Of a stretch of DNA of 64,000 nucleotides, positions 1 to 64,000 are shown one piece after another. The position numbers and the translations under genes are program-made. Position 1 is the first letter of the stretch, and every line of letters begins with the position of its first letter. The notes beneath the pieces were generated by a model that did not search any database, was not told where the DNA came from, and worked only from the letters and a program-made list of their open reading frames with translations. The DNA lies in assembly GCF_008000815.1 (NCBI RefSeq), contig NZ_CP042806.1, positions 2,294,001 to 2,358,000 of the forward strand, written 5' to 3'. Source of the DNA: Terriglobus albidus. GTDB taxonomy: Bacteria > Acidobacteriota > Terriglobia > Terriglobales > Acidobacteriaceae.

Positions 1-1
1 G

Positions 2-841
2 GACCTCGTCTTCTTTGCCGGCACCTCGGCGCAGACCGCCGAGAGCTGGAGCTTCGCCCGCAAGTCCGGTGCCGGCATCGTCGACATGAGCTATGCCCTG
101 GAAGATCAGCCAGAGACGGTCGTACAGGCTCCGTGGGTCGAACAGGTGCTGGCCGCCAAGGGCCCGGGCGCGGCGCTAAGCCTCAGCACGGTGGGAGTCA
201 TCGCGGCTCATCCGGGGGCGCTGATGCTGTCGCTCGTCGCGGCGCGGGCAGGGAAGAACCTTCCGCTGAAGAGCCTGGCCGCCGTGGTCTATGAGCCGGC
301 ATCGCAGATGGGCAAGGAGGCGATGGACGAGCTGCACCAGCAGACGCTGAACCTGCTCTCATTCCAGTCGCTGCCCAAGGAACAGTACGACGCGCAGGTA
401 GCCTTCAACCTGCTGCCGGTCTTCGGCGACGGAGCGGTGCAGCGGCTGTCCATTACCGAAGGCCGCATCCGTAAGCACTTCGCACAGCTGTCCGCAGGAC
501 GCCTGCCGGAGCCGGCACTGCAGATCGTGCATGCCCCGGTCTTCCACGGCTATGTCATCAGTGTGCTGTTCGAGTTTGCGAAGCCGGTGGAGCTGGCTCT
601 ACTGGAACGCGCACTCGAAGGCGAGCACGTCGAGGTGCTGCTGGGCGACGCCGAGCCGCCAAGCAATGTCAGCGCCGCGGGACGGAAAGAGATCCTGGTC
701 CGCCTGCCCGAGGAATCCGGTGCGCCGGTCTCGCGGGTGTGGCTGTGGTTGGCTGCGGACAACCTGAAGCTGGCGGCGCAGAACGCAATTGCCTGTGCAG
801 TTGAGCTGGAAAAGCTGCGTCCGCAAGGCAAGGTGCAGTAG
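2..841 (+). CDS. Aspartate-semialdehyde dehydrogenase-like protein, 5' end outside window
   Basis: The reading frame is open from base 2, so the gene starts upstream of the window; about 280 residues are visible. The visible part begins DLVFFAGTSAQTAES, which resembles the end of the NAD(P)-binding half of the ASADH/ArgC family, and continues into the dimerisation/catalytic half with FNLLPVFGD and APVFHGYVIS. The catalytic Cys and active-site His contexts of true Asd are not clearly seen, and acidobacteria carry Usg-like paralogues, so the reaction is uncertain. It ends 3 bases before the corA start and the two probably share a transcript. Confidence 0.6.
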   Translation, partial: DLVFFAGTSAQTAESWSFARKSGAGIVDMSYALEDQPETVVQAPWVEQVLAAKGPGAALSLSTVGVIAAHPGALMLSLVAARAGKNLPLKSLAAVVYEPASQMGKEAMDELHQQTLNLLSFQSLPKEQYDAQVAFNLLPVFGDGAVQRLSITEGRIRKHFAQLSAGRLPEPALQIVHAPVFHGYVISVLFEFAKPVELALLERALEGEHVEVLLGDAEPPSNVSAAGRKEILVRLPEESGAPVSRVWLWLAADNLKLAAQNAIACAVELEKLRPQGKVQ

Positions 842-844
842 CCG

Positions 845-1831
845 ATGCTGCGGTCGTTTCACGTCGAGGCCGGCAGGCTGCGTATCGATGAGGGCGATTC
901 GCTCTCGCTGTTGCAGCAGGCCGCATGGATCGACCTGCTGGCGCCCACACCGGAAGAAGACCACGCGGTCGAACATGCGATGGCGCTCTCCGTCCCGACC
1001 AGGGAAGAGATGTCCGAGGTGGAGAGCAGCAGCAACCTCTACCGCGAGAGTGGGGCCTCGTACATTACGGTCCGGCTGGTAAGCCGTCCGCGCGATCAGC
1101 AGCCCAAGCTGGCCGCCGTAACCATGATCGTGACGGCGAGGCAGTTTGTCACGCTGCGCTATGCCGATCCTACGGCGTTCAAGCTCTTCTGCGCGCGTGT
1201 GGACAAGTCGCCGAAGGTCATCGAGCATCCCCGCGATGCCGTGCTGACTTTTCTTGAGACCGTGGTGGACCGCGTAGCCGACATCCTCGAGGAGATCGGC
1301 AACGGCCTGGATGTCCTGGCCGGCGAGCTCTTCGCGCAGGATGCTACCTCGACTAAGGTGGCGGTGGAGAAAGACCTGGCCGCCATGCTGCGGCAGATCG
1401 GCCGCAGCGGTGACCTGGCGGGCCGCGCCCGTGAGAGCCTGCTGAGCCTGACACGGGCGGCCGGCTTCCTCTCCGGAGAAGAGAACGGCGACACGCCGCA
1501 TCAGGACCGCAACGAAGTCCTGCGGCTGAAGACACTGCAGCGGGATATCAAGTCTCTGCTGGAGCATGATGCGTACCTGCTGTCGCAGATCCAGTTCCTG
1601 CTGGACTCAAACCTGGGCATGATCAGTATTCAGCAGAACGCGATTATCAAGATCCTGTCGGTAGCGGCCGTCATCTTCCTGCCGCCTACGTTGGTGGGCT
1701 CGCTGTATGGAATGAACTTCGAGCACATGCCGGAGCTGAAGTGGCACCTGGGTTATCCGATGGCGATCGTGATGATGGTTTTATCGGCGGTGTTGCCATA
1801 CTGGTACTTCCGGCGGCGTGGCTGGCTGTAG
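845..1831 (+). CDS. corA: CorA-family magnesium transporter
   Basis: The 328-residue protein has the CorA layout: a long charged cytoplasmic N-terminal domain (about 1-260), a long stalk helix, then two C-terminal membrane helices. The family signature YGMNFEHMP lies in the loop after the first helix. The second helix (about 300-320) is followed by a short basic tail, FRRRGWL. CorA pentamers conduct Mg2+ (also Co2+ and Ni2+) down the membrane potential. The start is 3 bases after the previous stop, which suggests translational coupling. Length and motif match the family well; ion preference cannot be told from sequence. Confidence 0.9.
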   Translation: MLRSFHVEAGRLRIDEGDSLSLLQQAAWIDLLAPTPEEDHAVEHAMALSVPTREEMSEVESSSNLYRESGASYITVRLVSRPRDQQPKLAAVTMIVTARQFVTLRYADPTAFKLFCARVDKSPKVIEHPRDAVLTFLETVVDRVADILEEIGNGLDVLAGELFAQDATSTKVAVEKDLAAMLRQIGRSGDLAGRARESLLSLTRAAGFLSGEENGDTPHQDRNEVLRLKTLQRDIKSLLEHDAYLLSQIQFLLDSNLGMISIQQNAIIKILSVAAVIFLPPTLVGSLYGMNFEHMPELKWHLGYPMAIVMMVLSAVLPYWYFRRRGWL

Positions 1832-1843
1832 AATAAAAAGCGA

Positions 1844-1930
1844 GCCGGGATGGCGGAACTGGCAGACGCAGCGGACTCAAAATCCGCCGAGGGCAACCTC
1901 GTGGGGGTTCGACCCCCCCTCCCGGCACCA
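1844..1930 (+). tRNA. tRNA-Leu (anticodon CAA), intact
   Basis: The acceptor arm GCCGGGA (1844-1850) pairs with TCCCGGC (1920-1926), followed by discriminator A and an encoded CCA (1928-1930). The anticodon stem GCGGA/TCCGC encloses loop CTCAAAA with anticodon CAA at 1878-1880. A long variable arm (GAGGGCAACCTC) makes it a class II tRNA, and the T arm GGGGGTTCGACCCCC is perfect. Its 3' half is the attachment site of the element to the right. Confidence 0.96.
1873..1930 (+). repeat. Attachment site attL of element A (tRNA-Leu 3' half)
   Basis: This tRNA segment from the anticodon stem to CCA recurs at 28994-29052, and in decayed form at 52673-52727 and 63875-63904, always in the same orientation. 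The anticodon arm and the T-arm/acceptor blocks are identical to the 28994 copy, but the variable arm differs (AGGGCAACCTCGT here, GGCCTTGCGCCCGT there). The strand exchange therefore probably lies in the anticodon-arm block, with the element supplying the new 3' half. Confidence 0.85.
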
Positions 1931-1950
1931 AGATTACAAAAGACTTATGT

Positions 1951-1985
1951 CAATTTTGCCTCTCGAATGTCGAGAGGCAAAATTG
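1951..1985. terminator. Perfect 15-bp hairpin after tRNA-Leu
   Basis: CAATTTTGCCTCTCG (1951-1965) and its exact reverse complement (1971-1985) flank loop AATGT. The stem is AT-rich at its base, so it ends in a T-run on either strand and can act as a bidirectional intrinsic terminator 20 bases after the tRNA. A shorter version of the same hairpin sits after the decayed tRNA fragment near 63926. Confidence 0.75.
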
Positions 1986-1987
1986 TT

Positions 1988-2010
1988 TGGTGGCTGTTCT
2001 GGTGGCTGTT
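1988..2010 (+). repeat. Direct repeats TGGTGGCTGTT x2, probable integrase arm sites (left end of element A)
   Basis: TGGTGGCTGTT occurs at 1988-1998 and 2000-2010, offset by 12 bp. The same pair with the same offset occurs inside the right end of the element at 28843-28853 and 28855-28865. Paired sites inside both ends of a tRNA-integrated element fit the arm-type binding sites of a tyrosine recombinase. That role is inferred. Confidence 0.6.
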
Positions 2011-2192
2011 TGCTTCGCGCGATCTCCACCTTGGCCGCAAACTGAGCGATGCATCGACAACGCAGGACAGCACTGCAGCATTTCAGTTGAGTACATCCAC
2101 GCATAGCAGGTAACCCAACTGTTAGAACTACGACATACACTTAGTGAGCATCCAGACAGTAACTGTTATCTGGGCACTGCCTGTGAGGCGTC

Positions 2193-5100
2193 TTGGCTGA
2201 GGAGCATTTGGGCGACAATCCGGGAGGGGCAGGGCGCGACGCCTTGGCTGGATACGACTACCAGATGGACATGTCTGTCTGGCTGTCTTTGCTCCTCATT
2301 GTCGCCAACAAACAAGCCCAAGAGCTCATTCTCGAACCCGCAAGTCAGGAAGACATTGAAGGAACACTGGACGAGTTCGAACCTGGAAGGGTTACGGGAG
2401 AGGTCAGGCTGGGACAGTCGAAACTCGTCGTCCAAGCCAAGCTGCGCAGCGGCAATGCCTGGACCATCAAGACGCTTCAAACATTGCTGGAATATGGCGG
2501 GAAGAAGCGGGTTCCAGCGACTGAACGCCTGAAAGATCCGCAGGTCCACTACTTGCTCGTAACCAGCGCCGGACTAAACGGAGAGGCTGCCAGTCTGCGA
2601 GTGAAAAAACCCGGACGTTGGCCCAAGCCCGCTGACCTACCTTCTTCCTTCACTGAGGCTTTACCTGCCGACGCGATTGGCAGAATTGGAGTCTTCAGCA
2701 ACAAGGAACCAGAGCAGCTCGAAGCTGACATCAGACTGTTGCTGATGGATGCTTTCCGGGTTCCCAACGCTCAGTGGAAGGCCTGCCTGAAGGAGCTGAG
2801 GGAAGAAGCAAGAATTCGCATCCGTGGCGCAGCTCAAGGGCGATGGCGGCGTGAAGATCTGGAAGAAGTTATCAAGAAACATGGTGGCTATCTCGCCAGT
2901 ACGCCCGAGCTTGAGCTCTACGTCAAGCCCAAGAATTGGGATGAGTTGCGTCAAGCGATGCGTGAGCGCCATGGCGCAGTGATCATCGGCCCGTCCGGGA
3001 CTGGAAAGACTTTGGCGACCCGGATGCTGTATCAAGAGCTCCGGGAAGAGATGCCTAACCTCGAACGGAAACCGATACGGCTGGGACCGGGCGAGCTTGA
3101 AGACGACCAGACGCCATCTCCAGTGTTGTACGACATCGAAGACCCCTGGGGCCGCTTTGACTTTGATCCGAAGAGCCGAGCCTGGAATGACCAGTTCGAC
3201 CGATTTCTCTCAGGGTCCACCGCGAATCGTATGATCGTGGCCACAACCCGAAGAGATGTCGCTGAGCAGGCCAAGGGCGTCGACACGGTGACGCCGTGGC
3301 TCGTGCCGCTCGAGCCGGAACACTATGGCGCCAGCGAACGACAAAAGATCTTTGAGTTGCGCGTCCCGGGCCTACCGTGGGATCTGCAAGACCCCATCGG
3401 GCGCTCTCGGAGACTGGTTTTGAAACAACTGGAGACGCCGCTCGAGATCCAGAAATTCTTTGATGCCGTTCCGACAATTGATCGTGAGAAGTTCAGGAGT
3501 GGAAACGGACTGGTCGAAGAGGCGATCCGCCTAGCTCATCGGAACTCTATCGAGCAGACGGTCATTGAGCAGATTCAGGAGCGCCACGACATACGGGCAG
3601 CATCGGTGATTTGGGCGCTTCTGAAAGTGGCCGACAAGTTTTCGATATCGAGGGTTGCAGAGATCGAGGAAGCTCTTGCCGATGAGGACTCTGTTTGGGA
3701 CAGAGGAATCATGCCTCTGGTTCGCTTTTTCGTTGCATCACGAAATCTCAAGCAGACCGATGAGATCGTGACGTATTACCACCCACGTGTGGAGGCGGGG
3801 ATACTGCAAGCCCTCAATAACGACCGCTTGGCTGCAGGGAAGGCTCTCCGCGCTTTGATCAGCTATTGGTTATCGCTCGAAGACGGACGGACGTGGGGAG
3901 CGAAGGCGTCCGCCAAGCTTATTGCGGGAATCCCTAAAGACAGCAAGATCAACCTTAAGCTGCCGACGACAGCTACCCAGGCGATTGACTCCTGGCTCGA
4001 GACCAACCTCTCTGATCCGCCGGACAAGCTCGAACGTGCCCTCGATCTGATCGCAGAGGCGGGTTCGCCGTCCAGCTCTCAAGCCGAGATTGCACGGTAC
4101 CTACTTGCAAGCGCGATGCGCCGAGGAGTCTTCCTCGATTCTTGGGAGAATCCTAAACATACCGATGAGTGGTATTCCAGCCGTCACGCTGATCCCACAA
4201 CGAAGCCCCTGATCGAGCGGTTCATCCGCAAAGTTCTCCCTTGGTCGCACAGCCAGTACACGGAGAGCTTTGCGCGCGACCTCCTCCGACTGGCTCCGGA
4301 TCTGAGCCAAGCCTTCTTGGACGCTGCTCTCGAGATCGTTCACCTCGGCGTGACTCACAATGATGATCCAATTGCCGAAGGCGCTCTTGAGGATCTTGCC
4401 GGTTACGAAAACGTCGTGAATGAGGCGGTTAAGGCCCGCGAACTGACGACGGAAGAGAGCGCGAAAGCAGATGAGCTACATCTCAGGCTAATAAACGGCG
4501 AGTTCAGCGAGGAGTATGCGGAACATCTCGCGACTTCAGATGAGGATGGCTACACCGCTGGGGAGCTTCTGAAAGCGTATGTACGCAGGCTCCACAAGAC
4601 AGGCAACTGGAAGCAGATCGCTTCCCACGCCCATCGCGACAGTATGAGCTGGTTTTGGTTGACCGTTTTCAGGGATGACCTCAATCGCTCAAACGTTCTC
4701 GATGAGGAAGAGTCGGCACTGGCTTCGGAAATCAAAATAGACCAGGACGAGCTAGCCGCACTTTTCGAGCTGGCATTCAACTCGCGGCATGAAGATGACC
4801 TGTGGCATCTCGTTGGACTCGTCTGGGACGGTCGTTTCCTGGCGCCTCTTTTAGAACGGATGAAGCAAGGGAGCGACTCTAAGAAAGTCCGTGTCGCTGC
4901 GCTCCGATGCTTGCTCCTCTTTGCGCCGAACGAGTTCGAAGCAATCTGCGAGGACTTGCAGACAGACGCGAAGAACAACCGTCTAGTTGAGATCGCTCTT
5001 GACCTTGCACATCTTGAAAATCATGTGTCCGCGCTGTCGCGACGACACAAAGAGCCTGAACCTGATGCCGTTGCTGCGATGCGGCAACTACCACCTGCCG

Positions 5101-6224
5101 CGACCGAGTTAGGTCTGGCCTTTGCAGAGTTGTTGCACGACCGCAAGCCGACAATCGGTGAACAGGCGCAGCAATTTCTTTTCTCGATTTATAACGCATC
5201 GGAGGACATTCGACGCCTTCGCCTTGTTTTGAGCAAGGCGTCTGACGCTACTTGGCAGGAAGATGTTGATGCGCTTCTGACATCCGCTACAGAACCCGAT
5301 ATAGCCGCCGAAGCTGTGCAAGCAGCCGCGCTCGAAAAGCAGGCTGCTGTCCTTGAACAAGCACTCACACACAAGTTCGCAACTGTGAGGGCCACCGCCC
5401 TCCGGGCGATTGCAGAGGAATTGGCAGCGCCGCTTCCGGCCCGGTTGCTTAAGATGGCTTCCGATAAAGGGCAGTACGTCCGCCGTACTCTCGGGGAACT
5501 GCTCGTTCAGAAGGTTCATCCCGCACACTGGGCAGCTTTGATGACACTCGTTCGGGACAACTACTCGACCGGCAGTCATTACGCCGATGACCATGCCCAG
5601 TTCCCGATCGCGAGAGCTGCCGTGAAGACGATGAAAGAGTACCCGGTTTTGTCGCGCGAGAGTGCAGACGAGCTTCTGGAGATCGCCATCTCTTCTGGAG
5701 ACCCTACTCTCCGGTGTAATGTCTTCGATACGCTTGCCGTACACGCCGGACCGGACGGGCAAGAGATGCTGGTTCAACTGGCCACGCAGCCAGGACGGCA
5801 CATTATCCGGGGCCAGGCCGCGGCGGGACTTTTATCTGCTTTTGGTTCTGCAGACCCTGAATTAGTCGCAAAGATCACTCCTGACTTGCTAGCCTCCCAG
5901 CCCAGCAACGTAGCGGCGTCGTTGACTCTTTTACTTGGCGCTGGCGGTGAGATCGAAGCTATCGAGAGTGCAGCCACCGCACTTGCGGCCAACACCAAAC
6001 GGCGTGTTCTGGTGTTGTTGCTGATTCACGTGGTCAACGGCCGCATCCCAGAGCTTGCGCCGAAACTGGCAGCGCTTATGCCCACCGATCATCCGGCACT
6101 CGTATGGGCATTGGGTGGCGAAATCGACTGGGAGAACGATAGGCCCTTGTCTGACCTGGGTGAACGTTCTATATGCGGCGAGGTCTTCGTATTTATGAAG
6201 CCAAGTGCGCCAGAGGCTTGCTAG
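2193..6224 (+). CDS. Avs-like STAND NTPase with N-terminal PD-(D/E)xK (Cap4/DUF4297-like) domain and HEAT-repeat C-terminus
   Basis: The 1343-residue protein starts at a TTG preceded by GAGG at 2185-2188. Residues about 18-180 look like a DUF4297/Cap4-type nuclease: a GYDYQMD start, an acidic strand and the QAKLR strand near residue 81. A P-loop GPSGTGKT lies near 266-273 and a Walker B-like VLYDIEDPW near 311-319, which fits a STAND ATPase. The remaining ~800 residues are alpha-helical with HEAT-like repeats (for example ATEPDIAAEAVQAAALEK). In Avs proteins the C-terminal repeats sense a phage protein, the ATPase oligomerises and the nuclease cuts DNA; this is shorter than most Avs proteins and has HEAT rather than TPR repeats. 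Nuclease-STAND assignment is inference from motifs. It converges on the CBASS operon. Confidence 0.7.
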   Translation: MAEEHLGDNPGGAGRDALAGYDYQMDMSVWLSLLLIVANKQAQELILEPASQEDIEGTLDEFEPGRVTGEVRLGQSKLVVQAKLRSGNAWTIKTLQTLLEYGGKKRVPATERLKDPQVHYLLVTSAGLNGEAASLRVKKPGRWPKPADLPSSFTEALPADAIGRIGVFSNKEPEQLEADIRLLLMDAFRVPNAQWKACLKELREEARIRIRGAAQGRWRREDLEEVIKKHGGYLASTPELELYVKPKNWDELRQAMRERHGAVIIGPSGTGKTLATRMLYQELREEMPNLERKPIRLGPGELEDDQTPSPVLYDIEDPWGRFDFDPKSRAWNDQFDRFLSGSTANRMIVATTRRDVAEQAKGVDTVTPWLVPLEPEHYGASERQKIFELRVPGLPWDLQDPIGRSRRLVLKQLETPLEIQKFFDAVPTIDREKFRSGNGLVEEAIRLAHRNSIEQTVIEQIQERHDIRAASVIWALLKVADKFSISRVAEIEEALADEDSVWDRGIMPLVRFFVASRNLKQTDEIVTYYHPRVEAGILQALNNDRLAAGKALRALISYWLSLEDGRTWGAKASAKLIAGIPKDSKINLKLPTTATQAIDSWLETNLSDPPDKLERALDLIAEAGSPSSSQAEIARYLLASAMRRGVFLDSWENPKHTDEWYSSRHADPTTKPLIERFIRKVLPWSHSQYTESFARDLLRLAPDLSQAFLDAALEIVHLGVTHNDDPIAEGALEDLAGYENVVNEAVKARELTTEESAKADELHLRLINGEFSEEYAEHLATSDEDGYTAGELLKAYVRRLHKTGNWKQIASHAHRDSMSWFWLTVFRDDLNRSNVLDEEESALASEIKIDQDELAALFELAFNSRHEDDLWHLVGLVWDGRFLAPLLERMKQGSDSKKVRVAALRCLLLFAPNEFEAICEDLQTDAKNNRLVEIALDLAHLENHVSALSRRHKEPEPDAVAAMRQLPPAATELGLAFAELLHDRKPTIGEQAQQFLFSIYNASEDIRRLRLVLSKASDATWQEDVDALLTSATEPDIAAEAVQAAALEKQAAVLEQALTHKFATVRATALRAIAEELAAPLPARLLKMASDKGQYVRRTLGELLVQKVHPAHWAALMTLVRDNYSTGSHYADDHAQFPIARAAVKTMKEYPVLSRESADELLEIAISSGDPTLRCNVFDTLAVHAGPDGQEMLVQLATQPGRHIIRGQAAAGLLSAFGSADPELVAKITPDLLASQPSNVAASLTLLLGAGGEIEAIESAATALAANTKRRVLVLLLIHVVNGRIPELAPKLAALMPTDHPALVWALGGEIDWENDRPLSDLGERSICGEVFVFMKPSAPEAC

Positions 6225-6251
6225 AAAGTCGATCAAGAACCGGCCGTCTGA

Positions 6252-6896
6252 TCATCGCGGCCCGTAGAGCAAAGAGCAGAACCAGCCGTGCCCGAGGTCA
6301 CTCCGAACCCGATTAATGATTCGATTGTGGCATAGTCCCAGACGCTTGCCGGAACCGCACGGACACGGCAACTTATTCGCCTTGCGCTTCTTCAGAGTGA
6401 GGAGACGTACGAAACCGATTAAAACTTGGTCGTTCTCGACGCCGAGCATCGAGGCGAGATCATCGCGGAGCCCGGGCGCGCCGTGGGACAATTCACCGAA
6501 GGGAAGGTCTCCTCCGCCTTCGACAATCGAATAACCGTAAAGGTACGGAACCAGGCACCGTTCAACAAACGAGAGAAGAGAAGGCGTCTCTGCCAGAATG
6601 AGTCGCAGGCGAGTGGGCGACCCGAGGCACAGGTGTCCAGAATCGAGCTTGTGGAAGTTGCGCGGGATGCGATCCGCCGTCTCTCGTACCAGAGGAACCG
6701 TTCTGGGATAATCGGAAGCAACCGAGATGCTGATCTCGTAGCAATCAGAGATCGGTGCTTGACCGCGAGTCTGAGCTGAAAACTCGAAACGACCTGCGAG
6801 GACGGTCTCATCGTCGGCAGAGGGGTGGAGGCGGAGCTCAGGATACTTCTGAAGTACCTCTTCCACATACGCGCGTAGCAACGCCGACGTGCTCAT
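6252..6896 (-). CDS. CBASS E2-like protein with C-terminal SEC-C zinc motif
   Basis: The 214-residue protein is the last gene of a three-gene CBASS operon. Residues 1-125 have an E2 (UBC-like) look: an aromatic/hydrophobic beta sheet (YEISISVASDYPRTVP, the equivalent of the E2 xYPxxxP segment) and a candidate catalytic Cys90 in SGHLCLG. Residues 178-190 are a SEC-C motif, CPCGSGKRLGLCH, which binds zinc. In short type II CBASS an E2 without E1 or JAB partners conjugates the CD-NTase C-terminus to a target and raises nucleotide synthesis. Its ATG immediately follows the cyclase stop codon, so the two are translationally coupled. The SEC-C tail could guide protein or ribosome binding; that is speculation. 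Confidence 0.75.
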   Translation of the reverse strand: MSTSALLRAYVEEVLQKYPELRLHPSADDETVLAGRFEFSAQTRGQAPISDCYEISISVASDYPRTVPLVRETADRIPRNFHKLDSGHLCLGSPTRLRLILAETPSLLSFVERCLVPYLYGYSIVEGGGDLPFGELSHGAPGLRDDLASMLGVENDQVLIGFVRLLTLKKRKANKLPCPCGSGKRLGLCHNRIINRVRSDLGHGWFCSLLYGPR

Positions 6897-8063
6897 TCAT
6901 TCCGCTCCCCAAGGCCTCGGCGGGTTGCTGATTGCAATTGCCGGCGCGGAGTACGCCGCACTGCGGACCACCGGACTCACCGGTTGAAACTGTCGCAACT
7001 GCTCCTGCGTCAGGTCCAGCTGGAACATCTGACGCACCCGCCCAGCGAGCCTGTCGCCGCGGAGCAAGTCGGGTAGCACAGCCAGATCAGCCTTCACCTG
7101 GGTATGCCACGTCCAAAAATTCTGTTCGAGCCGCGCGTCTTTGGCCCACTTGTCGGCATAGTCCTCCGCAGGATCGGCGGGGTTAGGAACCCGCGGCCGT
7201 CCGGAGCGAATGAACGTCGGCATCCGGTCGACGATACCCGTCACGGCCGTGAAAATGTCAGCTTCGCCGTTGTATGCATGCGTCGCGAGATTGGTCAGAA
7301 TCATCGAGATTGGGGCCAGCTCCGGGTTCTGCCGGAACATGACGTCCCGATGACGCTTGAGCAACTGAATGCTGCGCTGTAGCGGCGTCTTCCATTCATA
7401 GGCAGGAACATCTTCGACCGAACTGTATAGTCGTGATTCCACCAAACGCCGCAGTCGAGGCAGAGCGTAGCTTCGTGTGCGCTCCTCGAACCAGCGAGCA
7501 AACCCACGAGGATTACTGCTCAACCATTTCGAGCTGATCGTTGCGTACTGCGGGTGGCGCTTGTCAGTGATTGCGACTGCGCGCTTGGCAAGCTCGCGAG
7601 ACACCCCGAGTCCGACAATGCTTTCAATGACACTCTGTTCCTCGGCGACGCAGGGCAAGCTATCCAGGTGAAACGTGACTTCGTCGGAGTAGTGCAGCCG
7701 CCAGCACCGGTTCATCTCTTCGATCGGAGACAACATCTGATGGGCTTCCGCATATCCACGAATCTCCGCACCAAAGAGCGTTTTCAACTGTTGCTGAGTC
7801 ATCGCTGTCTTTGGCATGGTAAGCGTTACCACGTTATCGAGGTCGTATTCTCCGTCCGCATTCAAGGGCCGCGTGACCGTGCCATAGCGAAACGAGCCTT
7901 GAGGCGTGATGTGCGGGTTGTAGATTGCGACCTTGGATTCAGGGCGGCACAGCCACTCCCCGAGAGAGCGGTGCCGATTCGCCGCACGCTGGTAGTAAGA
8001 CTCGGGGATATCGAGTGAATCAACAATGCCGTCCAACAGCTTTACTATGAGTTCATGCGCCAT
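6897..8063 (-). CDS. CBASS CD-NTase (cyclic oligonucleotide synthase)
   Basis: The 388-residue protein has the polymerase-beta-like NTase core: GSFRYGT at 56-62, the metal-binding pair in YDLDNVV (Asp74, Asp76) and a third acidic residue in FHLDSLP (Asp134). A helical OAS-like C-terminal domain follows, including the family phrase VPNPADPAEDYADKW. Such enzymes make cyclic di- or trinucleotides on phage infection. All three catalytic acids are present, so it should be active; the product cannot be told from sequence. The C-terminus (PPRPWGAE) would be the target of E2-mediated conjugation. The start directly follows the cap5 stop. Confidence 0.88.
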   Translation of the reverse strand: MAHELIVKLLDGIVDSLDIPESYYQRAANRHRSLGEWLCRPESKVAIYNPHITPQGSFRYGTVTRPLNADGEYDLDNVVTLTMPKTAMTQQQLKTLFGAEIRGYAEAHQMLSPIEEMNRCWRLHYSDEVTFHLDSLPCVAEEQSVIESIVGLGVSRELAKRAVAITDKRHPQYATISSKWLSSNPRGFARWFEERTRSYALPRLRRLVESRLYSSVEDVPAYEWKTPLQRSIQLLKRHRDVMFRQNPELAPISMILTNLATHAYNGEADIFTAVTGIVDRMPTFIRSGRPRVPNPADPAEDYADKWAKDARLEQNFWTWHTQVKADLAVLPDLLRGDRLAGRVRQMFQLDLTQEQLRQFQPVSPVVRSAAYSAPAIAISNPPRPWGAE

Positions 8064-9284
8064 TTAGTTGGCCTCCAAAGATATCGATAAAGCAGGTACA
8101 AAGCCCCCACGTGCATTCACCTGGTCGTAGAGCTGCCAAGGCATGTCGGCCTTCGGCATACGCACTCGGCCGACTTCAAGACACGCGGAGACAGGTGCCG
8201 CGGCAAAGATATGCAGAATGGCGGACTGCCCGTGCGCGGACTTGATCCGGTCGAAGACCCGCCGTAACACTGCCCTCAGAGAGGAGAGCTGATCCCGGCT
8301 CTTCATCAGGTCGTTGTGCGGCGTTTGTACCGTAATCACCCAGATACTGGCGTCCTCCCCGAGCACCGAAGTGATCCGGCCGAGATCAATAGTCGCGCTC
8401 AACGACAAGACCAGCGCAGCTTTTCGGCCCTTGATCTGCGGCTCATGGATAAAGTATTCGGGCGCCGCCCCTCCCGATGGCCAGGCCCAGGTCTGCGGTT
8501 CGCGATGCAATTGGTATACGTCGCAAGGAATGATGTCGCCCAGCAGCGTTCCCAGATGAATGAGCAAAGGCTGCGGTGCCAGCGAAAACACGGAGAGATG
8601 CGCAATGTCGCCGTCTGCAATCTGATCTCGAACACGCCGAGCAAATTGCCGCTCAAGATTCTCTCGTTCAGAGATCCAGAACTGCTCATCACGGTCTGTG
8701 CCGGCGCTGTTGTGGAGACTGAGGCTAATCGCACGATCAGTGGCCGGGTAGCGGTGCGGAAACATCGCCGTCGCGGCACCAGCGTAAGTCAACGGCGCAG
8801 TGTGTTCGCCAATGTTGGCTCCGTACAGGAGAACGTGGCTTTTCCGCGTCGTATCTATGCCCGTCACGAGCTCGATGCGGCTCTCGTGGTCTCGCTTCAT
8901 CTCACGGAGCAGTGGCGCCGGATAGCGTCCGCCATCGACAGCTTTGTCGATCTTCTGATGGCACTCGTGGCAAACCAGCAGGAGATTGTCCACCGAGTTG
9001 ATGTCTTCCGGCAAAACCCCGTCACGCCCTCGTGGTCCGCCTTCGCTAAAGGAATATATATGGGCTTTCTGCCCGATGTTCACGCGCTCAGTCGTGACCG
9101 AAGATTTCCATAGTGGCTTGTTGCACCCGGCAAACTCGCAGCGGCCAGCGGCCCGTCCCCAAAGCTCATTCTGGATGGCGGCGGGAATGTACCGCGTCAC
9201 TTCCCAAGCACCCGGCAAAGCCCCATCCGCGACCGCAGACGTGCTGGCCCGTTCTCGCTTCCGGCTCTCTTGGGAGTTATTCAA
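8064..9284 (-). CDS. cap5: Cap5-type CBASS effector: HNH endonuclease fused to SAVED domain
   Basis: The 406-residue protein starts at a TTG five bases after AGGAG. Residues about 31-125 are an HNH nuclease with structural-zinc cysteines (GRCEFAGC and CHECH near 105-109) and the catalytic-His region QKAHIYSF at 72-79. Residues about 200-400 match SAVED, the CARF-derived sensor of cyclic oligonucleotides (motifs HLSVFSLAPQPLLIHLG and ILHIFAAAPVSACLEVGR). In Cap5 proteins ligand binding causes tetramerisation and indiscriminate dsDNA cleavage, which kills the cell or stops replication. It is first in the operon cap5-CD-NTase-E2 with no gaps between genes. All HNH elements seem intact. Confidence 0.9.
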   Translation of the reverse strand: MNNSQESRKRERASTSAVADGALPGAWEVTRYIPAAIQNELWGRAAGRCEFAGCNKPLWKSSVTTERVNIGQKAHIYSFSEGGPRGRDGVLPEDINSVDNLLLVCHECHQKIDKAVDGGRYPAPLLREMKRDHESRIELVTGIDTTRKSHVLLYGANIGEHTAPLTYAGAATAMFPHRYPATDRAISLSLHNSAGTDRDEQFWISERENLERQFARRVRDQIADGDIAHLSVFSLAPQPLLIHLGTLLGDIIPCDVYQLHREPQTWAWPSGGAAPEYFIHEPQIKGRKAALVLSLSATIDLGRITSVLGEDASIWVITVQTPHNDLMKSRDQLSSLRAVLRRVFDRIKSAHGQSAILHIFAAAPVSACLEVGRVRMPKADMPWQLYDQVNARGGFVPALSISLEAN

Positions 9285-9352
9285 TCAGACTCCTGTCTAT
9301 TGACGATGCAACTACATGACCTCAGAATGGTTCATATGTAAGACAGTAAAGG

Positions 9353-9385
9353 CCACTGTGCACCGTGTCAATAGTGCACCAGTGG
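9353..9385. promoter_or_regulatory. Inverted repeat in the divergent CBASS/regulator intergenic region, candidate CapH operator
   Basis: CCACTGTGCAC (9353-9363) and GTGCACCAGTGG (9374-9385) form an inverted repeat with one extra base in the right arm, spaced by ten bases. It lies in the 128-bp region between the divergent cap5 and HTH-protein starts, where a shared operator would be expected. Confidence 0.55.
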
Positions 9386-9412
9386 ATTACTTGTAAACCA
9401 CAGGAGACGGCC

Positions 9413-9754
9413 TTGGCCAAAAAGCTTCTTGAAGACCTCGGACGCAGAGTGCAGCAAAAGCGAGGGAAGTTGGGAGTTCGAGCCGCCGCCCAACAGATCG
9501 GCATCAGTCATGCAACGCTTTCGCGCATCGAACGAGGACATCTCCCTGATCTAGAAAACTACCGCAAGATCTGTGTCTGGCTCGGCGAAGATCCAGAAAC
9601 AATCGCTGTGGAGACCGTTGTCGCCGAATCTTCGCCCATTTCTGAAGTACACTTCCGCAAGAAGCCGACTGTGACCCCAGTTACCGCTGAAGCGCTGGCG
9701 CAGATGATTCTAGCTGCGCAAAATTTCATCCTGACGCGGCAAGGCGGGTTCTAA
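9413..9754 (+). CDS. CapH-like XRE-family repressor
   Basis: A TTG at 9413, seven bases after AGGAG, is chosen over a GTG at 9365, because the latter would put the start inside the inverted repeat and has no ribosome site. The 113-residue product has a lambda-type HTH at about 21-45 (VRAAAQQIGISHATLSRIER) followed by an interdomain segment and a short C-terminal helix. It is one base upstream of a metallopeptidase gene and divergent from CBASS. This is the arrangement of CapH/CapP, in which CapH represses CBASS and is cleaved by CapP after DNA damage. The functional match is inference from gene order and domain content. Confidence 0.75.
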   Translation: MAKKLLEDLGRRVQQKRGKLGVRAAAQQIGISHATLSRIERGHLPDLENYRKICVWLGEDPETIAVETVVAESSPISEVHFRKKPTVTPVTAEALAQMILAAQNFILTRQGGF

Positions 9755-9755
9755 A

Positions 9756-10355
9756 GTGAACGAATTGCGTCGCGGCTTTAAGAGCTGGTGCGAGAAGGCC
9801 TCTGCCGGATATCGGCGAGACCTTGGATTGGTGCGGCATGCTGCTCTTAATCCGCGCGCACTCGCCGCATACCTCGCAATCGAAGTTTTCTATCCAGAGG
9901 AAATTCCGGGTCTGGACGCCGGCGCTCTGCACCATCTCATCCGTGTCGATCCCGATAGCTGGTCGGCGGTAACGTTGGTCGTAGGCACAACAACGATCAT
10001 CATCTTGAATTCGGCGCACCCTCTGACTAGGCAGAACAGCAGCTTGGCCCACGAATTGGCACATATTATCTTGCGTCACAGCCCCACGCAGGCTTTCTTC
10101 GGACCGGGGGGTGCATTGATGATGAAGGAGTTCAACGCCAGTCAGGAAGCTGAGGCTGATTGTCTCGCAGGAATTCTCTTAATCCCCAGGGATGCATTGT
10201 TGGTCATGCTTAACCAGATGGACGAACCATCGCTCGCAAGTTATTTCGGAGTGAGCCTGGACTTGTTCAAGATGCGCAAGAACCTGACTGGCGTTGAGCG
10301 GCAGCTCGGGAACCGGTTTGCGCAATGTCGATCGTCTGCTCGGGTCACTTCCTGA
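9756..10355 (+). CDS. CapP-like ImmA/IrrE-family metallopeptidase
   Basis: The 199-residue protein begins at a GTG one base after the repressor stop. It carries the zincin motif HELAH at 99-103 (SLAHELAHIILRH) and the downstream acidic ligand region SQEAEADCLAG (about 129-139) typical of ImmA/IrrE/CapP. Such peptidases cleave their cognate XRE repressor when single-stranded DNA or another damage signal appears. Here it would relieve repression of the divergent CBASS operon. The 3' flank up to 10547 holds no gene. Confidence 0.8.
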   Translation: MNELRRGFKSWCEKASAGYRRDLGLVRHAALNPRALAAYLAIEVFYPEEIPGLDAGALHHLIRVDPDSWSAVTLVVGTTTIIILNSAHPLTRQNSSLAHELAHIILRHSPTQAFFGPGGALMMKEFNASQEAEADCLAGILLIPRDALLVMLNQMDEPSLASYFGVSLDLFKMRKNLTGVERQLGNRFAQCRSSARVTS

Positions 10356-10547
10356 CAATAAGTATGCTTGTCGTCAGCGATCGATCAAGTCACGCTAAGC
10401 GGGTTTATAGCTAATCACTTCTTGCATCAGTCCGCAGGCGATGCGAACTGGCTCACTGAGTGACCTCTGTTGCATTCTCTCAAGAAAACCTTAGGTAAGT
10501 GATCTATTTCGGTGCGGACTATGGATGCCAAGCAGGCACCGAATCAA

Positions 10548-11414
10548 TCACGTTGACATCACGGGGTAATTCCAAAGAGGCAAGCGGGATTCGATGTAGT
10601 GCCTGAGGGCTTCATATCGGACGATCAGCTTGGGATCGTTTCCTTTGTTGATTCGCTCTTGCTCTGCAAGCGCGAATTCATAGATCGGTTTGAGCTGGAT
10701 CTCCTTGAACTTGCCCTCTGATCCAGCAGCATTTTCGACTATGAAGGGGCCTAGATAGTCGAGTATTTTTTTTCCATCGCTGTCTATTGCAATAAGTTTC
10801 AGCGCTTTCTCGATGATCGCTGTGATCGTTTTTGACTCAGGGGTCGCCTGCGTCCGAAAGTTGGCGTGGGCCGAATTGAGAAAACGCCAGAGTCCTTCAC
10901 CGACGAGGATGCGCGGGTATCCGGCTTCTTCGGACTCGAGCCTATATGCGCTTTCTAACGCCGTACCGTAAATTTCCTGGGGGCCGATCTCAGTCGCAAG
11001 ACCCACATCTATTCCACCACGCAAAGGGTGGCCGCTTGCTAATGACACGCCCATGACCGAGGCAGCGGCTGAAAGAGCCGATACGATCGTAATCATTAGG
11101 GCTAAATCTCCCCCTTCATTACGTATCGGAACTGACGTGACGAAGGAGTCGGAGAAGCCCATAAACTTTGGTCGGACGGACTTGTCTGTGTGTTTCTTTA
11201 GGTTAGAAAGTCCGGATTCAAAGGCTGTGAACTGCGTATCGAAGATCCTTCAGAGGTCGAGTACGAAACCCGCTGTATGCCTGAGAACTTCAGCTACTTC
11301 TGCTCTGTTTTCGGGTGTGGTCGGGAGATACAAGGCTTTGAACCTCTCGCGCTGCCCGAGCACATCGAGAAATGCAACTAAATGATTCCCAAGCTGAAGA
11401 TGAATCTTTTGCAT
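10548..11414 (-). pseudogene. Class III nucleotide-cyclase-like gene interrupted by an in-frame TGA
   Basis: A single frame runs from ATG 11414 (preceded by GGAAGG) to the stop at 10548, 288 codons, broken only by TGA at 11250-11252 (codon 55). The N-terminal part contains NHLVAFLDVLGQRERF, a cyclase first strand with its Asp. After the stop come KFMGFSDSFVTSVP and RGGIDVG...EIYGTALESAYRLESE...YPRILVG, typical of GGDEF-unrelated class III cyclase-like proteins found in defence islands. The stop could be one substitution from CGA or TGG. A downstream ATG at 11162 could make a 204-residue fragment lacking the first metal ligand. Similarity to Pycsar cyclases is possible but not shown, and no effector partner is adjacent. 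Confidence 0.75.
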
Positions 11415-11713
11415 CGATTTTACCTTCCACTATTACTAATAAATTCTCGTAAGTCGGCCTATGGGAAGCAATCCCGAACGCCGGATCTCTACTGAGGTTC
11501 GGCAGACGTCTCTTGAGCGTCCCAGCGGTACATCTAAAGAGACCACCGGTTTAGGGTAGCTGGACTAAACAGCGCGGGCGCTGATGGGTGCTGAAATCAA
11601 CTGGCGAGTTGTACGAAACCAAGAACTGCTGCGTTCGCTCCGTAGATCATCCCTAAGTCACGCCGATATACGGTGCCGACCATACCAGGAATCACTGCAG
11701 CGATGATGTATCG
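11415..11713. other. Intergenic stretch without a recognisable gene
   Basis: About 300 bases between the broken cyclase-like gene and the SIR2 gene. No coding frame with a ribosome site, tRNA or strong repeat was seen. It would hold the promoter of the cyclase-like gene. Confidence 0.4.
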
Positions 11714-12913
11714 CTACAGTGCTGGTTGTGAGGCGGCATCGCTGATGTGTTTCTCTACAAACTCTGTCACACCATTCAAGTGAAACTCTATCTGGCGGTC
11801 TCCGAAAAATTGCTGATATCGCTCCTTCGTACTTTCGTACCGCCGACTGTCCTCGTCGCTGCCGCCTTTGCGGAGAACGACATCGATCCTGGCATCCTGA
11901 TGAACCATGCGCGAGAGAAGCTGTCTGAACTCGAAATCCGCATTTGGCAAGGAATACCCGATAAAGACGAGGCGCTTCGCTTCCATCAATTCGACGCCAG
12001 CATTCTGCCAGACGAGCTTCACCTGGAAATTTGTCAGGTCCTTCAGGAAGGTCGGCATCACCAGAGAACCCGCAAGCGGGTTCTTATATCCATATTTCTC
12101 GCAATGACGGCAGCACGTCTCGCCGACACGCTCTAGGATGTCTTCCTTGAGACCGTACTCAACGAATAGCCTCTGACAATTCGGGCATTGCAGCCAATTC
12201 ATCGAACCGTGAAGTTTCAAAAGCTTCACGTTGAAGCCACGACATCCGAGGCTCCATAAACCGGAGCGTATTCGTGTATCGCCCGCTTGGACCGAGCTGA
12301 TATAGCAGCAATAATCCACGACACCAAACGGGTCATAATCGCCCCCAAGTCCGGGATCACGATTCCAAAGCGCCGAATGAATGGCGTTGTCGAGCAGGAT
12401 GTCCCAATTCAACGAGATAATCGCAAATGGATCATAGGCTTTTGCCCTCTTCGCATCCTTCGCGTCTTTCGCGTATTCCGCTCTTTTTGCAGCTTTGGCA
12501 ACGACGTACTCCGCAAACGCATGGATGTATTCGCCGTCAGCCTTGCCGGAGCCAATCTGAGTGGTGATGCGCCGGGATATCGCAACCGATATGAGATACC
12601 CGAGATCCTCGCGAATCTTTTTCAGATCCGCAGCGTTCCTGCTTTTAAATGCCGTGCCGTCGGCGATACAGCGGTCAATAGGGGTGTAAACATCCTCCAG
12701 TGCGATCCGGGGGATATCTTCGCGTCTGATACGAAGGTCGTCGATGAGGAAGGTTTCTAGCCTGGTCTTCGCTTCAGCTACTTTGGCGTTCCATCCATCA
12801 AGTTCCAGGATGTCTCCGAGTATCTGCGCTTGCGTCGGTGCTCCAGCGGGGATTGAAAAGCCCGCTCCCAAAACATAAACCACTTTGCCGGCATCTACTG
12901 GAGTTCCTAACAT
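11714..12913 (-). CDS. SIR2-family protein with zinc ribbon (defence-type NADase candidate)
   Basis: The ATG at 12913 is preferred to a TTG at 12925 that abuts the ribosome-binding GAGG. The 399-residue protein opens with the NAD-binding VVYVLGAGFSIPAGAP (about 11-26) and has SLNWDILLDNAI, KLHGSMNWLQCPNC with a second CRHC pair forming a zinc ribbon, and FIGYSLPNADFEF near the end. This is the SIR2_2-like arrangement of stand-alone defence SIR2 proteins, which degrade NAD+ during infection, rather than a classic deacetylase. Partners such as HerA or pAgo are not adjacent, so it may act alone. Function is inferred. Confidence 0.75.
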   Translation of the reverse strand: MLGTPVDAGKVVYVLGAGFSIPAGAPTQAQILGDILELDGWNAKVAEAKTRLETFLIDDLRIRREDIPRIALEDVYTPIDRCIADGTAFKSRNAADLKKIREDLGYLISVAISRRITTQIGSGKADGEYIHAFAEYVVAKAAKRAEYAKDAKDAKRAKAYDPFAIISLNWDILLDNAIHSALWNRDPGLGGDYDPFGVVDYCCYISSVQAGDTRIRSGLWSLGCRGFNVKLLKLHGSMNWLQCPNCQRLFVEYGLKEDILERVGETCCRHCEKYGYKNPLAGSLVMPTFLKDLTNFQVKLVWQNAGVELMEAKRLVFIGYSLPNADFEFRQLLSRMVHQDARIDVVLRKGGSDEDSRRYESTKERYQQFFGDRQIEFHLNGVTEFVEKHISDAASQPAL

Positions 12914-13170
12914 ATTCTCGAACAACCTCTCTTCGAATCTCGATACCCCAATTTATAGGAACATCCCTCGTCTCCGGAATTAGCGGATTGTGTTCGGTGG
13001 GTGGCAAAGAAGTGCCTACGATTGCAGTGCATCTGGCCGATGCCTCTTCTTTGCTGGAAATGTCCGATGCCAGGCGTGGCGCACACTCTGGATCTCGAAC
13101 AGGATGAACTTGATGGCCGCAGCGAGTAGTGCAGCTAAAAGAATAGCGTCAATCAGAAGGTGCTCCAGAC

Positions 13171-13671
13171 TCATTTGCCGCCCGCTTTCTTTGCGGCCTT
13201 AGGAACGACGATCTTCGGCTTGGGTTCAATCAAAGGCAGCTTCATGATTTCGAGCAGGTCGTTAGCATCTTCCAGCTCGCCCTTCGTCATCTCGTTCAGC
13301 TCGTAAAGTTTTGCGACGGCTAGTCGAGGGTCGCGCAGCAGATAGCGACGGGTGCCCCGGTCATTGTGGGAGCGGATGAGTCCGATCTTTTCCAGACGGT
13401 GTATCGACTTGCTTACCGTTCCTTTTCCCTTGATGCCCGTGCCTCGCATAATGTCTTCATAGGTCGGGTAGCAGATGCTTTGCGGGCCGCCGCGCGTGAG
13501 CAGGTAAATCCAGACCTTGAGTTCTGCGCCTTCCAGGTACCGCAGGAGTTCCCGCGAGATGTATGGAAGCGGTGCATATCCCCCGGCTTTAGGCGCGAAC
13601 ACTTCTTTGGCCCCGTCAGGAAAACATGCGTCCCGGTATCGCTCGTCTTTTTGCTTTCGCTTCGTCGTCAT
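13171..13671 (-). CDS. Winged-helix DNA-binding protein of element A
   Basis: The 166-residue protein starts nine bases after GGAGG. A winged-helix domain spans about 45-125 (ELKVWIYLLTRGG, YEDIMRGTGIKGKGTVSKSIHRLEKIGLI), resembling replication-initiator or MarR-like folds. A basic Lys/Pro/Ala tail (PKIVVPKAAKKAGGK) follows. Its upstream region contains 10-bp-phased direct repeats (13750-13797), so it may bind these as an autoregulator or element replication/maintenance factor. No enzymatic motif is visible. Confidence 0.6.
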   Translation of the reverse strand: MTTKRKQKDERYRDACFPDGAKEVFAPKAGGYAPLPYISRELLRYLEGAELKVWIYLLTRGGPQSICYPTYEDIMRGTGIKGKGTVSKSIHRLEKIGLIRSHNDRGTRRYLLRDPRLAVAKLYELNEMTKGELEDANDLLEIMKLPLIEPKPKIVVPKAAKKAGGK

Positions 13672-13741
13672 TCCAATGCCTCCAGGATGAGTATCCGGCC
13701 CTGCTCAAAATTCTTCTAACCCCGCTCACACTCACCCCATG

Positions 13742-13797
13742 GTCAATAAGTCAATACACTCAACACAGGTAAACACAGGTAAACACAGTCAATACAC
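13742..13797. repeat. Iteron-like array upstream of the winged-helix gene
   Basis: Three AACACAGGTA-type units follow at a 10-bp step (13762, 13772, 13782; the third is AACACAGTCA). They are flanked by two copies of GTCAATACAC (13750-13759 and 13788-13797), with a further GTCAATAAG at 13742. The helical phasing suggests cooperative binding of one protein on one DNA face. The rest of the 13672-14046 gap holds no gene. Confidence 0.6.
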
Positions 13798-13998
13798 CGG
13801 CCCCTTTGCGCCGGAGCGAAATCGCCAGAAAAGGCGCGCCATTTTGACTTTTTCAGCCTGGGGACAGGTTTCCTGTAGGATTTTATCGTGCTGCACGGAG
13901 CCGGAATGGATTGCAAAGTTGACCCCCTAAAATAGTCCGGCACTTTCATTATCGACTGAGTGTCTGGAGGCGAGGGGGTGCGCCTGCCGGGCGTCAGC

Positions 13999-14015
13999 TA
14001 ACCCTATATGGGTTA
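13999..14015. promoter_or_regulatory. Palindrome TAACCC-N5-GGGTTA before the DUF2971 gene
   Basis: The inverted repeat TAACCC/GGGTTA (13999-14004, 14010-14015) encloses TATAT, 31 bases before the ATG. It overlaps what could be a -10 element (TATATG), so it is a plausible operator. Confidence 0.35.
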
Positions 14016-14046
14016 ATAGATAAGCGGCACTGCAAAGGAACGTCCG

Positions 14047-14958
14047 ATGAGTACGACTGCCAGTTTAGAGAAATTCGTAGGTGATGTGTTGCACACCTAT
14101 ACAACCACACCGCCAGGCATGTTGTGGCACTACACGAATGCTGCAGGATTTCTGGGGATCTTCCGGTCTGGCAAGCTCTGGGCGACAAATACTGACTATC
14201 TTAACGATGCATCGGAGATGCGATATTCGAGGCGTTTGGTTTTGCGTGCTATTGAGGGAATTAGATCCAGCATAACCACCCGCGAAGAGCACGAGATGTT
14301 GAGCCTCTTCTTGCAATGCATTGGCGACAACGCTACCCGGCCTGTTTTTGTGACATCCTTTTCGGCCGAGAAGAATGAGCTGAGCCAATGGCGTGCATAC
14401 GGGGGTAGCACCGGAAGCTTCGCACTAGGGTTCGGCTCAGCGCAGCTGGTCGCGGCAATTGCCAAGAACACTGTTACGCGCTTCGGTTTGTACCAGTGTC
14501 TTTATGACGAAACACAAAGCGCATCCCTGTGTCAGCAAATAGTGGAAAACTTGCTTGAAGACTTTAGAAGTTTGCGGACAAGCGCGACCGGCAGCCTCCC
14601 TTATAACGAAATGTCAGATTTCGTTCATGAGTCGGTCAGGATATTTGATACGCTTGCCCCTCTCATCAAACATCCTGATTTCATCAAGGAGGCCGAGTGG
14701 CGACTGGTATCAGAGGTTGTCGATCTTACTAAGAGACCGATACATCTGCGTGAGGGCAGAACTCAGATCGTTCCCTATCTTGAACTGACGATCGCTCCGG
14801 ACAACTCGGACCCGAGATTTACGGTGCATATGCTGGTTGGGCCATCTAACGGCCATAACCCCCGAGATGCCAGCCGCGCACAAATCGGATATTGTGACGA
14901 CTTCATTCTCCAGCCTTTCCCCATCGAGTCTTCGTACAGTCCTTTCCGACATACGTAA
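14047..14958 (+). CDS. DUF2971-family protein
   Basis: The 303-residue protein starts at an ATG nine bases after AAAGGAA. The family signature is clear: LWHYTNAAGFLGIFRSGKLW, ATNTDYLNDASEM, PVFVTSFSAEKNELSQWRAYG and GFALGFG. DUF2971 proteins have a fold related to ADP-ribosyltransferases (the H-Y-T of the first motif matches the HYT/HYE type) and are frequent in defence islands, but their reaction is not established. It stands alone with its own palindrome-containing promoter and converges on the DUF4062 gene. Confidence 0.75.
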   Translation: MSTTASLEKFVGDVLHTYTTTPPGMLWHYTNAAGFLGIFRSGKLWATNTDYLNDASEMRYSRRLVLRAIEGIRSSITTREEHEMLSLFLQCIGDNATRPVFVTSFSAEKNELSQWRAYGGSTGSFALGFGSAQLVAAIAKNTVTRFGLYQCLYDETQSASLCQQIVENLLEDFRSLRTSATGSLPYNEMSDFVHESVRIFDTLAPLIKHPDFIKEAEWRLVSEVVDLTKRPIHLREGRTQIVPYLELTIAPDNSDPRFTVHMLVGPSNGHNPRDASRAQIGYCDDFILQPFPIESSYSPFRHT

Positions 14959-15002
14959 GGGCGGCCACAATGAGCGACTCAACGTCCGGCTCGGCGGTCG
15001 TC

Positions 15003-16205
15003 TCAGATATCCTTCAATACGAATACTTTCGAACCTGATAGTTCTATCCATTGGGTATTGCTGACAAACTTAGGCTGGAGCATGATCGGAAGGAGCACCT
15101 CGTTCCTGCGGCCATTTACTTCAATCACCAACCTCAGCGCGGCTGGGCCTGAATGGTCGGAGTAGTTCATGTCAGGTCGAGGCGTATTGAATAAACTGAT
15201 GATTTTCGCGTGATCCAGCACAACTGAATGTTCTTTGGCATTCTCAGAACCGATTTGCATATCGGATATTTTGGCTTCGGAAGAGGTAAGAAACTCGACT
15301 TGTTTTACGATGATCGGTTTGTTTGATTCGACGCAGAGCAGCTGCCTGTTGGGTGTTCCTGCGAACGACAACGACAGTTCCAGAGGAGCAATGCTGATTT
15401 CCTTATCAGCGCGGGCGAAGCCATCTTCGGTCAGCTCGTATATTTCTTCACTCTCTTGATGCAGATAGCCGAGTTGCACCAGGTTGCTCAGCACTCGCTT
15501 CCACGTTGCGGAGGAGCGAGGAGTGTCTTCGACAAAATTCTTCCCATTTGCCTGGACGTAAAACCCCTCCATCGTGGTCCCTGCAATGATCTGTCCGTTT
15601 CGGTCGTCCGCCGTTTCCAGAATGAGTCGTCGCTCATTGTAATCCAGATCCGGTTCTTTCAGTTCGACTTCGGCATTGGGCTTCGTGAGCCAAAGATATT
15701 GAGGCCTGTTGAGAGCGATTGCCAGGTGATGTCCGAAATCCGTGCGTAATTGTTCGTGGCTGGCATATTCGGCATAGAGGCCGCTTGCTCTGCACTCTTC
15801 CTTAAACGCTTGCAGCGCGGCCCATTGTTTCGGATCGATGGCATGCGGATCGACCGGTACATGCGAAAAGTACAACATTGCCAATTTCCCCGCCGCGACA
15901 TGTCGCTTAATCTCCTCCACACTGCCGCTTATGAAGTCAGCTGTGGCCGTCCCGATGCGAGTTCCGAAGATGCTGACAACGATGTCTGCATCGAGCAGTA
16001 AATGTTCGTTGAGAAGTGATTGTGCAGGAGCGCCCATCTGAGGAGAGCTGTGGGTTTCCCACTTGACGGGCTGGAGCACGAGTTCGCGGGTGACGGCGTT
16101 GGCGTTATTCCATTGATACAGCACATTGGTCACGATCTCGCGCTCGTCCGCTACGTCGCTTGGGGAGGCGATCATTACTTTTAGGACATTTGCCTGAAAT
16201 CCCAT
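15003..16205 (-). CDS. DUF4062-like protein with internal winged helix
   Basis: The start at 16205 (AAGGAAG then ATG) is chosen; upstream in-frame codons have no family resemblance. The 400-residue protein begins VLKVMIASPSDVADEREIV, the DUF4062 hallmark, a Rossmann-like (TIR/SLOG-related) domain that continues through DADIVVSIFGTRIGT to about residue 160. A winged-helix-like segment lies at about 240-280 (TWKRVLSNLVQLGYLHQESEEIYELTEDG) and a beta-rich C-terminal part follows. DUF4062 occurs as an N-terminal sensor or effector in NACHT/STAND proteins; here there is no NTPase. Function unknown. Confidence 0.65.
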   Translation of the reverse strand: MGFQANVLKVMIASPSDVADEREIVTNVLYQWNNANAVTRELVLQPVKWETHSSPQMGAPAQSLLNEHLLLDADIVVSIFGTRIGTATADFISGSVEEIKRHVAAGKLAMLYFSHVPVDPHAIDPKQWAALQAFKEECRASGLYAEYASHEQLRTDFGHHLAIALNRPQYLWLTKPNAEVELKEPDLDYNERRLILETADDRNGQIIAGTTMEGFYVQANGKNFVEDTPRSSATWKRVLSNLVQLGYLHQESEEIYELTEDGFARADKEISIAPLELSLSFAGTPNRQLLCVESNKPIIVKQVEFLTSSEAKISDMQIGSENAKEHSVVLDHAKIISLFNTPRPDMNYSDHSGPAALRLVIEVNGRRNEVLLPIMLQPKFVSNTQWIELSGSKVFVLKDI

Positions 16206-16607
16206 GTCTTCCTTTATACAGCTTGGGAATGCGCGGCGACTGCGGCCCGTAGAAGAGGTTATGGGAGCAATGCGGCTGACCGGAGATTGGTTGGTTCCTA
16301 TGCTGCCTGGGCAACAATTGAGGTCGTTTGGATACACAGACCGGTATGGAAATCAAGCAGACGCTATTGGTGCTTTTGTCGTTTCTCGGCAAAGGTCGCG
16401 ACATTTTGGGCCCAAATCGCCGAGGGTGCTGGCGAGGTACTGAAATTCGATATAGCTGTTTTTCCCAGCGTTTTTGAGGGTTCAACGATGCTGTCGTTAG
16501 CCATCAACGCAGCCATCAACGCCCATGAAGCTTTTGGATACGTAACTGTTACGGCAGCGATCCAACAAGCTAAACGGAATACTAATCACAAGTGCCCATT
16601 TCGTCAC
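16206..16607. other. Gene-free 400-base stretch with a tandem 12-bp repeat
   Basis: No convincing coding frame lies between the DUF4062 and integrase genes. AGCCATCAACGC is present twice in tandem at 16499-16510 and 16511-16522, near the 3' end of the integrase gene. The 12-bp step equals that of the putative arm sites, but the sequence differs. Confidence 0.4.
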
Positions 16608-17621
16608 TTACAATTCCTGTTCAATCACGGACGAAATGCGATCGATGACCGAAAGGCGATGCTCGGGGGATAGGTGACTATAGCGGGCTGACATAGTTAT
16701 CGTCTTATGCCCGGCGAGTTCTTGGATTTCTTTGATGGAAGCGCCAGCCATTGCAAGCCATGAACAGAATGTGTGTCGGTTGGAGTGCCAAACGTAACCT
16801 TCGATGTCGGCCTCTGTGAGGCATGGGACGAACCAGGAACGCGTGTCGAAGCGGGCACCTTGCCTCAGAAAGATGGGATCTGTAGCCTTCTGTCCTTTAC
16901 GGCGGAGGCTCTCGAACGCAGCGACTGAGTCTGCATTTAGATAAACGGTACGGGCGGAGCCATTCTTCGTCTTGATGAGATCGATAGTGCGGCGGTCCAG
17001 ATGGATTTGTCCCCACGTCAACGAATATTGCTCCGAGAGCCGCATGCCTGTAGTTACGGAGATGATGAACTCGGCCAGGTGCTCCGGATGGTTTGTTTGA
17101 ATCACCTTGTAAAGGTTGTCATACTCTTCGCGAGTCAGGAAGCGAAGACGACCGACTCCTTCACGACGGTGACGAACCTGACGTGCGGGATTTATGGTGG
17201 TTTTGTTGTTGTGAACACCCTCGCGATAGCAAAGCGAGATAAAGGCTTTGTACCGGTTTGCGGTGGCGGGCGTTTTGCAGTGAGAGCGAAGCCAGCGATC
17301 AAGCTCCTGTGGTGTAATCTCTCCGGCGGGCCGCGAGCCGAACACCTTGCGGACGATTTCGCCTTTGCTGATGTAGCTGCGACGATCCTTGTGATCGGCT
17401 ACGAACTCCAGGGCATCGTCGATCAGTTCGGAAAAACGCAATACCTTGCTGTCTCGCAATTCCGGCAGTTTTCGACCGGCAGTCGCATCGGCCTTGCGGC
17501 TCTGGTACAGCTTAATGGCATCTGACTTGCGACCGACCTTTTCGCGATGTCGTTTCCCAGACGCGTAGTAGTGAATCCACCATACACCGCTGCCTTCCGG
17601 CTTTTCGTATACTCCGCGCAT
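16608..17621 (-). CDS. Tyrosine recombinase (site-specific integrase)
   Basis: The 337-residue protein has all catalytic residues: Arg194 in TTGMRLSE, Lys near 217-219 in IKTKNGS, His279 and Arg282 in WHSNRHTF, His305 in LAGHK and the nucleophile Tyr314 in SARYSHLS. The N-terminal ~55 residues are an arm-binding/AP2-like domain, followed by a SAM-like core-binding domain. AGGAG precedes the start. It is the only integrase in the window and is the likely recombinase for the tRNA-Leu site of element A, though it lies 11 kb from the nearer end. Confidence 0.93.
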   Translation of the reverse strand: MRGVYEKPEGSGVWWIHYYASGKRHREKVGRKSDAIKLYQSRKADATAGRKLPELRDSKVLRFSELIDDALEFVADHKDRRSYISKGEIVRKVFGSRPAGEITPQELDRWLRSHCKTPATANRYKAFISLCYREGVHNNKTTINPARQVRHRREGVGRLRFLTREEYDNLYKVIQTNHPEHLAEFIISVTTGMRLSEQYSLTWGQIHLDRRTIDLIKTKNGSARTVYLNADSVAAFESLRRKGQKATDPIFLRQGARFDTRSWFVPCLTEADIEGYVWHSNRHTFCSWLAMAGASIKEIQELAGHKTITMSARYSHLSPEHRLSVIDRISSVIEQEL

Positions 17622-18104
17622 TGACTACTCCTGATGGCTGTTCCGTCGGATATAGAATATCAGTCTATCCGCTGCAACAGCCACTCACACTCGGGCAACC
17701 ATGTAAATCTGCCACGCAACGGCAGATTTGCACGGTTAAACCGAGTCATACTCTCCTAAGGCATCCTCCAATCCTTTATTTCGACCTTGCGAGATCAAGC
17801 GCACCAGCACGCACAAACAAAGAAGGCTAAGGCCATCTAAGGGCGCTGCCCTCGCGCGGCGCAAGGGCTTCCCCAATCTTCCGCGCTTCGCTTGTGCAGA
17901 CCTTCGCTGCGCTTCGCCCTTTCCGTTCCGCCGTTGGCTCCGCTGCAAGGGTGGGGGAGACCCCTCCCTTGCGCCTTGCTACCCCGCCTTCGCCAGGGGG
18001 CGTTCGGCATGTAGGTACATGCCACGCATGGCATGAAAAGCAACCGCAACTGCTCCAAAGTTACTCGCCAGTACCTAGTGAGTGCGAGGACGGAATATCT
18101 GTTT
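17622..18104. other. Non-coding GC-rich region between integrase and RNA-repair operon
   Basis: The 480 bases contain repeated GC-rich blocks (AAGGG, CTTGCGCC) and the overlapping palindromes listed at 18006-18035, but no convincing gene. An AACAGCCAC near 17680 is the reverse complement of GTGGCTGTT, the core of the arm sites. Confidence 0.45.
18006..18035. repeat. Two overlapping inverted repeats (GGCATGTA/TACATGCC and CATGCC/GGCATG)
   Basis: GGCATGTA (18006-18013) and TACATGCC (18016-18023) are separated by GG. The right arm's CATGCC also pairs with GGCATG at 18030-18035. The two alternative hairpins are mutually exclusive. They lie 70 bases from the 3' end of pnkp, so they may form a terminator or a switchable structure, or be part of a transfer or recombination site. 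Confidence 0.5.
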
Positions 18105-20660
18105 TTAGAGCCTTGGGTCGATTGGTTCACTTTCCAGAGCCAAAACTCCGAAAACGCATTCATGGGTGAGACGTAAGGGCTCCTTGCGAACAAATCGCTC
18201 CAGCGCCTCAATACCAAGTGCAAACTCTCGGCTTGCGAGAGACCGCTTGGCTCCGACATTCCGAGAACGCAGCCGTTCAAGATTTCCGGGGAGGAGATAC
18301 TCCGGGCCATAGATGATGCGGAGGTATTCTGCACCTCTGCACTTTATCGCCGGCTGGGTAATTCCACGCTTGCCTTCTGCAATGAAGTTGAGCGGCTTGA
18401 CGACCATTCCTTCTCGTCCTTGAGCCGTCATCTTCGTCCACCAAGCAACTGCGTCCGCAACGCTTGCCTCATCTTGAAGGTCGACGATCTTGAATGGGGT
18501 TGCGAATAATATCTCGGTATCCGCGCTGCAGAGCTTGGCGATCATCTCCATGTGCCAGGTGTGCGGCTTGTCCGTGTGGACTGCGCCTTCGCTTGCCAAG
18601 AGATGAAACGGAGCAAGTTTGAGATCGGCTAACGAATTTACCGGCCAGCAGTATTGCCTGTAGGCCGTGGTGTAATGCTCGACAGCGTTGAGCCGTTCAG
18701 TAGTCTGCGCAGAGAGCGATTCCAGGCCGGGGACGCGCAGCATAGCTTTTGCGATGAGATCTTTCTCAGCTTGCAATGCACGGACGCCAGCGTTGCCGAC
18801 AGGCGCATACTGCTTCTGGAGCAACTCCTGTGCCTTTGCGGACCAGGGCATCAGCTCGCAATCAAAGCAAAGCCAATCGGTCCCGAGTTCATCCCAAAGC
18901 CCCGACTTCTCAACCGCCAATTGCAGACGAACGAGGAACCGACGTTCCAATGCTTCATCTGTGAAGAATCGACGACCGGTTCGTGTGTAAACCGTTCCGA
19001 GTGACGCTTGTACAACACCGAAACGCTTCTGAGATACGGCCTCATCTTTGCAGAGGACAACGACAGCTCGAGAGCCCATGTGTTTCTGTTCGCAGACAAC
19101 AGTTGTGATGCCCTCTTTGCGGTAAAAGGCGAATGCCTCGTCGGGATGTTCGAGCAGGTTCTCGTGCTTGCTCGTCTCGGTGGGTGACATCGTCGGAGGA
19201 AGATAGATGAGCCACTTGGGGTCACTCGCGAACCGGCTCATGACTTCAAGCGCGGAGATAGCGTTCTCTTCTCGAATCGTGATCTTCGGCTTCAACCGTG
19301 TGTCGATGAGGCGTTTACCGACTACATCGGCAAGGTCAAGCACATCGTCTTGTGCATGTTGCAAATTCCGTATAGCCTCCGTCTTTTCAGGCAGGAATGG
19401 ACGGGCAGGTTCGTAGTACGTCTGGTGCGGTTTGACGGACACGATTTCCCGCTCGGGATAACGCAGGGCTGTGAGTTGCCCGCCAAAGACGCAGCCGGTA
19501 TCGAGGTTGATCGTATTGTTCAGGAAGAGCGGCTCGGGCACGGGCGTGTGTCCATAGACGACTAGAGCTTTACCGCGATAGTCCGCAGCCCAGTTGTAGC
19601 GAACGGGCAAACCGAACTCGTCCGTCTCTCCCGTAGTCTCTCCGAAGAGGGCAAACTCACGCACCGCTCCTGACCCTCGACCGTGCATGGATTCCTTCAG
19701 GCCAGCGTGGGCGACGACCAGTTTCCCGTCGTCAAAGACATAGTGACTGACAAGGCCATCGAGAAACTTGGCGACTTCGGCGCGGAACTCATTTGACTCC
19801 TCGCCGAGTTGTTCCATCGTTTCTGCAAGACCGTGCGTGCGCTTCACGTCCCGGCCTCGCAGAGCTCTCACGAGCTTCATATCGTGATTACCGGGAACGC
19901 AGAATGCTTGGCCGGATTGCACCATGCTTGAGACGAGGCGAAGAACCTGCACCGTTCCTGGGCCACGATCAACAAGATCGCCTACAAAAACCAGTTTGCG
20001 GTCACCGGAGGACGAAACCGAATAAACACCATCGGTTTGATTCACCGTGTAGCCGAGCTGCGCCATAAGCTCGACAAGCTCATCAAAGCACCCATGAACG
20101 TCTCCGATGATGTCGAAGGGGCCGTGCTCGGTCTTCTTGTTATTCCAGAGTGGGTGACGTTCGATGGTTACGGCATCCACTTCCTCGGGGCTTGAAAGCT
20201 TGAAGACGTGACGGATGCCTTCGCGTTCCAGTCCGCGCAGAGAACGGCGGAGTTGCTGCGACTGGTTGCGAATGACGTGCGGCCCGAACTGCCGGTCAGG
20301 ACGAAGCACATTGCGGTCCTGGCACACGCGCTCCGAAAGGTCAAAGACAATCGCCTCTGCAAAGAGATGAAACTCCTTTGCCAGCGCGATCAGAGACTTT
20401 CGTGCCTCTGGCTGGACATTGGTTGCATCGACTACCGTGAGGTGGCCCCGAGCGAGCCGCTTGCGAACAATCTCATGCAGTAGATCGAAAGCATCTCCGG
20501 TGGCAGACTGATCGTTTTCGTTGTCAGAAACGAGCGCGCGGCAGAAGTCGGAGGACACAACCTCGGTGGGCAGGAAGTGCTTACGCGCGAACGAAGACTT
20601 GCCAGAGCCCGAGGGCCCAACCAGGAGGACAAGCGACAATTCCGGAATGCTGATTTTCAT
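18105..20660 (-). CDS. pnkp: Pnkp, bacterial polynucleotide kinase-phosphatase-ligase of RNA repair
   Basis: The 851-residue protein has the three Pnkp domains. The 5'-kinase P-loop is GPSGSGKS at 15-22. The calcineurin-type 2',3'-phosphatase has GDVHG at 186-190, VGDLVDRGPGT, PGNHD and VVAHAG. The C-terminal ligase-like adenylyltransferase has its candidate lysine in CEQKHMGSRA near 527 and domain closure motifs downstream (REGMVVKPL, IKCRG). Pnkp repairs RNA ends left by ribotoxins together with Hen1, which methylates the terminal ribose so that the same site cannot be cut again. Its ATG overlaps the hen1 stop (ATGA), so both are cotranscribed. All three catalytic centres look intact. Confidence 0.95.
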   Translation of the reverse strand: MKISIPELSLVLLVGPSGSGKSSFARKHFLPTEVVSSDFCRALVSDNENDQSATGDAFDLLHEIVRKRLARGHLTVVDATNVQPEARKSLIALAKEFHLFAEAIVFDLSERVCQDRNVLRPDRQFGPHVIRNQSQQLRRSLRGLEREGIRHVFKLSSPEEVDAVTIERHPLWNNKKTEHGPFDIIGDVHGCFDELVELMAQLGYTVNQTDGVYSVSSSGDRKLVFVGDLVDRGPGTVQVLRLVSSMVQSGQAFCVPGNHDMKLVRALRGRDVKRTHGLAETMEQLGEESNEFRAEVAKFLDGLVSHYVFDDGKLVVAHAGLKESMHGRGSGAVREFALFGETTGETDEFGLPVRYNWAADYRGKALVVYGHTPVPEPLFLNNTINLDTGCVFGGQLTALRYPEREIVSVKPHQTYYEPARPFLPEKTEAIRNLQHAQDDVLDLADVVGKRLIDTRLKPKITIREENAISALEVMSRFASDPKWLIYLPPTMSPTETSKHENLLEHPDEAFAFYRKEGITTVVCEQKHMGSRAVVVLCKDEAVSQKRFGVVQASLGTVYTRTGRRFFTDEALERRFLVRLQLAVEKSGLWDELGTDWLCFDCELMPWSAKAQELLQKQYAPVGNAGVRALQAEKDLIAKAMLRVPGLESLSAQTTERLNAVEHYTTAYRQYCWPVNSLADLKLAPFHLLASEGAVHTDKPHTWHMEMIAKLCSADTEILFATPFKIVDLQDEASVADAVAWWTKMTAQGREGMVVKPLNFIAEGKRGITQPAIKCRGAEYLRIIYGPEYLLPGNLERLRSRNVGAKRSLASREFALGIEALERFVRKEPLRLTHECVFGVLALESEPIDPRL

Positions 20661-22066
20661 GCCGCCACCTCCTTCTGAGTAAAGACTGCCATCTGCGTTG
20701 GGGCGCCTTTTTCCATATCGACTGGCCCTACCGGCTCGAATCGAACTCCATAGCCGAACCGCTCTGCAACTCCACTTGCCCAGCCTTCAAACTCAGCTCG
20801 TTTCCACTCGAAACGGTGGTCGCCATGACGGAATTCGCCTGCCGGAAGCGTCTCAAAGATCGTGTTGTACTCTGCGTTCGGAGTGGTCAAAACGACGTGC
20901 GTCGGTCGAGCAAATTCGAAGACGATGCGCTCGAAAGTCGCCAGTCGCGGCGCATCCAGATGCTCTATGACTTCCACAATGGCGGCTGCTTCAAACCCGT
21001 TCAGCCGCTGGTCCTGGTAGGTTAGCGATCCTTGGATCAGCTCGATTCGACCGCGTTGGCGTTCCGGTAGTTCGTCGAGTCGCAAGCGCTCCTTCGCGAT
21101 CTCCAGCGAACGCCAGGAGACATCCATGCCGAGGATCGTGTCAAACTGCTTTTCCGATAGAAGCAACTTCAATAGCTTGCCTTCGCCGCAACCGAGATCG
21201 ACAACGCGCTTCGCCCCTGTATCCCGGATGACTGAAAGCACCGTTTGCAGGCGCTGATCGTGCAGGGAAGGTGTGCGTTCCGTCACAGGCGACTCCGCCG
21301 AGGGTATCTCGTCTACCTCATCGCTTGGTGTGTCCTCTGCCAATAAGCGGCTCAACGCTTCTCGCGTAAGACTTCGCTGGCGCTTCAGGTAGCGCGAGAC
21401 AATGAGGTCTTTCTCTGGATGAGTACCAAGCCAGCCCTCGCCACGCTTCAGTAGCTTTTCGATCTCGTCGTTAGCGACCCAGTAGTGCTTTTCATTGTCG
21501 AGAACTGGAATCAGCACATAGAGGTGGGTGAGAAGATCTTGCAGCCGCACTGTACCGGCGATAGTGAGCCCGACATAGGGGGACGCCCCCCACTCCGGGA
21601 ACTTGTCGTCAAGCTGTGATCCCTTCAATTCGACGGCATAGCCAAGCGGCTCAAAGAGACGCCTGACCAACTCCTCACCACCCCGAACCGCAATGACAGG
21701 CAGATGTGCCGTCAACGGAATTGGTACCTCCGCAAGTTCAGGGCGATCCTTGCTCCGACCGCTCATCGCCGTGCTGAAGATCCGCCCCATCGCGACGCTC
21801 AGGAATGAGTTCGCAGCGTAGGGACGGTCGTTCACATACTGCTCCAACTGACCGCCTTCACCGGAAGGTCCCCGTCCGCGAACGAGAGCGACGGGATCAA
21901 TCTCGACCAGCAGAGCTGCTGTGCAGAATTCGACAGACGCAGCGGGATAAAAGACATAAGCCTTTCCAAACGAAAGCGCCTCCGTCTGGAGACGTGACGG
22001 ATTCTTATGCAGCAAATAACCGAGGTCGGTGGCCGGGTGATGGGTCGTGGAAATCGTGAGGAGCAT
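20657..22066 (-). CDS. hen1: Hen1, 3'-terminal RNA ribose 2'-O-methyltransferase of the Pnkp/Hen1 complex
   Basis: The 469-residue length and order match bacterial Hen1. The N-terminal half (about 1-240) is the domain that binds and activates the Pnkp ligase. The C-terminal half is a SAM methyltransferase with VVDLGCGEGKLL (motif I) and the metal-binding residues of EVIEHLD followed by the downstream His in FRHGDHRFEW. It adds a 2'-O-methyl at the break site before ligation. It is first in the hen1-pnkp operon. A strong ribosome site is not evident before ATG 22066. Cargo position on a mobilizable element suggests it protects against tRNA-cutting defence or competitor toxins. Confidence 0.95.
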   Translation of the reverse strand: MLLTISTTHHPATDLGYLLHKNPSRLQTEALSFGKAYVFYPAASVEFCTAALLVEIDPVALVRGRGPSGEGGQLEQYVNDRPYAANSFLSVAMGRIFSTAMSGRSKDRPELAEVPIPLTAHLPVIAVRGGEELVRRLFEPLGYAVELKGSQLDDKFPEWGASPYVGLTIAGTVRLQDLLTHLYVLIPVLDNEKHYWVANDEIEKLLKRGEGWLGTHPEKDLIVSRYLKRQRSLTREALSRLLAEDTPSDEVDEIPSAESPVTERTPSLHDQRLQTVLSVIRDTGAKRVVDLGCGEGKLLKLLLSEKQFDTILGMDVSWRSLEIAKERLRLDELPERQRGRIELIQGSLTYQDQRLNGFEAAAIVEVIEHLDAPRLATFERIVFEFARPTHVVLTTPNAEYNTIFETLPAGEFRHGDHRFEWKRAEFEGWASGVAERFGYGVRFEPVGPVDMEKGAPTQMAVFTQKEVAA

Positions 22067-22465
22067 CTGGTTAGTTTAGTGGATGGACCGTGGCCGCCTT
22101 CTACGATGGCCAGCGGTCTCACGGTGGCAATCTGCATCGCATCATCTGATAAATCGCTATTTGCCTTTTGAGCTGTGCTTGGAGCAATCGTCCGTTTGTC
22201 GTCAAAAGAGGTTGCGCTGCTGCGCAGCGGGTGTAGAGCTGACACGTCATCCCCAAATGGGTGCTGTGGAGCTCCGCCGGGGCACAGTCCGTTAACTTCT
22301 TTTCCCTGCAACGGATTACCTTTTCGTGTTCACGGACGTAAACATGCGGTTCTGTTGCTGTCTACACGTGCTATTTGCCCTATCAAGGGCGTAGTTATAG
22401 AAACTACGTCGACTCGAAACGCATCCAAGCGGACACCAGAGAAGTCTTAATAGGTGGTATTGTTC
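22067..22465. other. Gene-free 400-base region upstream of mobC, probable oriT area
   Basis: No gene is supported here. The region separates hen1 from the divergent mobilization genes and contains the inverted repeat at 22390-22408. Transfer origins usually lie next to mobC/relaxase operons, so this is the best place to look for oriT and for the promoters of both operons. Confidence 0.45.
22390..22408. repeat. Inverted repeat CGTAGTT-N5-AACTACG, candidate oriT hairpin
   Basis: A perfect 7-bp inverted repeat with loop ATAGA lies 58 bases before the mobC start. Short inverted repeats next to the nic site are recognised by MobF relaxases, but no known nic sequence was identified. Confidence 0.4.
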
Positions 22466-22870
22466 ATGGCCTCTCCTGATACCAAACCGCAGCAAGTCGC
22501 AGAGCCAGCTTCGGGCAATCCGGCAGCGAGTGACGCTTCTCGGGTGAAATCCATCGCAACCAGGCTCACAGAAGCAGAGCTTGGCGAGGTTGAAGCGGCG
22601 GCCTTTAAGGCTGGGAAAAAGGTATCCGAATGGCTGCGCGACACTGCTCTTGCCAATGTCCGCGCTCCACAAGAGACACAGACTGATGCTCTTCTATTGG
22701 CGGAGATTATAGGGATGCGGGACCTCATGCTGAACCTATTTGCCCAGGCATCGAAAGGGCCATTGAGCAAAGAAGACATGCGCAAGATTTCTGCTTATGC
22801 AGACTCTATTAAGGAACAAAAGGCTCGCGAATTGCTGTCCCAAAAACAGTCGCGAACCGCCACCAAATAA
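22466..22870 (+). CDS. MobC-like relaxosome accessory protein
   Basis: ATG 22466, eight bases after AGGTGG, is chosen over an upstream GTG. The 134-residue protein has the ribbon-helix-helix/MobC phrase RLTEAELGEVEAAAFKAGKK followed by VSEWLRDTALA. MobC-type proteins bind oriT and help the relaxase open the strands. It is first in an operon with a membrane protein and, further on, the relaxase. Confidence 0.75.
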   Translation: MASPDTKPQQVAEPASGNPAASDASRVKSIATRLTEAELGEVEAAAFKAGKKVSEWLRDTALANVRAPQETQTDALLLAEIIGMRDLMLNLFAQASKGPLSKEDMRKISAYADSIKEQKARELLSQKQSRTATK

Positions 22871-22885
22871 GAGGAGAAAAGCATC

Positions 22886-23734
22886 ATGCAATGGCCGGAT
22901 CTTCGCAGGGCATTTCCGTGGAGAACAGGACTGCTGATGTGCTCGATTCCAACGCTGGCATTGGCCGCGCTCCTGGCATGGTTTCGGGGGGAATTGCCGC
23001 CGCTCGAAGGCTACTATTTGATGGCCTATTGGGAGAGTTCTAAGAGTGCTGAACGTCCTGAAAATACCACTCAAATCGAGTGGCTTTATAAGGCGGCTCC
23101 GGGACGGCAAAGCGAACCCGTAAATCGGCAGGATGTCGATTCAAAGGGATCGGGATTTCCTCCGATTGGACTGTCATCTTCAGCCCGCGAGCGAGGCTGG
23201 ACTCAACTGGTCAAGATGCCTGTCCAAGGATGGAAGTCATTCGAGCTGGCGACCTTCCTGCAAGAGGATTTCTACGGCAACCGCACCTTCCGGGAAGTGA
23301 TCGTCGAACCGCTCTTCACTATCTGCGTTATACCGTTCCTTGTCCTCTATGTCGTGGTCATTATGAGGCAGGAGTTAACTGCGGAATGGAGACGGCTTTA
23401 TGAAGAGGTTTATGGAGATGAGTTCGCCCCCGATTGGAGTGCTCCTTGGTGGAAGTTTCGAGAGCAGATTCAAGAGGGGGAGAAGCGTCTCTTTGCCTGG
23501 GCAAAAGGAAGTCTTTCGAGACCCCAATTGAAGCCCGGAGAACAACCCCTTGCGGCCACCAATCACAGACCATCTCACGCTGAACGTGACATGCCTTCGA
23601 GAGATGAAAAGTCGGTTGCTCCAGTAGCCTTTCCTGCGAAGCCAAGGCGCCATATGATCTTTCCGGGCGCAACAGCTATTCGCAACGGTGACGCACTCCC
23701 TAAGCCGTGGGATAAATCGCAGTGGATTGATTAG
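22886..23734 (+). CDS. Two-helix membrane protein of the mobilization module, function unknown
   Basis: The 282-residue protein starts after GAGGAG, 15 bases from the mobC stop. It has two membrane helices, at about 14-33 (LLMCSIPTLALAALLAWF) and about 136-155 (VEPLFTICVIPFLVLYVVVI), with a ~100-residue segment between. A hydrophilic, probably cytoplasmic C-terminal half follows, ending in KPWDKSQWID. The topology recalls the membrane anchor of coupling proteins (TrwB/TraD), but there is no Walker motif after it. It could be a separate anchor for a helper element's coupling protein, or a truncated coupling protein. I do not recognise the family. Confidence 0.7.
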   Translation: MQWPDLRRAFPWRTGLLMCSIPTLALAALLAWFRGELPPLEGYYLMAYWESSKSAERPENTTQIEWLYKAAPGRQSEPVNRQDVDSKGSGFPPIGLSSSARERGWTQLVKMPVQGWKSFELATFLQEDFYGNRTFREVIVEPLFTICVIPFLVLYVVVIMRQELTAEWRRLYEEVYGDEFAPDWSAPWWKFREQIQEGEKRLFAWAKGSLSRPQLKPGEQPLAATNHRPSHAERDMPSRDEKSVAPVAFPAKPRRHMIFPGATAIRNGDALPKPWDKSQWID

Positions 23735-24049
23735 CTTCGCGGCCCTCAAAGCACTCCATTGCGACCTTCCATATTCTCTGACATTCGAGCTTCAGAGATA
23801 CCTTCATTGACCTTGTTTGTGTCTATGCATTCGTGTGCTTCTTCGTCTACTAGAAGAGGTCACGTTAGCCTAGTTATATGCGATGAATTAGACGTTCAAT
23901 AGCTGTTTCATTCAATATCCATGCTGGTATTCGCAACTATCGCGCCGAAAATATTTCTTGAAATTAGGCTCTACATTTCCATATTTGGAGTTACGCTATG
24001 CAGCAAGCAGTTGCGAGATTCTGCAGTTCACGTGTTGAGGCTTCTACGC
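23735..24049. other. Gene-free region before the relaxase
   Basis: About 315 AT-richer bases with no supported gene. An in-frame extension of the relaxase to 23921 exists but has no relaxase-like sequence, so this stretch probably holds the relaxase promoter. Confidence 0.4.
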
Positions 24050-26815
24050 ATGTTGACTCTTTCCAAAGCGTTGTCGGCCAACCAAGCCCGTACATACCAT
24101 GCGCGAGAGTTCACGTCAGAGAAGCAGAACTACTGGAGCCGTGATCGCCGGGGACACAGTGAGTGGCAAGGAGGGCTTGCGCGTGAATGGGGTCTGCATG
24201 GCTCCGTCGCCGATGAGCAATTTGCGCGGTTAAGCGAAGGCCAGCATCCAGTGAGCGCCGCGCAGCTCGTCAAGCATCAACCGGCGAGAACCTATGAGAA
24301 CGAGTACGGCAAGCAGATCACGAGCGCAGAACATCGCGCAGGTTGGGATGCAACCTTCTCTGCGCCGAAGTCCGTATCGGTGACGGCTCTTGTTGGTGGT
24401 GATGACCGTGTGCGTGATGCACATCGTGAAAGCGTTCGCGTTGCGCTGCATGAATTGGAACATTACACGCAGGCTCGCATCGGCAATGTTCGTGCGCCTG
24501 AGACAACTGGCAAGTTTGTCGCGGCAACTTTCGAGCATGACACTGCACGGCCTGTTGACGGATATGCAGCTCCCCAGCTTCATACCCATGCTGTGATCTT
24601 CAACATCACAGAGCGCGAGAATGGCCAGACCCGCGCGTTGCAGGAGCGCAGTCTCTTTCAGTCACAGCACTATGCGACAAGTGTGTATCGCTCAGAGCTT
24701 GCCATGCGGCTACAAGGACTTGGTTACGAGATCGAGCGTGGTCAACATGGGCAGCCAGAAATCAAGGGGTACTCACAGGAGTATCTGGAAGCATCGAGCC
24801 CACGGCGCGCACAGATCAAAGAACATCTTCAAGAGATAGGCCGCGACGGTGCAGGAGCCGCGCAAGTTGCGGCCCATCGGACAAGAGACAGCAAGGACAT
24901 TCTTTCGCGTGAAGAGGTGCTGGAACGGCATCGTGAGCTTGCGGCGAAGTTTGGCAATCAGCCCGATCATGTCGTAGCCCAGGTGCAGAAGCGCGAGCAC
25001 AAGGTCGAGCAGCAGCCCGAGAAAGCAGTACAGCAGTCGATGACGTACTCGCGGAATCACGTATTCGAGCGGTCGGCTGTGCAGGATGAGCGCAGCATCT
25101 TGCAGGCTGCAATGGATCGCAGCATGGGCCAAGCGACGTACAGCCAAGTTCGGCAAGAGTTCGAGCAACGTGTACAACATGGCGAGTTCCGTTTGGTAGA
25201 GCGCTCAGACGGAAGAGCAGCACCGCAGTACACGACAGCCGAGATGGTGCGGTTGGAGCGGGAGATCATCGGCCTTGTGCGGAAGGGCAATGAGAGCCGA
25301 TACGAGAGCTCCATGTTGGTGTCGCCAGTTCTGCGAATCCGCATTGAGGACGCGCATCCAGAGTTGAGCAAGTCTCAACTTGCCGCAGTAGATGACATTT
25401 TCCTGACTCGCGAAAAGATTGTTGGGCTCGATGGCGTAGCAGGGGCGGGTAAGACGACCACGCTGTCAGTCATTCGTGAAGGTGTCGAAGCACAGGGCTA
25501 CCGTGTCGAAGGATTCGCACCAACAAGCCGAGCCGCACAGAAGCTCGCAGAGGCCGGCATGATGACATCGACGCTTCAGCATCATTTAGTCAAAGGCGAA
25601 CGTCCCAATACTGGAGGGAAGCGCCTTTACGTGCTGGATGAGTCCTCTCTTGCGTCCACACGGCAGATGCACGAGTTCCTTTCACGTCTTCATCGGAATG
25701 ATCGCGTGTTGCTGGTTGGTGATGTGCGTCAGCATGAAGGTGTAGAGGCTGGTCGTCCTTTCGCGCAGCTTCAAGAAGCCGGGATGCACACGGTAAAGCT
25801 GGATGAGATTCTGCGACAGCTTGATCCAGAGTTGAAAGAGGCGGTTGAGATGCTGGCGCGCGGTCATGTCGCAGCAGCAATTGAAAGTCTCGACATCCAG
25901 GGCCGAGTGCATGAAGTGATCGGGCGTGATGCGCGAATATCCTCGATAGCACGTGAGTATGCAGCTTCGCCGGAAAACACGCTTGTTGTGTCACCGGATA
26001 ATCGCTCCCGTGCTGAGATCAATACCGCGATTCATCGGGAGCTACAGAAGCAAGACATCGTTAGCAAACGGGAACATACGATGCAAGTACTTGTCCCGCG
26101 GCAGGAGCTGACCGGCGCGGATCGCAGTTGGGCACAGCAGTATCAGCCCAATGACGTACTGCATTATTCGCGGACATCGAAGGAGACCGGCATCGGGAAA
26201 GGAGAGTATGCCCGTGTTCTTACCGTGAACGGCCAGGAGAATCTGCTTAGGGTTCTGCGCGGCAACGGTGAGCAGACGACCTACGATCCGCGCCGTCAGA
26301 TGGGCGTCTCTGTATATCGAGCTGATGAGAAGGCGTTTTCCGTTGGTGATCGCATTCAATTCACGGCACCCAATCAAGAGCTGAAGATTGCCAACCGGGA
26401 GCTCGCCAGTATTGAGAACATTGGCACGAACGGTTCGGTGCGCTTGAAACTTGATAGCGGACGCAATGTTGAAGTCCGGGTGCATGGCTTCCCGCACATC
26501 GACCACGGCTACGCTGTCACGAGCCATTCGAGCCAAGGACAGACCGCAGAGCGTGTTCTGATTCATGCCGATACTGAGCTAGGAGCTAAGGATTTACTGA
26601 ATCACCGCATGGCCTATGTATCCGTCTCGCGCGGGCAGTGGGACGCGCAGATATTTACAAATGACCGCGACAAGTTAGTGCAGGCGTTAAGCCACGATGT
26701 TTCGCACAAGAGCGTGCTCGAGCCAGGACAGGCAATCTCCGGAACGCCCCAGAGGATAGGTCCCGCCTCAGAGCATGTACTGGAGCGGAGTATGGGATAC
26801 GGATTGGGTTTGTAG
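24050..26815 (+). CDS. MobF-family (TrwC-type) conjugative relaxase-helicase
   Basis: The start at 24050, nine bases after GAGG, gives 921 residues beginning MLTLSKALSANQART, the usual TrwC beginning. The relaxase domain (1-300) includes the catalytic-Tyr-containing N-terminus (ARTYHAREF), WDATFSAPKSVSV and the three-histidine motif LHTHAVIFN. The helicase half has GVAGAGKTTT near 462-471, LVLDE-like VLDESSLAS, and late motifs VTSHSSQGQTAERV and YVSVSRG of the RecD2/TraI fold. The enzyme nicks oriT, stays bound to the 5' end and unwinds the strand. With MobC but no secretion genes, this marks element A as mobilizable rather than self-transmissible. Confidence 0.93.
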   Translation: MLTLSKALSANQARTYHAREFTSEKQNYWSRDRRGHSEWQGGLAREWGLHGSVADEQFARLSEGQHPVSAAQLVKHQPARTYENEYGKQITSAEHRAGWDATFSAPKSVSVTALVGGDDRVRDAHRESVRVALHELEHYTQARIGNVRAPETTGKFVAATFEHDTARPVDGYAAPQLHTHAVIFNITERENGQTRALQERSLFQSQHYATSVYRSELAMRLQGLGYEIERGQHGQPEIKGYSQEYLEASSPRRAQIKEHLQEIGRDGAGAAQVAAHRTRDSKDILSREEVLERHRELAAKFGNQPDHVVAQVQKREHKVEQQPEKAVQQSMTYSRNHVFERSAVQDERSILQAAMDRSMGQATYSQVRQEFEQRVQHGEFRLVERSDGRAAPQYTTAEMVRLEREIIGLVRKGNESRYESSMLVSPVLRIRIEDAHPELSKSQLAAVDDIFLTREKIVGLDGVAGAGKTTTLSVIREGVEAQGYRVEGFAPTSRAAQKLAEAGMMTSTLQHHLVKGERPNTGGKRLYVLDESSLASTRQMHEFLSRLHRNDRVLLVGDVRQHEGVEAGRPFAQLQEAGMHTVKLDEILRQLDPELKEAVEMLARGHVAAAIESLDIQGRVHEVIGRDARISSIAREYAASPENTLVVSPDNRSRAEINTAIHRELQKQDIVSKREHTMQVLVPRQELTGADRSWAQQYQPNDVLHYSRTSKETGIGKGEYARVLTVNGQENLLRVLRGNGEQTTYDPRRQMGVSVYRADEKAFSVGDRIQFTAPNQELKIANRELASIENIGTNGSVRLKLDSGRNVEVRVHGFPHIDHGYAVTSHSSQGQTAERVLIHADTELGAKDLLNHRMAYVSVSRGQWDAQIFTNDRDKLVQALSHDVSHKSVLEPGQAISGTPQRIGPASEHVLERSMGYGLGL

Positions 26816-26843
26816 GAAACGAGTTCTTATAGGGGAACGGACC

Positions 26844-27086
26844 ATGCAGCCATTCAACACTACGCAGAAGAAGCCACCAACGCGAGCCACAATTCCAGCC
26901 GAAGAGAAGTTACTTGTCAGCAGAGGAGAGGCGGCACAGCTCCTCTCGATCAGCCAGCGTGGGCTCGATTACCTGATAGCAAATCGTAGACTTCCGACTC
27001 GAAGAATCGGTGGAAGGGTTTTGATTCCTGTGGCAGATTTGCGAAAGTATGCGCGCGGGGATCATCCTGAAAGTATTGTGGCGTGA
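26844..27086 (+). CDS. Excisionase-like helix-turn-helix protein
   Basis: The 80-residue protein starts after AGGGG. Its MerR/excisionase-type HTH spans about 24-72: LLVSRGEAAQLLSISQRGLDYLIANRRLPTR in consecutive helices, then the wing RIGGRVLIPVADLRKY. Such small proteins act as recombination directionality factors or transfer regulators. It follows the relaxase by 28 bases, so it may be cotranscribed with it. Confidence 0.75.
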   Translation: MQPFNTTQKKPPTRATIPAEEKLLVSRGEAAQLLSISQRGLDYLIANRRLPTRRIGGRVLIPVADLRKYARGDHPESIVA

Positions 27087-27151
27087 GCGTTTCGCGTAGG
27101 TAACGAGTTGAAGTGTGCCGAGATGAGATGTAGGCCACTCGAAAAGCGGAG

Positions 27152-27184
27152 GCACAATCCCTCAAATTAGTTGTAGTATTGTGC
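27152..27184. promoter_or_regulatory. Inverted repeat GCACAAT-N19-ATTGTGC at the AbiE promoter
   Basis: GCACAAT (27152-27158) and ATTGTGC (27178-27184) are perfect reverse complements. They end three bases before ATG 27187. AbiEi antitoxins repress their own operon by binding inverted repeats at the promoter, so this is the probable operator. Confidence 0.55.
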
Positions 27185-27186
27185 GT

Positions 27187-27801
27187 ATGGCTCAAGTTCG
27201 TCAGGAAGCGTCGCAGCGTCTGTTCGATCTTGCCGAACAGCAACAGGGCTACTTCACCACGAAGCAGGCTAAGGCGGCAGGATTTGCAGAAAACACGCAT
27301 CCTTACCACGTTCAGGTTGGGAATTGGATTCGTGAGCATCGCGGCATTTATCGGCTCGCTCGATTTCCTGCGACGGATCGGCCAGACCTTGCCCTTTGGT
27401 CGCTTTGGTCAAAGAACCGGAAAGAAGAGGTCGAAGGGGTTTATAGCCATCAAACGGCAATCAGTCTCCACGAACTGTCTGATCTCAATCCGGCCAAACT
27501 CCATATGACCGTTCCTCCCAACTTCAGGCGTAATAGCGAGATTCCCGGCGTTCTCATACTCCATCACAGCCATCTTGCAGAAAGCGATATCCAGAGTGGC
27601 CCTGGGTATAGATACACGCGGCCTCTGCAAACGGTTGTTGACCTCATTGAAGACGGGACAGTAGAGAAGAACTTCATTCGTCAGGCGGCGAGGCAAGCGG
27701 TTGATCGGGGACTGATTACTCGTCAGCAGATTCAAAAAGCAACGATGAGTGAGCCTGCACGCGAGTTCATCGAAGAAGCAATCTCACGAGCTGCCAAATG
27801 A
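27187..27801 (+). CDS. abiEi: AbiEi-family antitoxin and autorepressor
   Basis: The ATG at 27187 is preferred because a GTG at 27181 lies inside the operator-like repeat. The 204-residue protein has the N-terminal winged-helix AbiEi_4-type domain (FDLAEQQQGYFTTKQAKAAG, HPYHVQVGNWIREHRGIYRLARFP) and a C-terminal antitoxin domain ending in REFIEEAISRAAK. It represses the operon and neutralises AbiEii by a type IV mechanism, without direct contact in studied systems. It overlaps the toxin gene by four bases. Confidence 0.87.
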   Translation: MAQVRQEASQRLFDLAEQQQGYFTTKQAKAAGFAENTHPYHVQVGNWIREHRGIYRLARFPATDRPDLALWSLWSKNRKEEVEGVYSHQTAISLHELSDLNPAKLHMTVPPNFRRNSEIPGVLILHHSHLAESDIQSGPGYRYTRPLQTVVDLIEDGTVEKNFIRQAARQAVDRGLITRQQIQKATMSEPAREFIEEAISRAAK

Positions 27802-28679
27802 CAGAACCGAAAAAGTACACAACCGCTGGAGCCTTTCGGAGAGCCCTTGAAGAACGCTTGAAGAAGACATCGCAGACGGAGCAAACCGACATCAACCGTC
27901 TCAGACGGCAGGTGTCATTCGATCGTTTGCTGGCGCGGTTGTTTCACGATGGCTCGGCGCCGTGGGTATTGAAGGGCGGCTACGCCCTGGAACTTCGCTT
28001 TAAGATGGCACGATCTACCGTGGACATCGACCTGACTATGGGGCGAGTAAACGATGGAACCGATGGCAGCGATATAAATCAGGTTGTCCGGGAGATGCTT
28101 CAAACAGCGGCCAGTCTCCCGCTGGGAGATTGGTTCGAGTTCACGATTGGTTCTCCCATGACGGACATAACGGCTGCTCCTTATGGAGGAGCGCGTTATC
28201 CGGTCGAAGTTCGTATGGATGGAAGAATCTTCGCAAAGTTCCACCTCGACGCAGGCATCGGAGATATTGTCATACATCCGGTGGAGATCATCGAAACGCG
28301 AGATTGGCTCGCATTCGCTGGAGTCGAACGGTCGCAGGTGCTGTTGATTGCCCGCGAACAACAGTTCGCCGAAAAGATTCACGCATACACGCTGCCGCGC
28401 AACACTCCCAACAGCCGTGTGAAAGACCTGGTGGATATGGCGCTCCTGATCGGCGATAACACATTGGACCGGCAGAAGATTCTCAACGCGCTGCGGCTAA
28501 CATTTGAGCGCCGCGAAACGCATCCCTTGCCAGAAACGCTGGATGCCCCGCCACCTGAATGGACGACGCCGTTTCAAACCCTCGCGAAGGAGTGCGGATT
28601 GCCACCAGACCTTACCGCCGTATTTGAGCGCGTGCGCAATTTTTTTGAAGAAGTCTTTGCCAGCCAGAGAGCATCCTGA
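27798..28679 (+). CDS. abiEii: AbiEii/AbiGii-family nucleotidyltransferase toxin
   Basis: The 293-residue protein has the NTase core WVLKGGYALELRF followed by RSTVDIDLTM (the D-x-D metal pair) and the downstream REQQFAEKIHAY and SRVKDLVDMALLI motifs of the family. AbiEii enzymes block growth by adding nucleotides to targets such as tRNA acceptor ends and abort phage infection. Its ATG overlaps the antitoxin stop (ATGA), giving a coupled pair. It is the last gene before the right end of element A and may also stabilise it. Confidence 0.9.
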   Translation: MTEPKKYTTAGAFRRALEERLKKTSQTEQTDINRLRRQVSFDRLLARLFHDGSAPWVLKGGYALELRFKMARSTVDIDLTMGRVNDGTDGSDINQVVREMLQTAASLPLGDWFEFTIGSPMTDITAAPYGGARYPVEVRMDGRIFAKFHLDAGIGDIVIHPVEIIETRDWLAFAGVERSQVLLIAREQQFAEKIHAYTLPRNTPNSRVKDLVDMALLIGDNTLDRQKILNALRLTFERRETHPLPETLDAPPPEWTTPFQTLAKECGLPPDLTAVFERVRNFFEEVFASQRAS

Positions 28680-28842
28680 TTGGGTGGATTCTCTGTTTCC
28701 CCAACCGCAATCCTGCTTGCTATGATTGCGACGCGGGCCGTGGTGGCTTCTAGTAGCGACCACCAGAATAGCCACCCAGCGACAGAACAGCCAGCAAGCT
28801 GGAGCACGTTAGAAAAGCATTCCGCCGGGAAAATGATGAATC

Positions 28843-28865
28843 TGGTGGCTGTTTTGGTGGCTGTT
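28843..28865 (+). repeat. Direct repeats TGGTGGCTGTT x2, probable integrase arm sites (right end of element A)
   Basis: Copies at 28843-28853 and 28855-28865 have the same 12-bp offset and sequence as those at 1988-2010. A degenerate inverted pair (CACCAGAATAGCCACCC) lies nearby at 28761-28777. The 28680-28993 stretch otherwise has no gene. Confidence 0.6.
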
Positions 28866-28993
28866 CGTTTTCGACTTTTGTGCTTTTTTATGCGGTGCAT
28901 TGCAAACGTAATATGGCTCATATCGCATTGAAAATGAAATAGTTGTGCAGTTTTTTGCGATCCATTGCGACTCGCTGCAAAACCATAAAAACG

Positions 28994-29052
28994 GGACTCA
29001 AAATCCGCCGGGCCTTGCGCCCGTGGGGGTTCGACCCCCCCTCCCGGCACCA
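28994..29052 (+). repeat. Attachment site attR of element A: tRNA-Leu 3' half copy
   Basis: The stretch repeats the tRNA from GGACTCAAAATCCGCC through the T arm GGGGGTTCGACCCCC to CCCGGCACCA, with a different variable arm (GGGCCTTGCGCCC). There is no 5' half, so it is not a functional tRNA. The perfect T arm and acceptor show that it is the most recent displaced copy. Confidence 0.88.
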
Positions 29053-29134
29053 AATATTCCCCCTATAACTCGTTTATTTCAATAGACTTACCTGCATTTC
29101 TCTGCTTAACAGAGAGGCACTGATACCTGGCTTC

Positions 29135-29154
29135 AGGTACAAAAAAGGGTACAG
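29135..29154 (+). repeat. Paired GGTACA motifs, possible left arm sites of element B
   Basis: AGGTACAA (29135-29142) and GGGTACAG (29147-29154) begin 12 bp apart and lie 82 bases inside the left boundary. The matching pair CGGGTACAG occurs at 52532-52552 inside the right boundary. Confidence 0.45.
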
Positions 29155-29245
29155 TGCTCAACCCATTCACGTTGAATGATTTAGGCGTCATCGACTTCGT
29201 TGACGGCGCGCGGAGATATGCTCCGTTTCTCCTAATTACGCTGGA

Positions 29246-29445
29246 TTACGGAATGCGCAGCGGATAATCGATCCGCGCAATGAGATGTTCTCTCGCGATG
29301 AATTTTGAAGCGGAGTTGTCGATCGGAAAGGGAAGTGGGATGGCCGCTCCAGTGGTGAGGTCAGATTGCCCGGTGAGTTCGCCATGAAGGACTAGGCGAA
29401 GGCTGAGAACAAAGGGCCAGCGAAACCCGTTCGAGACTGTTGCGA
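29246..29445 (-). pseudogene. C-terminal coding remnant in the 29053-29610 gap
   Basis: On the minus strand a frame of about 65 codons ends at the TAA 29246-29248 and reads protein-like (GFRWPFVLSLRLVLHGELTG ... ARIDYPLRIP). Going upstream it runs into a stop near 29445 and has no start signal. It may be the tail of a gene cut by rearrangement; I do not recognise the family. The rest of the 560-base gap shows no gene. Confidence 0.3.
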
Positions 29446-29610
29446 AACTCTATGCTCGGACCCAGTTCATCGCTGGTCAACTGTCGAGTTGGCGACCGCC
29501 CGGGAGTTGGCGACTATCGGTTAGTTCACGCTAGAGCGTATGTCCTCGTGGGGCGCCGTACTCACCAAAATCCCGCATGTCCGTACCCTACGAAATATTC
29601 TCAGTAGCAC

Positions 29611-30669
29611 TTAGTGAATGAGGGGCTCTACATACCAATGGGCAAGCTCGTACCCAAGAGCACCGATCAATGCCGCCCCGGGAAACGTCATCACCCAGGC
29701 CCAGACGATCTTTTCGCCCCAGACCCAGCGCACGGCATGAGGTCCGCGTGTTGCGCCGACTCCAAGCACGGCTCCCCCGATGGCGTGGGTAGTTGAGATC
29801 GGGACCTTTGCTATGGTGGCCAGCCCAATGGTCGTTGCCGCGGCCATCTCAGCCGCAAAACCACCTTCGGGACGTAGATGAGGAGTGATTCGTGAACCGA
29901 TCGTTTTGACGATTCGCCATCCTCCCGCCATTGTCCCAAGGGCCATGGCAGCGTGGCAGGAGAGAATGATCCACCACGCAATTTCGTGTTTTCCTGTCAA
30001 GCCTTGGAAGCTGTCCGGACCGGCCTTTCCCCACTGCTCGTGCCCGGCGGCGGCTAGAAGAGCAACAATGATTCCCATGGTCTTCTGCGCGTCATTGGTT
30101 CCGTGCCCCAAGGAATATAGGCCTGCTGAAATCAACTGAAGATGGCGGTAACGTTTTTCCGCTCGATACCGTTCGGTACGGTAGGTAAGCCAAGAGTTGG
30201 CAGTCATGATCGACCAGCCGAGAACCGCACCGATGATGGGAGAAACGATGAGGAAGATGACAACTGGAATCCATCCCTTCAGCAGAATGGCCTTCCAGCC
30301 GGCGTGAGCGACCGCCGCCCCAGCATAGCCACTAATGATCGCATGCGACGAACTCGTCGGCATGGCTGTCAGCCAGGTAATGATGTCCCAAACGATAGCG
30401 CCAATCAGTCCACCACAGACAACATACATGTCTACGGCTTTTGGATCGATGAGCTTATCCGAAATGGTCTTGGCGACACCGGTACCGAATAAAAATGCCG
30501 CAATAAAGTTGAAGAAAGCAGCCCAGAACACGGCCTGAACCGGCGTGAGCACGCGTGTTGTGACGACCGTGGCAACGGAGTTGGCGGCATCATGAAATCC
30601 GTTAAAGAAATCGAAGACGAGCGCGGTTGCTATGAGTGCAAACACAAGGTCGAGAGTCGGCATGCTCAT
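29611..30669 (-). CDS. pit: PiT-family inorganic phosphate transporter
   Basis: The 352-residue integral membrane protein has both PiT signatures: DFFNGFHDAANSVATVV in the first repeat and LGHGTNDAQKTMGI in the second, with about ten hydrophobic segments. PiT carriers import phosphate (as metal-phosphate) with protons. The ATG follows a good AGGAGG-like site, and the gene lies 11 bases after the DUF47 gene. The DUF47-pit pair is a common bacterial arrangement, with DUF47 modulating the carrier. Confidence 0.93.
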   Translation of the reverse strand: MSMPTLDLVFALIATALVFDFFNGFHDAANSVATVVTTRVLTPVQAVFWAAFFNFIAAFLFGTGVAKTISDKLIDPKAVDMYVVCGGLIGAIVWDIITWLTAMPTSSSHAIISGYAGAAVAHAGWKAILLKGWIPVVIFLIVSPIIGAVLGWSIMTANSWLTYRTERYRAEKRYRHLQLISAGLYSLGHGTNDAQKTMGIIVALLAAAGHEQWGKAGPDSFQGLTGKHEIAWWIILSCHAAMALGTMAGGWRIVKTIGSRITPHLRPEGGFAAEMAAATTIGLATIAKVPISTTHAIGGAVLGVGATRGPHAVRWVWGEKIVWAWVMTFPGAALIGALGYELAHWYVEPLIH

Positions 30670-30680
30670 AGCCTCCTGTT

Positions 30681-31304
30681 CTAACCGTTCTTGAGCAGAA
30701 CGCGAACAAGCACTTCAGTGGCTTCTTCACAGCGTTCGATCGCATCCTCCAGGAGGTCGTGCAGCTCTTTCTTCTTGATCACATCGAGCGGGTCGGGATT
30801 GCCGATAAATAGGCCGCCAAGAAAGATTTCGCGATCTCGCTTCACCAATTCCATCGTGCCGGCGACTGTATCCAGCGCAGGTTGGCAATCTTTGAGCTTC
30901 TTTCCACTCCGAACGCCATGGATGATTTGGCTGAGAACTCCCGCGAGTGTGGACAGGTTTCTGGCTTGCCCCTCCAGCGTCGGGTGCAAATCTTGAATAC
31001 CATACAGACGAAAACGTTGTGACAGCTCAGCCACGCGGTCGACAACACCGTACATCTCCGTGATGAGATTGAGAATATCTTCACGGTCTAGTGGCGTAAT
31101 AAAGGCCTGGTCAAGTCGAAGAAGACTTTCCTTGAAAATTCTGCCTGCACCGAGACGGTCACCTTCGATGGACTGAATCTGCCCGTCGCGGTTAGGAAAA
31201 CTCACAACTAAGCTCTGAAGCTGACCAGCACTGTTGACAACGCGGTTCGCGAGCTGTTCAAGCTCGTCATAGAACTTCTCGTCTTTCGGTAGGAGATTGA
31301 ACAT
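30681..31304 (-). CDS. DUF47 (PhoU-like) regulator of the phosphate transporter
   Basis: The start at 31304 (GGTGAG then ATG) gives 207 residues beginning MFNLLPKDEKFYDELEQLA, the standard DUF47 beginning. The protein is an all-helical PhoU-like bundle, with the characteristic RDREIFLGGLFIGNPDPLDVIKKKELHDLLEDAIE region near the C-terminus in several helices. DUF47 proteins are thought to control PiT activity. It is first in the operon with pit. Confidence 0.9.
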   Translation of the reverse strand: MFNLLPKDEKFYDELEQLANRVVNSAGQLQSLVVSFPNRDGQIQSIEGDRLGAGRIFKESLLRLDQAFITPLDREDILNLITEMYGVVDRVAELSQRFRLYGIQDLHPTLEGQARNLSTLAGVLSQIIHGVRSGKKLKDCQPALDTVAGTMELVKRDREIFLGGLFIGNPDPLDVIKKKELHDLLEDAIERCEEATEVLVRVLLKNG

Positions 31305-31575
31305 GAGCTCACCATGTTTAATATGGATGCCAAAAACCATGAAACCACCGCAAAAATCGCAGCAGACATAAATTGCAATTTGACGCTACAAGCTGCCGGC
31401 AGCAAAATTGAAGCCTTGTGCGGAGGATTCTGGGTAGAAACATGTGCTTTGTGCTGCATGGAAGTAACTCCGGGTCGCGGGACAGGGGGCATTCCCTATA
31501 CGATTCGTGCCATGGTTCAGAAGAAGATGATGGTATTCCGGTTTAAAGTCGGTTTGCATATCTGAGGAGGAAGAT

Positions 31576-32586
31576 GTGGATAATCAAAAAATACAGACCA
31601 TTACATTGATTCCCGGCGATGGAATCGGCCCAGAGGTCACGAATGCAGTTATCCGGGTTTTAGAGGCCACTGGCGTTAGGTTTGCATGGGAATCGTTTAC
31701 TGTCGGCGCGGATGCATTCGCGCAGCATGGGGAATATCTTCCGAAAGAACTCAGTCATTCGATTGAACGGACCAAGGTCGTATTGAAGGGACCCGTTGCA
31801 ACTCCGGTTGGCGGTGGATTCCGCTCCGTAAATGTTGCCCTGCGACAACAATTTGAGCTCTATGCCAACCTTCGTCCAGTCAAAAATTTGCCTGGTGTTC
31901 CAACGAAATATCCTGATGTGGATCTGATCATTGTGCGTGAAAACACCGAGGGATCTTACATAGGACGTGAAAAAGAAATAGCCCCTGGAGTCGTTGAAGC
32001 CATCAAGCTGGTAACCGAAAAAGCATCGACGCGGATTGCCAGGTTTGCATTCGAATATGCAAGAACGCATCATCGCAAGAAAATCGACGCAATCCATAAA
32101 GCGAACATCATGAAGCTATCCGATGGTCTATTTCTAGATTGTGCACGGAAGGTCAGTCAGAAGTTTCCTACGATTGCCTACGGCGAGAAAATCATCGACA
32201 ACGCCTGTATGCAACTGGTTCTGAATCCGCAGCAATTTGACATCTTGTTGACAGAGAATCTCTACGGAGACATTTTGAGTGATCTCTGTGCCGGCCTTAT
32301 CGGCGGCCTGGGATTGGTGCCAAGCGCGAACCTCGGTACCGAGATTGCAATCTTTGAGGCTGTCCACGGTTCTGCCCCGGACATAGCGGGAAGAAATATC
32401 GCGAATCCGACGGGATTATTGCAATCGGCTATTCTCATGCTCTGGCACATCGATGAACCGATCGCGGCCCAGAGAGTTCAGAAGGCGCTTGAATACGTTT
32501 ACCGGCAAGGCAAAGCATTAACCCAAGATATGGCTGGCTCGTATGGAACGATGCAATTCGCGGATGCGATCATTGCTGCTATGTGA
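31576..32586 (+). CDS. Isocitrate/isopropylmalate dehydrogenase family protein (probably NAD-isocitrate dehydrogenase)
   Basis: A GTG start preceded by GAGGAGGA gives 336 residues. It begins ITLIPGDGIGPEVTNAV and has VVLKGPVATPVGGG, the substrate-binding IIVRENTEGSYIG, and the metal/NAD region YGDILSDLCAGLIGGLG followed by EAVHGSAPDIAGRNIANP. Ser/Asn in the RENTEG segment and the overall length favour NAD-dependent isocitrate (or homoisocitrate) dehydrogenase over LeuB. It stands alone between convergent neighbours. Confidence 0.85.
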   Translation: MDNQKIQTITLIPGDGIGPEVTNAVIRVLEATGVRFAWESFTVGADAFAQHGEYLPKELSHSIERTKVVLKGPVATPVGGGFRSVNVALRQQFELYANLRPVKNLPGVPTKYPDVDLIIVRENTEGSYIGREKEIAPGVVEAIKLVTEKASTRIARFAFEYARTHHRKKIDAIHKANIMKLSDGLFLDCARKVSQKFPTIAYGEKIIDNACMQLVLNPQQFDILLTENLYGDILSDLCAGLIGGLGLVPSANLGTEIAIFEAVHGSAPDIAGRNIANPTGLLQSAILMLWHIDEPIAAQRVQKALEYVYRQGKALTQDMAGSYGTMQFADAIIAAM

Positions 32587-32764
32587 TCCACATCGCCACT
32601 AAGATGGGAACAAGCGATCCGCAAAAGACGAGTTCGCCATGCTCGCGAGCAGCATGGGATGAGAGAGCACTGGGCGTCCCGACATCCTAACGATACGATC
32701 CGTACTTAAATACAGGTCAACCCCGGGTGTTATAGGAAAGATATCTCCCTGGCAGCCGACATGC

Positions 32765-35590
32765 TTACTTACAAGCAGCCAATTCATCCAACGCGTGCTT
32801 CAGCTCTTCGAGCTTTGCGCCAGCGGCTCCAAGCTTGCCTTCCGACGTCAAGCGCTGATAATCGGAGAGATATTTGGCGGCCTCGGGAATGCGAGCGCTA
32901 CAGGATGCCTTTGGGTCTGGCCGTTCCTTGGGGTTTCTGGAAGCCGCCGGTGACGGCGTGCCCGACTGCGTCTGCTGAGCAGTGCTGGTGGAGGACGCCG
33001 CCCCGCCAAAGAGCCCTGCCATCGCGGCCTCGAAGGTCGGTCCGTAGACGAGGCGATCCTGTAGAGCAAGTACGACGAGACGCAGTTCGGGCATCGGGCT
33101 TCGCTCGGCCTGCAGGTAGATCGGCTGCGCGTAGAGCAAGGCATTTCCGATGGGAATGACAAGGAGATTGCCTCGGCGGACGCGCGAACCTTGCTGGTTC
33201 CACAACGTCAATTGACCGGAAAGTTCGGCGTTCTGATCAATCCGGGCCTCAACCTGGAGAGGACCATCGACAAGCTTCGTCTTGGGAAAGTTGTAGACGA
33301 CCGCGGAGCCATAATGCGCGCCATCGCTGCGTCCCGCAATCCAGCCGATGAGATTATTGCGGTTTGCCGGCGTAAACGGCAGAATGTTGACGAACTCGGT
33401 GCCGCTCTCGCCTGGAAGCTTCATGAGAACGAAGTTCGGGGCGATTGGCTGGGTGCTGCGCTGGCCCTGCGCATCGACGCTACTCTCGGAGGCGGGTGTC
33501 CAGAGGTCTTCGCGGTTGTAAAACATCTCCGGATCGGTCACGTGGTACAGACCGTATACCTCCGCCTGCAGCTTCAGCAGCAGCTCGGAGTAACGGACGT
33601 GCGTGCGCAGCGTCTCCGGCATTGCGCTGCCGTCCTTGAATAGGCCCGGGAACATATTCCGATAGGATCCAACAATCGAATCCTGGGGATCAAAGACGTA
33701 GAAGGTCGTCGTGCCATCGTAGGCGTCGATGACTACCTTGACGCTATTCCGCACGTAGTTGATGGAGTCGCCGGCAAAGTTGAAGTGCCGCGAATAGGGA
33801 AAGGTTTCTGATGTGGTAAAGGCGTCGATGATCCAGGACAGCCTGCCGTCGCCCCCGACCACGATGTAGGGGTCCGAGTCGAAGGTTAGGAACGGCGCCA
33901 GCGCCGACGCGCGCGCGATGATGTTGCGCCGCATTAGCAAGCGGCTGTCAGGGCGGATGTCATCGCTGAACGGCAGCTTAGCCAGATCGCCGCGATCGAA
34001 CGCGATGAGCAGACGTCGTAGCCTTCCCCCCAGGACGATGCCCCCACTGCCTTCGTAGGAGGTCAGATTGTTCGACTGCCCTTGCGGGTAGTTGAACTCT
34101 TTCTGGCTTGTCTTGACGTAGACGTCCTTATCCGTCAGTTGACCGAAGTAGACCTCTGGCCGCGCCAGCGTGAGTCCGGGAACGGTGCTCTGGACAGGCA
34201 TGTTGCCCAGCATCAGGAGCGGCAGGCCCTCCGCCGTGAAGCCGTTGACGGAGTTCATGGTGATACCGTAGCCGTGCGTGTAGATGAGCTTCTCGTTTAT
34301 CCAGTTGCGACTGCTCTCGGGCAGCTTCTCGGTGTTGAGTTCACGAGTAGAAATCATCACCTGGCGAGTTGTGCCATTAAGGTCGTAACGGTCGATGTCG
34401 ATGTCGGGAAAGTCGTAGTAAGTGCGGATCTCCTGGATCTGGCGCAGGGTGTCCTGCAAAGCATGCCAGTCCCAGAGCCGGATGTTTTTGAGGGTGTCCT
34501 GGTTGTTCGCGGCGTCGGCTGACTCGACGGTCGTCTGGGCGGAGAACTCCCGCTGCGTGATGCGATCCAGCCCGTACGCCTTGCGCGTGAACTCGATGTT
34601 GTAGCCGATGTACGGCCGCTCCCGTACCAGTTCATTCGGCTTGACGATGAAGCTGTTCACGTACCAGCTGAAGAGCTGCAGCGCCACAAAGGAGATCACC
34701 GCAGGCAATACAGCCAGGCCCAGCCAGCGCCTGCCACGATCCGCAAAGGCACTGACCGTCGCAACTGCTGCACCCAGAAGCAGCGCAACACAGAGGATCA
34801 GCAAGCCTTTAATCATGAGGTGCGCGTCCATGTAGCTGGCGCCGGAGAAGACTGTATGGTCCCCAAGCAGTCGGTCAAAGCGGCCGATATACATCCGCAC
34901 GGCCAGCATGAGCAACAGGAAGGCGGACGCGAGGGAGAGGCCGTGCCAAGGTGGCTTGATGTAGTGTTCGCGCCGTCCTTCGAGGGCCCGGCTTCCGTTT
35001 GCGATGAAGAGAAAGAGGACGGCAATGCCGAAGGCGAAGAGCGCGAGCGTAGTGAGCCAGTCCGCCGTGAGTCTCCAGACTGGAAGTGTAAATAGGTAAA
35101 AGTTCAGCGGCCTGCCGAAGATGGGATCAAGCGTGCCTCCGGCGACTTTTGGCGTGTACCAGAAGCGCGCCAGAACAGGCCAATCCGCAGATATGGCCAG
35201 GCCGCTCACGAGAGCGATGACGCCTGAAACGCCCACTGACAACCAGCGCATGAGCGAGCCGAGCGGGATCGTGACCGGTTGGCGATTGAGGATGATGGTG
35301 TGGCTGCCGGGCAGGTCATCGCGGTGTATCCGCTTCAAGCCGAAGAAGGTTCCGTAGAAGAGGAGAAAGGTCGTCGTCGCGACTGCGGCGAAGACACCCC
35401 ATTGCATTCCCAGGGTCTTCCAGAAGACCTCTCCATAGCCGAGCGAGGAAAACCAGAGACTGTTTACGTAGCTCGAAAGCGCCGTGTTACCGAAGAGGAA
35501 GAGGACCGCGAAAGGAACGATGGCGAGCAAAATACGGCGGCGACGTCCCGGGCTGTGAGGCAAATGGATCGTATTGGGCATCATCCCCAC
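32765..35590 (-). CDS. UPF0182 family membrane protein
   Basis: The 941-residue protein begins with about seven membrane helices (1-330), the first at ILLAIVPFAVLFLFGN. A large extracytoplasmic domain follows, with UPF0182 phrases such as RPYIGYNIEFTRKAYGLD, TYYDFPDIDIDRYDLNGT, MNSVNGFTAEGLP and TTFYVFDPQDSIVGSYRNMF. A Ser/Thr/Gln/Pro-rich segment near 870-905 precedes a C-terminal helix. The family is widespread, but its function is not established. The start codon choice among several close Met codons is open. Confidence 0.92.
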   Translation of the reverse strand: MGMMPNTIHLPHSPGRRRRILLAIVPFAVLFLFGNTALSSYVNSLWFSSLGYGEVFWKTLGMQWGVFAAVATTTFLLFYGTFFGLKRIHRDDLPGSHTIILNRQPVTIPLGSLMRWLSVGVSGVIALVSGLAISADWPVLARFWYTPKVAGGTLDPIFGRPLNFYLFTLPVWRLTADWLTTLALFAFGIAVLFLFIANGSRALEGRREHYIKPPWHGLSLASAFLLLMLAVRMYIGRFDRLLGDHTVFSGASYMDAHLMIKGLLILCVALLLGAAVATVSAFADRGRRWLGLAVLPAVISFVALQLFSWYVNSFIVKPNELVRERPYIGYNIEFTRKAYGLDRITQREFSAQTTVESADAANNQDTLKNIRLWDWHALQDTLRQIQEIRTYYDFPDIDIDRYDLNGTTRQVMISTRELNTEKLPESSRNWINEKLIYTHGYGITMNSVNGFTAEGLPLLMLGNMPVQSTVPGLTLARPEVYFGQLTDKDVYVKTSQKEFNYPQGQSNNLTSYEGSGGIVLGGRLRRLLIAFDRGDLAKLPFSDDIRPDSRLLMRRNIIARASALAPFLTFDSDPYIVVGGDGRLSWIIDAFTTSETFPYSRHFNFAGDSINYVRNSVKVVIDAYDGTTTFYVFDPQDSIVGSYRNMFPGLFKDGSAMPETLRTHVRYSELLLKLQAEVYGLYHVTDPEMFYNREDLWTPASESSVDAQGQRSTQPIAPNFVLMKLPGESGTEFVNILPFTPANRNNLIGWIAGRSDGAHYGSAVVYNFPKTKLVDGPLQVEARIDQNAELSGQLTLWNQQGSRVRRGNLLVIPIGNALLYAQPIYLQAERSPMPELRLVVLALQDRLVYGPTFEAAMAGLFGGAASSTSTAQQTQSGTPSPAASRNPKERPDPKASCSARIPEAAKYLSDYQRLTSEGKLGAAGAKLEELKHALDELAACK

Positions 35591-36090
35591 TAGTTGAAGC
35601 AGATCCGTTACCAGGCAAGTAGCGTCCTGGAGAGTGACCTAAGTGTACAGCGCGGTGTTTTTGTGGGATTGGGCAATCCATACGAGGGGATCTCGATCTC
35701 ATCGCATCTGCAGGACGTAGCACCAAGCAAGTTCCTCGTGGCGATTGCTTCAGACTGGCGGAAGCCGAACGGTCTCTTCAGCCCAAAGGGTGTGGATACC
35801 TTTCTATTTCGATTCGAGTTGTGATCATTGGAGACAATTTCCTTGATCTACCGGCCGGCGGCCTTCGAGAATGACGGCCTCCGAAGGGCTGCAAAGTCGC
35901 GTGTGTTAGACGGAGTATTCTCCCAAGCGAGCTGGGCCCGAAGTACGGCGTCTCTGCTCCTGTCTTTGCCGGCATTTCCGCAAGTCTTCGGCTACGAACT
36001 CGCCGGAGAGGAGATAGGCGGGATACTTGGCCCCGAAGAACCCATGTTTGTTGCCGCGCGGCGCGCATAAGTCTCGCCGGAATACGGAAT
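35591..36090. other. 500-base stretch without a supported gene
   Basis: Short frames on both strands lack ribosome sites and family resemblance. One plus-strand frame ending at 35824 (phrases GVFVGLGNPYEGISIS and WRKPNGLFSPKGVDTFLF) reads protein-like and could be a decayed remnant, but no start is evident. Confidence 0.3.
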
Positions 36091-36654
36091 CTACGACTTC
36101 TTAGCCGGGTCCGCGGCGGTCACCTTATGACCTGTCGCTTCTTCGACGACCGAAAACTCTCCACCGTTCTGCGACATCTCGAGCTTGAACGTGTACTCGG
36201 TTTGGGATACTTGCTTGATGGTGACGCGCACACTGATCTTGGCGTCGCCCATCTTGGATTCGGCGGTCCAGTTCCACGTGTCGCCGTTCACTGTGCCTTT
36301 CGAATCGATAGCATCGCCAGTGCTGGTGAACTCATGGTAGGTGTAAACCTTCTCATTCGGATCGTATCCCATGAAGGAGACGCCTTTCTCTGGCCCCATC
36401 GGCCCGGCGCCTTCCGAGTGGCACATGACGAAGAACCCGCCCGAGTACCATTCGCACGTTTCCGTGGACGTGAACTTGCCTCCGGGCATTGGACCGAATG
36501 GTTTGGCCTCGCCCTCAACCTTCCACGTGCCGATGTTATAGTCGAGCTTCTTCACCTCAGGTCCTGGCTTCGGCGGGCCCTGAGGCGCCTGTGCTTGGAG
36601 TGATGTCGCAAGAAACATCGTGCAAACCGCGAGCAGTATAGTCATTTTCTTCAT
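36091..36654 (-). CDS. Secreted DUF1579 family protein
   Basis: ATG 36654, seven bases after AAGGAGG, gives 187 residues with a signal peptide (MKKMTILLAVCTMFLATSLQ, cleavage near AQA). The mature part has the DUF1579 features: LDYNIGTWKVEGEAKPFG, ETCEWYSGGFFVMCHSEG, KVYTYHEFTSTGDAID and DTWNWTAESKMGDAKI. It is a lipocalin-like beta barrel of unknown function, common in acidobacteria. Monocistronic. Confidence 0.85.
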   Translation of the reverse strand: MKKMTILLAVCTMFLATSLQAQAPQGPPKPGPEVKKLDYNIGTWKVEGEAKPFGPMPGGKFTSTETCEWYSGGFFVMCHSEGAGPMGPEKGVSFMGYDPNEKVYTYHEFTSTGDAIDSKGTVNGDTWNWTAESKMGDAKISVRVTIKQVSQTEYTFKLEMSQNGGEFSVVEEATGHKVTAADPAKKS

Positions 36655-36994
36655 AATCGCCTCCTTTGAATCGGCTCCGCTGCGGGTGTAGGTCACATGG
36701 AAAGTCATGTTCACGGCGCGGTGGGGCGTGCGAGGATGATACTCCCGGCCTCAAAGTTTTCAACCGAGCAATCGCTCTGACTTTGCTGTCTTGTCGTCGG
36801 CCATCGCGTCACGATCTGGCAGACAAGCAGGATGTTTAATTTTTCGTCTTTTCTTCGCCGCAAATAGCATCTCTGGTTCAGATGCGGGCTTCAATGGGCA
36901 TAGGCCGTGTTATCTATGGAACGGCTTGATCCAACACGATCCGAGCGGGCCCAACCTTCTCCTTTGAATAATTCCTGAACTGAATGGAGCTCTC
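36655..36994. other. Intergenic region without a supported gene
   Basis: About 340 bases. It contains the promoter side of the DUF1579 gene and of the broken amidohydrolase gene. No RNA gene or repeat was recognised. Confidence 0.35.
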
Positions 36995-37177
36995 GTGAAG
37001 CGAACTCTGTTGGTATTGGCTTTTGCCGCAACGTCTTTGCCGGGTCATGCTCAAAGGCAAACCGCGGACCTCGTCCTACGGCACGGAACAGTGTTGACGG
37101 TGGATGCGAAAGACAGCGTCGCCCAGGCAGTCGCCATCCGCGATGGACACCATATTGATCACGTAACCGATAACTGA
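36995..37177 (+). pseudogene. Truncated secreted amidohydrolase (N-terminal 60 residues)
   Basis: The frame has a signal peptide (MKRTLLVLAFAATSLPGHAQ) and the first strands of a YtcJ-type amidohydrolase (TADLVLRHGTVLTVDAKDSV, QAVAIRDG), then stops after DHVTDN. Intact family members have about 550 residues, so the catalytic metal-binding domain is missing. The downstream sequence is unrelated, which suggests a deletion. Confidence 0.7.
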
Positions 37178-37797
37178 AAACTTTTTGCCTGAGATGAGCC
37201 TCCCGGCGGCATGCAGAGTCTCGTGTTTGATCCCGATGCCCACCTCCCGGGGATCAACCGTGGTATGGTTTACCGAGATTTTCTAACCGGGTGTTTCGGA
37301 AAGTTCCGCTAAAACTGGAGAAGAAATGACCCAAGCTGAGTTCAACGACCAATGGGCCATTAAAGAATTACCGCCTGCAGTGCTGGGATGGAGATTCTGA
37401 AGCATTTTGCCGAAGCCCACCCAGAAATCCCCCTATACGAGCTGCGGATTTTGTCCTGGACGAACAAGGTGGATGAAGTTATGGCAGAGGAACCGCTCTG
37501 GAGGGCCTACGCTCGTCATATAGGCGACTGCTCAGACTGCAATGAGCTCTAGAGCGTGGCCTTGAGAGGCTATATCGCCAGATACTCACGCAAGGCGCTT
37601 TACGTGAAATTAAGCTTCCGCGGGCCTCGGTATGAAATTACGCCCGGTTTCGAAAACAATTTACGTTGCGGTGTCCCTTAGTGATTTACGCTCGTCGCAT
37701 TAGTAAGGCTGTCCATAAAACAACGAATTCAGCAGAGCAGATGTCGTGGATTCATCCCAGGGCTTAGCAGAGTAACAAGTGACCCCGGAGGTGCGGT
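37178..37797. other. Region with small ORFs only
   Basis: The 620 bases between the truncated amidohydrolase and the HTH gene contain only the 54-codon frame listed at 37388 and an overlapping 24-codon frame from 37326. It looks like a decay zone left by the deletion. Confidence 0.35.
37388..37552 (+). CDS. Possible small protein or decayed gene fragment
   Basis: A 54-codon frame reads MEILKHFAEAHPEIPLYELR and ends HIGDCSDCNEL. A preceding frame from ATG 37326 (MTQAEFNDQWAIKELPPAVL) overlaps it by a few codons in another phase, as if a one-base shift had split a single gene of about 75 codons. Not recognised. Confidence 0.3.
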   Translation: MEILKHFAEAHPEIPLYELRILSWTNKVDEVMAEEPLWRAYARHIGDCSDCNEL

Positions 37798-38088
37798 ATG
37801 GCCAGAGATGAAAGACTCAAGCAGCATTTAGGTAACGGAACTACCTCAACGAAGGCATTCTCCTCCCTAGACCGACATGTTCCCATCGATGCCCGTTTTG
37901 GCGCACGCCTTCGCGATCTGCGCAAAGAGCGCCAGTGGACGCAGCTATATATGGCCACCCATTTAGGCATTGACCGGAGCCACATTAGTGACGTGGAGAG
38001 AGGCCGCAAGTCGATGACGCTCTCGCTGATAGCAGTGGTAGCGCTCGGCTTTGAAATCTCCCTTTCTGAACTGCTGGACCACCTATAG
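37798..38088 (+). CDS. XRE-family transcriptional regulator
   Basis: The 96-residue protein starts after GGAGG. Residues about 35-90 are a lambda-type HTH: RFGARLRDLRKERQWTQLYM, HLGIDRSHISDVERGRKS, then SLIAVVALGFEISLSELL. No ligand domain follows. It stands alone in a region of decayed genes, and its targets are unknown. Confidence 0.8.
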   Translation: MARDERLKQHLGNGTTSTKAFSSLDRHVPIDARFGARLRDLRKERQWTQLYMATHLGIDRSHISDVERGRKSMTLSLIAVVALGFEISLSELLDHL

Positions 38089-38390
38089 ATGGGAATGGTC
38101 GTTCGACCAGCGTGAGACAGTCAAAGGTCGAACGCAGGCCAAGGGACAGCAGTGTTGATTTCCGGCGAGCAGTCTGGTTTTGTGGGAGTGCCGTTAGAGT
38201 ACATTGCCAGCCTGTGTGTGGGTCTCTAAATCATTAAGAAAACTCAGCCATGCCAAGTATTAAGTGCTACGCTCTTGGATGCCCCGATGAAGCGCGTCGC
38301 GGGCAATCAGTTGGGCCTTCGCGGGAAGAGGATTTGCTTTGTAGAGATTTGAGTTCTTGCATCCTGCCTTGTCCTCTGGGGGAGGTGAGC

Positions 38391-38591
38391 ATGGACTCCG
38401 GAACGAAATTCTTCCCAAAGTTGGTACCGGGCGGGCCGGAACAATCCATTTGTATGCGGTGCTTCCTTTCCGTGGTCCCCAAGAAGGGGCAATCACTTTC
38501 AGAGGCCGAAGAACAGCATCGATGTGATTCTGTAACAATCGTGGACTGCTACCCGCAAGAACAGCGGTCAAAGCCCCATCCCCAAAAGTAA
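38391..38591 (+). CDS. Small cysteine/histidine protein, hypothetical
   Basis: ATG 38391 has GGGGAGGTG just upstream and gives 66 residues. The core SICMRCFLSVVPKKGQSLSE followed by EEQHRCD has a C-x2-C and an H-x-C that could bind a metal. I believe similar short proteins occur in acidobacteria, but I cannot name a family. Confidence 0.45.
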   Translation: MDSGTKFFPKLVPGGPEQSICMRCFLSVVPKKGQSLSEAEEQHRCDSVTIVDCYPQEQRSKPHPQK

Positions 38592-38811
38592 AAACCTTCA
38601 ACACTTCGTTCCGCATGGAGAGCGTTACGCCACCCGCTTTTGTGGTGGTGGGGCTGTTTCCCGGCGATTCCTGTGCCAGAACACATACTCCTCAACAGGA
38701 ACTCTCCGAGGCTCAACCCGACACGAGACTGGCGGCTGCTGGGATGGCTCTTCGAGGAGAATCGTCGTCTCCGAAGAAACGCGGTTATCGGCAGAAAGCG
38801 ATGGTTGAATC

Positions 38812-39099
38812 ATGGCGCACTTGTCTTTCCATCATGGATTGCTTGGGTTTGGCGTCGCAGTGATCGTGGTCACCCGAAAGCGAACAGGCCTTCTTAGGCC
38901 GCAAATAGTACTCCATTCCGATCAGAAATTCCAACGGTTACTCTCTGAAGGAGACCTAGATCGCATCTTCACTAACCAGCCTGTCCACTTCGACGACATG
39001 GGCTATGTTCCTCACTGGTTCGAGCGTCAGGACATCGAGAGGTTGGGGAACCAGATATGTCGCGAGCGTTACAGGAGCGAGTACGAGCAGAAGAAGTAG
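38812..39099 (+). CDS. Hypothetical small protein with one membrane helix
   Basis: The 95-codon frame has a hydrophobic segment (LLGFGVAVIVVT) near the start, then a soluble acidic/basic part ending YRSEYEQKK. The phrase HFDDMGYVPHWFERQDIERL looks protein-like. No clear ribosome site, and no family recognised; it may not be expressed. Confidence 0.3.
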   Translation: MAHLSFHHGLLGFGVAVIVVTRKRTGLLRPQIVLHSDQKFQRLLSEGDLDRIFTNQPVHFDDMGYVPHWFERQDIERLGNQICRERYRSEYEQKK

Positions 39100-39149
39100 C
39101 CTCCGCCACAAAGGACAAAACCCCAGTTCTGAGCGCATTCCTGGCCAAC

Positions 39150-39512
39150 TCATTGCAGCGGCTGAGCAAACGACAGCTCGTGGCCATCTGGATCGAGCAT
39201 GTGGAAATAGCGTTCCCCCCAAGACGCGTCCCGCGGGATTTCAGGATCAAAGCCTCTCTCCTTCAGATATGTGCAGACCGCATCCACATCCGTAACGTGG
39301 AAGATCAGCCGGCCCCAGCGCGACACATTGTCACCTCGTTCGAGATTCAGGATTGCAGATTCCGAATCGTTCGCTCGCAGTGAAGAGAAACTCGCCCGTT
39401 CTCCGCCGTAAAGCAGCTGCATACCGAGCACATCTCGGTAAAACTGCACCGAAGTCTGCATGTTCGAAACCCGAAAAGTAATCGCAGAAATCTTTTCAAT
39501 CATCGGCGTCAT
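39150..39512 (-). CDS. VOC (glyoxalase/bleomycin-resistance) family protein
   Basis: The start is taken at 39512 (MTPMIEK) or the Met at 39503; either gives about 117-120 residues, one VOC module. Signature phrases are MIEKISAITFRVSNMQTSVQ, FYRDVLGMQLLYGG, RWGRLIFHVTDVDAV and FHMLDPDGHELSFAQP, with metal-ligand His/Glu positions in FHVTD and HELSF. The substrate is unknown; VOC proteins include lyases, isomerases and antibiotic-binding proteins. Confidence 0.82.
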   Translation of the reverse strand: MTPMIEKISAITFRVSNMQTSVQFYRDVLGMQLLYGGERASFSSLRANDSESAILNLERGDNVSRWGRLIFHVTDVDAVCTYLKERGFDPEIPRDASWGERYFHMLDPDGHELSFAQPLQ

Positions 39513-39626
39513 AAGCCAGCAGTGTACGTGGGATTTGCTTCCCGGAGGGCATACGGTGAAGGTTGAACCTGCTCCAGCCGCGGTTCTAGAATCCAACTGC
39601 AGCCTTTTAGACTGTGGGAGGTCTGT

Positions 39627-39797
39627 ATGCCCCACTATGAGTTCTTCTGCAACGCCTGCAAGAAAACATTCGACAGGATTCTGACCATGGCAGAGCATGA
39701 TGACGCGGAAAAGACCGTCTGCCCGCGCTGCGGTAGTCACGAGGTTGAACAGCGCTGGTCTGCCTTCTCTGCCGTCACCTCGAAGAAGAGCGCCTGA
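39627..39797 (+). CDS. FmdB-type zinc-ribbon protein
   Basis: A 56-residue protein preceded by GGAGG. It reads MPHYEFFCNACKKTFDRILT then CPRCGSHEVEQRWSAFSAVT: two C-x2-C pairs of an FmdB zinc ribbon with the usual YEF.C..C start. Proposed roles are regulatory. It lies 25 bases before the Mth938-like gene and probably shares its transcript. Confidence 0.8.
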   Translation: MPHYEFFCNACKKTFDRILTMAEHDDAEKTVCPRCGSHEVEQRWSAFSAVTSKKSA

Positions 39798-39821
39798 ACA
39801 CAGCGGCACGGGAGGCGCGGT

Positions 39822-40169
39822 ATGCACCTCGACAAATTTTCCTTCGGCACCCTCCGAATCAACGGCACCACGTACGAGCAGGATGTCGTGATCGACCGCG
39901 GAGAAGTCCGCAAACGCAAGAAGACGCCTTCCAGGAAATTCCGTGACGAGTTTGGGCATACGCCTCTGTCCATCGAAGAAAAAATACCCTGGAAATGCCA
40001 CCGGCTTGTGATCGGCACCGGGGCGTACGGCCGTTTGCCAGTTATGAAGGAAGTGAAACTCGAGGCGGAACGCCGCCACGTCGAATTAGTCATCGCACCG
40101 ACCAGTGAGGCTATCCGGCTGATAGAAAAGGAGCCCGCGGCAAACGCCATTCTCCACGTGACCTGTTAG
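39822..40169 (+). CDS. Mth938-like (MTH938/NDUFAF3 fold) protein
   Basis: The 115-residue protein matches the family length and pattern: FGTLRINGTTYEQDVVI, LVIGTGAYGRLPV and the late VELVIAPTSEAIRLI. The family includes a mitochondrial complex I assembly factor, but the bacterial role is unknown. GGAGG-like sequence precedes the ATG. Confidence 0.85.
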   Translation: MHLDKFSFGTLRINGTTYEQDVVIDRGEVRKRKKTPSRKFRDEFGHTPLSIEEKIPWKCHRLVIGTGAYGRLPVMKEVKLEAERRHVELVIAPTSEAIRLIEKEPAANAILHVTC

Positions 40170-40252
40170 GAGCTCATATCCTCGGCGGACTCGCACCTGA
40201 GGTGAGTTGATGCCCTGATAGCAGCAATAGAGATCGTTGCCCTCAAACGCGA

Positions 40253-40417
40253 TCAGGGTGAGCGTTCGGCGAGCCGTTGAGGGAAGTCTCGCCAATGCGA
40301 GACAGAGCCCAGGGCCTCATGCAGAAGGACGATCGTGCCGCGTGCATGCGGTGTGCTAAGGTGCTGGACCTCCAGCCGCTGACCGGTGACGTTGAGCAAT
40401 GCTGGCGATGCGCTCAT
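40253..40417 (-). pseudogene. Truncated alpha/beta-hydrolase gene (N-terminal part)
   Basis: The ATG at 40417 overlaps the acyl-CoA synthetase stop, an operon-like junction. The frame reads MSASPALLNVTGQRLEVQHL, then GTIVLLHEALGSVSHWRDFP, the oxyanion-hole strand of alpha/beta hydrolases, and stops after QRLAERSP. The nucleophile elbow and catalytic His are absent and the following sequence is not related, so the gene lost its remaining ~200 codons. Confidence 0.7.
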
Positions 40418-42105
40418 AGGCCGCGCGCCCATAAGACCGGTTTCTGCATCGCAATCCATTCATCCACGTGGGAGGCGTACCGCTTCTCGATCGCATTCCG
40501 CTTGAGCTTGAGGGTCGGCGTAATCAAACCGCTCGCGATGTCCCAGGGCCCATCGACGAGCGCGATGAAGGAGATCCGCTCGTGCGGGTCGAGTTCCGCA
40601 TTGATATCGGCGAGCAGTCTTTCGAGCGCCTGGCGGAGCTCGCCATTCAGCCCGCCGCTCTCGCACTGCCTACGCGCTTCCGCAGAGAGCACGGAGAGCG
40701 CAAAGGGATGTGCGCGGCCATTGCCCATGACACAGGTGGCCTCGAGGGCGGTGTGGATAGCAAAGCGCTTTTCGATCGGCGCGGGTGAAACGTATTTGCC
40801 ATTACTGGTCTTGAACTGATCCTTGATGCGGCCAATGATCTTTAGCTGGCCATCGGGAGCCATCTCTCCTTTATCGCCGGTACGAAAGAAGCCATCCTCA
40901 GTAAAGGACTCGCGCGTTGTTTCCTCATTGCGGTAGTAGCCGATCATGTTCATCGCACTGCGCATCTGGATCTCTTCGTCAGGGCCGATGCGTACCTCGA
41001 CGCCGGGCAGCGCGGGGCCGACGTATCCCATGCGGAAGTTGTCTGGTCTGGGTGCGTGGGTGATGCCCGTCTCGGTGAGGCCATAGCCTTCGACAAGCGC
41101 GAGGCCGACACTGCGAAACCAGGCGAGAACCTCGCTTGACAGCGGAGCCGCACCCGAAGCGGCGAAGCGCACGTGCTCCAGCCCGAGCTGGCGCAGGATC
41201 TGCCGCTTCACATAGCTGCTGAAGATGGGGATACGGAGCAGGCGATTGAGCCACGGTTGCGGCACTCTCTCCAGTACGCCCTGGCGGAGGTGCAGATACA
41301 GCCGAGGCACAGAGAAGAAGAGCGTAGGGCGGGCGCGCTTGAGATCGGCGAGCAAGCTCTTCTGCCCTGCGGTGAAGTAGACGGTACAACCGATATGCAG
41401 GCTGGTAGCCTCAATGGCGCCGCGCTCGGCGATATGTGCCAGCGGAAGATACGAGATGAACCGCTCATTGCTGTCCATATTGGCCAGCGAGGCGATGGTG
41501 CTTCCCATCTGCGGGAAGAGGGAGAAGCGATGCATCACACCCCTGGGGTCACCGTTGGTGCTGGAGGCGTAGATGATGGTGGCCAGCGCATCGGCCCCGC
41601 GGGTGGGTGAGTCCAAAATCGGCTCGTATTCGGTGAGGATCTTGTCCCAGCGGCGGTCACTGCCGCGGAGCACCTCAGGCGCGGCGTTGGGCATAGCGAT
41701 GCGCAGCACTCCTGCTGGAACGCCCTGCTGCATAGCCTCGATGTCGTCCACGGCGCCGAGGAAGCAGGCGCGGACATCGGCGTGCTGCAGAAGGGCGCGG
41801 ATGGACTCCGCGCGGAGCGATGGATAGAGGGGCACGGTGACCATGCCGGCCATCCATGTGCCCAGCTCGGCGATGATCCACCAGGCACTGTTGCGGGCCA
41901 GCGTAGCCACGCGTGCGCCAGGCTCCCAGTCTTGCGCGCGCAGGAAGGCTGCGATGCGGCGCGCCTCGTCCATGGTCTGCTGCCAGGTCCAGGTGCGGAT
42001 GCTGCCACCGTTCACGGGCTGGACGAGATAGACCTCCGAGGCACGAACGTGCTCCCAGTGGTAGGCCCGCCCAAGCGGGAGAAGATCATCGCCGAACTGC
42101 GCCAT
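40414..42105 (-). CDS. Long-chain acyl-CoA synthetase (AMP-forming)
   Basis: The 563-residue protein has the ANL superfamily motifs: IIYASSTNGDPRGVMH (phosphate-binding loop, slightly altered from the usual TSGTTG), YLPLAHIAERGAIEA, EGYGLTETGITHAP, RTGDKGEMAPDGQLKIIGRIKD in consecutive segments, and the C-terminal FKTSNGKYVSPAPIE. It activates fatty acids with ATP and CoA to feed the adjoining beta-oxidation enzymes. It is the distal gene of the leftward transcription group with etfA, etfB and the Fe-S oxidoreductase, 50 bases after etfA. Confidence 0.9.
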   Translation of the reverse strand: MAQFGDDLLPLGRAYHWEHVRASEVYLVQPVNGGSIRTWTWQQTMDEARRIAAFLRAQDWEPGARVATLARNSAWWIIAELGTWMAGMVTVPLYPSLRAESIRALLQHADVRACFLGAVDDIEAMQQGVPAGVLRIAMPNAAPEVLRGSDRRWDKILTEYEPILDSPTRGADALATIIYASSTNGDPRGVMHRFSLFPQMGSTIASLANMDSNERFISYLPLAHIAERGAIEATSLHIGCTVYFTAGQKSLLADLKRARPTLFFSVPRLYLHLRQGVLERVPQPWLNRLLRIPIFSSYVKRQILRQLGLEHVRFAASGAAPLSSEVLAWFRSVGLALVEGYGLTETGITHAPRPDNFRMGYVGPALPGVEVRIGPDEEIQMRSAMNMIGYYRNEETTRESFTEDGFFRTGDKGEMAPDGQLKIIGRIKDQFKTSNGKYVSPAPIEKRFAIHTALEATCVMGNGRAHPFALSVLSAEARRQCESGGLNGELRQALERLLADINAELDPHERISFIALVDGPWDIASGLITPTLKLKRNAIEKRYASHVDEWIAMQKPVLWARGL

Positions 42106-42155
42106 CCAGATGTCCTCCGATAAGTGATCTCTCCAGTGACTGGAAACAAGCGCTA

Positions 42156-43151
42156 CTATGCGCCCCTGGCTTTCTTGACTGCTTCGGTAAGCGCTGGAAC
42201 CACTTCGAAGAGATCGCCGACGATGCCGTAGTCGGCGACTTCAAAGATCGGCGCGTTCTCATCCTTGTTGATAGCGACGACGGTTTTCGATCCCTTCATA
42301 CCAACCAGATGCTGGATGGCGCCGGAGATGCCGATTGCGAGGTAGAGTTTGGGCGAGACGGTCTGGCCAGAGCTGCCGACCTGCCGCTCCATAGGCAGCC
42401 AGCCGTTGTCGCAGATGGGACGCGATGCGGCAAGTTCGCCGCCTAATGCCTGCGCCAACTCTTCAACCATAGGCAGGTTGTCCTGCTCCTTGATGCCGCG
42501 ACCGACCGAGACGATGATCGAAGCTGAGCCGAGATCGACGGTCTGGGCCGCTTCGCGGAAGGGCGGCTGGGGCTTGTTACGGATGGCGCCGGCATCGAGC
42601 TGTGGCGAGAATATCTCGACTGAGGCAGAGCCGGCCTCAAGCGAATCCGCGCGGAAGGCGCCGGCCTGCACGGAAAGGAAACATGGGGCTGAACCGGCGA
42701 CGGGGCCGTTATGGCGATAGTCGGCGTTGAGCTTGCCCTGGAAGAGCTGGCGGATGAAGACAAAAGAGTCGCCATCCTTGCGCAGGCCGACAAGGTCCGC
42801 CAGCAGCACCTGACCGAAACGCGTGGCGAGGCGCGGGGCAAAGTCGCGTACCTGATAGGTGTGAGGCAGAACGACGAAGCTGGGTTCGAGCTTCTTGATG
42901 AGCTGCTCAATCGCCAACACGTAACCGTCAGCTGTGTAATCTTTCAGGAGCGCGTGCTCAACGCGATAGCCTTTGTCCAGCTTCTTGCCGGCAAGCTCAC
43001 TGCCTAGCGGCTCGAGTTCGTGGCCTGCGATGGCAGCTGTCAGTGGCTGCCCGGCTGCTTTTGCCATCTCCTGCCCGGCGGCCAATGCCTCCCAGGACAT
43101 TCGGTTGTACGCTCCGCCGCGATGCTCTAGCAAAACCAGGACTCCGCTCAT
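42156..43151 (-). CDS. etfA: Electron transfer flavoprotein alpha subunit
   Basis: The 331-residue protein has the EtfA C-terminal FAD-binding signature: [20 protein letters not shown] preceded by [20 protein letters not shown] and [12 protein letters not shown]. The N-terminal domain is [18 protein letters not shown]. EtfAB takes electrons from acyl-CoA dehydrogenases. Its start overlaps the etfB stop by four bases. Confidence 0.95.
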
Positions 43152-43957
43152 ATCACGCGCACCTCAAACTTCAATTTCTCGACCAGTTTCGCCGCAGCTT
43201 CGTTGGGTGAGCCTTCGAGCAGCTGCGTCTCCTTCTTCTTTTCCGGCAAGTAGACGCGTTCAAGCGTCACCGTAGGTGCCGCGGCCACAGGCAGATCGCT
43301 TCCGGAGACGCGGCGGACTTCCTTGGTTTTCGCTTTCTTGATGCCCATGAGCGTGGCGTAGCGCAGCTTGCTGATACCGGATTGGATGGTGAGCAGTGCG
43401 GGCAGCGGCATCTCGACGTGCTGGAACCAGCCATCTTCCAGCTCGCGCTTGACTCTCATGCTTAACCCGCTGGCCGATCCCTCGCCTGAGCCGCTTCCCA
43501 TTCCGCCCTCTACCTCCACCTGCATGATGATGGTGGCGTGCGGAATCCCGAGCAGTTCGGCCAGCACCACCCCGGTCTGACCGAGGCCCAGATCATCCGA
43601 TTGCAGCCCGGTAAGGATGAGGTCGGCCTTCTCGTCCTTGATGGCTGCGGCGAGACGGCTGGCGACGCCAAGGGTATCCAGCGAGGCCAGATCCTCGCAT
43701 TCGATGTGGATGGCGCGGTCTGCGCCTTTGGCCAGCGCCTCGCGGATGGTCTGGGAGGCGCGCTCGGGCCCGGCAAGTAGTGCGACAACTTCTCCCCCGT
43801 GCTTCTCCTTGAGTTGCAGAGCCTCTTCAAGCGCGTAGGCATCAGGCTCGTTGATCTCATAGCTGAGATCGTCCTCGTCGATCCAGCGTCCGCCGGCATT
43901 GATATGCAGGCTGGAATCGCGGACTGGCACCTGCTTGATGGCGACGATGATCTTCAT
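43148..43957 (-). CDS. etfB: Electron transfer flavoprotein beta subunit
   Basis: The 269-residue protein begins MKIIVAIKQVPVRDSSLHIN and has YEINEPDAYALEEALQLKEK, the AMP-binding DLILTGLQSDDLGLGQTGVV and a C-terminal recognition segment with LRYATLMGIKKAKTKEV. It is slightly longer than usual, with a Gly/Ser-rich insert (GGMGSGSGEGSASG) near 155. Overlaps on both sides show one operon: Fe-S oxidoreductase, etfB, etfA. Confidence 0.95.
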   Translation of the reverse strand: MKIIVAIKQVPVRDSSLHINAGGRWIDEDDLSYEINEPDAYALEEALQLKEKHGGEVVALLAGPERASQTIREALAKGADRAIHIECEDLASLDTLGVASRLAAAIKDEKADLILTGLQSDDLGLGQTGVVLAELLGIPHATIIMQVEVEGGMGSGSGEGSASGLSMRVKRELEDGWFQHVEMPLPALLTIQSGISKLRYATLMGIKKAKTKEVRRVSGSDLPVAAAPTVTLERVYLPEKKKETQLLEGSPNEAAAKLVEKLKFEVRVI

Positions 43958-45885
43958 GCGTTCTGTACTCCATTGGATGACTTGGTGGCGTTGGAGATGG
44001 ATTGCGCAGCGATCTGCGCGATATCGAGCAGTTGCGGCGGCGCATCACTGGTGGCGGCCAGCGCATCGCGAAACATGGTGTTGCAGAAGGGACAGGCGGC
44101 GCCTACGATGCTTGCGCCGGTCGCGGCAAGCTCTTTCGCGCGGACGTGACTCACACGCGCGTTACCGGCTTCCTCGCCGAGAAAGGCAAGGCCACCTCCG
44201 GCGCCGCAGCAGAAGGAACGCTCACGAGCGCGCGGCGGATCGATGACCCGGCCCGAGCGTGCCAACACCTCACGCGGCTGATCGTAGGAGCCGCGATAGC
44301 GCCCAAGGTAGCAGGGGTCGTGGTAAACAATGTCGGGACCGGAGGATTTCGGCAGCTTGTCCTGAAAACGCGCCATGAACTCGGAGTGATGCTCGACCTC
44401 GGGCGAGGCGCCGTAGTCCTTCCAATCTTTGGCGATGGTGCGCACACAGTGCGGGCAGATGGTGACGATTCTGGTGACCTTCTGCTGCTTCATGATCTCC
44501 AGGTTCTGTTCGGCGAGCTGCTGGAAGATGAGATCGTTGCCGAGACGGCGGACTGGATCGCCGGTGCACCGCTCTTTTTTAAGAACCCCGAAGCTGGTGC
44601 CGAGGTAGTTCATTACCTTCGCAAAGGAAGCGATGATCTCGCGGCCCTGAGGGTCGAAGGCGCCCATGCAGCCGAGCCATAGGCAGTATTCCTGTGAGCC
44701 GTCGAAGATCGGCAGCTCCTGCTTTTTGATGAACTTGTCCCGCTCGGTGGCGCTCATGCCGAGCGCATTGCCATTGCGTTCCAGCGCCAGAAAGAGCTTG
44801 GTGCCGTAGTCGTCCTCCCAGGCGCCGGTATTCACAGCGCCGCGGCGCAGGCCAATGATGACCGGCAGATGTTCGATGCCTACTGGGCACTGGTACTCGC
44901 ATGCGCCGCAGGTGGTGCACTGGAACGCCGCCTCCTGCGAGTTGTACTTGCCGAGCAGCGGCTCCTCTGCGTGGGGGCCGAGATCGTTGAGATAGCTGCG
45001 CACACCGAGGATGATCTCCTTCGGGTTGAGCACCTTACCGGTGTTGGAGGCTGGACAGTGCTCAGTACAGCGGCCACACTCGACGCAGGAGTATGCCTGC
45101 AGCGCGACAAGCTGGGTGACATCCTTGCCCGTAACCAGGCCGAAGTCTTCATCGCCCGCGAGTGGTGGGATTCGGCTGAACTCGCCGCGTGAGAGAAAGA
45201 CGGTGATGGGGCTCAGAACAAGGTGCAGGTGCTTGGTGTGAGGGATCAGGGGAAGGAAGATCAGAATACAGAGCGCATGCGCCCACCAGAGTCCACGTGC
45301 GGCGAATGATGCCGCCGGTACGGCGAAGGCAGCGAGATAGGTTGCCATGAGGGCGAAGATGAGGAGGGCGATAAAGCCAGACTCATACGAGACCTTGCGT
45401 CCCAGCCAGATGGGCCGCACGAAGAAGCGGCGGATAAAGAGTCCCGCGATGGACACGCCCACAAGCAATGCGAAGATGGCTGCAAACCAGAAGTAGAAGC
45501 TACCGATCCAACTCGCCGGTGACAGAAAAGACAGTCCGAAGCCCGCAGCAAAATGGTTGAGCGAGACCACTGCGAAAGCAAGAAAACCCCAGAAGACAAA
45601 GGCATGCGCCAGCCCGGGTAGCGGCCGCTCGCGGATGACTTTGGCCTGACAGAGGACTTCCCAAAAGAAATCCCAGATGCGCTTCCCGATGGGAGCGAGG
45701 CGGAAGTCGGGATCTTTGCGCGCGGTGAGGATGTCGCGTAAGACGCTGCTGAAACGCCAGAAGAAGCCGCCAAGCGAAAGCACGATCAGGACAGCAAAGA
45801 GAACCCTCTCCAGCATGGAGAAGGATTCTGGCTCCGCGTAGCGGAAGACCAGGGAGAGAGCGTGTGCGGTCAGCGCGTTATTCAT
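43954..45885 (-). CDS. Membrane-bound HdrD-like Fe-S oxidoreductase (ETF:quinone-type)
   Basis: The 643-residue protein has an N-terminal NarI-like membrane part with about five helices (1-235). Two [4Fe-4S] ferredoxin motifs follow, CVECGRCTEHCPAS and CTTCGACEYQCPVG, then two CCG domains (CLWLGCMGAF; YHDPCYLGRYRG ... CCGAGGG). In bacteria this protein family lies with etfAB and passes electrons from reduced ETF to the quinone pool, replacing ETF-QO. The start at 45885 faces the TetR gene across a 170-base divergent promoter region. Confidence 0.88.
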   Translation of the reverse strand: MNNALTAHALSLVFRYAEPESFSMLERVLFAVLIVLSLGGFFWRFSSVLRDILTARKDPDFRLAPIGKRIWDFFWEVLCQAKVIRERPLPGLAHAFVFWGFLAFAVVSLNHFAAGFGLSFLSPASWIGSFYFWFAAIFALLVGVSIAGLFIRRFFVRPIWLGRKVSYESGFIALLIFALMATYLAAFAVPAASFAARGLWWAHALCILIFLPLIPHTKHLHLVLSPITVFLSRGEFSRIPPLAGDEDFGLVTGKDVTQLVALQAYSCVECGRCTEHCPASNTGKVLNPKEIILGVRSYLNDLGPHAEEPLLGKYNSQEAAFQCTTCGACEYQCPVGIEHLPVIIGLRRGAVNTGAWEDDYGTKLFLALERNGNALGMSATERDKFIKKQELPIFDGSQEYCLWLGCMGAFDPQGREIIASFAKVMNYLGTSFGVLKKERCTGDPVRRLGNDLIFQQLAEQNLEIMKQQKVTRIVTICPHCVRTIAKDWKDYGASPEVEHHSEFMARFQDKLPKSSGPDIVYHDPCYLGRYRGSYDQPREVLARSGRVIDPPRARERSFCCGAGGGLAFLGEEAGNARVSHVRAKELAATGASIVGAACPFCNTMFRDALAATSDAPPQLLDIAQIAAQSISNATKSSNGVQNA

Positions 45886-45947
45886 TCGGCTGTAACCTGC
45901 CCGAGCCTACAAAGTGAAAGCTCTCTTACTAATTCGCGCCCCAAATT

Positions 45948-45968
45948 TCGCTTGCACAATCCAAGCGA
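45948..45968. promoter_or_regulatory. Palindrome TCGCTTG-N7-CAAGCGA, candidate TetR operator
   Basis: Perfect 7-bp arms at 45948-45954 and 45962-45968 lie in the divergent region between the Fe-S oxidoreductase and tetR starts. Position and size fit a TetR-family operator controlling both sides. Confidence 0.45.
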
Positions 45969-46055
45969 GAGCGCGTAGAAGGAGTACTGCAAATCCTACC
46001 GGCGAGTAAGATATCAACCGGAAGGGGTAGTGTCAATCGCTATCGGGGTGGAACG

Positions 46056-46736
46056 ATGTCCAAGCAGTCCGCAGCCTTACAGCCGCATCGACGGTTGTTC
46101 GCCGACCGCCGACGCAATCCGGACGCCAAGCGGGAGGCCGTGCTCCACACAGCTGTTCGGATGTTCCTCGGGCGCTCCTACGCGCGCACGTCGATGAACG
46201 ACGTAGCGACGCAGTTGAATATCACAAAACCGGCGCTCTACCACTACTTCCGCAACAAGGAAGAGATCCTGGTGGAGATCTACCGGCTGGGGGCGGACTT
46301 GATCGACGAGGCGCTGGATTCGATCGAAGCCGATGAAAAACCTGGACTGGACAAAGTAACGGACTTTATCGGCGGCTATATCCGGATCATTGCCGGAGAC
46401 TTTGGCCGGGCGATCATTCGGCTGGATGACGGGGAGTTATCGAAGGCTGGCCGCAAGCTGGTGCGCGCCCGCAAGCGCGAGATCGACCATCGGTTGCGAG
46501 CCCTTATCGACAGCGGCATTGAGGATGGATCCATTGCCTCCTGCGATGCAAAGATTGCGGCCTTCATCCTGGCCGGGGCCATTAACGGGATGGCCAGTTG
46601 GTATGAGCCTGCCGGGCCAATGGACCTGGCCGCTATCACAGGGCAATACGTTCGGATGCTGGCGGCGGGGCTGGCTACGGGAGGCCTGCCGGAGTTGTCC
46701 GAGCGCCAGACAATTGCGCCACGTCGCTTTGAGTAG
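46056..46736 (+). CDS. TetR-family regulator of the beta-oxidation cluster
   Basis: The 226-residue protein has the TetR HTH at about 23-70 (REAVLHTAVRMFLGRSYART, SMNDVATQLNITKPALYHYF, NKEEILVEI) and a helical ligand domain of the TetR_C type with AGAINGMASWYEPAGPMDL. It sits between two divergent groups of fatty-acid genes, so an acyl-CoA-responsive repressor is likely, as for FadR/PsrA-type TetR proteins. The effector is inferred from context only. Confidence 0.85.
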   Translation: MSKQSAALQPHRRLFADRRRNPDAKREAVLHTAVRMFLGRSYARTSMNDVATQLNITKPALYHYFRNKEEILVEIYRLGADLIDEALDSIEADEKPGLDKVTDFIGGYIRIIAGDFGRAIIRLDDGELSKAGRKLVRARKREIDHRLRALIDSGIEDGSIASCDAKIAAFILAGAINGMASWYEPAGPMDLAAITGQYVRMLAAGLATGGLPELSERQTIAPRRFE

Positions 46737-46784
46737 AGGGCTGCACGGAGTAGAGGGCTGCACGGAGTAGAGGGCTGCGCGGAG
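46734..46784 (+). repeat. 17-bp tandem repeat x3 beginning at the tetR stop codon
   Basis: TAGAGGGCTGCACGGAG occurs at 46734-46750 and 46751-46767 and, with one change, at 46768-46784. The first TAG is the tetR stop. Each unit ends in GGAG, but they are too far from the next start to serve as its ribosome site. Confidence 0.75.
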
Positions 46785-46848
46785 GCACGATGAGCGCGTC
46801 AAACGGGATCTCTCACGAATCAGAGGTCAGGAATCAAACGAGGCGAGC

Positions 46849-49290
46849 ATGGGAGCTGTTGCTGAGCAGGAAATGAAGACGACCAGGGTTGAGGCGCCGC
46901 TGCTGTTGCGCAAGGCCGCCGTCCTGGGTGCGGGGACAATGGGATCGAGAATTGCGGCGCACTTGGCCAATGTAGGCGTGAATGTGCTGCTACTGGATCT
47001 GCCAGGCAGCGAAGGTGGGCGAAACGTTGTTGCCGACAAGGCACTCGAGGCGCTCAAGAAGAGCAAGGCAGCTGCGTTCTACACACCCAGCGCCGCCATG
47101 CGCATCCAGACAGGGAACTTCGAGGATGACCTGGCCCAACTCGCCGAGTGCGACTGGATCGTTGAGGCAGTAACGGAGAACCTGGAGATCAAGCAGCAGC
47201 TGCTGGCGCGTGTAGCACCGCACGTGCAGCCGCATGCCTTCCTCACCACCAATACCAGCGGCATCCCGGTTGGCTCGATTGCCAGCGTGCTGTCTCCCGA
47301 ACTACGCCGCCGTTGGTTTGGCACACACTTCTTCAATCCGCCACGTTATATGCGGCTTGTGGAGGTGGTTCCAGGACCGGATACCGACCCGGCGGCCATG
47401 GCCGCACTCTCCGCCTTCCTCGACCAGAACCTCGGCAAAGAGGTGGTCCGGGCACGGGACACGCCGAACTTCATCGCGAACCGCATCGGCATCTTCTTCA
47501 TCCTGGAAACGCTGCGCGTGATGCGGGAAGAGGACCTGAACGTTGAGGAGATAGACGCCCTGACCGGCACCGCCATAGGCCTGCCGCGCACCGGCACCTT
47601 CCGGCTGGCAGACATGGTCGGGCTGGACATCCTGGCGTACGTGGCGCGAAACTTCGCGCAAGCCCGCACCGATGCTGGCGGACAGGCTGCGCTGCCACCC
47701 TTCCTGGAAACCATGCTTGAGCGCAAGTGGCTGGGCGACAAGACAGGTGGAGGCTTCTACAAGAAAGAGCGAAGCGCGGACGGGAAAGAGGAGCGCTTCG
47801 TTCTCGACCTGAAGACGCTGGAGTACCAGCCGACGTCGAAGCCCAAATTCCCGGCGCTGGATATGGCGAAGAACGTGGAGTCGCTGCCGGAGCGGCTGCG
47901 GATCCTCTTATCCGGTGACCAGAAGAAGGACAAGGCGGCGCGCTTCCACTGGAAGCTGCTGACGCGGCTTTGGAACTACTCCGCCGATTGCCTGCCTGAA
48001 ATTGCAGACTCTGCGGCCAGCATCGATGCAGCGATGCGCGCCGGCTACAACTGGCAGCTTGGCCCGTTCGAGATGTGGGATGCAGCCGGCGTAGCGGAGA
48101 CAGTCGCCCGCGTGCAGGCAGCGGACGAGCCTATCAGCCCGGTTGTAGAGGCCATGCTGGCCGGCGGGGCAAAGACCTGGTATGCCGACAACGGCACTGC
48201 CTATTATGACCTGGCGACACGGCGTTATCAAACGGTGGCGCGGCCTGCGGGCATTGCGCACATCGCTACCTTCCGAGCCAGCAACGGGGTCGTGCGTGCG
48301 AACCCGGGGGCATCGCTCATCGACATCGGCGATGGCGTCGGATGCATCGAGCTGCACTCGACGAAGAGCACGATCGGTGATGACATCATGCGGCTGATCA
48401 CAAAAACGCTTGAGCCCTCGTCGGAGTTCGTGCGCGACTTCCGCGCCTTCGTGATCTCCAGCGATGCAGAGAATTTCTCGGTTGGCGCAAACCTGATGCA
48501 GCTGCTGCTTGCCGCCCAGGAAGGCGAATGGGAGGATATCGACCTGACGGTTCGCACCTTCCAGCGCATGACACAGTCAATCAAGTTCTGCCCGCGGCCG
48601 GTGGTGGTTGCGCCCTACGCATTGTGCCTGGGAGGCGCGACGGAGATCTCGCTGCACGGTGCACGGCGGCAGGCACATGCCGAACTGTATATGGGGCTGG
48701 TAGAGACGGGTGTCGGCCTGATTCCCGGTGGCGGAGGCACCAAGGAGTTCGCGCTGAAGGCGACCGATGAGGCAATTCATGCCTTTGGCGATGCATCCCG
48801 CGTCGCCATCTCAACCGAAATCGTAGACACCATGAAGCAGGCCTTCGAGACGATCGCGATGGCGAAGGTCTCCACCTCTGCGGCCGAAGCGCGATCGCTG
48901 AACCTGTTGACTGAAGAAGACGGCATCACGCTGAACCGCGAGCGGCTGCTGCTGGAGGCAAAAAACGCCACTCTTGCCCTGGCGGACGCCGGGTATCTGC
49001 CGCCGGTGATGCGCTCCGAGATTCCCGCTGCAGGCGAGAGCGTGCGGGCGACGCTCCGGTTGGGGGCCTACCTCATGCAGCAGTCCGGTTACGCGAGCGA
49101 ACACGACGTGAAGGTGGCCGGGCACGTTGCGCATATTCTGTGCGGCGGCCGCGTCGCGCCCGGCACGCGCGTGAGTGAGCAGTACTACTTGGATCTGGAG
49201 CGCGAGGCCTTCCTCTCGCTTTGCGGCGAGCGCAAGACGCAGGAACGCATCGCCTACACGCTGAGCAACGGCAAACCCCTAAGGAACTAG
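46849..49290 (+). CDS. 3-hydroxyacyl-CoA dehydrogenase / enoyl-CoA hydratase (FadB/FadJ-like)
   Basis: The 813-residue protein starts with the NAD-binding [20 protein letters not shown]. It continues with [44 protein letters not shown] and NFIANRIG of the dehydrogenase. The C-terminal 370 residues are a crotonase domain ([12 protein letters not shown], the oxyanion [10 protein letters not shown] and [17 protein letters not shown]). The order dehydrogenase-then-hydratase is the reverse of E. coli FadB and typical of this subfamily. A second possible start is Met 46873. Thiolase follows after two bases. Confidence 0.92.
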
Positions 49291-49292
49291 TT

Positions 49293-50477
49293 ATGCAGGA
49301 AGCAGTGATTGTCAGCGCCGTCCGTACACCGGTCGGCAAGGCAGGACGAGGCAGCCTCGCTACAACGCGGCCGGATGATCTAGCGGCCACGGCGATTGAG
49401 GGCGCATTCGCGCGCGTGCCGCAGCTCGACAAAGGCGAAGTGGATGACGTCGTTCTGGGCTGCGCGCATCCCGAAGCAGAGCAGGGCATGAACGTGGCGC
49501 GGATCGCGAGCCTGCGTGCTGGTCTGCCGGTGGAAGTCTCAGCGATGACGGTGAACCGCTTCTGCGCATCGGGTCTGCAGGCGATTGCGCAGGCAGCAGA
49601 TCGTATCCGCGGCGGTGGCGCATCGGTGGTCGTGGCCGGCGGCACGGAGTCGATGAGCATGATCCCCATCGGTGGTCACAAGATCAGCGCCAACCCGTGG
49701 CTGGTTGACAACATGCCTGCCATCTATCTCTCGATGGGATTGACGGCGGAGCGGGTGAGCGAGCGCTTCCATATAAGCCGCGAGGACGCTGATAGCTTCG
49801 CGCTGGCCAGTCATCAGAAGGCCTTGAAGGCGATCGCCGAGGGACGCTTCACGGACGAGATCGTGCCGGTGGAATGGACCGAACGCACACCGAAAGCCGG
49901 CTCTGCAAAGCCAGAGGAACAGAAGCGTAGCTTCCAGATCGATGAAGGACCGCGCGCCGATACATCCGCTGAGGCGCTGGCCAAACTGAAGCCCGCCTTC
50001 CATGTGAAGGGCACGGTGACGGCGGGCAATTCGTCACAGACCTCCGATGGCGCGGCGGCCACCATTGTGACCAGTGCGGAACGCGCGGCCGCCTTGGGCA
50101 TGAAACCGATGGCGCGTTTCGTCGCCTTTGCTACCGCGGGTTGCGCTCCGGACGTGATGGGAATCGGACCGGTACATGCTGTGCCGAAGGTGCTCAGGAT
50201 CGCCGGGCTGAAACTGGAAGACATTGGCCTGGTGGAGTTGAACGAAGCCTTCGCCGCGCAGGCGCTCGCGGTCATTCGTGAACTTGGTCTCGATCCGGAG
50301 AAGGTGAACGTGAATGGCGGCGCGATCGCGCTGGGACATCCGCTGGGCTGCACTGGTGCGAAGCTGACCGCAACATTGCTGCATGAGATGCAGCGCCGCA
50401 AGGTGCGCTATGGCCTGGTGACGATGTGCGTGGGCGGCGGCATGGGTGCAGCAGGCATCTTCGAGAATCTGAACTGA
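49293..50477 (+). CDS. Acetyl-CoA acyltransferase (thiolase)
   Basis: ATG 49293 gives 394 residues beginning [20 protein letters not shown]. The catalytic cysteine is in [16 protein letters not shown] (near residue 90), His in [20 protein letters not shown] and the second Cys in [15 protein letters not shown]. It cleaves 3-ketoacyl-CoA as the last beta-oxidation step and forms the complex with the preceding multifunctional enzyme. Confidence 0.95.
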
Positions 50478-50502
50478 TTTTGCTAGAGACAGGAGCGACT
50501 TG

Positions 50503-52320
50503 ATGACAACGCTGGCATCACAACCCACTACGACGGTCAAAGCCGCTGCTGGTGGCAGCTTCCTGATCGAGGAGCGCACACCGCAAGAGGTCTTTACCCC
50601 CGAGGACTTCAACGACGAACAACGGCAGATCGCCGAGGCCGCCTCGAACTTTGCGCAGAAGGAGATTCTCCCGGCAGCCGACGCGATCGAGGCAAAGGAC
50701 TATAAGGTGACACGCGGGCTGCTGGCGAAGGCCGGCGAGCTGGGACTGATGGCCACCGACACGCCGGAGGAGTATGGCGGCCTTGCGATGGATAAGGTGA
50801 CGTCGGCCATTGTGGGGGAGAAACTCTCTGTGCTGGGCAGTTTTGCCGTTACCTTCAGCGCACACGTGGGCATCGGCATGCTGCCCATCATCTGGTACGG
50901 CACTCCGGAGCAAAAGCAGAAGTATCTGCCTAAGCTGGTGACCGGTGAGTGGGTGGGTGCCTACGCCCTCTCTGAGGCCTCCTCCGGCTCGGACGCGATG
51001 AGCCTGCGCACACGCGCCGTGCTCTCCCCGGATGGGCAACATTACATCCTGAACGGCGAAAAGATGTGGATCACCAACGGAGGCTTCGCCGATCTCTTCA
51101 CCGTCTTCGCAAAGGTGGACGGCGAGAAGTTCACGGCCTTTCTGATCGAGCGCAATACACCCGGCTTTTCCGTCGGCAAGGAGGAGCACAAGCTGGGCAT
51201 TCGCGGCTCCTCCACCTGCCCGCTGATCCTGAGCGATTGCAAAGTGCCGGTGGGCAACCTGCTGGGCGAGTTGGGTAAGGGGCACCATATCGCCTTCAAC
51301 ATCCTGAACATCGGCCGTTTCAAGCTGGGCGCAAGCGCGATTGGCGCCGCAAAGAATTCACTTGCAAATGCGGTGCGCTATGCCAAAGAACGTAAGGCCT
51401 TTGGCAAGGCCATCGGCGAGTTCGGCCTGATCCAGCAGAAGCTGGCCGAGAGCGCGACCGGCATCTTCGTGGGCGAGAGTATGGCCTATCGCACCATCGG
51501 CATGATCGATGCGGCGCTGGGCTCGCTCGAAGGCGACAAGGCGCATGACGCGCGGGAGATCCAGAAGAAGGTCGAAGAGTATGCGGTTGAGTGCTCCATC
51601 CTCAAGGTATGGGGATCCGAGATGCTGGACATGGTGGTGGACCATACGATGCAGATTTATGGTGGCTACGGTTACGTGGAGGAGTATCCGGCAGAGCGTG
51701 CGTATCGCGACTCGCGCATCAATCGCATCTTCGAGGGTACGAACGAGATCAACCGGCTGATCATCACCGGATGGCTGATGAAGCGCGCGGCGAGTGGACA
51801 GCTACCGCTGCTGGACGCGATCAAGAAGCTGATGGCAGAGGTGATGGAGCCGCCCTCCTTCGACGCTAGCGACGATACCGATGACCCATTGAGAGCCGAG
51901 GCAGCGTTGCTTGCGAATTTGAAGAAGGCGGCCCTCTTCTGCTCTGGCTCAGCGACGCAGAAGTACCTTCAGGCACTGCAGGATCAGCAGGAGATCATGG
52001 GCGACCTGGCGGACATGACGATGCAGGTCTTCGCGCTGGAATCAGCACTGCTACGCGCGCGCAAGCTGGCGTCGCAGCCCCAGGCCCAAAAGTCACAATT
52101 GCAGACAGCGCACGCGATGGTGAAGCTCTTCGCAGCCGATGCGCGTGCGGTGGTCGAAAAGGCTGCGCGACGTGTGCTGGCCGCTGTTGCCGAGGGTGAC
52201 ACGTTGCGCACCCAACTCGCTATCCTGCGGCGGCTGCTGAAGCACACACCGGAGGACACCATCGCGCTGAGCCGCGCTGTGGCACAGCGGCAGCTCGAGG
52301 CGGGTGGCTACAAACTCTGA
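50503..52320 (+). CDS. Acyl-CoA dehydrogenase, long form
   Basis: ATG 50503 after AGGAG gives 605 residues. The ACAD core has LGLMATDTPEEYGGLAMDKV, YALSEASSGSDAMSLRT, WITNGGFADLFTVFAKVDG and the catalytic-Glu region QIYGGYGYVEEYPAERAYRD. A C-terminal helical extension (about 430-605) resembles the VLCAD/ACAD9 type. It passes electrons to EtfAB encoded across the divergent promoter. Last gene of tetR-fadB-thiolase-ACAD. Confidence 0.93.
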   Translation: MTTLASQPTTTVKAAAGGSFLIEERTPQEVFTPEDFNDEQRQIAEAASNFAQKEILPAADAIEAKDYKVTRGLLAKAGELGLMATDTPEEYGGLAMDKVTSAIVGEKLSVLGSFAVTFSAHVGIGMLPIIWYGTPEQKQKYLPKLVTGEWVGAYALSEASSGSDAMSLRTRAVLSPDGQHYILNGEKMWITNGGFADLFTVFAKVDGEKFTAFLIERNTPGFSVGKEEHKLGIRGSSTCPLILSDCKVPVGNLLGELGKGHHIAFNILNIGRFKLGASAIGAAKNSLANAVRYAKERKAFGKAIGEFGLIQQKLAESATGIFVGESMAYRTIGMIDAALGSLEGDKAHDAREIQKKVEEYAVECSILKVWGSEMLDMVVDHTMQIYGGYGYVEEYPAERAYRDSRINRIFEGTNEINRLIITGWLMKRAASGQLPLLDAIKKLMAEVMEPPSFDASDDTDDPLRAEAALLANLKKAALFCSGSATQKYLQALQDQQEIMGDLADMTMQVFALESALLRARKLASQPQAQKSQLQTAHAMVKLFAADARAVVEKAARRVLAAVAEGDTLRTQLAILRRLLKHTPEDTIALSRAVAQRQLEAGGYKL

Positions 52321-52531
52321 ATTAGAGCATCTTGCCAGGCGATCGCATCCTTGCTGTTCCTCCTTGAGCGCCTGGCGAGCCTCATGGGCGAAGATCGTCT
52401 TGAGGTATTGGCGCGGCAGCACGGCAAGCGTCGTAGTCAGATGCGGCGATACGCCTGGGTGCGTCGCCTGAAACTAGCCCCACAATGGCTCCCCACTGCT
52501 CTTTGAGGAAGGTTCGTCATAGCAAATTTCT

Positions 52532-52552
52532 CGGGTACAGGTTCGGGTACAG
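52532..52552 (+). repeat. CGGGTACAG direct repeat x2, possible right arm sites of element B
   Basis: CGGGTACAG at 52532-52540 and 52544-52552 has a 12-bp offset and lies 121 bases before the tRNA fragment. The distance and phasing mirror the right arm sites of element A (129 bases before its att copy), with a different core sequence. Confidence 0.5.
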
Positions 52553-52672
52553 ACATCAGCTTGGCTTATTGAAGCTCAATTATGCTAAAGCACTGACAAG
52601 AGACTACTTGGGTCGCTTCGACATTACGCTCGAGTACGCTTATTTTTCATAGACTTACGGTATTCTCAGGAA

Positions 52673-52727
52673 ACTCAAAATCCGCCGAGCCTTGCGGTCG
52701 TGGGGGTTCGCCCCCCTCCCGGCACCA
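52673..52727 (+). repeat. Decayed tRNA-Leu 3' fragment, old attachment site
   Basis: The fragment keeps ACTCAAAATCCGCC, a variable arm CCTTGCGG close to the 28994 copy (GGCCTTGCGC), and CCCGGCACCA. Bases are lost in the T arm (GGGGGTTCGCCCCCC). It marks the right end of element B and the left end of the third block. Confidence 0.8.
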
Positions 52728-52976
52728 TCAGAATTCAAAAAATAAACCCTATAAAATGAGTAAAGTAGGCGCCATTCTTTGGATTGGGCGGAGTCTCGGT
52801 AATTTCGATTATTGATCGGAACGGCTCAAACGCGCCCGCTAGGAACTGGAGAGAACAAAAACTCTGAAGCAATTCTCTCGGTGGCGGAAGCTATACATAA
52901 CCTTTAGTCGCTTATTGCCTTACTAAAGGAACAGGCGGTATCCTTTCGTTAACCAACAGAGCAGCGAAAGGTTCTC

Positions 52977-54152
52977 TTGTCCCAGTTGCAGGCCAAATCC
53001 CGCCTCGGCCGATACGTCGCCAAAGTCTTTGAGGGCGAGACGGTTCGCGCCTTCGTCCCGCCGCCGTTGCCCCCGGTTCCGCCCGTGCGGTTCGAGAGGT
53101 TGCAACTGCTTCTGGAACAGGCCAATCAGGCGGTCGGTCGGCTCGACGGGCTTGCCTCTCTCCTTCCAGACCTTTCCCTTTTGCTGTATACATACGTTCG
53201 CAAAGAAGCCGTACTGTCGTCACAAATCGAGGGAACTCAATCCTCTCTATCGGATCTGCTGCTCTTTGAAAATGAAGAGATTCCCGGTGCGCCTATCGAA
53301 GACGCGCAGGACGTCTCGAATTATGTCGCCGCCATGAACCATGGGCTGGAACGCCTGCGCGCAGGATTCCCACTATCGTTGCGACTGATCCGGGAGATCC
53401 ATGAAATTCTTCTGGCCCAAGGTCGAGGAAGCGGCAAACAGCCAGGTGAATTCAGACGAAGTCAGAATTGGATCGGCGGGAGTCGCCCAGGTAATGCGGC
53501 GTTTGTGCCGCCACCTCCAGAATTCGTCCCGGAATGCCTGGGACAGTTCGAACTCTTCTTGCATGAAACGGAGTCGGGACTCCCGCTGCTCATCAAAGCC
53601 GGATTGATCCATGTTCAGTTTGAGACGATCCATCCGTTCCTGGATGGCAACGGCAGGCTGGGACGCCTCCTGATCACGTTTCTTCTCTGTGCCCGGGGCG
53701 CGCTCCGGGAACCGATTCTCTATCTGAGCCTCTATTTCAAAAGTAATCGCAGTGCGTACTATGAGCTCCTCGACCGTGTGCGCACCAGGGGCGATTGGGA
53801 AGCGTGGCTTGACTTCTTTCTGATTGGAGTCCGAGACACCGCCGACCAGGCTGCAGGCGCAGCCCGACGCATTGTTGCCCTTTTCGAACAGGATCAGAAG
53901 AAGATCGAAGGCTTGGGTCGCCCCTCAGCCTCAGTCTTGCGCGTATTTCAACACATGCAGCGGAATCCGATCGTTGCGATTCCCACCACAGCCAAAAAGA
54001 TCGGAATCTCAGCGCCGACAGTCACCAAATCACTGATGCACATGATCGATCTAGGAATCTTGCACGAGGTAACTGGCCGGGAGCGGCACCGGCTGTTCGT
54101 CTATGAGCAGTATTTGGCAATTCTGAACGAAGGAACGGAACCGATTCGATGA
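52977..54152 (+). CDS. Fic-domain AMP-transferase, class II
   Basis: The TTG start follows AAAGG and gives 391 residues. The Fic motif HPFLDGNGRLGRLL at about 219-232 is complete, with the catalytic His. The inhibitory motif SSQIEG (S-x3-E-G) near 81-86 in the N-terminal Fic_N region makes it class II, self-inhibited. A C-terminal winged helix (about 310-370, IGISAPTVTKSLMHMIDLGI) suggests DNA binding. Fic enzymes transfer AMP from ATP to target proteins. It lies 127 bases upstream of the methylase operon, so it may be an accessory or independent. Confidence 0.88.
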   Translation: MSQLQAKSRLGRYVAKVFEGETVRAFVPPPLPPVPPVRFERLQLLLEQANQAVGRLDGLASLLPDLSLLLYTYVRKEAVLSSQIEGTQSSLSDLLLFENEEIPGAPIEDAQDVSNYVAAMNHGLERLRAGFPLSLRLIREIHEILLAQGRGSGKQPGEFRRSQNWIGGSRPGNAAFVPPPPEFVPECLGQFELFLHETESGLPLLIKAGLIHVQFETIHPFLDGNGRLGRLLITFLLCARGALREPILYLSLYFKSNRSAYYELLDRVRTRGDWEAWLDFFLIGVRDTADQAAGAARRIVALFEQDQKKIEGLGRPSASVLRVFQHMQRNPIVAIPTTAKKIGISAPTVTKSLMHMIDLGILHEVTGRERHRLFVYEQYLAILNEGTEPIR

Positions 54153-54279
54153 AGTCGTTTTTGAATCATGACGTTCTCAGTACAGAGACATTTGAAAGCA
54201 GGGGCCCGCTAGTTTGGTCTCTGGCAGCTGAGCGACTTGAGCAGATCAACACCCATTCGTAAGCGTTGGGAAGGGACCC

Positions 54280-57030
54280 GTGACCACTAAGGAAATCATC
54301 GATCGCATCTTCAAAGAACCTGGTATCAAATACGAGCTCACCGAGTTTGAGAATCTCGGAAAGCCGATCCACGAAATCCTGACGATCTATCCAAAGGCTG
54401 CCACAACCGGAAAAGACGCCGGCAAGAGCAAGTATTACCTGAAGAGCTTCATACCGTTTTCAACCGGCAATGAAGAAGTGCCGGTTTATATCGAGGGTGG
54501 CAAATCGGCACCTGAAGAGATTGTGCGGCAGCTCTGGATATATAAGCTCACCCATCAGTACCTCTACAAGATTGAAGAAATCGATTTGGAGAAAGGTGTA
54601 CAGTTTGGCACGGAGGTGGGGACAAAAGCGGCAGACATTATCGTCTACACCGACCCAACAAAGCTTACGCCAAAAATCATCGTCGAGTGCAAAAAGCCAA
54701 AGCGCAAGGACGGGATAGAGCAGCTCAAAAGCTACATGAACGCCAAAGGTGCGCCGGTGGCTGTTTGGTCCAATGGCGCAGACAGCATCATTCTGTACCG
54801 TCCGTACCCAGCGCAGTTTGACGATACGCTCTTCGATATTCCCAAGCGCGGTCAAGAGCCTAAGGACGTACTCGAGGCCAGCAAGACGCTACTCCAATTA
54901 AAGCGTGACTTCAATTTCAAAAAAATCATTCAGGACCTTGAAGAATTGGTGTTGGCCGACAGCGGCAAGGATGAATTCAATGAAATCTTCAAGCTCATCT
55001 TTGCCAAGATTTGGGACGAGAAGGAAGCTCTGGAGAAACGACCCAACAAAGTAGTCGAGTTTCGCAAGGCCATCGACCCGGATATTACCTACGATCGGAT
55101 TAACAATCTGTTCCATAAGGCATGCGAAGAGTGGCCGGGCATTTTCAAGGAAGGGGATGACATTGACCTGGCCAAGCGCCATCTGCAGATTTGCGTTGGA
55201 CCCATCGAAGGCGTGCGTTTGATGGGTTCGAACCTACGCATCATGGACGATGCCTTCGAGTACCTGCTCCCGACAGAGGCCAAGAAAAAGAAGGGCCAAT
55301 TCTTTACGCCTCGCCATGTGGTGGAGATGTGCGTGCGCATGCTCAATCCAAAGCGAAACGAGTATGTTATGGACCCTGCCTGCGGCTCCGGCGGCTTCCT
55401 CCTGCATGCCATGGATTGGTGCTACCCCGCAAACGATAACGAGCAACGAGAGACGAGAAAGCACAAGTACGCCTCGAAATACCTATGGGGCATCGACTTT
55501 GAGCAGCGCGCCGCAAAGACCTCACGCTCACTCATGCTGATTGCGGGGGATGGCCACACTAACATCTTTGGCCCGGATGTCAGCAGCCTTGACCCGAGAA
55601 CATGGTACGAGAGTGCCTCGGGGCAGCAACTCATGCAAGGTCTGAGACAGGCAAAGCTAACCGCGAAGAAGATCCCCGAGAACGAGACCCTCAAGGACGA
55701 CGACAAGGCGTGGGAATACTTCGTGGATCTGAAATTTGATGTCGTTCTTGCGAACCCGCCGTTCGCCGGTGAGATGAAGGATCGCAAGATGCTTGTGCAC
55801 TACGATCTAGCCAAACCGGCTTTAAAACGAGCGGGCGACGACAAAGCTCCCAAGGAAGAGCGCGATGTGCTTTTTATCGAGCGCATCCTGAAAATGCTCA
55901 AGCCAGGTGGGCGGGCCGCGATTGTGTTGCCTCAAAGCAAATTCAATAACTCCTCCCTGGCCTTCATTCGAGAGTGGATTCTGAAAAGGGCCAGGCTTCT
56001 GGCAGTGATCGGTCTCCACCCCAACACCTTTAAGCCGCATACGGGGACCAAGACGTCGGTCCTGTTCATTCAGAGGCATACTCAGGCCCAGCTCGATCAA
56101 ATTTCCGCAGTTCATGACCAGGTGGCGATCACATCTCCCGACTACGAATCCGAAATCAGAAAATTGCTTGAGGATCATGTGGCTTCGGCCGATGTCCCCG
56201 ACGAAGCTATCCCGGAGCCGATTGCGGACCTCATTGTCGAGCGCCTGAGTGAGCCCGAGCCGGATAGTGAAGAAGCGCTCGACGATCAAAGTCAAGGCGA
56301 AAACGGCGAAAAGGAAGACGAGACCTCTGCCAGAGGGGAAGATCTCGGAGCAATCGCAGAGGAGAAGGTGAGCAGACTCAAGGGCGCGCTACTCAGCGCC
56401 AAGCAGAAGCTCATCGACCTCGACAGCGATGCTGAAGCGCTAGCCCGAAAGAACAGGCAGGAAGTCGATGCAATCGCGAAGACGTGGAAGGGCACCAAGA
56501 CCGAGCTGAACGTGCATTTGAAGCCCATGAAAGCGAAGCTCAAAGCGACAGTTGCCAAGCAGAAAGAAAGCCAGAAGGAAACGCAGAAAGCTATCAAGGC
56601 TGAAATTAAGGTACTGGAGAGGCAGATTCCGCAGGCTGAGATCGACTTGAAGCTCCTCAGCAATCGCGGCAAGTTGACGTTGATCCTGGAAGACGCAGAC
56701 CTACTTGGCGCACTCAAAGAGCGCTGGATCGCTGCTGAGGTAGCCAAGCAACTGGACTACCCTATCTTCATGGCAGTAAGCGAGCGCGGAGGAAAGGACA
56801 CATCGGGAGACTACCAATATGTTCTAGACGAGCTGGGTAGCTTGGTGGAATTTCCAAACGACCATCCGCAAGAAGGACAGCTCATCGTGAATCAAGACCT
56901 TGTGAACTACGACTTGGCAGCAGCGGACCTCGCTAATGCGGCTACCATCCCAGATGACAAACGTTGTGTCGCAGAGGAGTTCGTCCTTTTCGCTCAAGTG
57001 CAGAACCTAAGCTTCTGGAGTAACGAGTAA
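54280..57030 (+). CDS. N6-adenine DNA methylase (HsdM-like) with N-terminal HsdR_N-type nuclease domain and C-terminal coiled coil
   Basis: A GTG start gives 916 residues. Residues about 60-185 resemble the type I restriction R_N nuclease fold: GTKAADIIVYTD, KIIVECKKPKRKDGIEQLKS and GAPVAVWSNG, with the Asp and the E-x-K of PD-(D/E)xK. The methylase part (about 240-640) has the HsdM-like FTPRHVVEMCVRM, SAM motif DPACGSGGF near 364-372 and the catalytic NPPF at about 491-494. Residues about 690-810 are a charged coiled coil, followed by a small C-terminal domain. It overlaps the HsdS gene by one base. With HsdS it should methylate adenine at a specific site. Whether the nuclease domain cuts is unknown. 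Confidence 0.85.
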   Translation: MTTKEIIDRIFKEPGIKYELTEFENLGKPIHEILTIYPKAATTGKDAGKSKYYLKSFIPFSTGNEEVPVYIEGGKSAPEEIVRQLWIYKLTHQYLYKIEEIDLEKGVQFGTEVGTKAADIIVYTDPTKLTPKIIVECKKPKRKDGIEQLKSYMNAKGAPVAVWSNGADSIILYRPYPAQFDDTLFDIPKRGQEPKDVLEASKTLLQLKRDFNFKKIIQDLEELVLADSGKDEFNEIFKLIFAKIWDEKEALEKRPNKVVEFRKAIDPDITYDRINNLFHKACEEWPGIFKEGDDIDLAKRHLQICVGPIEGVRLMGSNLRIMDDAFEYLLPTEAKKKKGQFFTPRHVVEMCVRMLNPKRNEYVMDPACGSGGFLLHAMDWCYPANDNEQRETRKHKYASKYLWGIDFEQRAAKTSRSLMLIAGDGHTNIFGPDVSSLDPRTWYESASGQQLMQGLRQAKLTAKKIPENETLKDDDKAWEYFVDLKFDVVLANPPFAGEMKDRKMLVHYDLAKPALKRAGDDKAPKEERDVLFIERILKMLKPGGRAAIVLPQSKFNNSSLAFIREWILKRARLLAVIGLHPNTFKPHTGTKTSVLFIQRHTQAQLDQISAVHDQVAITSPDYESEIRKLLEDHVASADVPDEAIPEPIADLIVERLSEPEPDSEEALDDQSQGENGEKEDETSARGEDLGAIAEEKVSRLKGALLSAKQKLIDLDSDAEALARKNRQEVDAIAKTWKGTKTELNVHLKPMKAKLKATVAKQKESQKETQKAIKAEIKVLERQIPQAEIDLKLLSNRGKLTLILEDADLLGALKERWIAAEVAKQLDYPIFMAVSERGGKDTSGDYQYVLDELGSLVEFPNDHPQEGQLIVNQDLVNYDLAAADLANAATIPDDKRCVAEEFVLFAQVQNLSFWSNE

Positions 57031-58418
57031 TGGCCACTATTTCGTTTGTGTCTCATTCACGACTAGGCCGTTATAAAACGCTCGCTGCAGAGTATTATCA
57101 GCCGCACTTCATGTGTGCTGAACAAATGGTTGAGAAACTAGGAAAGCACTGCTTTCCTCTAAAGGCTTGTACAAAGAGTGCTTACCCTATCACGTACGGT
57201 GTTCTGAAACCCAGGCAGGTTGACACCAGCACTTTTCGACTAGCACGTATTCAGAACGCTGAGGCTGTATTCGTATTTGGGGACGATCTCCCGCCGATAA
57301 GCGCCGTTCAGTTCGAGGAGTATCGACGATCGGAAGTGCGTCTCGGTGACATCATCATCGCTATTGGAGGAAATATTGGTCCTCTCGGAATCATCTCTGA
57401 CTCCGCAAGTTGCCGACTTAATATCAACCGTCATTTGGCGCGAATCTCGCCTGAGGAAAGGGTGGTGGACGGGTACTATCTAGTGGCCTACCTAGCATCG
57501 CCCGTAAGTCGGGCCCTATTGGATCGAGAGGTTCGAGGTGCAGTTCAAGCAGGCATAAACATTGCCGATCTAAAACTTCATCCAGTCTTCTTACCTGATC
57601 CGGAGACCCAGCGCGTTATTGGGGATCTTGTCCGCGCTGGAGAGCGGGCGCTTAAGAATTCACGCCTAGCACACTCCAGTGCAAAACAACTGCTTGAGGA
57701 AGAGATCGGTGTGAACAGACTCATGTTCAGAAGGTCTAGAGGTTACACCGTTCTCTCTTCCGATCTCGCGAGCTCGAGGCGATCCGATGCCGAATATTAC
57801 AACCCTGCGACGCGTGAGGTCATAAGGAGAATCACTGCGAAGCAGCATACTAGAGTGCGTGATTCCTTTGACGTTACGAGTGGGTTCCCGTGGAATAGCG
57901 CCAAGTTTCTGCCAGATAACTCCGGAGAACCCGTAGTCAGAATTAGGAATATTAAGCCTGATCACATTATTCCAGATGAGCTGACGAGCATTGACCCTTC
58001 CTACGCGAATTCGATCGGGGCCGCAAAAGCCCAGAAGGGGGACGTCGTAGTCGGAATGGATGGAATCAAATACTTCTACGCGAGCCTGCTGGAAGGGACT
58101 GCCTACGTCAACCAACGGGTTTGCCATCTTTCGCGGCGTGCCTCGGGTACAATCTCGCCCGAATACGCAGCGTTTATGATCAACAGTTCCATCGGTCAGG
58201 CTCAACTTATGCGTGACATGACGGTGGCCACCACAGTTGGGCACATCACCAATAGAGACGTGTCGAGACTCGTGATTCCTACAGTGTCGCGAGCTTTCCA
58301 CGACAAGGTTACAGGGTTGATACGCGAGTCCATCGATGGCAAGGAAGAAGCCAAGCGTCTGCTTACTCAGGCCAATGTACGAATCGAGCAAATCATCAAG
58401 GAGGCCGAACAACCATGA
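57030..58418 (+). CDS. HsdS-like target-recognition subunit
   Basis: The 462-residue protein has two target-recognition domains, each followed by a helix. Typical phrases include RLGDIIIAIGGNIGPLGIIS and GDVVVGMDGIKYFYASLLEG, the AQKGDVVVGM-type strand of HsdS, and the closing helix KVTGLIRESIDGKEEAKRLL. It would give DNA sequence specificity to the upstream methylase. Its last four bases overlap the start of the small gene (ATGA). Confidence 0.82.
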   Translation: MATISFVSHSRLGRYKTLAAEYYQPHFMCAEQMVEKLGKHCFPLKACTKSAYPITYGVLKPRQVDTSTFRLARIQNAEAVFVFGDDLPPISAVQFEEYRRSEVRLGDIIIAIGGNIGPLGIISDSASCRLNINRHLARISPEERVVDGYYLVAYLASPVSRALLDREVRGAVQAGINIADLKLHPVFLPDPETQRVIGDLVRAGERALKNSRLAHSSAKQLLEEEIGVNRLMFRRSRGYTVLSSDLASSRRSDAEYYNPATREVIRRITAKQHTRVRDSFDVTSGFPWNSAKFLPDNSGEPVVRIRNIKPDHIIPDELTSIDPSYANSIGAAKAQKGDVVVGMDGIKYFYASLLEGTAYVNQRVCHLSRRASGTISPEYAAFMINSSIGQAQLMRDMTVATTVGHITNRDVSRLVIPTVSRAFHDKVTGLIRESIDGKEEAKRLLTQANVRIEQIIKEAEQP

Positions 58419-58591
58419 ATCTGTCGACTGAAGACACTGCATTGCTGGAAGAGCTATGTCACCAGCACGGCATCAGCTCAGATAAGGTACTGAAACTACT
58501 GGAAGCAGTGCGTGAGTACGAGTTTAAGGATCGGCGCACCGGAGTCTACGACGCTCTACGCGAGATCCTGAAGAGTAAAACGTCACAATAA
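58415..58591 (+). CDS. 58-residue helical protein of the modification operon
   Basis: ATG 58415 overlaps the hsdS stop, with AGGAGG just upstream. The protein is MNLSTEDTALLEELCHQHGI, then SSDKVLKLLEAVREYEF, then RTGVYDALREILKSKTSQ. It is mostly helical and ends with a conserved-looking basic R-x-G-x-Y-x-x-L-x-x-I-L segment. Its place between specificity subunit and ATPases suggests an adaptor. Similar short proteins are known next to DNA-modification systems; I infer the role only from position. Confidence 0.75.
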   Translation: MNLSTEDTALLEELCHQHGISSDKVLKLLEAVREYEFKDRRTGVYDALREILKSKTSQ

Positions 58592-58605
58592 TCGGGACAG
58601 GCAGA

Positions 58606-59268
58606 ATGACCGACACAGGCGAAATCGAACGCTTCGCAAGAGATCCACGAATTCTAGTGCAGGTCTGCCGTGGTGTGATCGAACGGTTGGATACAAGTTC
58701 GGATAGCGCAGCTATCGCGGAGCAGGAGGCGCAGCTGCGCGCGATTGCAAGGGCCGTGGAGCAGCTCGAGAAATCGCGCGTTGCAGTACCTGACCCTCTG
58801 CGGGCCGAAAAGACTCGACTGGCTGTGTCTTTGGCTGTTCAAGCCGATGCTAAACAGGCGCTTACTCAATTAGCCGACGACTTCCAGGACATCTTGAATG
58901 ATTTAAGAGATCGGCTCGGTTTTCGCGCAACGGTGCCAGAACCAAAACAGTCCAAACCCGCCGGTAAGCGTGCAAGAACCCCGAAAGCAACAAGACTGCC
59001 GAAGACTCCACATATTATCCTGCGTGAGCACATTTTGCTGGCGTTGAAGAAGTTAGGTGGTAAGGCGCGGATGTCTGACGTGATGGACGAAATGAGCAAG
59101 CAGCTCGAAGGAAAACTGTTGCCCGGCGACTTAGCATTGCGTCAGGACGGTAAGAGTATTGCCTGGAAAAACAACGCCCAATGGGAACGGCTCAGAATGC
59201 GCCAGGATGGGATTCTGCGAGATGACTCGCCGTCAGGCATCTGGGAGCTTATCAAGGAGCGCAAATGA
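58606..59268 (+). CDS. Winged-helix (Mrr_N-like) protein of the modification operon
   Basis: The 220-residue protein has a helical, probably coiled-coil N-terminal part (about 1-105). A basic linker (PAGKRARTPKATRLPKTP) precedes a C-terminal winged-helix domain of about 85 residues with HIILREHILLALKKLGGKAR, MSDVMDEMSKQLEG, and NAQWERLRMRQDGILRDDSP. This C-terminal domain resembles the N-terminal DNA-binding domain of Mrr endonucleases; no nuclease domain follows. Four bases overlap the next gene. Likely a DNA-binding or regulatory component. Confidence 0.7.
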   Translation: MTDTGEIERFARDPRILVQVCRGVIERLDTSSDSAAIAEQEAQLRAIARAVEQLEKSRVAVPDPLRAEKTRLAVSLAVQADAKQALTQLADDFQDILNDLRDRLGFRATVPEPKQSKPAGKRARTPKATRLPKTPHIILREHILLALKKLGGKARMSDVMDEMSKQLEGKLLPGDLALRQDGKSIAWKNNAQWERLRMRQDGILRDDSPSGIWELIKERK

Positions 59269-61265
59269 GATTTCGTAAGCTGACAATTGAGAACTACAAA
59301 TCCTTTCAGTTTCCAAGCGAGATCCTTTTTCCGGTAGGAGAAGATGGCAGGACCATCTTCTTGATCGGGGGAATGAATGGGGCCGGCAAGACCTCGATCA
59401 TGGAGGCCGTGACTTTCTGCCTCTATGGCGGTAAGGCTGACGAAATCTATCGCAACATTAACCGTCGTGAGAAGGCCAAAGGGAATGCCAATGTTGCATT
59501 CGAGATGGTAATCGAGATGGATGATCTCTCGGAGCTGGTCGTGAAGCGCTCTTGGACGGCAGGCGCGGCCAGCGATCCTAAGCCGCGTGATCTGACGGAG
59601 CGGCTTGTCGTTGTGCGTGACGGCAAACGGGTATCAGTGCAGAACCAGGAGATTTGGCAGGATTTCATCCGGGCGGCGATCCCGCCTGGGATCACGCAGT
59701 TTTTCTTCTTCGATGGCGAAAAGATCCAAGAGATTGCGGCAGATGATCACTCCGAGGTTCGGCTAAAGTCCTCGCTAGAGGCGGCTCTCGGGATACAGTT
59801 CATCAACCGGCTGGCCGCTGACATTGTCTACATAAAGCAACAAGAACGGCAGGGCTTTGTGGAGATCTCGGATGAGGACTTGGAATTCAAGCAGAGCGAA
59901 CTGAAGAGAGAGAGGAGCAAGCTGGCCCGAAAGCATCAGGAACGAGATGGCTTGCGCACGGAACTGGAGTCCTTCAAAACACAGCTGGAAGAAGCCAAGA
60001 AGCGATTCGAAGCCACATTTCACGCGGCACCAGAGTCGCGTGAGGCAATGCGCGAACAGGAAAAGAAACGGGTGTTGACTGCCAACCGTCTCGCGCAAAT
60101 TGAAAGTGAGATCAGCAGCCTCTGTGAGAAGGCCCTCCCGTTCAGCCTCGCAGGAAAACTATTCAGCGGAATCAGGCGGCAAATTGAAGCCGAGCGCGAA
60201 TCGGCTACGGGAGAAGCCATCAAGGAGAACGCTTCCAATCTGGCGAAGCGAATCGTCAGGGTAGTCGAAGAACCGGAGCCAATCTATACAGAAAAGTTGT
60301 CCGACGAGCGGATGGCCGAGTTGGAGCGACGCATCTTTCGCCTACTAAAAGAGGGCGACCCACGAAGCAATGTAGCCAAAGTGCTGGACCTCTCGGATCG
60401 CGACGCGGCGCGGGTGCTAAACCGGATGGAGTCTCTTGAAAGTAGTGACGTATTCCTATTGAAGCCCTTGCTCGAGGAAGCCCGTGGCCTGGAAGCCCAA
60501 ATCCGCCACCTGGAGGGTCTCCCTCAGGGAGGATCGCTACCCTCGACAGAACGCGAACTCTTTGATCAGTTACAGGGAGAAATGGAGAGCTGTTCGACTC
60601 AGATCGGGCGCAAAACTGAACAGTTGCGATTGCTCGAAGAGAGCATCCTTGGGATGGACAAGCGCATCGCTGACATCGAGATCGAAATTGAAAAGCTCTA
60701 TGAGAAGCATCACATCTCAAGAGATAAAGCTGACTTCATCGAGGAATGCGACGCCATCGCGAGTGTGTTGAACCAATTTATCGTCCGACTGCGTAAGAAC
60801 AAGGTGCATCTGCTCCAAGAGAAAACGTTCGAAATGTACCGACTTCTCTCCAGCCGTAGCGGCCTAATCAAAGACATCACGATCGACGACAAAACATATG
60901 AGGTTCGAATCACTGATCGCAATGGTCACGAGATTAGGAAGTCCGCACTATCCGCCGGAGAAAAGGAAGTGTTTGCGGTTTCCCTTTTATGGGGCCTTGC
61001 ACAGACTAGCGAATTGAAGCTTCCGATCATCATCGATACGCCTTTATCGCGTTTGGACAGCACGCACCGCGACAATATTGTGAACAATTATTTCCCGAAT
61101 GCAGGTGAGCAGGTCATCATTCTCTCCACAGACACGGAAATTGATAGCAACTATTATCGTTCCTTGAAACCGCGGCTGAGTGGTGCCGGAAGTTTGGAGT
61201 TTGACCAAAGACAAGAATTGACTACTTTCCGACAAGGCTACTTTTGGGAGAGAAACAATGGCTGA
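59265..61265 (+). CDS. DndD-like SMC/RecF-type ATPase
   Basis: The 666-residue length and layout match DndD. The Walker A is GGMNGAGKTS near 35-44, with the family phrase TQFFFFDGEKIQEIA near 145-160. A long coiled coil (about 200-550) is broken by a conserved centre. The C-terminal half-site has SAGEKEVFAVSLLWGL (ABC signature), Walker B LPIIIDTPLSRLD and the switch His region LSTDTEID. In Dnd systems DndD hydrolyses ATP and may alter DNA for sulfur insertion; no cysteine desulfurase or DndC is present here. It overlaps the previous gene by four and the next by eight bases. Confidence 0.85.
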   Translation: MRFRKLTIENYKSFQFPSEILFPVGEDGRTIFLIGGMNGAGKTSIMEAVTFCLYGGKADEIYRNINRREKAKGNANVAFEMVIEMDDLSELVVKRSWTAGAASDPKPRDLTERLVVVRDGKRVSVQNQEIWQDFIRAAIPPGITQFFFFDGEKIQEIAADDHSEVRLKSSLEAALGIQFINRLAADIVYIKQQERQGFVEISDEDLEFKQSELKRERSKLARKHQERDGLRTELESFKTQLEEAKKRFEATFHAAPESREAMREQEKKRVLTANRLAQIESEISSLCEKALPFSLAGKLFSGIRRQIEAERESATGEAIKENASNLAKRIVRVVEEPEPIYTEKLSDERMAELERRIFRLLKEGDPRSNVAKVLDLSDRDAARVLNRMESLESSDVFLLKPLLEEARGLEAQIRHLEGLPQGGSLPSTERELFDQLQGEMESCSTQIGRKTEQLRLLEESILGMDKRIADIEIEIEKLYEKHHISRDKADFIEECDAIASVLNQFIVRLRKNKVHLLQEKTFEMYRLLSSRSGLIKDITIDDKTYEVRITDRNGHEIRKSALSAGEKEVFAVSLLWGLAQTSELKLPIIIDTPLSRLDSTHRDNIVNNYFPNAGEQVIILSTDTEIDSNYYRSLKPRLSGAGSLEFDQRQELTTFRQGYFWERNNG

Positions 61266-62787
61266 TCGACTCTATACGTCAGACGAAGCCGACGAGGTGC
61301 TCAGCGCACTGCGCTTCGAAACTAAGCTTGAAAAAGCAGTACTTGCTCGGATTGCCTTCGCGCTCTCATTGGTCAAACAAGGCGTGGGTGTGCCAGTAAG
61401 CCTTAGCTTTGGTGGAGCTGAGATGAAGAGGCCGACGTTCGTCGGAGAGGATGAGGTTTTTCTCCGTGCACTGATTGCCCACATATATGGACAGCGAGAG
61501 TTCAGCGAGGACGAGTTCTTTTCAAATCGTTCAATCGTAAAAAACCACATAGACAGTGGTACGGCATTACTGGCACAGATGTTTCAAGAGGCTGGGCGAA
61601 GCGGCGAGGGGCTGATTCGTCGCCTGGTGGACGAAGTGGAGTTCTCAGGTTGTCGCGAACAACTCGGCGGTAGACTGGACATCTTCATTGGTCGTACGTT
61701 GCTTCAACGGGCTGAGTTGGTTATGGAATTGAACAATACGGTCAAGCATGCAAATTCTCATCTCGCCATCATGGGAAAACCTGGTGTTGGAAAGACCCAG
61801 TTCTTGCTAAAGATTTTGGCCGACATCAGGATCCAGTCAAATTATCAAACGAATTTTATCTACTTCGACTATAAGGGTGATGTCATAGAGAACCAGCGCT
61901 TTCTGGAACTGGCACGTGTTCAGCCATTTCGTCTTTTGCAAGGTGGCCAATCCCTCCCGATCAATCCATTTATTCTGCCGGCATACGACGAGCAGACGAT
62001 CAATGTGTCTGCCCGCGAAAAGGCGGAGAGCTTCGCGTCGATCAACAGTAAGCTCGGAGTGGTCCAGAAGGGTGCTCTGACTGAGGCAATTCGGGCTGCT
62101 TACGCCAAGCGGGCCGGATCGGCTTCGTCATTTCCCGATTTTCCAGATGTTCTTGAAGTTGCGATGGCGTCTTACGAGCAAGATGGAAAGAGGGACGACA
62201 GCCTGATCGAGGTTTTGCGAGACCTCTCCGATTTTGATTTATTCTGGCGCCACGGCAATGAGACGGCACCGCTCGACCGTTTGGCCAATCGCACGATGCT
62301 GATTGATGTACACGCTATGCCAGTCTTGAAGGAGTTGGTTGCTTATCTTGTAATCGAGCGACTTTACAAGGAAATGGCCACATTGCCAGACAGCCCTGTC
62401 ACTGAGGATCGGCGAACAATTCGGACCATCCTCGTAATTGATGAGGCTCATAATTACCTGGGTCAGAAGAACATATTCCTGCAAAGAATCATTCGTGAAG
62501 GGCGCTCAAAGGGCGTCGTTGTCTTCTTCGCCAGCCAGTCGCCAAACGACTATCAACAGAAGTTTTTCAATTTCCAAGAATTGCTTGAGTTTGCATACAT
62601 ATTTCAGTGTGATGGCGTTTCGGCAGGTTCTGTTCAAGACATTCTCGGATGCAGCGCTAAGGCGGCAAAGGATCTGCAGACTGAGATCGCGCGATTGGAG
62701 CCTTGGCAAGTCATTACACGCAGTCAAGCCAAGACCGAGCAATTCGACAAGTTCGTTGCTGAGGCTTTCTACAAGAGCTACGCTTGA
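61258..62787 (+). CDS. DndE-like domain fused to HerA-type ATPase
   Basis: The 509-residue protein has two parts. Residues 1-115 resemble DndE: a helix with FETKLEKAVLARIAFALSLV, then VSLSFGGAEMKRPTF and the late KNHIDSGTALLAQMF (compare the DndE ending with H-x-x-x-G). Residues about 145-509 are a HerA/DUF87-type ATPase with Walker A MGKPGVGKTQ near 170-180, Walker B TILVIDEAHNY near 391-400 and VFFASQSPNDY as sensor. HerA-like hexamers pump or unwind DNA with a nuclease partner; in Dnd restriction this role is DptH. Placing DndE and HerA in one chain links the modification and restriction halves. The DndE match is by pattern only. Confidence 0.75.
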   Translation: MADRLYTSDEADEVLSALRFETKLEKAVLARIAFALSLVKQGVGVPVSLSFGGAEMKRPTFVGEDEVFLRALIAHIYGQREFSEDEFFSNRSIVKNHIDSGTALLAQMFQEAGRSGEGLIRRLVDEVEFSGCREQLGGRLDIFIGRTLLQRAELVMELNNTVKHANSHLAIMGKPGVGKTQFLLKILADIRIQSNYQTNFIYFDYKGDVIENQRFLELARVQPFRLLQGGQSLPINPFILPAYDEQTINVSAREKAESFASINSKLGVVQKGALTEAIRAAYAKRAGSASSFPDFPDVLEVAMASYEQDGKRDDSLIEVLRDLSDFDLFWRHGNETAPLDRLANRTMLIDVHAMPVLKELVAYLVIERLYKEMATLPDSPVTEDRRTIRTILVIDEAHNYLGQKNIFLQRIIREGRSKGVVVFFASQSPNDYQQKFFNFQELLEFAYIFQCDGVSAGSVQDILGCSAKAAKDLQTEIARLEPWQVITRSQAKTEQFDKFVAEAFYKSYA

Positions 62788-62910
62788 TCAGCGAAATTCA
62801 CGGATGAAGATGCCTTTGTCGGTGGCGAGTAAACCCCATTGGTTGTTGGATGCGGGAAGGAACTCATATTCGGCGTCGGCGGTGTTGAGGCCGGGGTCGG
62901 CGTTTTCTGG

Positions 62911-63021
62911 AGCATTTTCCCTGTTCCTGGGTATTCCGGAAGGGGCGTGCAGTGGCGTTTTCATTACGGAAAACGCCCATAGATGCGAATGCTCTGGACT
63001 ACACCTACAGGGAAAATGGCT
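62911..63021 (+). repeat. REP/MITE-like element, copy 1
   Basis: A ~110-bp unit with terminal inverted repeats AGCATTTTCCCTG and CAGGGAAAATGGCT, and an internal hairpin GGCGTTTTC-N6-GAAAACGCC. The same unit lies inverted at 63412-63520. It is inserted in a PD40 gene. Confidence 0.75.
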
Positions 63022-63411
63022 CCAGCCAGGTTCCGTTGGAGGTCTGGCGGGCGCGCCAGATGTCGTCTTTGCCGAGGCCTCCAGGACGACGGGAGCCGAA
63101 GTAGAGCCAGCCGTCAGAGGCGGGCGGGGGAACCACTCCGCTTCGTTGGAGTTCACTGGTTCAGGTAGCTTGACTGGCGTTTGCCATGTGCCCACAGTGG
63201 AGCGGATGGCGGTCCAGATGTCGAGGCCTGCGCCGGTGCTGCGTGAGGAGATGAAGTAGAGGGTGCGGCCGTCGGGGGTGAAGTGTGGGTCTGCTTCTAA
63301 ACCGGGAGCGGCGATAGGGGATTCGGTTGGAGGTTGGAGATGGTGGTCGACGCAGCGGCTGACCAGGATTCTCCAGCCGGAGAAGTCGGGTTTGCTGCGT
63401 ACGAACCAGAG

Positions 63412-63520
63412 AGCATTTTCCCTGTAGGTGTAGAGTAGGGCTTCCGCGTCTATGGGCGTTTTCCGCAATGAAAACGCCGCTGCACACCCCTTTCGGGATA
63501 CCCAGCGCAGGGAAAATGCT
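63412..63520 (-). repeat. REP/MITE-like element, copy 2 (inverted)
   Basis: The reverse complement of copy 1 with about 80-85% identity by eye. Termini AGCATTTTCCCTG (63412-63424) and CAGGGAAAATGCT (63508-63520) are perfect inverted repeats, and the internal hairpin is conserved. Confidence 0.75.
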
Positions 63521-63777
63521 CTAGATCTCCGGTTTGTGGGTCGATGGCGGGGTGGGATTCCCACATGGGGCTGGAGATGGCTTCGGGGGTGATGGGTTCA
63601 ACACGATAGGTGGGAGCTGCGAAGGCGAGGAGTAGAAGGAGGGGCAGCATGGGTTTTTGTCCGGGATTTTTCTATCACGCGCTTCGCTGAATCACAAGAA
63701 AAGCAGGTCCTTCGCGTAGCTCAGGATGACAAGGGAAGATGATTTGGTGGAGAAGCGGATTTCTCCGCTACTCTTCA

Positions 63778-63799
63778 CCCAGCCAGTAAGCTGGCTGGG
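63778..63799. terminator. 9-bp hairpin CCCAGCCAG-TAAG-CTGGCTGGG
   Basis: A perfect inverted repeat with a four-base loop. It is not followed by a T-run, so it is a hairpin of unproven terminator function in the otherwise empty 63651-63874 stretch. Confidence 0.4.
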
Positions 63800-63874
63800 G
63801 ACCCCGAGCGCTACGAAATGGCAGAAACGCATTGATCCACTGAAAACGGTTCAATCATATCCCACAATCTTTGA

Positions 63875-63904
63875 GGTCGTGTGGCGGAGCCCCTCCCGGC
63901 ATCA
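63875..63904 (+). repeat. Strongly decayed tRNA-Leu 3' fragment
   Basis: GGTCGTG-TGG then CCCCTCCCGGCATCA aligns with the T-arm/acceptor end of the tRNA (CCCTCCCGGCACCA); the anticodon block is gone. It is recognisable chiefly because the post-tRNA hairpin of element A's left end follows it. Confidence 0.55.
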
Positions 63905-63925
63905 AATAACATAGCGCGTATGTAG

Positions 63926-63951
63926 ATTGCCTCTCGAAACGCGAGAGGCAA
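63926..63951. terminator. Post-tRNA-type hairpin, start of a further element
   Basis: TTGCCTCTCG (63927-63936) and CGAGAGGCAA (63942-63951) form a 10-bp stem with the same core and a five-base loop as the hairpin at 1951-1985. It is followed by TTTGGTGGC like the left arm sites of element A. This suggests that a relative of element A begins at 63905 and runs out of the window. Confidence 0.55.
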
Positions 63952-64000
63952 ATATTTGGTGGCAATTTGTTCGCACCGTGGCTGGTCTAATTTAATTGCA

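What the first reader, a model, noticed from the sequence alone, without database searches (positions are those of the whole stretch)
54280..62787. Candidate undescribed defence system: type I-style methylase plus DndD-like and DndE-HerA ATPases
Six genes run in one direction; most overlap or abut, the largest gap being 14 bases after the 58-residue gene. The order is HsdR_N-domain methylase, HsdS, 58-residue protein, winged-helix protein, DndD-like ATPase, DndE/HerA fusion. Known Dnd loci use DndABCDE for phosphorothioation and DptFGH for restriction; here dndA, B, C and dptF, G are missing and a methylase with specificity subunit takes their place. Sequence shows the domains; that these act together to mark self DNA by methylation and attack unmarked DNA is inference. 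The locus sits in a tRNA-linked island next to a Fic gene.
Basis: partly seen in the sequence, partly recalled or inferred. Interest (0 to 1): 0.92.

Follow-up and report, generated by a model that had tools for sequence, protein, structure and literature searches.

The report
Restriction enzyme yoked to Dnd ATPases
This is a widely shared bacterial gene set in which a self-marking DNA-cutting enzyme seems to replace the sulfur-inserting enzyme that usually works with the Dnd DNA-handling motors, so a known defence machine looks re-tooled to a different chemical mark.

Summary
The six-gene operon is real, at the stated coordinates. It recurs across phyla: among relatives with a full DndE-HerA gene (EH) and enough upstream sequence, DndD lies directly upstream in 40 of 42, the small protein (sp) occurs in 38 of 39 and the large methylase (M) in 24 of 30. 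Three corrections. (1) M is probably not only a methylase: it resembles the RM subunit of type IIB enzyme BsaXI, and its nuclease and methylase residues are invariant in 23 of 23 aligned sequences, so M+S may be a complete cut-and-mark enzyme. (2) The 58-residue protein is a free-standing DndC C-terminal tail, the segment reported in print to bind DndD; DndC's catalytic part is absent. (3) Gene 4 is a putative reader with a swapped C-terminal domain. Loci reading dndC-sp-dndD-dndE/FtsK exist, so this is that architecture with M+S in DndC's place. DndD beside DndE-HerA was already published; I found no description of the M+S version in the papers searchable here, but a key 2020 paper was not held. 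The locus is not in the tRNA-linked island. New variant of a known kind; joint action and anti-phage function are inferred.

The parts
54280..57030 (+). Gene 1 (M): RM fusion, 916 aa; N-terminal PD-(D/E)xK-type domain, N6-adenine methylase, C-terminal region that looks coiled-coil by eye
   Evidence: Pfam N6_Mtase 7.4e-38, HSDR_N_2 1.1e-20; best PDB sequence match RM.BsaXI 1.8e-33 over residues 231-614
54283..54855 (+). Nuclease-like domain of M; candidate catalytic residues E104, D119, E136, K138 (plus Q148, Y152)
   Evidence: invariant in 23 of 23 aligned M sequences, window included; predicted fold best matches the BsaXI endonuclease domain
55753..55764 (+). Methylase motif NPPF (residues 492-495 of M)
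   Evidence: invariant in 23 of 23, window included
57030..58418 (+). Gene 2 (S): type I-style specificity subunit
   Evidence: Methylase_S 4.1e-6; PADLOC Specificity_I 3.4e-29; median pairwise identity 26% against 73% for M in 17 loci, window included
58415..58591 (+). Gene 3 (sp): free-standing DndC C-terminal tail (Sp-DndD); predicted DndD-binding adaptor
   Evidence: PF20306 6.4e-14; matches DndC models near their C-terminal ends; residues aligned with DndC L458 and R471 conserved, E462 not
58606..59268 (+). Gene 4 (wH): conserved helical N-terminal module plus winged-helix C-terminus; putative DNA or methylation reader
   Evidence: alignment A1 and Pfam scan of 39 members; AlphaFold mean pLDDT 88.1, pTM 0.46
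59265..61265 (+). Gene 5 (D): DndD, Rad50/SMC-like ABC ATPase
   Evidence: TIGR03185 389 bits, above cut-off; Walker A K42, signature G565 and Walker B D591 in 40 of 40 sequences, window included
61258..62787 (+). Gene 6 (EH): DndE (residues 4-110) fused to HerA/FtsK ATPase (about 140-505)
   Evidence: PF08870 2e-10; PADLOC DndH C-terminus 4.1e-39; PDB DptH HerA domain 7es4 4.3e-20; Walker A K179 and Walker B D395/E396 in 47 of 47 sequences, window included
52977..54152 (+). Adjacent Fic gene; possible accessory, not core
   Evidence: SoFic 1.6e-119; 4 of 66 relative loci have a Fic match (L014, L025, L046, L065), in L065 inside the operon between S and sp

Best explanation
The locus is one inherited defence unit. 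M and S form a BsaXI-like (RM)2S enzyme that methylates adenine at sites chosen by S on the host chromosome and can cut unmethylated sites with its own N-terminal nuclease. The Dnd-derived half (DndD plus DndE-HerA) is an ATP-driven DNA clamp and translocase that in phosphorothioate systems serves DndC; here the DndC tail survives as the separate protein sp, which docks on DndD, and M+S stands in for DndC's catalytic part. Gene 4 probably adds a reader of DNA sequence or methylation state. Unmarked invading DNA would be captured and moved by DndD/DndE-HerA and cut by M. Shown here: anatomy, conserved order, correlated divergence, sp as a DndC tail, conserved catalytic residues. Inferred: physical coupling of M+S to DndD through sp, methylation as the self mark, cleavage, and anti-phage function.
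For: Order M-S-(accessory)-sp-(wH)-D-EH recurs: D 40 of 42, sp 38 of 39, M 24 of 30 eligible loci. M, D and EH distances correlate (rho 0.73-0.79, 0 of 999 permutations as high; S against D only 0.34) in 17 loci. M nuclease-type and methylase residues invariant 23 of 23; predicted N-terminal domain best matches BsaXI, whose E73/D90/E105/K107 are needed for cleavage (PMC11997821, passages). S has a median identity of 26% while M has 73%, as expected if specificities are exchanged. sp matches DndC tails; DndC residues 433-482 are reported as a DndD-binding segment (PMC12193691, section 2.3). Counterpart dndC-sp-dndD-DndE/FtsK in Aureimonas plasmid pAU20f; by profile match DndC, an sp-like ORF, DndD and an EH-like protein in Methylorubrum. 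In L028 an N6/N4-type methylase and a TdeIII endonuclease stand upstream where M and S would be.
Confidence: 0.58

Rival explanations
1. Two independent defence systems that travel together: M+S is a self-sufficient type IIB restriction-modification enzyme, and sp-wH-DndD-DndE/HerA is a separate device that attacks or blocks DNA after sensing methylation or an infection signal.
For: M relatives without sp, D or EH occur in 4 other genomes of 297 searched, 3 of them with the full nuclease motif; an S-like match lies beside 2 of the 4. Extra sequence, often accessory genes (RhuM, DarT/macro, zeta-like), separates S from sp in 17 of 27 loci.
Against: M, D and EH distances correlate strongly; Pfam shows no nuclease catalytic domain in sp, wH, D or EH; sp is the piece by which a modifying enzyme is reported to bind DndD in phosphorothioate systems.
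Confidence: 0.22
2. DndD and DndE-HerA serve mainly modification: as DndD-DndE assist DndC, they scan DNA and load M+S for methylation, and restriction is a minor or absent function.
For: The phosphorothioate counterparts place the same sp-D-EH order behind the modifying enzyme DndC.
Against: The nuclease-type residues of M are invariant in 23 of 23, which a pure methylation system would not need.
Confidence: 0.13
3. A maintenance or stabilisation module of a mobile element (partition or addiction) rather than anti-phage defence.
For: HerA/FtsK and SMC-like ATPases also serve segregation (established knowledge); toxin-antitoxin-like accessory genes are inserted in some copies.
Against: No close EH was found in 72,556 plasmid records at E<=1e-20 (5 records, best 29.5% identity) or confirmed in viral contigs (close relatives only). 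The 66 loci come from a genome collection, so they do not speak to this.
Confidence: 0.05

Closest known systems
DndE-HerA fusion beside a DndD-like ATPase ('clade-3' HerA/FtsK; Rakesh, Aravind and Krishnan 2024, PMC10853773, citing their 2020 paper)
   Same: Same DndD plus DndE-HerA pair; section 22 (read) states they are adjacent in a subset of Dnd systems
   Different: Described there as phosphorothioate-modification systems; the sections read do not mention an N6-adenine RM fusion with HsdS, and a search of the main text for 'hsds' and 'hsdm' gave 0
Phosphorothioate-type loci dndC-sp-dndD-dndE/translocase (Aureimonas plasmid pAU20f; Methylorubrum extorquens AM1 megaplasmid)
   Same: sp, DndD and a DndE-translocase fusion in the same order
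   Different: A DndC core stands where M+S stands here; in Aureimonas the translocase is FtsK-type and the DndE match (21.4 bits) is below the Pfam cut-off
Type IIB restriction enzyme BsaXI (PMC11997821, passages)
   Same: RM fusion with N-terminal PD-(D/E)xK domain and adenine methylase, plus a separate S subunit; 916 aa in both
   Different: The passages seen describe only RM and S subunits; DndD, DndE-HerA, sp and a reader gene are additional here
MADS (methylation-associated defence system; models only, no MADS paper read)
   Same: M resembles MAD2 (259 bits), S resembles MAD5 (95 bits), EH weakly resembles mad8 (62 bits)
   Different: M and S fall far below the equivalog cut-offs (720 and 400); EH scores higher to DndH (132 bits); sp matched no mads model, wH matched nothing, and D showed none among its best 25 of 99 rows
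PbeABCD / CxC-ABC systems with cytosine methylases (PMC10853773, section 16, read)
   Same: Principle of an ABC ATPase-DndE pair with a base methylase in place of phosphorothioation
   Different: Here the ATPase is closest to DndD, the methylase is N6-adenine type with S, and no HKD-nuclease/SF2-helicase is among the six proteins

Membership tests
Dnd phosphorothioation system | DndC PP-loop sulfurtransferase core | tested here: not met
   0 TIGR03183 matches in own genome (control rang in 5 of 14); three DndC queries against the 66 loci hit only sp (2 loci) at E<=1e-3, while four control loci rang
Dnd phosphorothioation system | DndD ATPase | tested here: met
   TIGR03185 389 bits against cut-off 245.85
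Dnd phosphorothioation system | DndE | tested here: met
   PF08870 41.4 bits against 25; the stricter TIGR03184 cut-off is not reached (36.8 against 71.85); fused to HerA
Dnd phosphorothioation system | DndA cysteine desulfurase (or a stand-in) | not tested
   no dedicated search; none among the six genes
DndFGH / DptFGH restriction module | DptF and DptG | tested here: inconclusive
   dnd_assoc_3 and dnd_assoc_1 models (assigned to these genes from memory) gave no match in own genome, but no control genome rang
DndFGH / DptFGH restriction module | gene 6 being a full-length DndH of about 1,700 residues | tested here: not met
   EH (509 aa) matches only the C-terminal HerA part, 1340-1713 of 1715; the rest of the genome was not searched for DndH
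Type IIB (BsaXI-like) restriction-modification | N-terminal PD-(D/E)xK nuclease in the methylase polypeptide | tested here: met
Type IIB (BsaXI-like) restriction-modification | N6-adenine methylase and separate S subunit | tested here: met
Type IIB (BsaXI-like) restriction-modification | cleavage on both sides of the recognition site | not testable with these tools
   needs enzyme assay
Type I restriction-modification | HsdR subunit with SF2 motor | tested here: not met
   none of the six proteins reaches the Pfam cut-off for an SF2 helicase domain; the rest of the genome was not searched for HsdR
MADS | MAD2 and MAD5 equivalogs | tested here: not met
   259 against 720 bits and 95 against 400 bits
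PbeABCD / CxC system | PbeA (HKD nuclease with SF2 helicase) | tested here: not met
   absent from the six proteins; the ATPase scores 459 bits to its best DndD model and 425 to its best PbeC model, a small difference

The most novel reading that the evidence does not exclude
A distinct kind of restriction-modification in which the sequence recognition, marking and cutting of a type IIB enzyme are driven by a Dnd-derived pair of DNA motors, coupled through a detached DndC tail that acts as a general plug by which different modification chemistries (phosphorothioation, type IIB adenine methylation, and, on the evidence of one locus with a full EH and one decayed locus, type II methylation) are fitted to the same DndD-DndE/HerA engine.
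Probability: 0.35. Interest if true: 0.82.

Novelty: new variant of a known kind. Interest (0 to 1): 0.62.

Why it matters
Whether DndD-DndE machines serve only phosphorothioation has been raised as an open question in print (PMC10853773, section 24, read as part). This locus offers a natural swap: the same sp-DndD-DndE/translocase order behind DndC in some genomes and behind an adenine RM enzyme in others. It would make the question 'what do DndD and DndE-HerA do for a modifying enzyme?' testable with ordinary enzymology and methylome sequencing, because adenine methylation and cleavage are easier to assay than sulfur insertion.

Tried and rejected
Considered and rejected: type I RM with a missing HsdR (no SF2 motor in the six proteins; M fits a type IIB RM fusion better); membership of MADS (scores far below cut-offs); sp as a new family (it is PF20306, and NCBI already names it 'DNA modification system-associated small protein'); the strong-looking TAL-effector matches of sp in PDB, which sum many 20-residue repeat matches and mean nothing; the tRNA-island link.

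Led nowhere: an empty insertion site in the genus (of 19 genomes two besides the own carry the upstream gene at 95-96%, but their contigs end within 0.5 kb of it); viral contigs (11 pattern matches, none a relative); close copies on plasmids (5 records, all under 30% identity); a sequence profile of the M nuclease domain against PDB (nothing credible); the structural search with gene 4 (no match at E<=0.001, generic winged helices, DpnI among them at E 0.22); Krishnan 2020 (not held). Own-genome searches for DptF/DptG were uninformative because no control rang. One odd lead not followed: sp also weakly matches a type II methylase model near its C-terminus (PDLC03333, E 0.0036), but the sp profile found no such tail on the methylase of L028.
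Full report
One search gives six + strand ORFs at exactly the stated coordinates with the stated tight junctions. Pfam, PADLOC and NCBIfam name them: M, HSDR_N_2 plus N6_Mtase; S, Methylase_S; a 58-residue Sp-DndD protein (sp); gene 4 (wH) with a weak Mrr_N match; DndD (D) above the NCBIfam cut-off; and a DndE-HerA fusion (EH). The host genome is one 6.4 Mb contig with one DndE and one DndD match, both in this locus, and no DndC or DndB match. DndA was not searched, and the searches for DptF/DptG-type models were uninformative.

The set is conserved. A scan of genome contigs with EH gave 66 loci, whose record titles name Acidobacteriaceae, Proteobacteria, Desulfobacterales, Bacillota, Bacteroidota, Anaerolineaceae, Nitrospirae, Phycisphaerales, Kiritimatiellae, Cloacimonadota and others. 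Nineteen of the 66 have an EH that is broken, cut by a contig end or only partly matched, and were left out of the counts. Of the remaining 47, D is at least 95% covered and directly upstream in 40 of 42 with at least 2 kb upstream (misses L012, L037); sp is present on the same strand in 38 of 39 with at least 3.2 kb (miss L012); M is at least 90% covered in 24 of 30 with at least 8 kb (misses L001, L012, L013, L014, L028, L040). These are coverages, not proof of intact frames: D or M is split into two ORFs in some loci, such as L002, L028, L031 and L062. The sample was found with patterns from the window's own EH, so it is biased to close relatives. In 17 loci (window included) with all four proteins as single ORFs, M, D and EH distances correlate at rho 0.73-0.79 with 0 of 999 permutations as high; S correlates less (0.52 with M, 0 of 999; 0.43 with EH, 3 of 999; 0.34 with D, 23 of 999) and has a median identity of 26% against 73-76% for the others. 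That fits one unit whose specificity subunit is exchanged or diverges fast. The key ATPase residues are invariant: K42, G565 and D591 in 40 D sequences, K179 and D395/E396 in 47 EH sequences; some neighbouring motif positions vary.

sp is a free-standing DndC tail. It matches DndC models near their C-terminal ends (PADLOC 404-457 of 481, 402-454 of 468, 493-543 of 586; TIGR03183 395-446 of 447). In 297 genomes of the phylum, 6 have PF20306 matches at E<=0.001. Apart from the window, four genomes have matches over the cut-off, in open frames of 465-495 residues, and all four proteins carry the GGKDS PP-loop motif of DndC. Two further matches are below the cut-off: one in G026 (L074, not examined) and one in G093, among genes that look unrelated by eye. 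In 13 host genomes of relatives, TIGR03183 finds only a short tail-type match in 8, a short match plus a distant full-score DndC in 1 (L054's genome), a distant full DndC alone in 1 (L008's genome) and nothing in 3; by coordinates the short matches I checked (L019, L027, L054) are the sp genes, and the two DndC genes lie roughly 0.3-0.4 Mb from the system. Three DndC queries against all 66 loci hit only sp, in 2 loci, at E<=1e-3. PMC12193691 section 2.3 (read) reports, from AlphaFold3 models and pull-downs, that the DndD globular domain binds DndC residues 433-482 and that the combined change L458D/E462A/R471A disrupts the interaction; a second interface is the very C-terminal DndC helix. E. 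coli H240 DndC has L, E and R at those numbers. Across 49 small proteins (48 from this set plus the Aureimonas one), L458 is kept in 49 and R471 in 48, while E462 is V in 43 and E in 4. So two of the three residues are kept and one is not.

A phosphorothioate-type counterpart exists. Aureimonas plasmid pAU20f reads dndC (379 aa, without the tail), sp, dndD, a 507-aa DndE-FtsK fusion (DndE match below the Pfam cut-off), TusA. Methylorubrum extorquens AM1 has, by profile matches in an unannotated stretch, DndC, a separate sp-like ORF, DndD and an EH-like protein. The splitting of sp from DndC and the fusion of DndE to a translocase therefore occur with DndC too. The order of events was not established; the simplest account is that M+S took the place of the DndC core. 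L028 shows another core: an N6/N4-type methylase and a TdeIII endonuclease (1.1e-71) ahead of sp-wH-D-EH; L047 has an N6_N4 methylase upstream of sp and of decayed D and EH.

Gene 4 looks like a reader. In 39 members, window included, a helical N-terminal module (consensus QLxEIxKAIExLxKxGVPVP) is shared and the C-terminal half is swapped: at E<=0.01, 16 match Mrr_N, 8 RAMA and 7 DUF4357, where one member may match more than one; a further type occurs in copies downstream of EH. AlphaFold gives a helical N-terminus and a winged-helix-like C-terminus (pLDDT 88.1, pTM 0.46). The winged helices of DpnI and HhiV4I sense adenine methylation (PMC11037411, abstract), and RAMA has been proposed to, though a preference for methylated DNA could not be confirmed for MPND (passages). 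Reading of methylation by gene 4 is therefore a guess. In 29 of 45 loci with sp and D there is room for such a gene between them.

Between S and sp lies a slot for accessory genes: 10 of 27 loci have room only for S; the other 17 have extra sequence, with RhuM in 10, DarT plus a macro-domain protein in 2, zeta-like in 2, an unnamed family in 3 and a gene 4 copy in 1, some loci holding two. Only one representative of each family was scanned with Pfam. A Fic gene lies in that slot in L065 and upstream of M in the window; 4 of 66 loci have a Fic match.

Novelty. PMC10853773 (abstract; sections 13, 14, 16, 17 and 22; part 1 of 2 of section 23) already describes DndE fused to HerA beside a DndD-like ATPase, and cytosine methylases with CxC-type systems; its main text holds neither 'hsds' nor 'hsdm'. 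Of ten literature searches in the open-licence library, five were aimed at this gene set; their listings and the passages opened showed no description of the M+S version. The other five concerned MADS, DndC, RAMA and BsaXI. The 2020 paper cited for the DndE-HerA systems is not held, supplements could not be read, and preprints are not covered, so absence from print is not shown. I rate it a new variant of a known kind.

Mechanism. Most likely, M+S marks host adenines and cuts unmarked sites, while DndD and DndE-HerA, docked through sp, clamp and move DNA to bring sites to it (confidence 0.58). Correlated divergence, conserved catalytic residues and the published sp-type interface support this; sp-M contact, methylation, cleavage and phage protection are untested.

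Noticed in passing
window 1844-17621: tRNA-Leu followed by a defence-rich stretch: nSTAND3 protein (2193-6224), DncV-like nucleotidyltransferase (6897-8063) beside a SAVED protein (8064-9284, HNH-like N-terminus by eye), and a tyrosine integrase at 16608-17621; looks like a CBASS locus.
   Followed up: partly
window 18105-22066: Bacterial Pnkp (PNKP_ligase 5e-180) and Hen1 RNA-repair pair next to the integrase.
   Followed up: no
window 23921-28679: TrwC relaxase (23921-26815) and AbiEii-type nucleotidyltransferase (27798-28679), possible traces of a conjugative element.
   Followed up: no
L085 6691-11743: dndC, an ORF that looks HNH-like by eye, a PIN protein and a DndE-HerA fusion, with no DndD found in the 18 kb fetched: a DndE-HerA without its usual ABC ATPase partner nearby.
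   Followed up: partly
L028 4556-11530: sp-wH-DndD-DndE/HerA placed behind an N6/N4-type methylase and a TdeIII endonuclease instead of M+S; D is split into two ORFs.
   Followed up: partly
L018 5962-8009 and L049 3824-5750: Three tandem gene-4 paralogues with differing C-terminal halves in front of DndD, as if several readers were used together.
   Followed up: partly
L017 5469-7163, L018 4067-5760, L014 5395-7031, L046 7674-9368: DarT and macro-domain (DarG-like) pair just upstream of sp; Pfam run on L017 only, the others by clustering.
   Followed up: no
L093 3020-4960 (just downstream of the window): 646-residue ORF about 1.2 kb downstream of EH with no Pfam match at E<=1e-5; by eye it resembles a NERD/helicase protein (recalled, untested).
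   Followed up: no
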